A stretch of DNA of 33,979 nt from an uncultured Clostridia bacterium (GTDB lineage: Bacteria; Bacillota; Clostridia; Christensenellales; CAG-917): contig CANDBZ010000009.1 in assembly GCA_947383095.1 (NCBI GenBank), forward strand, positions 1 to 33,979, written 5' to 3'. Shown in pieces: positions 1 to 33,979 of this stretch (the first letter of the stretch is position 1; each line of letters opens with the position of its first letter). The notes below the pieces were generated by a model that ran no database searches, had not been told where the DNA came from, and saw nothing but the letters and a program-made list of their open reading frames with translations. The translations under genes and the position numbers were made by a program.

Positions 1-141
1 AGCGGGAGTGACGAGACGCTGTGCGTCTTGGCTTCCACCACTTCGATACGTTTCCCTGTTTTATTGTTGCTTATCCGGCGAAGCGGGAGTGACGAGACGC
101 TGTGCGTCTTGGCTTCCACCACTTCGATACGTTTCCGTGTT
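1..141. repeat. Two direct copies of a 60-bp intergenic repeat
   Basis: Positions 1-60 and 82-141 match at 59 of 60 bases (C at 56 versus G at 137) and are separated by 21 bp, giving an 81-bp period. Each copy contains a perfect hairpin, AGACGC-TGT-GCGTCT (14-28 and 95-109). No reading frame fits the repeat well. The first copy touches the window edge, so the array may continue to the left. The sequence from 142 to 211 that follows is AT-rich and shows nothing recognisable. Confidence 0.85.
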
Positions 142-211
142 GTGGCAATGTCGAAATTATAATACAAAAACGCAGATTTAGCAAGCGTTTATTTCGAAGA
201 ATAATATCTTC

Positions 212-247
212 AAAAAACTGCGAGGGACGTCGCAGGACATCCCTCGC
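212..247 (-). terminator. Rho-independent terminator of the M18 aminopeptidase
   Basis: On the minus strand an 8-bp perfect stem GCGAGGGA/TCCCTCGC (220-227 with 240-247) encloses a 12-nt loop and is followed after one base by a run of six or so T (complement of 212-217). It lies 15 nt past the stop codon of the aminopeptidase gene. Confidence 0.85.
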
Positions 248-262
248 TCGCTTTTGAAATCC

Positions 263-1624
263 TTATTTTATGAACGCGGCAAACGCTTTGTGCGCGGAAT
301 AAACGTCCGCTTTGGACACCAGCTCGTAAGGCGCGTGCATAGACAGCACGGGCACGCCCATATCGACGGTATCGATATTGTTGTTTGCGATGAACTTCGC
401 GACCGTACCGCCGCCGCCGAGGTCCACTCTTCCGAGCTCGCCGGTCTGCCAGATGACGTTATCTTTTTCGAGTACCGCGCGCAAACGGGCGATAAACTCT
501 GCGGAAGCGTCGTTTGAACCGGACTTTCCGCGCGCGCCGGTGAACTTATTCATCGTGACGCCCTTACCGACAAAGCCGACGTTTTTATCCTCAAACGAAG
601 ACGCATAGGCGGGATCGTAGCCTGCTGTAACGTCCGCAGACAAACAGGAAGAATTTGCGCGCATGACTGCGGCGTTAACGCCGTAGCTCTTTGCAATCTC
701 ATCCAAGATATCGCGAATGAGTATGCACTGCATGCCCGTGTTGCCCTCGGAGCCGATCTCCTCTTTATCCGCAAGGATCGTCAAAACGGTCTGCTCCGTC
801 TCCGTCTGCAAGGTCGCGGTTATTTCAGGATAAGCGCACACTCTGTCGTCGTGGCCGTAGCTTGCGACAAACGCGCGGTCCACGCCGACGTCTCTCGCCT
901 TGACGGCTGGCACCGCTTCGAGCTCCGCGCTCAAAAAGTCCTCCTCCGTGATGCCGTACTCGCGATTGAGCAGAGCAAGCACGCCGAGCTTGACCGCGTC
1001 CTTATCCTCTCCGCTTGCCGGAATGCCGCCGACAAGCAAATTGAGATTTTCCGCCTGAAAGCCTTCCGCTATGGTTTTGGTATTTATCTCCTGCGAGAGA
1101 TGGGGCAAAAGGTCGGTGATATAGAAAACGGGGTCGCTGTCCTTTTCGCCGATCGACACGTTCACGACGCTGCCGTCCTTGAGCGCAACCACGCCGTGCA
1201 GCGCGAGCGGGATCGTGAGCCAATGATACTTCTTTATGCCGCCGTAATAATGGGTCTTGAGAAAAGCCATATCCGCCTTTTCAAAGAGCGGCACCTGCTT
1301 GAGGTCGAGACGGGGGCTGTCGACGTGTGCGACGAGAATGCGCACTCCGCATTTGGCGATATCGGCGGTGCCTGCGCGCAAAATGAAAAGCCCTTTACCG
1401 CGGTTGTTGTAATATAGCTTGTCGCCCTTGTTTATCTTATCGCCGAGCGTATAGGGCTTATACCCTACGCTTTCCACGAGCTTGACGGTTTCGGCAACCG
1501 TTTCTCTTTCCGTCTTGCCGTTGTCGAGAAACGTTTTGTATCCCTCGCAATAGTCGGCAATGCGCTTGCGCTCCGCCTCGTCGGCGAGAGCGTATATGTT
1601 TTTCCTATTATAAGTCAAATCCAT
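263..1624 (-). CDS. apeA: M18 family aminopeptidase
   Basis: This is a cytosolic dizinc exopeptidase that removes N-terminal residues from peptides. The 453-residue length fits the family. Candidate metal and catalytic residues sit in the usual order: the AHVDSP block (H100, D102), GHDDR (258-261), DKEEIGSEG (286-294, E288/E289), SADVTAGYDP (D331) and SMHAPYE (H430). The frame is open further upstream, but the ATG at 1624 is chosen because it has a GTGAGG ribosome site 8 nt before it, and because upstream Met codons overlap the promoter. It is transcribed alone, divergently from tldD, and has its own terminator. A role in finishing the breakdown of imported peptides is plausible but inferred from context. 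The apeA assignment over apeB rests on length and on the HDDRVCAYPE region. Confidence 0.93.
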   Translation of the reverse strand: MDLTYNRKNIYALADEAERKRIADYCEGYKTFLDNGKTERETVAETVKLVESVGYKPYTLGDKINKGDKLYYNNRGKGLFILRAGTADIAKCGVRILVAHVDSPRLDLKQVPLFEKADMAFLKTHYYGGIKKYHWLTIPLALHGVVALKDGSVVNVSIGEKDSDPVFYITDLLPHLSQEINTKTIAEGFQAENLNLLVGGIPASGEDKDAVKLGVLALLNREYGITEEDFLSAELEAVPAVKARDVGVDRAFVASYGHDDRVCAYPEITATLQTETEQTVLTILADKEEIGSEGNTGMQCILIRDILDEIAKSYGVNAAVMRANSSCLSADVTAGYDPAYASSFEDKNVGFVGKGVTMNKFTGARGKSGSNDASAEFIARLRAVLEKDNVIWQTGELGRVDLGGGGTVAKFIANNNIDTVDMGVPVLSMHAPYELVSKADVYSAHKAFAAFIK

Positions 1625-1658
1625 AAAGTATACCTCACAGAGTTTTTTTTGCGAAAAC

Positions 1659-1687
1659 ATTATATAACCGCGCGGTGAAAAATGCAA
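1659..1687 (-). promoter_or_regulatory. Promoter of the M18 aminopeptidase
   Basis: On the minus strand TTGCAT (1682-1687) and a perfect TATAAT (1659-1664) are separated by exactly 17 nt. The predicted transcript start, near 1652, leaves a leader of about 29 nt carrying the GTGAGG ribosome site. This placement supports the start codon at 1624 over the two upstream Met codons. Confidence 0.75.
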
Positions 1688-1759
1688 GGATAAACGTCGC
1701 CGAAGAGAACTTAAATAAATTTAATAGTCTAAAATTATCGCGCAATGCGCGAGTTATGT

Positions 1760-1789
1760 TTGACCGCAGGCCCTGCGTAGTGATATCCT
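1760..1789 (+). promoter_or_regulatory. Possible promoter of tldD-tldE
   Basis: TTGACC (1760-1765) and TATCCT (1784-1789) are 18 nt apart, about 50 nt before the tldD start. The -35 box is good and the -10 box is weak. It is the best candidate seen in the divergent intergenic region. Confidence 0.4.
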
Positions 1790-1838
1790 AAACGTGTAAA
1801 AAATAAGGAGAAGCTCCCGCAAACGGAGCGTAACGTCT

Positions 1839-3242
1839 ATGGCAATAAGAGAGTTTTTGACTTCGAGGACGGAAGCGTGCAAACGTCTTGTACGGCTTTT
1901 GGGCGAAGATTTTGCATACGTCAGCGTACTCGGCGCCGACGTCGCCACAAAAAGCGTAGTCGTCAACCGCCGCACCTCGCGCGTGGAAACGGATACGGAC
2001 AGCGACAAAGGGTTTGTCGTCAAGATGACAAACGGCAAAGCGTTTTTCGAGTATTCCGTCGATGATATCGGCGGGGATATCGAGTCGCTTGCGCAAAAAA
2101 TACTCCGCGAAGCGAGCGCGGACAACAGCCTCGTCGACGGTATGATCACATCCCGCCCCGTTGACGACGAACCGCTTATAAAGAGCTTCACGCGTGAAAA
2201 CGACTTTGACAAATACAGCGATGAGCAGCTGCTTAATGCCTGCACCGCTATAAAGGACGAGATCCTTGCAAAGAGCGACAATATCGTCAACGCGTCCGTA
2301 ATACTGCGCACGCTCGACGTTAACAAGCTGTTTGTAAGCAAAAACCGCTGTCTCGACCAAGCCTACACCTGGGTAAACGGCATACTTGTCGTCAATTATC
2401 GCGACGGCGACAAGATGGTGAGCGCAAGAGAGGGCGCGTGCTTCAACCTGCTCGGGGACGTGCTCGAGGCGCTTCCGAAGAAAATCGACAAGCTTGTGAG
2501 CAAAGCGGAGAAGCTTACGAAAGCGAAGCCCGTCGAGCCCGGGGTCTACGACGTGATCACCGATCCGTCCGTGACGGGGCTCTTGGCGCACGAGGCGTTT
2601 GGACACGGCGTCGAGATGGATATGTTCGTCAAGGAACGCGCGCTTGCAAAGAGCTATATGGGCAAGGCCGTGGCATCGCCTATATGCAACATGCGCGACG
2701 GTGCGGCGGCTACCCTGTCGGTCGCAAGTTATTTCTTCGACGACGACGGAGTGCTTGCGCACGACACGCAGATAATAAAAGACGGCATACTTATATGCGG
2801 CATAAGCGACCTCATAAGCGCGAGCGAGCTGGGCAGCGCCCCTACGGGCAACGGCAGACGGCAGGACCATACGCGCAAGGCGTATTCGCGCATGACGAAC
2901 ACGTTTTTTGAAAAGGGCACGGACAAGCTCGGGGATATGATCGCCTCGATAAAGCACGGCTATATGATATTCGAGACCAACAACGGCATGGAGGACCCGA
3001 AAAATTGGGCAATACAGTGCGTGGCGGAATACGGCATAGAAATAATCGACGGCAAGCTGACGGACAACTACGTATCTCCCGTCGTCATGAGCGGCTATGT
3101 GCCCGACGTGCTCAAATCCATATCCATGATATCCGACGATTTCGTCGTCGAGGGCGCGGGCATGTGCGGCAAAGGTCACAAGGAATGGGTGCGCGTATCC
3201 GACGGCGGACCCGCATTGAAGCTGAAGGTGAAATTAGGATGA
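1839..3242 (+). CDS. tldD: TldD metalloprotease subunit
   Basis: This is the catalytic subunit of the TldD/TldE heterodimeric metalloprotease. In known systems the complex degrades unfolded or flexible peptides and trims the leaders of some modified peptides such as microcin B17. The 467-residue protein carries the family HExxxH zinc motif (HEAFGH, 251-256) and a late cysteine (C443 in MCGKGH) at the position of the third metal ligand in the family. The TGNGRRQDH block follows the motif as in other TldD proteins. A CGGAG ribosome site lies about 10 nt before the ATG. The gene overlaps the partner subunit gene by ATGA, so translation is probably coupled. No modified-peptide precursor or maturation enzyme is visible nearby, so general peptide turnover is the safer guess. 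Confidence 0.95.
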   Translation: MAIREFLTSRTEACKRLVRLLGEDFAYVSVLGADVATKSVVVNRRTSRVETDTDSDKGFVVKMTNGKAFFEYSVDDIGGDIESLAQKILREASADNSLVDGMITSRPVDDEPLIKSFTRENDFDKYSDEQLLNACTAIKDEILAKSDNIVNASVILRTLDVNKLFVSKNRCLDQAYTWVNGILVVNYRDGDKMVSAREGACFNLLGDVLEALPKKIDKLVSKAEKLTKAKPVEPGVYDVITDPSVTGLLAHEAFGHGVEMDMFVKERALAKSYMGKAVASPICNMRDGAAATLSVASYFFDDDGVLAHDTQIIKDGILICGISDLISASELGSAPTGNGRRQDHTRKAYSRMTNTFFEKGTDKLGDMIASIKHGYMIFETNNGMEDPKNWAIQCVAEYGIEIIDGKLTDNYVSPVVMSGYVPDVLKSISMISDDFVVEGAGMCGKGHKEWVRVSDGGPALKLKVKLG

Positions 3243-4525
3243 AAAACATTGATTTGATACAAGATATTTTGAGCAAGCAGCAGGGCGCGGACGACTTCGC
3301 CGTCTGCGCGACGGACACAAGCTCCTACGAGCTGTTTTTCGTGCGCGGAAAATTGGAGACAGTTCGCAAATCCGTACATTCGTCGGCGCAGGCGAGCCTA
3401 TACGTCGACCACGACGGCAAACGCGGCAGCGCAAGCTTCGGGCTGGACGAAAGCGCGGACGCGGAGGAAATAAAGCGCAAAGCGGCGGAAGCCGTCGCAA
3501 GAGCGAAAATGATTTTCGACGAGCCTTATACTCTGCCCCGCGACGGCAAACGGCTTGACGCGGAGATCCCGTCCAACCTGTGCGGCAAAGACGAAAAGCA
3601 GATTGCCGCGGACATAGCAAAGGCTGTAGAGCGCGCCTGCACACGGAAGGATTGCGGCATAAACGCGCTCGAGGTGTTTGTCGTGACAAAGACGACGTCC
3701 GTACGCAACGGCTCCGGAGTCGATAAAACGCAAATCAAGCACACGGTAAGCATAGAGGCTATCCCGACATGCGACGCAGGGGCGCAGTCGGTCGAGCTGT
3801 TCGAGGCTTATACGTTCGGTTCTCTTAACGTCGACGAAATCACCGAAGAAATCGCGGCGAGGCTGGACGACGCGGCGGCGCGCGCGAAAGCGGTCAAGCC
3901 CGATTTCAATCTCGAATGCCCCGTCATACTCAATCCCTATGAAATAAGGACTTTGTTTGAGGAAATCGTCGCCGACGCGGATTACGCAAGGGTATATCTG
4001 CGCTCCAATCTGCACTGCGAGGGAGATAATTGGCAAAGCGAGCCCACGGGCGATAAGCTGACCGTCACAATGCGCGGACTCATCGAAGACAGTCCGAACA
4101 GCGCGCTGTTCGACAGAGACGGCACGTCGCTGGAGGACAGGCTCATCATAGACGGCGGAAGGATCGTCGCAGGATACGGCGCAAATCGTTTCGCGCAGTA
4201 TTTGGGACAGAAAGCGACGGGCGCGCTCGGTTGCGTAGACGTTGAATGCGGTAAAACTCCGACAGCCGAGCTGTGCGCGCTGCCTCATCTCGAATGCGTG
4301 TATTTGAGCGGATTGCAGGTCGACCTGTACAACGACTATATAGGCGGTGAAATTCGCCTTGCGTATTATTTCGACGGCAAGACCCGCGTTCCCGTGACCG
4401 GAATTGCCATGAGCGGCAAATTGAGCGAGGTGTTGAACACGATCGTGCTTTCAAAGGAGAGAACGGTGCTCGGCGGCTATCACGGACCTCAAAAGATACT
4501 GCTTGACAAAATGAATATATTCTGA
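3239..4525 (+). CDS. pmbA: TldE/PmbA, partner subunit of TldD
   Basis: This is the second subunit of the TldD/TldE protease. The 428-residue protein shares the fold of TldD but shows no HExxxH motif, as expected for the non-catalytic partner. The C-terminal region with SGLQVDLYNDYIGG, AMSGKL and LGGYHGPQKILLD is typical of PmbA. The start at 3239 overlaps the tldD stop as ATGA and is preceded by AAGGTG at about 8 nt. The frame is open further upstream inside tldD, but that extension is antiparallel in composition and has no support. There is no clear terminator after the gene; the next promoter begins 17 nt after the stop. Confidence 0.94.
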   Translation: MKNIDLIQDILSKQQGADDFAVCATDTSSYELFFVRGKLETVRKSVHSSAQASLYVDHDGKRGSASFGLDESADAEEIKRKAAEAVARAKMIFDEPYTLPRDGKRLDAEIPSNLCGKDEKQIAADIAKAVERACTRKDCGINALEVFVVTKTTSVRNGSGVDKTQIKHTVSIEAIPTCDAGAQSVELFEAYTFGSLNVDEITEEIAARLDDAAARAKAVKPDFNLECPVILNPYEIRTLFEEIVADADYARVYLRSNLHCEGDNWQSEPTGDKLTVTMRGLIEDSPNSALFDRDGTSLEDRLIIDGGRIVAGYGANRFAQYLGQKATGALGCVDVECGKTPTAELCALPHLECVYLSGLQVDLYNDYIGGEIRLAYYFDGKTRVPVTGIAMSGKLSEVLNTIVLSKERTVLGGYHGPQKILLDKMNIF

Positions 4526-4541
4526 CATCCGCAAAGGCTAA

Positions 4542-4570
4542 TTGTCAGGCAGACGAAAACGTGCTATAAT
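4542..4570 (+). promoter_or_regulatory. Strong promoter of the 92-residue membrane protein
   Basis: TTGTCA (4542-4547), 17 nt, and a perfect TATAAT (4565-4570) preceded by TG at 4562-4563 (extended -10). Transcription would be expected to start about 7 nt after the -10 box, near 4577, which is the A of the predicted ATG. Confidence 0.75.
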
Positions 4571-4576
4571 CAGGCT

Positions 4577-4855
4577 ATGGAAGATAAACGCAAAAAAAAG
4601 AAGGACGATTGGGATACCGGCGTCGTCATAGCGCCTATGAACGGCGACGAATTGCCCAAATACCGTCGCATGGCGTATCTCAACCGTGCAAAACGCCCTT
4701 CAAAGGAGGAGCGCAAGCAGGAGAAAACGAAATACACCAAAAAGGAAAGGCGCGCCATCATGCGCGGCGGCTTTTTGGCGATGCTGCCCATGTTTTTGGT
4801 GACGGTCGTGTCCTTTGCGCTTGTCATCGCCCTGCTGTACCTGTGGCTTAAGTGA
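4577..4855 (+). CDS. Small basic single-span membrane protein, possibly leaderless
   Basis: A 92-residue protein I do not recognise. The first 68 residues are hydrophilic and very rich in Lys and Arg (for example residues 4-9 and 38-60). A hydrophobic segment at about 69-91 forms one membrane span ending in LYLWLK. The positive-inside rule places the N-terminus in the cytoplasm. No ribosome site precedes the ATG, and the strong promoter just upstream predicts a transcript starting on or next to the ATG, so it may be translated from a leaderless mRNA. Internal Met codons (residues 21 and 32) also lack a ribosome site. Codon three-base structure, the promoter and the terminator just after the stop all support a real gene. 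Function is unknown. Confidence 0.75.
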   Translation: MEDKRKKKKDDWDTGVVIAPMNGDELPKYRRMAYLNRAKRPSKEERKQEKTKYTKKERRAIMRGGFLAMLPMFLVTVVSFALVIALLYLWLK

Positions 4856-4868
4856 AAATTTTCAAAAG

Positions 4869-4897
4869 AAAAACGCGCTCATGCGAGCGCGTTTTTT
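4869..4897. terminator. Bidirectional terminator between convergent genes
   Basis: A 7-bp stem CGCGCTC/GAGCGCG (4874-4880, 4885-4891) with an ATGC loop is flanked by five A (4869-4873) and six T (4892-4897). It can therefore stop the small membrane protein gene on the plus strand and the giant lipoprotein gene on the minus strand, whose stop lies 9 nt away. Confidence 0.88.
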
Positions 4898-4905
4898 GTT
4901 TTGCT

Positions 4906-7900
4906 TTATTGCTTGGTGAAAGTTGCGTTATACACGTCGTCGCCGAAACCTCCCGAAAGATGCATTGCAATCGTGCCGTTATCGTTCAACGTTGCGGTGT
5001 TCTCACCGTCGTCATATGCTGCGAAATCGCTCAACGTAGCAACGTTTCCGCTTATGGTATAAGTGAAGCTATATGTTCCGTTATACGTGCCCGCACCCTT
5101 TCCGTCAAAGATAATGGTGTTGGAGTCTGAAGTATAAGTGCCGGCAAACGCGTCGAGAGTCTCCTCGACAACCTTTTCGAGCGCGACCTCATCGCCATCG
5201 GCTACCACGCAATAAACTGCGCCTTCTTTGAGATAAATTTCTACAGAGAAAGGATATTCAGACGACACCGTGAACGTATAACCGCCGCCGCTGCGCAAAG
5301 CGAGATCTGTGCAATCAGCTTCCGCTCCGTCATATCCGTACTCATACTTGACGCCGTCCGCTGTAATAATGAGTTTATCCCCACCGTATGTGCCCGGAAT
5401 TTTCCACGTGCCGATATACTCGTCCGCGATCACGACAGCATCTGACGCACTTTCCTTGGTATAAGTGGCATTGACGCTCGAAAAACCATCAGAATCCTGT
5501 GACTTCACCGTCATTGTGCCGTCGTTCTCAAGCGTGCAGGTCCAATCCTCCCAGTTTGCAGAGAAAGTTGCAACGTTACCCGTAAAGGTATATTTGACGT
5601 TCTTGTCAAATATGCTGGATGAAGTTTCCATATAAACGTTCACCATGCCGAAGCCGTCGAAAGTCAAGATATATTTATTAGAGGCGTCAGTCGGAGGATT
5701 CCACTTGCCCGTGAAAGCGTCGCCTTGTGCCTTGGATACCGTGAACGCAGGATAATCGCTGTCCCCGTCCGTCCAATTTACTGTCAGCGTTCCCGAAGCA
5801 GGCGTACCTGAAATCGTGAAATTAAAGATAGACGCTGTAAAAGTTACGCTTCCGTTTGCGCCGACGGTATAAGTCATTTCAACGGGACCGCTGCCGTTGT
5901 TGAACGTGCCCTTGCCGAAGCCGTCGAAATAGAACGTCATGGTCACGCCCGCGCTTGTAGAGCCCGTCCAGCCGCCCTTGAAAGCGTCCTCCTCAACTAC
6001 GGGTTCCGCAGCGGAAACAAAGCTCTTTTCGGAGTCGACACCGGAAAGATGAAGCGTCGCGACGACCTTGCCGCCCTCGACCACAAAGCTTGCGGTGTCA
6101 TATCCGTTGAGATAATTATACATTTTATAGCTCAATACGGTGCCGTTCCAATTCGCGGTAAACGTGCCGGTGAGGTCGCCCAGCTTGAACGTGCCGTTTT
6201 CAACGTTGATAAAGAGATATTCGTTTTCGTCGGCTTCGTTCTTCCACCAGCCCGCGTTTGCGCCTGTGAAGTCGTTTATCTTCGTATCGACGGTTGCGCC
6301 GTCAAGAAGATATGCCGTGCCGTCCTCCGCAAGCAGAACGTCCTTATCCTGCTGCAAAGTCCAGATCTTGTCAACGCTGCTGTAAACGCCCTCTATCGTC
6401 ACCGTGCCCGCCGTAACGTCTACGGTATACGTGCCGATATAGGTGCTGTAAGAATTGGCATACACCGCGCCGCCGTAGCCGTCGAGAGTCAAAGTATAGG
6501 ACGACGTCGAGTTGAGTTGCTTATACATGCCGGCATACCCATCCGCCTCGAGAAGAGTGAACGTATTATCGGTGAAGTTGAGCTTTGCTCCCGACTCGCC
6601 GATCACGACGATATCCTCGCCGACCAAATAATAACCTTGGTCTGTCGCGCCGCCGACTACCGTGCCGCCTACACCGCCGAAGCCGTCGAGTTCCATAGTG
6701 AACGCATTGCCATCAATGGTGCCCGTATAAGTGCCGCGCTCTGCGCCCGCAAACTCGAATTTGTAGGAGTTGACTATCTTGATCGCATACTCGGTCTCAT
6801 CAAAGGTCAACGTGACAATGGAGCCATCTGCGACCTCGCCCGTTATCGTTGCATAGCCGTAAACCTGCTCTTCCATGTTGGCGTATACCCACTGCTCATC
6901 GCTGCCGACGACGTGCTTGTAGAGATATACGTTGCCGCAGGAGTAAGACGCTTGCACGCTCGAGTCCTTTACCCACAAGCCTTTATAGCCGTTTTGGATA
7001 TTGCCTACGTTATCCGTAGTGACGATATTGCCTTTTTCGTCGAACGCGACGGTCATCTCGTTTACTGTGGTTTGAGAATCGCTGATTACATAAACAAGCT
7101 TATAAGCCGATCCTTCCGCGATTATTCTCGCATATTGCTTGCTGCCGTTGAAGTCCGTCACGATACCGCCGTCGGTCACGACCAATTTCGTGCCCGCACT
7201 GTCCTTGACGTAAGTGCCTGCGAAATCGCACGCGGCGCCCTTTTCAAGCATATAGTCGCAGACGATCAGGTCCTCGTATTCGTCAAAGTATTTGTACGTC
7301 ATCGCAAGCTTGTCGCCAAGCGCAACGATCGTCCAGGTCTTTGAGCTCAAGCATGCGCCGTTTGCGATCGTGATCGTTCCGTTTTGAAGCGTAAACGTCT
7401 GTCCCAGTATGCGGTTGCCCACCGTGATCAAAGGCGTACCGTCGCTCTTTTGCGTGAAGAATACGGACATCTTGTTTTCGTCGTCCGCAAACGTGCCCGT
7501 GTAGCTGTCTTCGTTTGCATAATAAGCGGTGAAGGTCATATCGTCGGTGACGACAAGGTCTTTTTCCGCCTTGACGCCCGCTTCGCTCCAGAAGCCGACA
7601 AACGTAAATTCATCCTTGTTGAGCGTGGAGGGAATGAAGCCCGACGGTATCGTAGTCGCCCCCCCCTGCACTTTATCGAGAGCCTTCTCGACCGTATCCA
7701 TACCGTCGCAGACGAACGTCAGATAATACGTCGTCCTTGTGAACTGCGCCACAAACGTGGTCGACGCGTCAAAGGTCATGTCCTCGACAAACTCCGTCGT
7801 GCCCGCAAACCAACCGTCAAAGCTGAAGCCCTTCTTCGTCGGGTCTCCGGGAATGTCGCTGTCTGCAAGGGCCGCGTCCTTGTCTATAGTCACCTGCTTG

Positions 7901-10038
7901 ACGACTTCGTTGCCGTTTTTGAAGACGATGTTGACCGTTGTCTCCACAACCTCTTTGGTGTAGGTCTTGGATTTGTATGTGAGAGTGTTGCCATCGAAAG
8001 TAATGGCATCTTCTTTCATTGTACTCCCAGTACCAGCCGGGCTCATTTTATAATTTACAAAAAGCAATCCATCTTTATCCACAAGTTTAGCATAGAAATA
8101 TCCGCCCGTACCAGTCTGACCAAATTGACCGAGTATTCCGCTGTCAGTAATCATGAAAATATTTTGTTCATCACACTTCCATGTTCCAGCATATTGAGCG
8201 AAAGCAGGGTCAGCATTGGCTTTTGTAAGAGTATAATTAGTCCTACTGTAAACCATATTTATTTTTTCGCCGTCGCCAGTTGCAATAAGATTGTTGGTGG
8301 CAGTACCTGAAACAATACCTGAATTCGTATCGAATGTGAAATTGTCTCCTTTGAATCCGCAACCCCATGCTATAAGCTTATTGTCATCGACGGTGAGTAT
8401 CATTGATACTTTGTTAGTTTCGTCGATATATGCGCCTGCAAAATCCTCAATCGTGACATCGGGGGTCGGCGTATTGACAGCCGAAAGCGTCACATCAACA
8501 TAGCCGCCGTTATCCTTGAGTTGGATTGTGCCGTCACCGTTTATCGTTAGCGTTTTTCTGTCACCGTAATTGTCCAAGCAGGTGAGTTTTTTCTCTGTCT
8601 CGTCATACTTGACGGCAATCCAATCTTTATACTCTCCGTTGGACTGGCTGTCACATTTGAATTGGGTTGCGTCAATTATGATGTCATACGTCATCGCAAA
8701 CCAACCGCTGCCACCCGTTCCGTTCCAATGACCGTAGAATTCCGCGGGAACCGCTATCGGGTCGGTGCCCAGAGGCTCGACGAGCTTCGCCGCGTCGTCG
8801 CTGCCCACTTTGTACATGAGCTGCGTACCGTCAAAGTAAATCTGCGCCTCAAAAGGCGAGGTGTATTCGCCGGGATAGCAAGCCTTGACAGTGTAGCCGC
8901 CGCCCTGACGCGCGCTGACGCCCGTAATGATAGCGGTGCTGTAGTCCTTTATTTCAATAGAGTTTGCGGTGATCGTGACCGTCTTGATGGGGTTGGAGCC
9001 CTCAACCTCGTACGTACCGACGAATTCCTGCGCAAAGGAAGGAGCTTGCCATACCGTCAAGGTGTAGATCGTGCCGTTCAACTCCAGGCACCAGCCGCGA
9101 TACGTGTCGTTGACAAGCATATATGTCTTGCCGCTTGCGGTGAACGTCCAGGCGTCGTCCTCGAAGGTCGTATCTTCGATCTCAACGTCCGTTTCGCCGA
9201 CTTTGATCTTATCCGCGGATATGATGACGCTTATAGGCGCTTTTGACGGATTTTCCGCAAAATACGTGTTACGCAACGCCGCAGGGAAGCTGCGGGTGAA
9301 CTTTGCCGTGACCGTAGCGGTTGCCGCCGCAACGTAATTCTCCGTGACCTTTGTCGTGCCGATATACCAGCCGTCAAAGGTTGCGTCGCCCGTGGGTGCG
9401 GTCGGGTCGGCAGGAATTTGCTGCGCGGTCAAAGCCGTGTCCTTATCCACCGTCAACGTGGCAACGGTCGTATCTCCGTTTTTAAATGTGAGCGTGACCT
9501 GCTGCTGCTGTATGGGGCTGAACTTCGCAGTTGCGGTGACGTTGCCTGCGACGGTATAGCCCGCCGTGACCTTCGTCGTGCCGACAAACCAGCCGTCAAA
9601 CTTCTGTCCTGCGGGAGCGGTCGGGTCGGCAGGTATCTGCTGCGCGGTCAATGCCGAATTCTTATCAACGGTGACCGTACTGACGGTCGTTTCTCCGTTC
9701 TTGAATACGACGGAAGCTTGCTCCGCAGTGACGGGCTCGTATTTAGCGGTCGCCGTGACGTTGCCGGTCACCTTATAACCGGCCTCCACCTGCACCGACT
9801 CTATAAACCAGCCCTTGAATTCCTGTCCTGTTTTTGTAGGCGCCGCCGGGATCTGTTCCGCCTTGAGCGCCGTACCGCTGTCCACCGTAACGGTATCGAC
9901 AGTGGTCGTTCCGTCCGCAAAAGTGACGGTATATTGCTTTGGTTTTTGACCGTCGTTGCACGCGACGAGGACGCTCATCGTCATCGCCAGCACAAGGACT
10001 ATAGCCAAAATCGCAAGACTGACCTTCCTTTTGTTCAT
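4906..10038 (-). CDS. Giant InlB B-repeat lipoprotein (1710 residues)
   Basis: A surface lipoprotein of unknown ligand. The start at 10038 is chosen for the AGGAGA ribosome site about 8 nt before it; a Met 12 codons upstream lacks one. The signal peptide ends in the lipobox LVAC with Cys27. Three Listeria/Bacteroides-type B-repeats follow (about 35-243; motif T.TF..G......V..G......P..P...G..F.GWF...), and two more occur at about 699-840. The regions in between and after (about 245-695 and 840-1710) are built of loosely repeated beta-rich modules of the form FxGxW ... DGFG/DGYG ... YT.xGNxVTL ... DGTM, which I cannot assign to a named family. B-repeats are known as beta-grasp-like spacers on surface proteins. 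The gene has its own promoter and sits just past the terminator of the opp operon. It contains a G8 tract and a low-GC stretch (see findings). Confidence 0.9.
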   Translation of the reverse strand: MNKRKVSLAILAIVLVLAMTMSVLVACNDGQKPKQYTVTFADGTTTVDTVTVDSGTALKAEQIPAAPTKTGQEFKGWFIESVQVEAGYKVTGNVTATAKYEPVTAEQASVVFKNGETTVSTVTVDKNSALTAQQIPADPTAPAGQKFDGWFVGTTKVTAGYTVAGNVTATAKFSPIQQQQVTLTFKNGDTTVATLTVDKDTALTAQQIPADPTAPTGDATFDGWYIGTTKVTENYVAAATATVTAKFTRSFPAALRNTYFAENPSKAPISVIISADKIKVGETDVEIEDTTFEDDAWTFTASGKTYMLVNDTYRGWCLELNGTIYTLTVWQAPSFAQEFVGTYEVEGSNPIKTVTITANSIEIKDYSTAIITGVSARQGGGYTVKACYPGEYTSPFEAQIYFDGTQLMYKVGSDDAAKLVEPLGTDPIAVPAEFYGHWNGTGGSGWFAMTYDIIIDATQFKCDSQSNGEYKDWIAVKYDETEKKLTCLDNYGDRKTLTINGDGTIQLKDNGGYVDVTLSAVNTPTPDVTIEDFAGAYIDETNKVSMILTVDDNKLIAWGCGFKGDNFTFDTNSGIVSGTATNNLIATGDGEKINMVYSRTNYTLTKANADPAFAQYAGTWKCDEQNIFMITDSGILGQFGQTGTGGYFYAKLVDKDGLLFVNYKMSPAGTGSTMKEDAITFDGNTLTYKSKTYTKEVVETTVNIVFKNGNEVVKQVTIDKDAALADSDIPGDPTKKGFSFDGWFAGTTEFVEDMTFDASTTFVAQFTRTTYYLTFVCDGMDTVEKALDKVQGGATTIPSGFIPSTLNKDEFTFVGFWSEAGVKAEKDLVVTDDMTFTAYYANEDSYTGTFADDENKMSVFFTQKSDGTPLITVGNRILGQTFTLQNGTITIANGACLSSKTWTIVALGDKLAMTYKYFDEYEDLIVCDYMLEKGAACDFAGTYVKDSAGTKLVVTDGGIVTDFNGSKQYARIIAEGSAYKLVYVISDSQTTVNEMTVAFDEKGNIVTTDNVGNIQNGYKGLWVKDSSVQASYSCGNVYLYKHVVGSDEQWVYANMEEQVYGYATITGEVADGSIVTLTFDETEYAIKIVNSYKFEFAGAERGTYTGTIDGNAFTMELDGFGGVGGTVVGGATDQGYYLVGEDIVVIGESGAKLNFTDNTFTLLEADGYAGMYKQLNSTSSYTLTLDGYGGAVYANSYSTYIGTYTVDVTAGTVTIEGVYSSVDKIWTLQQDKDVLLAEDGTAYLLDGATVDTKINDFTGANAGWWKNEADENEYLFINVENGTFKLGDLTGTFTANWNGTVLSYKMYNYLNGYDTASFVVEGGKVVATLHLSGVDSEKSFVSAAEPVVEEDAFKGGWTGSTSAGVTMTFYFDGFGKGTFNNGSGPVEMTYTVGANGSVTFTASIFNFTISGTPASGTLTVNWTDGDSDYPAFTVSKAQGDAFTGKWNPPTDASNKYILTFDGFGMVNVYMETSSSIFDKNVKYTFTGNVATFSANWEDWTCTLENDGTMTVKSQDSDGFSSVNATYTKESASDAVVIADEYIGTWKIPGTYGGDKLIITADGVKYEYGYDGAEADCTDLALRSGGGYTFTVSSEYPFSVEIYLKEGAVYCVVADGDEVALEKVVEETLDAFAGTYTSDSNTIIFDGKGAGTYNGTYSFTYTISGNVATLSDFAAYDDGENTATLNDNGTIAMHLSGGFGDDVYNATFTKQ
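9301..9940 (-). repeat. Tandem InlB B-repeat units in the giant lipoprotein
   Basis: Three repeat units of about 70-73 codons lie in tandem at the N-terminal end of the 1710-residue lipoprotein. The DNA is still similar between units: the stretch beginning GTCGGGTCGGCAGG occurs at 9401 and again at 9620, a 219-bp (73-codon) period. This indicates fairly recent duplication. Confidence 0.75.
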
Positions 10039-10135
10039 AGTTATATCTCCTTTTATGTAGAATATCTTTTTCATTGCGCGGATACCTTATTAGTATTTTA
10101 CAAAAACGGGTATACTTGCGCCTATTTTATTGTTT

Positions 10136-10165
10136 ATTTTAACCCCGCTCGACAACGCGTGTCAA
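10136..10165 (-). promoter_or_regulatory. Promoter of the 1710-residue lipoprotein gene
   Basis: On the minus strand a perfect TTGACA (10160-10165) is followed after 18 nt by TAAAAT (10136-10141). This gives a leader of about 90 nt before the ATG at 10038. A perfect TATAAT also exists upstream (10180-10185), but its best -35 is 19 nt away. The gene is therefore probably transcribed independently of the operon that ends at 10269. Confidence 0.65.
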
Positions 10166-10268
10166 ATCATTTTTTCGTTATTATACAAAAAATTGCATTT
10201 TATCTTTCAAAATTTGCAAAATTATGCGAAAAATCCGCGGAACATTCAATAATAATTTATTTTTATAC

Positions 10269-10297
10269 AAAAGCGGAGCGCAATGCGCTCCGCTTTT
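10269..10297 (-). terminator. Terminator at the end of the opp/lipoprotein operon
   Basis: A nearly perfect 13-bp stem AAAAGCGGAGCGC/GCGCTCCGCTTTT with a 3-nt loop lies 16 nt past the stop of the 1516-residue lipoprotein gene. It is followed on the minus strand by an AT-rich tract. The stem is symmetrical, so it may work in both directions. Confidence 0.85.
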
Positions 10298-10312
10298 ATA
10301 CGTTGAATACGA

Positions 10313-13300
10313 TCATGCCTTTATCATCGTGCCGCTGTACGAATATTCTCCGCGCATCATTGTAAACGCAAAGCTGTCGTTCTCGTTATTGTAAACCATT
10401 GTGAAATCAAAATCCAAGTTGTTATAGCTTCCGCTCGCCGTCAAGGTGTTTGTCCAAGGGTCATACGATGCGGCGAAATCATGTCCGTCGTAGGTCAATA
10501 CTCCCGCGACCGCGATAGAAACGGTGCATTGAGCGCCCTCCGTGCCCATGCCGACGCCCGTTATCTTACCCGTCCATTCGCCGCAAAGCGCCGCGGGAAT
10601 TACCTCGGTAATGTCGCCGCCCAACGTCAGCGCAACGCTTTCATTGCCGTATTTGAGCACGCGCGTTTGCGTATTGAAATAATAATCCGTTCCGTCAATG
10701 GCAAAGATGACTTGGTTTATGCCGTCGTAAATGGATTTAAACGGCTCGCCCTTATATGTTCCCGTCATATCCGCGCGCAGATTGAACACCACCGCGGTGC
10801 CGTCGGACTCCTCGCCGGTATGGCTTCCCACTATTTCGGCTGGAAGCGCGGGCGGATTCATCGATCCATTGTAGCCTTCCTTATAGAAAGACATTTCGTC
10901 CGCCTGATATCCGAAGTCGCGGCTGTACACCACCTTTTTGTCGTAGTAGAAAATCAAATTGGCATGCTGCGTTTCGTTGAAATCCACGCCGACGCCGGTC
11001 GCGTTCTTTGTATAATACCCCCAGCCTGTGCCGTTCATGCCCGACCAATTATATCTGTACTCCTGATAATCGTAGCTGTAGTATATCAATGTTGCGCCGC
11101 CGAAGCCGTCCAATACAAGCTTATAATACTTCTTGATAAACAGATCCATCCTATCCGGCGCTTGAGTGCCGTCCTCCTGCCACAGATTTACTTTCACCGT
11201 TTTATCGTAATACCACACTCCCCGGTACTCGTCGCCTTCGACGTCGGTAACGACGTTATCGGCGGCTTTTGCGGCGGTATAGTCAAATGCAAACAGCTCG
11301 TCGTCGTCCATGAATGCGATCACAAGATTACCTTTCACCTTATATTCGCCGGACAGCTCGCCTATTTTAATGCCGCCTATTCCGTTCAGAGTCAGGGCTT
11401 TGCCGTTGCGGGTATAATCGCCCGCTTCCGCGCCTATAACATGGATGGAATAAATGGGCCTTGTATAGTAGGCGTTTTGCTGCGCAAGATACTTCACTCC
11501 GTCAATGGTGACGACCGTGTCCGCCTCGAAAGTTCCGCTTATGCTTGCGGAAGGCTGATAAATGCCGTTTTTCATCAAATATACTCTGCCGTTGTACTTG
11601 AACACCACGTTTCTGATGTCTTTATCAATCACATAGCCGCGCATATCCGTATCCTTCACCGATATATCGTCTTCTATGCCCACCAATATGACGTTGCGCA
11701 CCGCGCCGCGGTTGTAAACGCCGTGCAGAATGTCCGCGCTTTCGTCGTACGTCAACGTGGATATATATCCGTCCACGCTAAATCTCAATACGTTGCCGAA
11801 GGCGTAATACACGCCTCGCGTGACGCTCAAGCCCGTCAATATCTCCGCCGAACCGTCCGCATAAAAACAAATATGATAAACATCCTGATACGCCGGGTCG
11901 GAGCTGCTTAAATAGGATATCGCGTATTTGCCTACAAACGGCTTGTCGGAATAGTCCGGAGCGCCCATTTTGCTGAAGACTCCGTCTATAGACTCAACGC
12001 CGTTTTTGCCTACAAAGTTTAACGTGACGGTAAAGTCCTCTTCGTTCACGGTGATCGTCATCGATGAAAAATACTCCGTCAACGCGCCGCCCGTCACGCT
12101 CAATACGTTGGCGGTGTTTTCGATAAACGTGCCGCTTATCGTCTCCGTGCTTATCCTTGCGCTATTGAGCGAAACTCTGTCGTTGCTGAAGGTTATCACG
12201 TCGCCCGTAGCGGAATAATACTCGCCGAAGTACTTAAGCTCCGTTCTTGTAAAGGTATACGGGATTTCGCCCGTAATGCCCGCGTCCATCAAAAATTCGA
12301 ACGTGTCGCCGGATATCGTGCCGCTCACGTCGCCCGTGCTGCCGAAAAACTCTATGAGTATATGCACGCCGTCGGTCCTATAGACGCCGTTGGTAGTGCT
12401 GCTGCTTACCCACTTGCACGTGCCGTCGTCCATAAGCTGTATCACGCCGGCCGGCCTCGTCTCATGGAAATTCGATTCTCCCGCATATAGACCTGCGATC
12501 CCGCTCAAATCCTGCCAACGCGCCGTAAACTCGATATTCTTGAATACGGGCATATAGAACCTATAACGCACGTTTGCGGCGTATTCCCAATCGAAAAACA
12601 CGCTGCCTGCTTTCTTTGCGGGAGCGTCCAATTCTCCCAATATGCCGTAAAACTCGTACGCCGCCGTATTCGCCGACAGACTTGTCTTCACGCCCGCATT
12701 ATCTAGCGTAACCGTCGCTTCGTTGCGGATATCCTTCGCGCGCACGCTAGTGGGCACAAATCCGTCCGTCCAGCTCTGTCTGTCCCAATTGAGCGTGTTA
12801 ATTGCCCATGTAATATCGGGATCCTCCGCAAGCTCCGTTCCGAGCATGTTTCTGTTTTGCGCGCCGCGCAGCGAAGCCTTATAATAGCTGTTGACGACCG
12901 CCACGCCCGCCGAATAGGACATCTCGTAATTGTCGCTCGACGCATATCCGATCAAGCCGCCCATATAACTCGAATACACTGAATTTGTAGGCTTGAGGGC
13001 GCTCACCGTGCCGACGTACACGCTGTCCATGATAAGAGCGTCCGAGGTGCAGGTGCCGATAAGTCCGCCCGCCCATGATGAAAGCTCCGTAGCGGTGGCT
13101 TTCACGCGCATAGTGCTTATACAGTTGATGACGGACACGCCCTCGCTGTATATCTGGCCGACAATGCCGCCTGACGCCTGACCGCCGCCTATCTCGCCCG
13201 CCGTTGCGCTGTTGATAATACTCGCCGCGTTACTCGAGTTGTAAATCCAGCCGTGCAAGCCGCCGACAACGGAGGCCTCCAAGGTAGGTTTAGTATCGTC

Positions 13301-14863
13301 GTCTTCAAACGCGCCGGCAATAATGTTTACGTTTGCATAGCAGTTTTCAGTGAAATATACCTGCGCCAGACCGTCGTTGCCATACGCCTCCCAACAGCCT
13401 ACAAGTCCGCCGATCGCGGACGCGTTGGCTTTGTACAGCCTCGCCTCCAAGGTACCGCTGACGCTCACGCCGACGAAGCTTGTCTTTTTGGCGTATCCCG
13501 CAACACCGCCGAAATACGTCCCTATAGTATCTACGTCCGCGCCGCTCTCCACGATATAATGTATATTCTCAAAGGATACGTTCTTTATCGTCGCGTTGTT
13601 CGTAATGCCGAAAAAGCCTGCGTACACCCTCCCGGAGCGCGCCGCTCTCTTTATCCTGACATTGCTTATTTTATGACCCGCGCCGTCAAAAACGCCCTCG
13701 AAGAACGCGTTTACGGTAATATTGTTGCCGTCTTCGTCCTCATAAGTCGTTATCGCGCCTACGGGCGTAAAGCCGCTTGCGAGCGAACTCATGTCGATAT
13801 CCTGACCGAGGCGGAAATATGACTTGTAAAAGTCCTTGTTGGCCTCGACCTGCGGCGCGTTCACTCTGGCGGAAAAATTTAATATATCGTTTGCCGTCCA
13901 CAGCACGTACGGATCGTCCTGCGTGCCCTTTCCCGTCATAGAGGTCGGGATCGCCGCCTCCCATTTGGCGATAAGCGTGATATCGCTTGCGATAGGCGTA
14001 TCGAAGTCAAACTCAATCCCGTGCAACGTCCAGCAAACAAACCTGAAGTTTTCGCGCGTCGGGCTTGCGGGCTCCATAGCCGTCTCGCCCTTTGGCACGG
14101 ATTGCGCAGGGGTGTTGACGCCGTCTCCGCCGAAGCTCACAGTGAATACGTTCTGCTCCCATTTCGCAAGAAGCGTAATGTTGCCCGTAACAGGCGTATC
14201 GAAATCAAACTCCGTTCCGTTAAACGTCCAGCATACGAAAGCATATCCCGTTCTCGTGGGATTTGCGGGCTTTTGCGCTTTCACGGTCGCGCCCTCTTCG
14301 ACAACGGCCGTCTTGATGACCTTGTTCTCTTCTTCGCTCCTGAACACGACGTTGAAGGTCGTCGCCGGCTCCCACTTTGCAAGAAGCGTGATATTGCCGG
14401 TGACGGGCGTATCGAAATCGAACTCCGTTCCGTTCAACGTCCAGCACACGAAAGCGTATCCCGTTCTCGTGGGATTTGCGGGCTTTTGCGCTTTCACGGT
14501 CGCGCCCTCTTCGACAACAGCCGTCTTGATGACCTTATTCTCTTCCTCGCTCCTGAACACGACGTTGTACTTCGCCGCCGCAGGCTCCCATTTGGCAACA
14601 AGGATAATATCCTTCGTGACAGGCGTGTCAAAGCTGAACGGCTCGCCGTCCAGCTCCCATCCGACAAAATTATAATCGTCGCGCACGGGATCGGTTACAG
14701 GCGTAGCTGTCTTGCCTTCCTCAACGGATTGCGCTGGAATATTCACGCCCTCTCCGCTGAACTGCACCCTGTAATATTTGGTATTATTGCATGAAGCAAA
14801 CGAAACGCAGGTTACCGCCACAAGCAAAACTGCCAAAATTGCTATAAATATCTTCTTTTTCAT
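10313..14863 (-). CDS. B-repeat/beta-helix giant lipoprotein (1516 residues)
   Basis: A surface lipoprotein, the last gene of the probable operon. The start at 14863 (MKKKIFIAIL) has a GGGAGA ribosome site 8 nt upstream; the frame is open 14 codons further but without one. The lipobox FASC gives Cys25. Four B-repeats cover about 29-306; units two and three are almost identical (period 71 residues). The motif TGKGTQDDPYVLWT at about 308 opens a GLUG-type right-handed beta-helix region to about 700, with FDGAGHKISNV and repeated GGLIGxxx/GGIVGxxx turns. A divergent B-repeat follows, then beta-rich modules with LNGIGG and LDGFGG motifs like those in its two large paralogues. GLUG and B-repeat regions are known from adhesins and secreted peptidases; the ligand here is unknown. 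It begins 38 nt after the stop of the upstream lipoprotein gene. Confidence 0.9.
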   Translation of the reverse strand: MKKKIFIAILAVLLVAVTCVSFASCNNTKYYRVQFSGEGVNIPAQSVEEGKTATPVTDPVRDDYNFVGWELDGEPFSFDTPVTKDIILVAKWEPAAAKYNVVFRSEEENKVIKTAVVEEGATVKAQKPANPTRTGYAFVCWTLNGTEFDFDTPVTGNITLLAKWEPATTFNVVFRSEEENKVIKTAVVEEGATVKAQKPANPTRTGYAFVCWTFNGTEFDFDTPVTGNITLLAKWEQNVFTVSFGGDGVNTPAQSVPKGETAMEPASPTRENFRFVCWTLHGIEFDFDTPIASDITLIAKWEAAIPTSMTGKGTQDDPYVLWTANDILNFSARVNAPQVEANKDFYKSYFRLGQDIDMSSLASGFTPVGAITTYEDEDGNNITVNAFFEGVFDGAGHKISNVRIKRAARSGRVYAGFFGITNNATIKNVSFENIHYIVESGADVDTIGTYFGGVAGYAKKTSFVGVSVSGTLEARLYKANASAIGGLVGCWEAYGNDGLAQVYFTENCYANVNIIAGAFEDDDTKPTLEASVVGGLHGWIYNSSNAASIINSATAGEIGGGQASGGIVGQIYSEGVSVINCISTMRVKATATELSSWAGGLIGTCTSDALIMDSVYVGTVSALKPTNSVYSSYMGGLIGYASSDNYEMSYSAGVAVVNSYYKASLRGAQNRNMLGTELAEDPDITWAINTLNWDRQSWTDGFVPTSVRAKDIRNEATVTLDNAGVKTSLSANTAAYEFYGILGELDAPAKKAGSVFFDWEYAANVRYRFYMPVFKNIEFTARWQDLSGIAGLYAGESNFHETRPAGVIQLMDDGTCKWVSSSTTNGVYRTDGVHILIEFFGSTGDVSGTISGDTFEFLMDAGITGEIPYTFTRTELKYFGEYYSATGDVITFSNDRVSLNSARISTETISGTFIENTANVLSVTGGALTEYFSSMTITVNEEDFTVTLNFVGKNGVESIDGVFSKMGAPDYSDKPFVGKYAISYLSSSDPAYQDVYHICFYADGSAEILTGLSVTRGVYYAFGNVLRFSVDGYISTLTYDESADILHGVYNRGAVRNVILVGIEDDISVKDTDMRGYVIDKDIRNVVFKYNGRVYLMKNGIYQPSASISGTFEADTVVTIDGVKYLAQQNAYYTRPIYSIHVIGAEAGDYTRNGKALTLNGIGGIKIGELSGEYKVKGNLVIAFMDDDELFAFDYTAAKAADNVVTDVEGDEYRGVWYYDKTVKVNLWQEDGTQAPDRMDLFIKKYYKLVLDGFGGATLIYYSYDYQEYRYNWSGMNGTGWGYYTKNATGVGVDFNETQHANLIFYYDKKVVYSRDFGYQADEMSFYKEGYNGSMNPPALPAEIVGSHTGEESDGTAVVFNLRADMTGTYKGEPFKSIYDGINQVIFAIDGTDYYFNTQTRVLKYGNESVALTLGGDITEVIPAALCGEWTGKITGVGMGTEGAQCTVSIAVAGVLTYDGHDFAASYDPWTNTLTASGSYNNLDFDFTMVYNNENDSFAFTMMRGEYSYSGTMIKA
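14166..14594 (-). repeat. Near-identical tandem B-repeat units (213 bp period)
   Basis: Units beginning at 14166 and 14379 are almost the same at the DNA level, including a long shared stretch around GTGGGATTTGCGGGCTTTTG. They encode 71-residue B-repeats that differ at only a few residues. A third, more diverged unit begins at about 14595. The similarity implies recent duplication or ongoing gene conversion. Confidence 0.85.
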
Positions 14864-14901
14864 AAGCTTTTTCTCCCGCCTGAACGGCTTATCGCATAGG
14901 C

Positions 14902-17900
14902 TCACGCCTCAATAAGCCAAATGGCTTTGCCGCCGTCCTCGGTCTCGAATTTGATCGCGCCGTCCACGGCTTGGAAGCTGATATCATATACAAGAGTATA
15001 TTCAAAATGAGTGCCGTCGCCCTCTGCGTCGGGCACGCGCTCGTATGAATAAATACCCCAATCGTCATCGCCTTCCATGCGATAGGTATACCTTATCTCG
15101 TCGCTTACGGCTTCACCGTTTGCGTCGATATCCGTAAACGTCGCCGCCGCCAGCAAATAGCTGTTTTTGCTCGACCCGTCTATGACAAGCTTCACGGATT
15201 TATCAGCATTGTAATACACGCCCATGAGCTCGTCGGGAATGTATGCGACGTTATACGGCTCAAGCGTGCCGGACGAACCCGCTCTTGCAATGATCACGGT
15301 GTTTTCATCCATATAAACGAGATAGCACACAAGCGACGACATGTCGGAAACATATACGGATAATGTGTTGTTCGTAACCTGCGACAGCACTACGGAGACG
15401 CCGTTCCACGTGCCTTGCGCAACGCCGTCCTTATCAAGCATATTCGTACAATCGAGCTCAAACGGGCCGTCAGTGCCGAAAACCGTATAGACCTTGCCGA
15501 GTATGTCGTTGTAAACGCCCAAAGCGCCCGCTTCTTCGCCGCTTGCGTCGGAAAGAGTCATAGTCGCAATATCGAGCGTATAAACCGTTCCGCCGTCGGC
15601 GTTTGTGATAACGACCGCGCCGTTTTCGCCGCTTATGGTGTATTTATACTCATGCGCAGCTCCGTTTGCGTCAGTCATAGTCACGATTCCGACGCCGCTG
15701 TTGCCTCTGCCGTCAAAAGATATACGCTTGAAACCCGCGCCCTGCCAATCGTTTTCGCTCAATTCGTCGGGTCGCGAGAACACGGTCTCCTCGCCGTCGG
15801 TCTTCACGACGATATCGCTACCGTCGCCTGCGACCGTATAAGTTTTTTCATTGTAAACAAACGTAGCCGTCGCCGTATCTCTGTCATACGTGTATGCGAC
15901 TACGCTCACCTTCCCGCCGTCCGTCACTGTGAGCTTGCCGCTCACGTCCCAAACCGTGCCTGTCGTGGGAGAAGTAAAATGGATAAAATACGCTCCGTTT
16001 CCGTTGAAATCCAGCTTCATGCCGCTTGCGCTGTTCCACACGCCGTAGAATTTATCCGTAAACGTCATCTGATAATCGTCGACAAGCATTCCCGAGCCGG
16101 GCGTATACATTGCCATAGCAAGTATCGTAGCACCCTTGTCGGACGGCGGCACAGCGTTGCCGAAGCCGTAATTGGAGGTTCTGTAATAAATATTTAGTCC
16201 GTCGCCGTCGGGATTGTACACATACGTGAACTGAATGCCGTAGCTGTCGTAGCCCACGCCGTATCCGTCTTTATTTATGCCGAGCAAAACAAACTGATAC
16301 TCTATTTCAAATTTTTCCGTCCACGTGCCGATGAAGCTGCCTTCTCTGCCCATAACGAGGGTTTTTCCGTCATATTCGACAACCAAATAGCCGTTTTCGT
16401 TGAAATAGGCCGAAAGTCCGTCGGATACGAGACGTCCCTCTTCGACGGAATAAACAAAGGATCTATTGCCGATCTTCGCAGTGTTTACGCCGTCTATACG
16501 CAAAACGGTACAGTCGTTGTAATCGCTCTCCCATACGCCGTTGAATTCGTCGTATTTAGTGATGGACAGCGTCGATCCGTCGCTTGTGGACATCGTCAGA
16601 CCGTCGTCGCTCAATCTTGCGGATACGACGCGGTTGCCTATCTTGAGCGTGACACTTCTGTTGACGATTTCATAGGTGAATTGGTTTCCGTTTGAAATTG
16701 CGCCCGTTCCGTCCGCGTTGAAGGTATATACCGTCGTCTGACCCTGCGTATACCAATCGCCCAGAATGCCGTTGTCTCTTATCGCATTTATTTTGTTGCG
16801 CGTTTGCTCCAGCGTTCCGCCAAAGAACTCGCCGTCATAAATAGACAGTCCGTTTTCTGTAAATTCGACGTAAAAATCACGGTATGCGTTATATTCCGAA
16901 GTGGAAAGGTTAAAGCCGAGATATACGAAATATGCGTCGTGCACAACCGCTCTTTCGCCGTTGAAAACGTACATATAATACGAGCGTTTTCCGTCGCCGA
17001 GCATCGTCATCATGCCATTATCGTCAAACGTAAGCTTGACGTCGGTAGTACCGATAAGCGTATAAAACTCGCCTTGCATTTTGGAGTAATCCGCAAATCC
17101 GACGTAGATCGTCACGTCATGCCCCGTGAGCATAAACGACGCGGGAACGCGACGCGTATGCGCCTCGTCGAGGAAATAGCCGTAAGATATATCGCCGTTG
17201 TCCGCAGTCAGAGTGTTGAAGCCGTCGCCCTCGAAAATATAAGACACGGGCAGATAGGAATACAGCAAGCTTTGCGAATTGCCCATATCCTCTATCATTT
17301 TATCGAGCGTGACCTCGCTGTGGTCGTTGTACGCGGAGCCGAACTTAAACGTCACGTTCATCTTCACGGTGCCTATTCCCGTCGCGTCGGGACAGATTCT
17401 GCCATCTGCGGAGGTCCACTCCGTAGCAGCCCAATCCATAAGCGCCAAAACGTCGCTCAACTTTGAAACGTCATAGGTTGCTCCGCCTGACTCAACAGTG
17501 TTGCCGCTTGCATAAACGTTGTTTATAAACAATGTCGAAAATTGATCGACGTTTGCATAATCGTTATCTCGCACAAGACCGGCTATGCCGTACCATTGCG
17601 ACGTAGAAGCGCCCGAAGCGCCGCCCTTTACAGAGCTCAAGCAATAAGCTACCGTATTCTCGTTATACGTCTCGCCCACAATACCGCCTACTATGGGATT
17701 TTCGGTCTCGCCGTTCACTCTCAACGTGCCGGTCGCTATACAGTTGTCTATCGACGCGAGCTCTCTCATGAAGCCGACTATGCCGCCGGCTCTTCGCGTC
17801 AAGCCCTCTATCCGTACGTTCGCCGAGCAGTTGTAGACGTTTGAAACGGAAATACTGCCCAAACCGACCATCGCGCCGACCACGCCGCCGATCGAAGTCA

Positions 17901-19692
17901 TCTCCTTCGAGCCGGAGGACATTATCTCCGCGTCTACGGAGCAATACGAAACGGTAGCGGTATACGCGTCGTCCAACGTTGAGCCTTCGCCCTGCATAAA
18001 GCCGACGATACCGCCCGCCATAACGCTCAAAGAGGACACGTCCGCGTCGTTGACGATCTCTATAGAGCCGTTAAACACGCAACCTATAACGTCCGATGCG
18101 AAATTGTATCCCACAATTCCGCCGACAAACTTTGCGCTGTCCGTCGCGAAGACGTCTATCTGCGCCTCTACGGCGAGGTTCTTTATGACCGCATAGTTGA
18201 TAAAGCCGAAAAGACCCGCGACCTGATAATCGTCGGACAGATTGAAGTTTTTCACCATATGTCCGTTGCCGTCGAACGTACCTCTGAACATCGTGTTGAG
18301 ATACATGTTGGCGCCGGTGCCTATCGGGTCGACGATTTCGCCCTGCAGATCGATATCCGCGGCAAGCTTCACGTAGGCCGTGTTAAATTTTTCATCGGCA
18401 TTGTTATTCACGCCGTCGGTAAAGGTCTTAAGTTGAGAAGCGGTCGATATTATATACGGGTCAAACTCCGTGCCGCGTCCCGTCATGGGCGTGTTGTCGC
18501 GAGACAGCCCCGATATAGAAACCGTGACCTCTCCGCTAACCACGAAGGAATACACCCCGTTTGCGTCGGACTGCACCGTTTCCACGCCCGCAGTCACAAC
18601 GGGAACGCCCGTAAAATACGGCGATATTTTGACCTTAAAGCTTATTTTCGTCCCCAGATCGGCGCTGCCGGGAGCCGCGCCGTCAAACACAAACTTTGCG
18701 CTGCCGTCGTTGCCGTTATTCCAATGTATAGCGACCGGACGTCCCTCGATGGGCTTCCATTTGGCGATCAGCACTATGCTGCTTTGGATTTTCGTGCCGA
18801 AATCAAACGCAGTATCCTCGCCCTCCAACGCCCAATACAAAAACTCGCAGTTGGTTTTCGTGGGAGCGACGGGCTCGACCACCTGCCCGTTCAACACGGT
18901 GCGCACAACGTCGGGTTTGCCGTTATCGTACTTATACGTCACCGTAACGGACGCTTCCTCGTCTTTTTGCCAGATAGCGACCAAAACTATGTCGCCGTCG
19001 ATTTTCGTATTGAAATTGAAGGGAGCGTTTTCGCCCTCCACCGCCCAATAGGCGAATTTGAAATTCGTTTTTGTCGGCGCAGACGGTTCCTCGACCTGCC
19101 CTCCTATATTGACAGCGACGTTCCTGTCGGGTTGCCCGTTGTCGTATTTGAAAGTGACGGTCGCGGGAGTCGCTTCTTTCCATTTTGCCGTAAGCACGAT
19201 ATTTGCCGTCAAGGTCGTATTGAAATCATATTCCGCGTCGCTTCCTTTAAGCGTCCAATATTCGAAAACATGATCTTCCTTTGATGGATCTGCCGGCTTC
19301 ACGGCTTTGCCGCTCTCGACGACGTCGACCTTATAAACCTGGTTTTCGCCGAGCTCAAACGTGACGGAAAATCCCCACTTCGGCACAAGCGTGATGTTTT
19401 GCGTTATCTTCGTGTCGAAGTCAAACGGGTCGCTTTGCCCCTCCAACGTCCAATACAAAAACGTATTGCCGTCCTTTGTCGGATTTGAAGAAGGCTCTTC
19501 GACTATTCCGTTCTTGTCGGTTTTTACCTCGACGGTGGTACGTTTTCCTCCGCCCAACTCCGCGTACACGAACGTCACCGTTTTCTCTTTCGTTTTATCG
19601 CACGCAGCAAGAGCAAAAACGGACGCGGCGCAAAGCGTCAGTATGAGCAGCGCCGCAAGAAATTTTTTAAAATTGCTCTGTACGTTTTTCAT
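14902..19692 (-). CDS. B-repeat/beta-helix giant lipoprotein (1596 residues)
   Basis: A surface lipoprotein with the same architecture as the next gene. An AAGGAG ribosome site lies 7 nt before the ATG. The signal peptide ends in LAAC with Cys31. Four B-repeats cover about 37-307 (F.YW.LEG....FDF.T.I...I.L..KW). A spacer leads to TGRGTEFDPYIIST at about 400, which opens a GLUG-type beta-helix to about 750 (FDGNGHMVKNF, then repeated VGGIVGYN and AGGIVGFM turns). The C-terminal half (about 770-1596) is a series of beta-rich modules with FNGVW, FIGTW and FDGRG motifs. It starts 11 nt after the oppF stop, which ties it firmly to the importer operon. The role is unknown; capture of a polymeric or peptide substrate for the importer is an inference from position. 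Confidence 0.9.
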   Translation of the reverse strand: MKNVQSNFKKFLAALLILTLCAASVFALAACDKTKEKTVTFVYAELGGGKRTTVEVKTDKNGIVEEPSSNPTKDGNTFLYWTLEGQSDPFDFDTKITQNITLVPKWGFSVTFELGENQVYKVDVVESGKAVKPADPSKEDHVFEYWTLKGSDAEYDFNTTLTANIVLTAKWKEATPATVTFKYDNGQPDRNVAVNIGGQVEEPSAPTKTNFKFAYWAVEGENAPFNFNTKIDGDIVLVAIWQKDEEASVTVTYKYDNGKPDVVRTVLNGQVVEPVAPTKTNCEFLYWALEGEDTAFDFGTKIQSSIVLIAKWKPIEGRPVAIHWNNGNDGSAKFVFDGAAPGSADLGTKISFKVKISPYFTGVPVVTAGVETVQSDANGVYSFVVSGEVTVSISGLSRDNTPMTGRGTEFDPYIISTASQLKTFTDGVNNNADEKFNTAYVKLAADIDLQGEIVDPIGTGANMYLNTMFRGTFDGNGHMVKNFNLSDDYQVAGLFGFINYAVIKNLAVEAQIDVFATDSAKFVGGIVGYNFASDVIGCVFNGSIEIVNDADVSSLSVMAGGIVGFMQGEGSTLDDAYTATVSYCSVDAEIMSSGSKEMTSIGGVVGAMVGLGSISVSNVYNCSANVRIEGLTRRAGGIVGFMRELASIDNCIATGTLRVNGETENPIVGGIVGETYNENTVAYCLSSVKGGASGASTSQWYGIAGLVRDNDYANVDQFSTLFINNVYASGNTVESGGATYDVSKLSDVLALMDWAATEWTSADGRICPDATGIGTVKMNVTFKFGSAYNDHSEVTLDKMIEDMGNSQSLLYSYLPVSYIFEGDGFNTLTADNGDISYGYFLDEAHTRRVPASFMLTGHDVTIYVGFADYSKMQGEFYTLIGTTDVKLTFDDNGMMTMLGDGKRSYYMYVFNGERAVVHDAYFVYLGFNLSTSEYNAYRDFYVEFTENGLSIYDGEFFGGTLEQTRNKINAIRDNGILGDWYTQGQTTVYTFNADGTGAISNGNQFTYEIVNRSVTLKIGNRVVSARLSDDGLTMSTSDGSTLSITKYDEFNGVWESDYNDCTVLRIDGVNTAKIGNRSFVYSVEEGRLVSDGLSAYFNENGYLVVEYDGKTLVMGREGSFIGTWTEKFEIEYQFVLLGINKDGYGVGYDSYGIQFTYVYNPDGDGLNIYYRTSNYGFGNAVPPSDKGATILAMAMYTPGSGMLVDDYQMTFTDKFYGVWNSASGMKLDFNGNGAYFIHFTSPTTGTVWDVSGKLTVTDGGKVSVVAYTYDRDTATATFVYNEKTYTVAGDGSDIVVKTDGEETVFSRPDELSENDWQGAGFKRISFDGRGNSGVGIVTMTDANGAAHEYKYTISGENGAVVITNADGGTVYTLDIATMTLSDASGEEAGALGVYNDILGKVYTVFGTDGPFELDCTNMLDKDGVAQGTWNGVSVVLSQVTNNTLSVYVSDMSSLVCYLVYMDENTVIIARAGSSGTLEPYNVAYIPDELMGVYYNADKSVKLVIDGSSKNSYLLAAATFTDIDANGEAVSDEIRYTYRMEGDDDWGIYSYERVPDAEGDGTHFEYTLVYDISFQAVDGAIKFETEDGGKAIWLIEA

Positions 19693-19703
19693 CGTAAACT
19701 CCT

Positions 19704-20867
19704 TTAGCTCTCCGCAGACTCTTCCGTTTCTTCTATCTCATCCTGCGGATAGAGGTGGCAGGCGACGTAATGTCCGTTGCCGTAATCCTTGAATTGAGGC
19801 TCCACTTCGCAACAAATATCCATGCATTTGCTGCATCTGGTGTGGAACTTGCATCCTCTCGGCGGATGCGCGGGCGACGGAATGTCGCCCTCCAATATGA
19901 TGCGCTTTATTTTTGTATCCGGATCCGGTATGGGCACCGCGGAGAAAAGCGCTTCCGTATACGGGTGCATCGGATTGGAAAACAGATCCGTCTTGGAGCC
20001 GAATTCCACCATATTGCCCAAATACATGACCCCGACCTGATCGGATATATGCTCCACGACGGACAAGTCGTGCGATATAAACATATACGCGAGGTTGTCC
20101 GACTCCTGCAGATCCTTAAACAGGTTTATCACCTGCGCCTGTATGGACACGTCAAGCGCGCTTACAGGCTCGTCGCAAATTACAAGCTTGGGCTTGAGCG
20201 CAAGCGCTTTTGCGATGCAGATACGCTGACGCTGTCCGCCCGAAAACTCATGCGGATATCTTTCAAAATAATGAGGCTGCAATCCGCACTTGAGCATTAT
20301 ATCTACTATATAATCCTTATAATCGGCTTTTGAGACGATTTTATGCGTTTTGACCGCCTCTCCGACGATTTCGCCCACCGTAAGTCTCGGCGAAAGCGAG
20401 GAATACGGATCCTGAAAAATCATTTGAAAATGCGGGCGCATTTTTCTCAACGCTTCGCCCTTGATATTCTCGATATGCTTCCCGTCGAATATTATCTCGC
20501 CGGCAGTCGGCTCATAAAGCCGCAATATCGTCCTGCCCAGCGTTGTCTTGCCGCAGCCGGACTCGCCGACTATACCGATCGTCTCGCCCTGCTTGAGGTT
20601 GAAGGAAACGCCGTCCACGGCTTTGAGGTATACGTTTTTCTTCTTGTTGAAATACGTCTTTATTGGAAAGTATTCCTTGAGGTTTTTCACCTGCAACAAA
20701 TACTGCTCGCCCGACGCGTCGCACGTCGCGCCCGACGGACAGGAAGCGCAGCTTCCCGTGCAATAATCGGCGGACGGAGTCTCTATCTTGCTTTCCGGCG
20801 CTATGACGGCGTCGGAAGCTTCCTCGTTCATAAGTTTTTCTATCTCGGTACGGGTGGTTTTGCTCAT
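19704..20867 (-). CDS. oppF: Oligopeptide ABC transporter ATPase OppF
   Basis: One of two ATPases driving peptide import. Walker A GESGCGKT (101-108), Q-loop [10 protein letters not shown] (Q152), signature FSGGQRQR (208-215), Walker B LVICDE (228-233) and switch His266 are all intact. The C-terminal oligopeptide/dipeptide domain has [12 protein letters not shown] and a cysteine cluster (C339, C345, C348, C352/C353, C370), which in some relatives binds an iron-sulfur cluster. Unusual is an N-terminal extension of about 55 residues holding four cysteines in C-x3-C-x2-C-x5-C spacing (C36, C40, C43, C49). At 387 residues it is longer than the usual 310-330. It starts inside the oppD stop (ATGA overlap) with a strong GGAGGGTGA ribosome site. 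Confidence 0.95.
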
Positions 20868-22297
20868 TCTTCACCCTCCTTTTTTTGCAGATCCTGATAT
20901 CTGTGACATGCCACGAAGTGCGTAGGCGACACCTGCACCATTTCCGGATAGTCGCCGCGACACGCGTCGCAACGCATATCGCATCTGTCTTTGAAATAAC
21001 ACGTAGACAGCATGTTTATGGGATTGGGCACGTTGCCGGGAATGCTGTACAGTCTGTCGACCTCTTTGCCAACGACGGGCTTGCTCTTTTGCAAACCGAT
21101 CGTGTAAGGATGAAGAGGATTTTTGAAGATCTCTCTGACGGTACCCTTCTCCACGACTCTGCCCGCGTACATGACCACGACGTAATCCACCATTTCCGCA
21201 ATGACTCCGAGGTCGTGCGTGATAAGCATTATGCTGCCGCTTATCTTGTCCTTGACCTCGCGCAGCAAATCGAGTATCTGCGCCTGTATCGTGACGTCGA
21301 GCGCCGTTGTAGGCTCGTCGGCGATTATCAGCTTCGGATTGCAGCACAGCGCCATAGCTATCATCACGCGCTGTCTCATGCCGCCCGACAGTTGGTGCGG
21401 ATAAGATTTATAAACGTGCTCCGGCATCGCTATACCCACAAGCTTAAGCATCTCTATGCTGCGCCTTTTCGCCTCGTATTTATCTGCGCCGCCGACATGC
21501 AACAAAGTCACCTCGTCCAACTGATAACCTATAGTAAACACGGGATTGAGGCTTGTCATAGGCTCCTGAAAAATCATTGCGATTTCCCTGCCTCTTATCG
21601 ACGACATGTCGGATATGGGCATTTTTGCTATATCAAACACTTCCTCGTGCTCTTCGTATTTCTTCTTAAACCTCGGATTGCCCCTTTTGTTTAAAGCCTG
21701 CACCATGACGGGATTGCCGTCCTCGTCGAGGACGGGAGTACCGTCGTCGTCAAGCTCTTCGATCATGACGGGTTCCATGCTGACCTTTTCGAACTTCGGC
21801 TTCCCGTTTTTATCCACAGCCTGCTTGAGCACGGGATTGCCGTCCTCGTCAAGCACGGTGTTGCCGTTTTCGTCCTTGACCTCTTCCATGATCGGCTGCG
21901 GGTCGGCGGGAGTGCGCACCGTGGAACGGAAGCGGATGCTTCCGCTGACGATCTGTCCCATGGGACCCTGCACAAGCTGCATGAGCGACAGGCTTGTGAC
22001 GGATTTGCCGCAGCCCGATTCGCCCACGACGCCGACCGTAGAGCCTTGCGGGATATCGAAGGACACGCCGTTGACTGCCTTCACCACGCCGTTATCCGTA
22101 AAGAAATACGTGTGCAGATCGTCAAACTCCACGATATTGCGCGGGTCGCGCATTTCGGTGACATAATCCTCGCGCTTGTACGCCTTGCGTTTGCGCTGCA
22201 ATTCCTTTATCGTGCGCGTATTGCTTTTGGCAATCTCGCGCGATTCTTTTGCGGATATATAATGTTTGTTTTTCTGTTTCTTTTCTTCCTGCTTCAT
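20864..22297 (-). CDS. oppD: Oligopeptide ABC transporter ATPase OppD with a large insertion
   Basis: The second ATPase of the importer. Walker A GESGCGKS (92-99), Q-loop FQEPMTSLNP (Q244), signature LSGGMRQR (303-310), Walker B LIIADE (323-328) and H361 are intact, so it should be active. At 477 residues it exceeds the usual 330-350 because of a basic N-terminal extension of about 50 residues and an acidic insertion at about 127-218, between Walker A and the Q-loop. The insertion contains a tandem duplication with a 41-residue period, each half carrying VLDEDGNPV. The C-terminal domain has the HPYTIGL block and cysteines in YFKDRCDMRCDACRG and VACH. The ribosome site AAGGAGAT precedes the ATG, and the gene starts 3 nt after oppC. 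Confidence 0.95.
   Translation of the reverse strand: MKQEEKKQKNKHYISAKESREIAKSNTRTIKELQRKRKAYKREDYVTEMRDPRNIVEFDDLHTYFFTDNGVVKAVNGVSFDIPQGSTVGVVGESGCGKSVTSLSLMQLVQGPMGQIVSGSIRFRSTVRTPADPQPIMEEVKDENGNTVLDEDGNPVLKQAVDKNGKPKFEKVSMEPVMIEELDDDGTPVLDEDGNPVMVQALNKRGNPRFKKKYEEHEEVFDIAKMPISDMSSIRGREIAMIFQEPMTSLNPVFTIGYQLDEVTLLHVGGADKYEAKRRSIEMLKLVGIAMPEHVYKSYPHQLSGGMRQRVMIAMALCCNPKLIIADEPTTALDVTIQAQILDLLREVKDKISGSIMLITHDLGVIAEMVDYVVVMYAGRVVEKGTVREIFKNPLHPYTIGLQKSKPVVGKEVDRLYSIPGNVPNPINMLSTCYFKDRCDMRCDACRGDYPEMVQVSPTHFVACHRYQDLQKKEGEE
21659..21892 (-). repeat. Tandem 123-bp duplication inside oppD
   Basis: Codons 136-172 and 178-213 of oppD form two copies of one unit (EEVKDENGNTVLDEDGNPV... and EELDDDGTPVLDEDGNPV...). 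At the DNA level a 20-nt sequence is identical at 21708-21727 and 21831-21850, exactly 123 bp apart. The same 20-mer occurs a third time at 24471-24490 inside the insertion of oppB. Confidence 0.85.
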
Positions 22298-22300
22298 GTC

Positions 22301-23539
22301 CTATCTCCTTGCCTTGGGGTCGAACGCGTCGCGCAAGCCGTCGCCGACAAAGTTGAACGCGAGCACTGCGAGGACGATACAAATTCCCGGCGGTATCCAG
22401 AGGTTGGGATACAGCCTCAACGCCGTATTGTTTGCCGCGGCGTTTATCATATTGCCCCAGGTGGCGTACTCTGTGGGAAGACCGATGCCGAGATAACCGA
22501 GGGTCGCTTCCGTAAGTATAATGCCGCCCAAGCCCAGAGTCATAGATACGATAAGCTGCGGTATGACGTTGGGGATGAGATGCTTGAAGATCTTGCGCCC
22601 GACGGTCAAGCCGCTCGCTTCCGCGCTCAACATGAAATCCTGCTCTCTTAAGGACAGTATCTGACCGCGCACGAGACGGGCAGTGCCCGCCCATCCGAAC
22701 AATGTCATCATCGCCATCAGTATGTAAAGCCTCGGCGCGCCGTAGACCTCAAGGGACTCCAGCGCAACGCCGACGATCATAAGCATAGGCATGGTCGGCA
22801 CGCAGTTGAATATATCGACTATACGCATGATGACCTGATCCACCCACTTGCCGAAATATCCCGCTAAACCGCCGAGAAGCACGCCGAGTACGGTCTCCAG
22901 AATGACGACTACAAAGCCGATAGTCAGTGATATTCTGCCGCCGTACATCAATCTCGAGAGAATGTCGTAGCCCTTGTCGTCCGTGCCCAGAAGGTGCGTG
23001 CCGGAGGGCTTGAGATAGTTGCTCGGTCTCGAAACGTTGATGATATAAACCGTGTTGCTGCCGCCCTCCGTGGGATCGTACACGGCATATTCCGACGAAG
23101 TCGTCGGACCTATGGTGACGGGAGTCGCGTATTCCTCGGTGACGCTGTTGGAATAATCCGATTCCTGCTCGCCCCAAATAAAGGGGATGAAGTCAAACAG
23201 CGGTCCGAAAAACGAGAAGATAAACAGCAGGACGAGTATGACAAGACCCGTCATTGAAAGCTTGGAGCGGAAAAACCTCTTGAGAACGATGCGCCCGGGG
23301 CTCAATGTGCGTCCGGTGACCTCCTCGAGAGAGGGCTCTTCCTCCTCTGCGACATTCTCCGCCTGCACGACGTCCTCCGTCGGCTGGACGGCTTCGAGCT
23401 CCGTCACGTTTTCGACGATATCCGCCTCCTGCTCCTTCTGCACGACGTTATCGGTGATCTCCTCGCCGACGTTCACCATGACGGTATCGGTAGGATTTTG
23501 CGCGATAACGGGTTCGTTCGTGTTCTTATCCTTTTTCAT
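22301..23539 (-). CDS. oppC: Oligopeptide ABC transporter permease OppC with acidic tail
   Basis: The second membrane subunit of the importer, 412 residues. A GGAGG ribosome site supports the ATG at 23539; a GTG two codons earlier overlaps that site. Residues 1-75 form a cytoplasmic tail with 21 Asp/Glu against 4 Lys, not usual for OppC. The first span (about 95-114) is followed by an extracytoplasmic loop of about 65 residues, then the canonical LLGTDDKGYDILSRLMYGGR block (from about 183), four or five further spans and the coupling loop ASGLTVGRKIFKHLIPNV. It starts 9 nt after the oppB stop. Confidence 0.94.
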   Translation of the reverse strand: MKKDKNTNEPVIAQNPTDTVMVNVGEEITDNVVQKEQEADIVENVTELEAVQPTEDVVQAENVAEEEEPSLEEVTGRTLSPGRIVLKRFFRSKLSMTGLVILVLLFIFSFFGPLFDFIPFIWGEQESDYSNSVTEEYATPVTIGPTTSSEYAVYDPTEGGSNTVYIINVSRPSNYLKPSGTHLLGTDDKGYDILSRLMYGGRISLTIGFVVVILETVLGVLLGGLAGYFGKWVDQVIMRIVDIFNCVPTMPMLMIVGVALESLEVYGAPRLYILMAMMTLFGWAGTARLVRGQILSLREQDFMLSAEASGLTVGRKIFKHLIPNVIPQLIVSMTLGLGGIILTEATLGYLGIGLPTEYATWGNMINAAANNTALRLYPNLWIPPGICIVLAVLAFNFVGDGLRDAFDPKARR

Positions 23540-23548
23540 ATGCACCTC

Positions 23549-25075
23549 CTACCGTCCTATCTTGACGCGCGGGTCGACCACCGCGTACATCAGGTCGCTT
23601 ATCAGCGTGCCTACGACCGTCAAGATGGCAATAAACATGTTGTATCCCATTATAAACGGCACGTCCGCAACGATAAGCGCGTCGTACGCCGTTTTACCGA
23701 TGCCGGGGATACTGAAAACGGTCTCGGTGATCATAGCGCCGCCGAACAAGCTCGGCAGTATGCCCGCAAGCATCGTGACGAGCGGTATCAGCGTGTTTCT
23801 GAAAGCGTGTTTGTAAATGACAGTCTTTTCGCTCAAGCCCTTTGCGCGAGCGGTGCGGACGTAATCCGCGTTCAACGCCTCGAGGGTGTTTGTCCTCGTA
23901 TATCGCATGAGCGAGCCAATCGACAGCACGACGAGCACGAACATAGGCAGCACCATATGCCACAGCGCGTCGCCTATTCGCACTATCCAGGACGCGTCCA
24001 CGGGCAGCCAAGCCGCGTGTATGCCTCCGACCTCAAACCACCCGAGTCCGACGGAAAATACTCTTATAACTATTGCGGCGAGGAAGAACGTCGGCAAGCT
24101 TATGCCCATCATTGTGAGCACGGTGACGGTATAGTCAATGACGCCGTATTGATTGGTCGCCGCCTTTATGCCGAGCGGGATTGCAATGACGAATTGCAAA
24201 ATCGTCGCGATAAACGCAATCGCAAACGATATGCCCATGTTTTGCTTTATGACGTCGCCCACGGGTCTGTTGTATTTGAAAGACATACCAAGGTCGCCGC
24301 GAAGCATGTTGCCCAGCCAAGTGAAATAACCTTGGAAAATGGCGTTGGATTTCTCTATGCCCTTTGCCTTGCGATAGCCGACATGGAGCTCGATTTGAGT
24401 CGTTTCGCCGTATCCGTCATCGCGGGTGAGAACGATTTGTCTTATCTTTGTCAAATCGTCCTTTTTCATTACGGGATTGCCGTCCTCGTCAAACTTGGGA
24501 TCGCCGTTTTCGTCGACGTCCTGCACCATATCGCCGACTATCTCGAAGCTGCCGGATTCCTCCGTATTGAACACCACGTCAAATTCAACGGTGGCGTCCT
24601 CGTCAATCTCGTCCGCCGGAACGAGCTTTCTGTCAAGCACGTGTCCTATCTCATACCTGCCGTTTGCATAGAGCTTCAGACGGATGTCGCCGGAGTCATA
24701 CGCCGCGAAGGTGGTGTTGCCGTCGCTCTTGGGGACATAGCCCGTGTACCAGGCAAAATATGTCTTTGCGCCGTATCTGACCTCCGACTCGTATGTATCG
24801 ACCTTGGTGTTCATAGACATCTGGCGTCCTGCGAACTTGCTGCCCTTCCCCATTTCCATGGTCAAAAAAGCTTCCGGCATATTGAGACCGTATATTTCCT
24901 TTATACGGTCAATGTCCGCTTGCGACATCTGACCTTGAGAAAGCTGACTCGAATACTTTTGGTCGATAAAATCCGTAGGCATCATGCGGGAAAGCCCGTA
25001 TATGATGACGGAAACGCCCAGCAGAATCAAAATCGCCAGCAACAGTCTTTTTACGATGTATTTCACTGTTTCCAT
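23549..25075 (-). CDS. oppB: Oligopeptide ABC transporter permease OppB with a large insertion
   Basis: The first membrane subunit of the importer, 508 residues against about 310 in typical OppB. METVKYIVKRLLL at 25075, with an AGGA ribosome site, is the start; 16 open upstream codons look non-coding. TM1 is at about 10-28. The conserved block IYGLNMP... (about 61-70) is separated from its normal continuation FTWLGNMLRGDLGMSF (about 251-266) by some 175 inserted residues, expected outside the membrane. The insert contains DVDENGDPKFDEDGNPVM, related to the oppD insertion. The rest is canonical: five spans and the coupling loop EALNADYVRTARAKGLSE. It is separated from oppA by 174 nt with hairpins. 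Confidence 0.94.
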   Translation of the reverse strand: METVKYIVKRLLLAILILLGVSVIIYGLSRMMPTDFIDQKYSSQLSQGQMSQADIDRIKEIYGLNMPEAFLTMEMGKGSKFAGRQMSMNTKVDTYESEVRYGAKTYFAWYTGYVPKSDGNTTFAAYDSGDIRLKLYANGRYEIGHVLDRKLVPADEIDEDATVEFDVVFNTEESGSFEIVGDMVQDVDENGDPKFDEDGNPVMKKDDLTKIRQIVLTRDDGYGETTQIELHVGYRKAKGIEKSNAIFQGYFTWLGNMLRGDLGMSFKYNRPVGDVIKQNMGISFAIAFIATILQFVIAIPLGIKAATNQYGVIDYTVTVLTMMGISLPTFFLAAIVIRVFSVGLGWFEVGGIHAAWLPVDASWIVRIGDALWHMVLPMFVLVVLSIGSLMRYTRTNTLEALNADYVRTARAKGLSEKTVIYKHAFRNTLIPLVTMLAGILPSLFGGAMITETVFSIPGIGKTAYDALIVADVPFIMGYNMFIAILTVVGTLISDLMYAVVDPRVKIGR

Positions 25076-25093
25076 ATGTTTTCCTGCCTTTAC

Positions 25094-25256
25094 GCAACGG
25101 CAGCCGTCGTTGCGCTTTTGCATTTACGCCCGCTTTACGCGCCGCGCGAAGCAAGCGTCAAAGGGCGAATAGAGCGCATATTCTACGGCAAATAATTGCC
25201 GTAGAAATACGCAGTTTGTTTATTTGGCATGTTAAGCCTGCGATTGTTATCAGGCT
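25094..25256 (-). other. Stem-loops in the oppA-oppB intergenic region
   Basis: The 174-nt gap between oppA and oppB holds three inverted repeats: AGCCTG/CAGGCT (25235-25240, 25251-25256) overlapping the oppA stop; a perfect 11-bp stem TTCTACGGCAA/TTGCCGTAGAA with a 4-nt loop (25181-25206); and GCAACGG/TCGTTGC (25094-25113). None is followed by a T-run on the minus strand. Such stem-loops are known behind binding-protein genes in importer operons, where they stabilise the upstream mRNA and lower expression of the permease genes. That role here is inferred. Confidence 0.6.
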
Positions 25257-28027
25257 CTGTAGCTTATCTCCCAAATACGCGCCAACACTCCGCTGAAAGG
25301 AGAAACTTCAGCATCGGGACCGCTCTTTGTCCAATCAGGCAAAGTCGATAGATCAAGCAGATTCTTTTGGAAAGCAAACATATCGTTGCGCTGATAGGTG
25401 GGGAATTCGCACGCGAGTTCCATTATCAGATCAAGCGCTTCGCCGTAAATCTCAATACGTTCGTCTTGATCCGTCGTCTGTCTGCCCTTATCGATGAGGT
25501 CGCTCAATTCCGTCACGATGATCAGTTCGTCGCCCCATGCCGCTGGTGCGGTGCCGCCGATTATCTGCGCGTAACCCCAGTTCTTGACGGAGCTCGCCTG
25601 CGACTCCATGTGATAGACCTGATACATATCGGGGTCGATAGTGCTTGACCATGCGGCCGCCCAGACCTCGAGCTTGCCCGCGCTCAAATCGGTGAGAGCC
25701 GTTTGAGACGTGACGACCTTGATGTCGAAGCCGTGCTCGTTCAAAATCGTCTTTGCGTTGAGGAACATAGCGTACGCGGGGTGGTCGGTAGAGCCGCCGG
25801 CGATCGTAAACTTATAATCGAGCTTGTCAACGCCGAAGCCGGCAATGGTCTTTTGCATGACGCCGTCGCTGCCGCGATTATATCCCGCTTCGCTCAAAAG
25901 CATATCTATCTTTTCGCCGAGCTCGTCGTACGCATACGAAACCGCGGTGCCTATCATGCCTTTGGACGAATATACGGGGATATCTTTAGGATAAGCCCAG
26001 TTGTTGATGGACATAGGACGGTTGATCTCTTCCGCTATGCCTCCCTTGTAATAGCCGTCGAATATGAGCTGCGTCTTCATCGCAAGCATTATGGCGCGGC
26101 GCACGTTGACCTCCGGCACGAAGCGGGGATTGATGCCCACATAGCCGTAGCCGTTTGTGGAAACCATTCCGTTTTCCAATCCTGCGCGCTTGACAGCGCT
26201 CAGGTTATCCTGCGTTGCGCTGGGATCGCCGTAATCGATGTCGCCGTTGATAAGAGCGTTTATGATCTGGTCGGATTCGACGACCTTATACCTCAAATAC
26301 TTAATCTTCGCGTTCTCAAGCTGCTCGCCCACTGTCTCGAAATAGGGATTGCGCTCATAGTAAACCATATTCATATTGAAGAATTGGTCGCCCGAGGTTG
26401 CGGGCTTGCCGTTTGCCGTCGACGCCATGTAGGGACCGGCGCCCATGGGCAGACGGATCTTGCTGGGGGCGTTGATAACCTCGTTCATGAACTTTGCGCT
26501 GCCGAATTCGAGGCCGAATTCGGTTTGGGGCTTCAGATCCGACTTGTTTTCGAAGCCGTCCGACGCGGCTTTGATATAGTTTTTGCCATCCCACGTGCCG
26601 GAATAGTAATACATAGGCGCAACCGTAAAGGCAAAGTTATATATCGCCTTGGGGTCTACCTCGTTCACCTCTATCGTGAGCACGTCAAATTCGCTTCCGA
26701 GCTCTGTGCCCTTAAAGTTGGCGGTTTTTCTTGTAGTGATACCGCTGATATTGGGGACTTGCCTTGTGCTGCCCGCAAAATAATCGCTCTTCGCTTCTTT
26801 TGTGAATTTGTCAAACATCGTCTCGGTCGTGTTCCAGCTTCTGCCGTTTATGACCTGTCTGAATTGAGAATACGTGATAAGCGTTATCGCCGTGCGCATC
26901 TTATCCCATTCCGTGCCTTCCAATTTAAATTTATCGCCCGTCTTTTTGACGATATCCATCGGGAATTCGGGGAAGTATGCTTCAAACGCAATGCCGACGC
27001 AGCAATCTCTGATAGCGGCGTTCAGCGCGTCTTTGCCTTTCTTGTCCGTAGGATTGAGGTTAAGGCCGTCCTTATTGTGTCTTTCCTGCAGATACGGAAG
27101 GATATTGTTGTTGTAGAACTTATTTGCCTCTTCCGTATCCAATTTATAGTTCTGATTTGCGTCCTTGTCATAGGTGCCGTCCGGTTTCTTTTTGAGGAAC
27201 TCCGTCATGCCGCCGTCGTTGAGCATGAAGATTTGCCACACCTCTTTGAAGCCCTGCCAATCCTTATAGTCCTCGACGTTGATCGCGTTCCAGTCGCTTA
27301 CGAGCTCGCTGTAAAACTCTCTTGCGATGACCGCGATATCCTCTATCGCGACCTTTTCCTTGTCCGCAAACGCGTCGCCCCAAGCCAGATCCTCTTCTGT
27401 GGGCTTATCCTCCGGTCTGCCGTCAAAATAACCCTTGATACCGATGTAAGTGATGAGGTCCTGTACGCGCTCGGTTGCCTTTGTCAGGAACTGCGACTCG
27501 AAATTGGCAAGCTGCTCGTTTGAAATGTCGCCCTGTATCTGCGTGCGGTAATTCTGCAAGCCGACGATATCCGTAGAATAAATCGTCGCAGAGCCCGTAT
27601 ACGCGGGGTCAAGGTATACGTACAGGTTGAACAGCACGTCCTTTATCGTCAAATCGAAGCCGTTTGACCACTTGATGCCTTTCTTGATAAGGAATTCATA
27701 CGTGGTCGTCAGCGTCTTCTTACCCTCGGCGTCCTTGTTTTCCGTCACGGTATAGTCTTTGACGACGGTTGGCTCGTTCTCGCCGCACACGATTTCGCCC
27801 TTGACGCCCGTGCTCAACATGGAGATCTGCGTCAAGCCGATGATCGAGCTGTCATATGCCGATGTCGAGAAAAACGGATTGAATACGCCGTCCGGGGTCG
27901 AAATACTCATTGAAAACGGGGTTTTCTCCGGATTGCGCGTTTTATGACACGCAACGAGCGAAACCGCAACCGTGCAAATCATCAGCGCAGCCATGAGCAT
28001 GACCGCAATTCTTTTAGTCTTCTTCAT
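25250..28027 (-). CDS. oppA: Oligopeptide-binding lipoprotein OppA, oversized
   Basis: The extracellular substrate-binding protein (family 5) that delivers peptides to OppBC. A strong AAAGGAGAGG ribosome site precedes the ATG. The lipobox LVAC gives Cys27. Family features include WSNGFDLTIKDVLFNLYVYLDP near residue 125, which opens the binding fold, and KIKYLRYKVVESDQIINAL...GDIDYG with NVRRAIMLAM in the C-terminal half. At 925 residues it is much longer than the usual 500-600; about 270 extra residues at about 169-440 are rich in Asp, Lys, Asn and Glu and resemble no domain I recognise. The gene starts 16 nt after the preceding lipoprotein gene. Confidence 0.94.
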   Translation of the reverse strand: MKKTKRIAVMLMAALMICTVAVSLVACHKTRNPEKTPFSMSISTPDGVFNPFFSTSAYDSSIIGLTQISMLSTGVKGEIVCGENEPTVVKDYTVTENKDAEGKKTLTTTYEFLIKKGIKWSNGFDLTIKDVLFNLYVYLDPAYTGSATIYSTDIVGLQNYRTQIQGDISNEQLANFESQFLTKATERVQDLITYIGIKGYFDGRPEDKPTEEDLAWGDAFADKEKVAIEDIAVIAREFYSELVSDWNAINVEDYKDWQGFKEVWQIFMLNDGGMTEFLKKKPDGTYDKDANQNYKLDTEEANKFYNNNILPYLQERHNKDGLNLNPTDKKGKDALNAAIRDCCVGIAFEAYFPEFPMDIVKKTGDKFKLEGTEWDKMRTAITLITYSQFRQVINGRSWNTTETMFDKFTKEAKSDYFAGSTRQVPNISGITTRKTANFKGTELGSEFDVLTIEVNEVDPKAIYNFAFTVAPMYYYSGTWDGKNYIKAASDGFENKSDLKPQTEFGLEFGSAKFMNEVINAPSKIRLPMGAGPYMASTANGKPATSGDQFFNMNMVYYERNPYFETVGEQLENAKIKYLRYKVVESDQIINALINGDIDYGDPSATQDNLSAVKRAGLENGMVSTNGYGYVGINPRFVPEVNVRRAIMLAMKTQLIFDGYYKGGIAEEINRPMSINNWAYPKDIPVYSSKGMIGTAVSYAYDELGEKIDMLLSEAGYNRGSDGVMQKTIAGFGVDKLDYKFTIAGGSTDHPAYAMFLNAKTILNEHGFDIKVVTSQTALTDLSAGKLEVWAAAWSSTIDPDMYQVYHMESQASSVKNWGYAQIIGGTAPAAWGDELIIVTELSDLIDKGRQTTDQDERIEIYGEALDLIMELACEFPTYQRNDMFAFQKNLLDLSTLPDWTKSGPDAEVSPFSGVLARIWEISYRA

Positions 28028-28043
28028 TGTCCTCTCCTTTGCT

Positions 28044-29183
28044 CTAATCTTGGAGCATTATATTAACCTGACTGTAGTCACAGTCGATAATGTTTTCACT
28101 CTTTGTCTGGTCTATGGCAATCCATTTGCTTCCGACTACGCCGCCGTTATACGTATCATAGGACAGCGTGCCCTTCAACGTCACGTTTTTGATCTTGGTC
28201 GTAGCTTCCGCCTTCCAGGCGAACAGACCGACGTACAAATCGATGGCGGGGTTCACCCAGGTCATATACGTCACGTCGACGTCTTCAAAGGTAATATCGT
28301 GGATATATGCTCTTGGTCCGAGCGCACCGAAGACGCCGCCCATATTTTCCGTATCGCCCTTGCTCGATTCGAGATCGCGTTTGATGCCTTTGACGACGTG
28401 TCCGTTGCCGTTTATCTCCGCATTGTATGTGACGTTGCCCCAAAGCGTCTTGCCCGTGAAATCGAGGTCGTCCATGAGATAAATACTGCCGCCGGCATTC
28501 AATATCCTCACAAACGTGTCTTCGTCCTCGACGAAATTCCAGCCCGCTCCGTCGATAAATTCGACGTATACGTTGATATCCTCCGTGCCGAAGACGTACG
28601 GCCATTCAAACTCCTTATCGCCGGTCATCGCCTCGTAGTATTTACCCCAGAAGGTTGCGCCCGGCTTTGTTGGCTCGCCTATCTTGGAGGGCTTGTTTCG
28701 GGTTGTCCCCGGCTTGCCCGATATAGAGCCGCCGACTTCCTGCCCGTCAGCTCTGTCGATAAAGTGGATCGCCGCTTCCTTCACAAATTTGGCGTAAAGC
28801 GTCGTGGGACCGCTCACTCTCTGCGTGGCGAAATCCCATTCCTTGTCCAAAAGGACGAAGCCGTTCTCGTCCTTGATCGCGTTGCCCTCTTCGTCAACCT
28901 GCGGCAAATACCAACCGACTATGTAATATCCCCTGATAGATTTTTCTTTCATCATGTTGTGATAACCGGGACGAATGGAGATAAGGCTGTTTGCTTCCTT
29001 GATGCCCAGCCATTGGTCTCCGAGAGCGCCATCCTCATCCACCAAATTGCCTTCGTTATAGTCGAACGTCACCAAAAATTCATAGCGATATCCTTCGTCG
29101 CCTTGGTCGCACGCGACCAAAACGGCGGATAACATGAGCGCCATCAAAAGGCAAACGGCAATTTTCAAAGTAGTTTTTTTCAC
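28044..29183 (-). CDS. Small B-repeat/beta-helix lipoprotein (379 residues)
   Basis: A surface lipoprotein preceding oppA. The start is probably the GTG at 29183 (MKKTTLKIAVCLL): AAGG lies 8 nt upstream, whereas the ATG at 29189 and the GTG at 29192 overlap or abut that ribosome site. The lipobox LVAC gives Cys25. Two B-repeat-like units follow (GWYLPQ...KEWDFATQRVSGPTTLYAKF and ATFWGKYY...YVEF); the first is interrupted by VDEEGNAIKDENGF, related to the acidic motif in OppB and OppD. The C-terminal half is a short GLUG-like beta-helix (INGNGHVVKGI, GGVFGALGP, KIKNVTLKGTL, GGVVGSKW). It resembles a minimal version of the large lipoproteins further downstream. It could assist OppA in substrate capture; no function can be shown. 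Confidence 0.85.
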   Translation of the reverse strand: MKKTTLKIAVCLLMALMLSAVLVACDQGDEGYRYEFLVTFDYNEGNLVDEDGALGDQWLGIKEANSLISIRPGYHNMMKEKSIRGYYIVGWYLPQVDEEGNAIKDENGFVLLDKEWDFATQRVSGPTTLYAKFVKEAAIHFIDRADGQEVGGSISGKPGTTRNKPSKIGEPTKPGATFWGKYYEAMTGDKEFEWPYVFGTEDINVYVEFIDGAGWNFVEDEDTFVRILNAGGSIYLMDDLDFTGKTLWGNVTYNAEINGNGHVVKGIKRDLESSKGDTENMGGVFGALGPRAYIHDITFEDVDVTYMTWVNPAIDLYVGLFAWKAEATTKIKNVTLKGTLSYDTYNGGVVGSKWIAIDQTKSENIIDCDYSQVNIMLQD

Positions 29184-29201
29184 TTTCATCACCTTGCGTC
29201 A

Positions 29202-29258
29202 GTCTCGTCACGAGACAGTGTTTCGTTTGTCCGTCTTGCGGAGTTTTGCTCTCCGCAA
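29202..29258 (-). other. Two stem-loops between the LRR gene and the next lipoprotein gene
   Basis: The 94-nt gap holds a perfect 8-bp stem TTGCGGAG/CTCCGCAA with a 7-nt loop (29236-29243, 29251-29258) and a 6-bp stem GTCTCG/CGAGAC with a 3-nt loop (29202-29216). Neither is followed by a T-run on the minus strand, so neither looks like a standard terminator, and read-through into the opp genes is likely. No convincing promoter was found in this gap. Confidence 0.6.
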
Positions 29259-29277
29259 AACGGTATTTTAATATTTA

Positions 29278-32200
29278 TTATTCCTTTTCCTGCGGGTCGT
29301 CCGCGGCGGGCTCTTCGACCTCGGCAGTAGCCTGCTCTTGAGCGACCTGCTCCTCGGGGCTCGCGCTGTTTTGAACCGCTACGTCCCCCTCCGTCTCGGA
29401 CGCGCCGCTTTCTTGCTCTTGAGGCGTATCCTCAAATTCTTCGACGGCTTCGACGCTCGCCTGCTCTTTCGCTTGAGTCTCCTCAACCTCGTTCCCTGCG
29501 ACAGACTCTTCTAAAGCCGCTTCTTGCGCCTGCGTCTCTTCGCCCTCACCACTTGCGGCAGCCTCTTCAAAAGCGACGTCCGCTTCTTGCGCTTCGGTTG
29601 CCTTGGATTTTTTCTTCCTGACAATCAACACAGCCGCCACCGCGCCCGCAATCAGCAACACCGCTGCGGGAATGACCGTCGCAAGAATTATCACAAGCGT
29701 GTTATCCTTGTCATTACCGGGCTGCGTCGGGTTGTAAGGAGGCAAATCGGGATTTCTTTCGACGTTTATGCGCAGATAACCCGACACCGTCTTCCCGCCG
29801 TAAGTGTACTCGATGCTCACGAAATCCGTGCCGTAGCGCAGCTTATCGGGCATCGGCACGTAAGTGACGATTTCCGTCCTCGAGCCGTCGGGATTTGTGA
29901 TTTCCTCCGCCTCGCGCTTGCAGGGCTTGACAGTGAAATCGGTTACCTCGAGCTTTGAATCGTCGTCAAAGACGACCTCAACCACCATGCCCGTCGAATC
30001 AAACGTCTCAAGCTCCTGATACATCCTCTTATTTGGATTGCTGACAATCTCTATACCGCTCACGGTGACGGGGTGACCCAGCGCTGTTTTACGGTCGCGC
30101 AAAGCCTTTTCGGTATCCAACAGCTTCTGCACGTAATTCTTGAAGAATTCCAGCTGCGCGCTGTCTTCCTTCAGAACGTTATACGCTCTGCGAGCCGTGC
30201 CGACAAGCTTGCCTACTCTGCCGTTTGGCAGCACGTCTTCGATCGGCAACGTAGCGATCTCTTCGACCGTCGGGAACTGATTTACCGCGTTTATCGCCTC
30301 GTGGGTGATACTTTCCGCCATAATCTCATCGGTTTTTTCAACGGTATTAAAGTACATCTGCCAGATATACGTATCATATCCTCTTCCGTTGAGCGGGATA
30401 GTCATCTTCAGATCGAGAGTTTTGATAAGGCTCTCATTGTCGCCGAGGAAGCTGCCGTTTGCGATGACGAGAAGCTTATCGGTCTTAAAGACGAATTCAT
30501 CGCCGAAGTTTGCGTTGTATCTCGTGAAGCCCGTATCATAAACCAAATCTGTATATTCGGACAGCAAAACCGGCGCGTCGACGCTGTTGAAGACGAACTC
30601 TCTCACGGCGCTGTTGAAGAAAGCAAAGCTTCCTATCGTCGTGACGGAATAAGGCAGCTCGACCTTATTGAGCTCGGCAACGCCCTCGAAAGCGCTGTCG
30701 GACACAAACACCGTGCCGTCAAGCACCTTATAGCTTGCGCCTTCTTTATTCACGGGATATTGCTCTATCACATATCCGTTGGTCACTCTCGAATACAGCA
30801 CGCCGTCCACGGAGAAGAAATCGTCGCTGCCGTTTGCAACATCGATGCTCTCGAGCGTGGGAATATTGGCAAAGGCTCCCTGACCGTAGGCGCGTTCGTT
30901 ACGGGTTTTGGTTTCCGTCACTCTATACTTCTCGTCGCGAATTTCCCATGAATATTTGTACGTGCGATAGTTAAACGCAGCTGGCAAATGCACCACTGTC
31001 AGGCTCGTGCCTTCGAAGGCGGACGCGCCTATGACCTGCAGCGCTTCGAATTTCACGTCGGTAAGCGTCGACACTCCGAAGAAAGCGCCGGCGTCAATAA
31101 ATTCCGCCTTTGCAAGGTTCGCCGACGTAAGCTTCGTATTGCGGAACGCAAGCGCGCCTATCTCCTGTATATTGGACAGGTTTGCGGTCTCAAGTCCCGT
31201 ATCGGCAAAAGCCAGATCGCCGACGGCTTCTACACCCGTCAGATTTATGCTCTTGAGTCCAGCCAGGTTGTAGAACGCGCCCGCGTAAATGTATTTGACG
31301 GTATTCGGCAACACAATCGTGATCGCAACGTCCACCGGAGTTTCGGAATAGAAAGCCATAAATCCGATTTCCGTGGTGCCTTCGCCGAACGTAACGGAGG
31401 TGATATTTTGAGAGCCGATAAACACGCCCTCTCCCATCGAAGTAATTCCGCCCACTTCGATCGTACGCAATTCGGAAATATTTGCAAACGCGGACATTCC
31501 TATGGTTTTAAGCGCAGGCAAGCTTACGTTTTTCAGCGAGGAGCCTGCAAACGCGCGCACGCCCAACTTCTCTATTTTAGTTGACGGCACTGACCTCAAT
31601 CCGCTCTGCGCAAACGCGCTGTCTCCTACGTCAGTGAGATTGGGCAACGCGATCGCGCTCAACGCTTCGCAGCCTCTGAACGCATTCTGTCCGACCTTCA
31701 AAACCTTGACAAAGCCGTCTGCAGCCGTCACCGAAGCAAGCGACTTGCAGCCGTCGAACAATCCGTCCGGTATACTTGTCAAACCGCTCGGTAAAACGAC
31801 GGATTTGAGTTGGCTTCCCGCAAGAGCGTATGCCTCAAGCGTCTCTACCGCGCTCAAATCCAAGCTTTCCAGCTTCACGCCGGAGAGCGCGCCTCTGCCT
31901 ATAGACTTGACGGCCTGCAGCGTCAGTTCTTTCTTACCGTACGGCACTGCGACAAGCTGCGTACCGTCTTTGCTGTAAAGCGCTCCGTCCGCTACGGAAT
32001 ATGAGGCGCTGTTGCCGCCCTCGATCTCATACGCTTGGAAATTGATGCAGCCGGTGAACGGCGTGAGCGTGCTCTGACGCAATACCGTGCCTGCGGACAG
32101 CGTGACCGTAGTAAGCTTGGTGCAATCCGAAAATGCGGAAGCGTCAAGCGTAACGGCGCCGTCGGGCAGCTTTATCGTCCTAATCGCGGTATTGTTAAAC

Positions 32201-33979
32201 GCGCCCGTTCCTATGCTGCCGATCGGGTTTTCTATTGTGATTTGCGAAAGCTTTTTACAATCGGAGAATACGTATGCGGGCAATCTGTCGCTCTTCACGG
32301 TAAAGCTCTCCAACAAGCTGCATTTGTCAAACATATATTCGCCAAGACGCGTAGCGCTGCTTGTGATTACCGTCTTGAGCCTCGTGCATCCCTTAAACAC
32401 CTCCGCTCCCGCAACGCGCAAGCCGGAAATATCAATGCTCTCGAGCGCCGTACAGTTCTCGAATACACCCTGCGACAAAGTCGTCAGACGTCCGGAATTT
32501 TCTATGGTCGTAAGAGAGGTGCACCCCTTGAACGCATTACGTCCCAAGGTAAGCGTTCCGTGATATTCATCGCCCAATTCATTGCGGTCGCCGTCGACGA
32601 ACATCCCCAAAGTCACTTTTTCGAGACTTGTGCAACCCTCGAACGCGTTTGCGCCGATAACGATGCACTGTCCGGGTATCACTATCTCTTCGAGACCCGT
32701 GCAACCCTTAAACGCGTCGATCGGGATTTGCGTAAGAGTCGTGGGCAGGATTATCTTTGTGATGGAGGTCTTGCCCTGGAAGCATTCCTCGTCGAGATAC
32801 ATGATATTCATATCGTTGGGTATCTCGATCTCGCCGCTGCCGTAGCACTCGTAAAGCGTATAATTTCTCACGTCAAACTCGCCGCCGACAATGATCTGCA
32901 CCGTCTTGGAAACAAGCTCGTTTTCGGTAGAAGTGACGGTGATCTGCGTGCGACCGCGACGCAACGGGGTTATGTTGCCATAGTCGTCGACCGTGACGAT
33001 GCTCGGATTGCGCGACGTCCACGTCACCGTAGGTTTATTGCAATACCACGGCGCAACGGACCAATCGAGACGCAACGTCTGCCCGGGGTTGACCTCGAGG
33101 CTCGGGACGCTGGAATCCAAGGAAGACACGTATCCGTCCGCATTGATAGCGGCGTTGAAGGTGATGCTTTCCGCTTGAGGAGCGTCCTTTGTGGGCGCGC
33201 CCTGCGGGGTAACGATAACGCGAGCATATATCTTGCCCGTTTCATCGGTAAGATTAAGCCTTGTCTCTCTGCTGGCCGCGCCGGTAAATATCTCGTCTGC
33301 TTTAGCCTTGGCGTTGGTGCCCGTACCCGTCCAAACAAGAGTCTGCATTTGCGCCGCGGTCGCGGTCGCGCCTGCGTTCAACTTATACAAAGTATAAGGT
33401 TCTACATTTAACCTATAAATATTAAATACATTATTATATGAGTCAACGCCGGTTTCTTCCTCTTTCACAAGCGTAGTGCCGTCGGCAACGAATTCGACCG
33501 ATTCGGGATAATCCTTTGCGTCTTCGCCGAAGTTTTTCCCGAGGACGATGTTATAGTTCATCGCGTTCATGGCATAGTCTTCGATCTGGATATACATCTG
33601 ACCGGTTTTTACATAGTCCTCATAAATGTCTGTTATCTCAAACGAAACAGTGGACATTTCGCCCTTCTGTCCGTTGACGGGAACGGCGTATTCCGTGACG
33701 AGACGAAGCGTATTCTTTGTGCCCGTTTTATCTATATAACAAGGCAAAACAGCCTGCACGTATTGATTGTCGTATACGTCTACGTCCATCCATATCTTGT
33801 ATTTCACCACTCTGTTTTCGGTATAAGGCACATAGCGGATCCTGTAGTCCAGCATCTGCGGCGCCTCGTAGTCGATGGTGAATTGGAAGTCGAAAGAGTC
33901 TTTTTCAAGCTCCTTGCCCTCCGGCATAGCATAGTCGAGCTGACCCTTAAGACTGACGTTGTAGGTCGAATTGTTGATA
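29278..33979 (-). CDS. Giant LRR/Ig-like surface protein, N-terminus outside the window
   Basis: The frame is open to the window edge, so at least 1566 C-terminal residues are present. The visible part begins with a region (33979-33500) like the Fn3-type domains after the catalytic domain of cell-envelope subtilases (IDYEAPQMLDYRIRY, VYDNQYVQAVLP, IEDYAMNAMNY). Next come a Big-2-like domain (about 33130-32860; VTWTSRNPSIVTVDDYGNI), a long BspA-type leucine-rich repeat array (about 32860-30560; AF.GC..L..I.LP..), a helical stretch, and a Big-3-like domain (about 30070-29755). One membrane span (about 29710-29625) is followed by RKKKSK and a very acidic tail of over 100 residues. No LPXTG motif is present. 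This is the first visible gene of the probable operon. A subtilase N-terminus is inferred only. Confidence 0.88.
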   Translation of the reverse strand, partial: INNSTYNVSLKGQLDYAMPEGKELEKDSFDFQFTIDYEAPQMLDYRIRYVPYTENRVVKYKIWMDVDVYDNQYVQAVLPCYIDKTGTKNTLRLVTEYAVPVNGQKGEMSTVSFEITDIYEDYVKTGQMYIQIEDYAMNAMNYNIVLGKNFGEDAKDYPESVEFVADGTTLVKEEETGVDSYNNVFNIYRLNVEPYTLYKLNAGATATAAQMQTLVWTGTGTNAKAKADEIFTGAASRETRLNLTDETGKIYARVIVTPQGAPTKDAPQAESITFNAAINADGYVSSLDSSVPSLEVNPGQTLRLDWSVAPWYCNKPTVTWTSRNPSIVTVDDYGNITPLRRGRTQITVTSTENELVSKTVQIIVGGEFDVRNYTLYECYGSGEIEIPNDMNIMYLDEECFQGKTSITKIILPTTLTQIPIDAFKGCTGLEEIVIPGQCIVIGANAFEGCTSLEKVTLGMFVDGDRNELGDEYHGTLTLGRNAFKGCTSLTTIENSGRLTTLSQGVFENCTALESIDISGLRVAGAEVFKGCTRLKTVITSSATRLGEYMFDKCSLLESFTVKSDRLPAYVFSDCKKLSQITIENPIGSIGTGAFNNTAIRTIKLPDGAVTLDASAFSDCTKLTTVTLSAGTVLRQSTLTPFTGCINFQAYEIEGGNSASYSVADGALYSKDGTQLVAVPYGKKELTLQAVKSIGRGALSGVKLESLDLSAVETLEAYALAGSQLKSVVLPSGLTSIPDGLFDGCKSLASVTAADGFVKVLKVGQNAFRGCEALSAIALPNLTDVGDSAFAQSGLRSVPSTKIEKLGVRAFAGSSLKNVSLPALKTIGMSAFANISELRTIEVGGITSMGEGVFIGSQNITSVTFGEGTTEIGFMAFYSETPVDVAITIVLPNTVKYIYAGAFYNLAGLKSINLTGVEAVGDLAFADTGLETANLSNIQEIGALAFRNTKLTSANLAKAEFIDAGAFFGVSTLTDVKFEALQVIGASAFEGTSLTVVHLPAAFNYRTYKYSWEIRDEKYRVTETKTRNERAYGQGAFANIPTLESIDVANGSDDFFSVDGVLYSRVTNGYVIEQYPVNKEGASYKVLDGTVFVSDSAFEGVAELNKVELPYSVTTIGSFAFFNSAVREFVFNSVDAPVLLSEYTDLVYDTGFTRYNANFGDEFVFKTDKLLVIANGSFLGDNESLIKTLDLKMTIPLNGRGYDTYIWQMYFNTVEKTDEIMAESITHEAINAVNQFPTVEEIATLPIEDVLPNGRVGKLVGTARRAYNVLKEDSAQLEFFKNYVQKLLDTEKALRDRKTALGHPVTVSGIEIVSNPNKRMYQELETFDSTGMVVEVVFDDDSKLEVTDFTVKPCKREAEEITNPDGSRTEIVTYVPMPDKLRYGTDFVSIEYTYGGKTVSGYLRINVERNPDLPPYNPTQPGNDKDNTLVIILATVIPAAVLLIAGAVAAVLIVRKKKSKATEAQEADVAFEEAAASGEGEETQAQEAALEESVAGNEVEETQAKEQASVEAVEEFEDTPQEQESGASETEGDVAVQNSASPEEQVAQEQATAEVEEPAADDPQEKE

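Follow-up and report, generated by a model that had tools for sequence, protein, structure and literature searches.

Strings of calycin-type barrels, as predicted, on three giant lipoproteins beside an opp island of an uncultured Clostridia bacterium

The long C-terminal regions of three giant lipoproteins (A, B and C) of an uncultured Clostridia bacterium carry strings of head-to-tail units (at least 6 each in A and B, at least 5 in C) for which a calycin-type fold and kinship with lipocalin-like domains and the family DUF5640 are very probable. The genes lie within a stretch of 33,979 nucleotides (contig CANDBZ010000009.1, assembly GCA_947383095.1) that was analysed at its whole length and is called the window below. 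Our best reading, on which we are evenly divided, is that the three proteins are lipid-anchored multivalent binding arms and optional companions of an island for peptide uptake. The original prediction, made from the sequence alone, of a beta-rich module shared by three lipoproteins at 4906-19692 located it correctly, as three minus-strand ORFs lie there, and its figure of over 2000 residues holds because the beta-rich stretches at the C-termini (residues 840-1722 of A, 785-1530 of B and 860-1596 of C) sum to ~2,360. The module is largely real and can already be named by family.

Gene Organisation and Protein Architecture

The genes form a row on one strand in the order BspA-type protein, 382-aa lipoprotein, oppABCDF, C, B and A, with the following features:

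29278..33927, minus strand: BspA-type leucine-rich-repeat protein with Big_2 and a hydrophobic segment near the C-terminus
28044..29192, minus strand: 382-aa lipoprotein, conserved partner upstream of oppA (Pectate_lyase_5 and Glug, weak and below cut-off)
25250..28027, minus strand: oppA-like solute-binding lipoprotein, 925 aa (SBP_bac_5)
19704..25123, minus strand: oppF, oppD, oppC and oppB, directly upstream of C
14902..19692, minus strand: lipoprotein C, 1596 aa, lipobox Cys31 (ORF list, Pfam)
10313..14905, minus strand: lipoprotein B, 1530 aa, lipobox Cys39 (ORF list, Pfam)
10136..10165, minus strand: sigma-70-like promoter match, 11/12, in the gap between B and A (consensus match alone)
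4906..10074, minus strand: lipoprotein A, 1722 aa, lipobox Cys39 (ORF list, Pfam)
4868..4897, unstranded (listed on the plus strand): terminator-like hairpin with a 13-pair stem immediately behind the stop of A

Eleven bases separate the end of oppF from the start of C, C and B overlap by 4 bases, and the stem of the hairpin behind A is flanked by A and T runs. To judge from the promoter match between B and A, A may have a transcript of its own as well. The BspA-type protein lacks its N-terminal part at the contig edge; a relative in another genome (G226) has 2531 residues and extends ~1,050 residues further on the N-terminal side.

Judging from their N-termini, A, B and C are bacterial lipoproteins, each with a signal peptide that ends in a lipobox cysteine (by eye, LVAC39 in A, FASC39 in B and LAAC31 in C). 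All three carry Flg_new (InlB-type, PF09479) repeats ahead of the barrel array, with Pfam scores for the whole proteins of 42.7 bits in A, 146.5 in B and 100.6 in C, all exceeding the cut-off of 27 bits. The repeats of A lie at residues ~48-260 and ~718-777; B has four repeats and a region (~330-720) that aligns with the GLUG-bearing region of C, and C itself combines four repeats with GLUG motifs. C and B are paralogs (26.6% identity over 792 columns, E ~1e-53), and A is more distant from them than they are from each other. Scanned whole against Pfam and NCBIfam, the three proteins returned only Flg_new (List_Bact_rpt), GLUG, DUF5640 below its cut-off and chance-level rows. In B, two adjoining InlB-type repeats (14155-14567) match at 93% of their DNA with a 213-base period and are a recent duplication.

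A Repeated Unit With a Predicted Calycin Fold

Cutting the regions at FxGxW, aligning and iterating, as had been proposed with the original prediction, led from five seeds to 27 units over A, B, C and their relatives. A unit starts with D-x-F-x-G-x-W, closes with a strand whose final residue is often Lys, and measures ~75-97 residues. Counted against 2000 shuffles per region (860-1596 for C), the motifs thought to be common to all three proteins exceed chance expectation in A and C, whereas B shows no such excess. In A, [FY]xGxW and DG[FYR]G each occur 4 times (shuffle means 0.18 and 0.11; both counts reached in 0 of 2000 shuffles), YTxxGN..T occurs twice (mean 0.00, reached by no shuffle) and DGT[MI] once (P 0.06). 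C has three copies of FxGxW (mean 0.05, reached by no shuffle) and two of DG[FYR]G (P 0.0065), while YTxxGN..T and DGT[MI] are absent from its residues 860-1596. The latter two motifs are also absent from the B array, where [FY]xGxW and DG[FYR]G occur once each (P 0.11 and 0.10) and a looser form, [FYLIV]xGx[WYF], is enriched (10 vs 3.7 by shuffles, P 0.004). The units of B are visible only at the level of profiles and structure, its membership being clear only through six profile-profile units, Pfam hits in orthologs and the structure model.

Unit A 1450-1546, modelled with AlphaFold2 from a 33-row alignment, is predicted as a beta-barrel (pLDDT 93.2, pTM 0.85) with nine strand elements, one of them of three residues. 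Foldseek matched this model at ~1.00 probability to bile-acid- and fatty-acid-binding proteins, prostaglandin D synthase and a Bacteroides lipocalin-family protein; among the matches listed, bile-acid-, fatty-acid- and retinoid-binding proteins, lipocalins and avidins took the top ranks, with E-values of 0.013 at best and an rmsd of 4-9 Å in most rows. VIA-align 2 gave Z 10.1 for a designed beta-barrel and 9.6 for streptavidin and avidin (87-92 residues, rmsd 2.6-2.8). Model and structural matches alike bear out the early guess of small beta-barrels or lipocalin-like sheets. Searches of sequence profiles against solved structures gave no significant match, the best being BT_0846 for profile A1 (E 0.057) and a LysM protein for profile A2 (E 0.059).

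One published description of calycins has a first-strand Trp latched to a Lys/Arg on the last strand (PMC2954199). As read from the alignment of 33 units, this residue pair is present here: position 9 in the first strand is aromatic in 32/33 (W 23, Y 7, F 2), and position 91, where the last strand ends, is K or R in 19 of the 28 rows that have a residue at this point, K and R together making up 5.5% overall. On the model, the unit is a closed antiparallel barrel of about eight strands with the calycin fold. No 3-10 helix, which caps the calycin barrel, was seen in the model's secondary-structure listing, which gives alpha-type helix letters and strands only. It resembles lipocalins, fatty-acid-binding proteins and avidins in the antiparallel barrel and the Trp and Lys/Arg pair, but differs from them in being shorter than most matched chains and in an identity of 5-20% in the structural rows.

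The whole B array (746 residues, 10 rows) was predicted to be nearly all beta (AlphaFold2 pLDDT 83.8, pTM 0.59). The best Foldseek E-values of this long model go to beta-propeller proteins and solenoid repeats, generic beta repeats such as DDB1 propellers and toxin repeats, as would be expected if the repeats were propeller- or solenoid-like and resembled barrels; but the TM-score of those rows is ~0.1, a barrel was predicted for the single unit and the family matches are lipocalin-like, and we regard this alternative as very improbable. Single-domain rows of note are confined to the last and the first unit of B: the last has several structural matches at Z 6.5-8.3, engineered streptavidin included, and the first matches a DUF4822 protein at Z 7.1, inside the tool's stated background range. 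D-aminopeptidase and TbpB appeared as two-domain matches. TbpB sits at the cell surface on a lipid anchor and serves a transporter, and TbpB-type lipoproteins and the C-terminal domains of D-aminopeptidase share with the arrays the presence of more than one barrel per chain; the rmsd over two domains is, however, near 11-12 Å, and the likeness noted is structural, with no sequence kinship in evidence.

Kinship With DUF5640 and Lipocalin-Like Domains

The view that the units match no named family proved wrong, by the refutation proposed with it, through one unit: scanned alone, unit C 972-1047 scores 30.6-32.0 bits against DUF5640 (PF18692, a Pfam family of unknown function whose curated cut-off is 28.5 bits), the match spanning positions 2-77 of the 85 in the profile, while protein C scanned whole stays below the cut-off at 23.8 bits. 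It is the one unit to pass among six window units scanned alone; unlike it, two of A score 17.2 and 16.3, and a further A unit, one C unit and one B unit gave no DUF5640 hit. Pfam also returned nothing for a piece of B that spans unit 988-1067. Lipocalin_4 (PF13648) matched two of the six lone units at 15.6 and 16.6 bits, both below its cut-off of 22.4. Over 33 units from the window and its relatives, DUF5640 was matched at E <= 0.05 by 20, Lipocalin_4 by 10 and the lipocalin-like DUF4923 (PF16270) by 4; in sequence the units lie nearest to DUF5640. Among ten B arrays, the GH43_C "C-terminal lipocalin-like domain" (PF16369) was found in one (E 1.1e-5), DUF4923 in one (2.7e-5) and DUF5640 in two (best 0.0043); the window's own B array had no Pfam match.

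DUF5640 also has stand-alone members in the same order, one of which (L092) reaches 93.7 bits. The best-scoring relatives are such small frames, whereas the units here stand in tandem on giant lipoproteins. Single-unit frames of 110-243 codons were seen in other genomes (L092, L098, L100, L102, L104 and L113).

A search with 14 aligned units found matches (E <= 1e-5) in 23/297 genomes of the order; those in the window's own genome were confined to the window's own contig. A first scan with protein C as query over genome contigs found no relative. The phylum-wide search for DUF5640 gave 2/299 genomes, the window's own included; the one for Lipocalin_4 gave nothing in 199 genomes and is uninformative, as its controls were likewise without a match.

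Extent of the Arrays

Alignments of orthologs were compared by hhalign with profiles from which the tested protein's own units had been left out, and probabilities of at least 50 were obtained for six regions each in A and B and for five in C, covering ~1,250 of the ~2,360 array residues. Units in all three proteins were also found with a profile of six small stand-alone relatives, and 0/105 control windows (from OppA, compared with two profiles, and from the 382-aa lipoprotein, compared with one) reached a probability of 50. The arrays and units, with hhalign probabilities, are as follows:

14905..17115, minus strand: barrel array of C, residues 860-1596 (hhalign and unit searches)
16834..17076, minus strand: unit C 873-953 (86.2)
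16576..16770, minus strand: unit C 975-1039 (97.0; DUF5640 32.0 vs 28.5 bits)
16372..16554, minus strand: unit C 1047-1107 (98.5)
15790..16059, minus strand: unit C 1212-1301 (97.0)
15565..15729, minus strand: unit C 1322-1376 (90.8)
10316..12553, minus strand: barrel array of B, residues 785-1530 (AlphaFold2 pLDDT 83.8, hhalign, Pfam hits in orthologs)
12278..12505, minus strand: unit B 801-876 (57.4)
11960..12232, minus strand: unit B 892-982 (93.4 and 93.7)
11705..11944, minus strand: unit B 988-1067 (59.8)
11219..11401, minus strand: unit B 1169-1229 (86.7)
10643..10837, minus strand: unit B 1357-1421 (77.0)
10316..10597, minus strand: unit B 1437-1530, the last (96.9; structural matches including streptavidin)
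4909..7557, minus strand: barrel array of A, residues 840-1722 (hhalign and unit searches)
7300..7512, minus strand: unit A 855-925 (66.4; 10.8 bits)
6535..6738, minus strand: unit A 1113-1180 (72.8)
6331..6543, minus strand: unit A 1178-1248 (95.5)
5764..5991, minus strand: unit A 1362-1437 (96.0)
5494..5724, minus strand: unit A 1451-1527, the modelled unit (97.6; AlphaFold2 pLDDT 93.2)
5188..5427, minus strand: probable unit A 1550-1629 (9.2 bits; absent from the hhalign list)
4954..5154, minus strand: unit A 1641-1707, the last (97.0)

The middle of A (residues 255-715, 7930-9312), flanked by its two InlB-type repeat blocks, contains FxGxW-like starts as well. The top unit hit there scores 7.7 bits, against 6.7 for the best of 300 shuffles, and the region may consist of further, very diverged barrels.

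Recurrence at opp Islands

The order C-B-A directly behind oppF was found in five genomes (G000, G020, G009, G226 and G239) from three families of the order, G020 and G009 belonging to the same genus and G226 and G239 to two other families. In a second arrangement, G300, G281, G272 and G055 have a C-type paralog immediately upstream of the BspA gene and the opp island. An A-like protein of 1823 aa follows oppF in G016, and the opp island of G187 has a weak relative of the array proteins (E 0.0047). Array proteins also occur elsewhere: C-B-A is present in G070 with no opp in the stretch read, and G060, G274 and G293 have a B relative without C or A, so that among ten genomes with strong B relatives B is not seen beside opp in these four, and in G018 the contig ends. 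At the opp islands of G006, G073, G018, G012, G213, G223 and G179 no array protein was seen; the stretches of G014 and G015 end within oppF. Relatives of OppA are found in 60/297 genomes of the order. Four of 80 named oppF loci have an array protein, three of them apparently G009, G016 and G187 again. Array proteins thus recur at the opp island, yet the partnership is optional, since none was found in the flanks read at 76 of the 80 named loci.

Conservation of the arrays bears on whether the barrels are inert spacers that lengthen surface proteins, with binding left to the InlB-type repeats or the GLUG region. Spacers would be expected to show the strong divergence among units (25% mean column identity in the A2 alignment) and the variable length of A (1722 aa here, 1041 in G020 and 1071 in G070), and the unit is small enough that any cavity may be tiny. 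However, the arrays are C-terminal, at the end most remote from the lipid anchor, with nothing beyond them for a spacer to carry, and the C and B arrays can be aligned end to end between families at ~34-40% identity, with many residues of the B array invariant among relatives. We consider inert spacers unlikely.

A Possible Role as Surface-Binding Arms

We slightly favour the arrays as multivalent surface-binding arms, with or without Opp. The lipid anchor at the lipobox would fix A, B and C outside the membrane, and the InlB-type (Flg_new) repeats would serve as a stalk, followed by the GLUG region in C and, by homology, in B, that holds the barrel array away from the membrane. The barrels would then form a multivalent head that binds peptides, glycans or small amphiphilic ligands weakly at many points. 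Such binding might keep a substrate or a surface near the co-encoded OppA, which would pass peptides to OppBCDF. We infer both the binding and the hand-over to Opp from fold, position and linkage, and that the arrays serve the Opp transporter at all appears doubtful.

The arrays might instead be adhesins for host mucus, plant fibre or neighbouring cells, their linkage to opp reflecting a shared surface regulon. The InlB-type repeats and a BspA-type leucine-rich-repeat protein in one gene row would suit this, and in one study mucin-selected phage clones resembled, among others, a Prevotella lipocalin-like-domain protein (PMC10076258), a link to the annotation only. The adjoining core is, however, a complete peptide transporter, and the recurrence of array proteins at the opp island in two arrangements also speaks against a role purely in adhesion, which we find rather doubtful. 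The reading as binding arms could be narrowed, by analogy with the surface lipoproteins that serve outer-membrane transporters in Gram-negative bacteria, to a peptide-capture rig of gut Clostridia, in which barrel strings on stalks, the BspA-type protein and Opp would together bring peptides or glycopeptides to OppA; this picture we think quite unlikely.

Novelty and Implications

The domain type is known, and its string-like use beside a transporter looks new. In the literature searched, which misses most subscription papers, we found neither the architecture of barrel-array lipoproteins nor the name DUF5640. The work returned for lipocalin-like domains with InlB B-repeats did not concern this architecture; on tandem lipocalin or calycin domains in bacterial surface lipoproteins there was, by title, only a Treponema topic, and the records on Lipocalin_4/PF13648 and on the Listeria-Bacteroides repeat with oligopeptide were unrelated by title. 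That giant lipoproteins bear the domain in tandem and accompany opp islands as optional partners likewise seems new. More than 2,000 residues of dark protein gain a named fold, and DUF5640 gains a testable setting: surface lipoproteins that display it in tandem and are encoded next to a peptide transporter. Should the barrels bind, Clostridia would be using calycin domains as multivalent surface arrays.

The neighbouring core of oppABCDF, BspA-type protein and lipoprotein (19704-33927 in the window; L192-L271) is a widespread island by itself. A relative of the BspA-type protein or of the 382-aa lipoprotein lies upstream of oppA in 28 of 42 named loci that have oppA to oppF and 3 kb or more of sequence ahead of oppA, some of them in Lachnospiraceae records.
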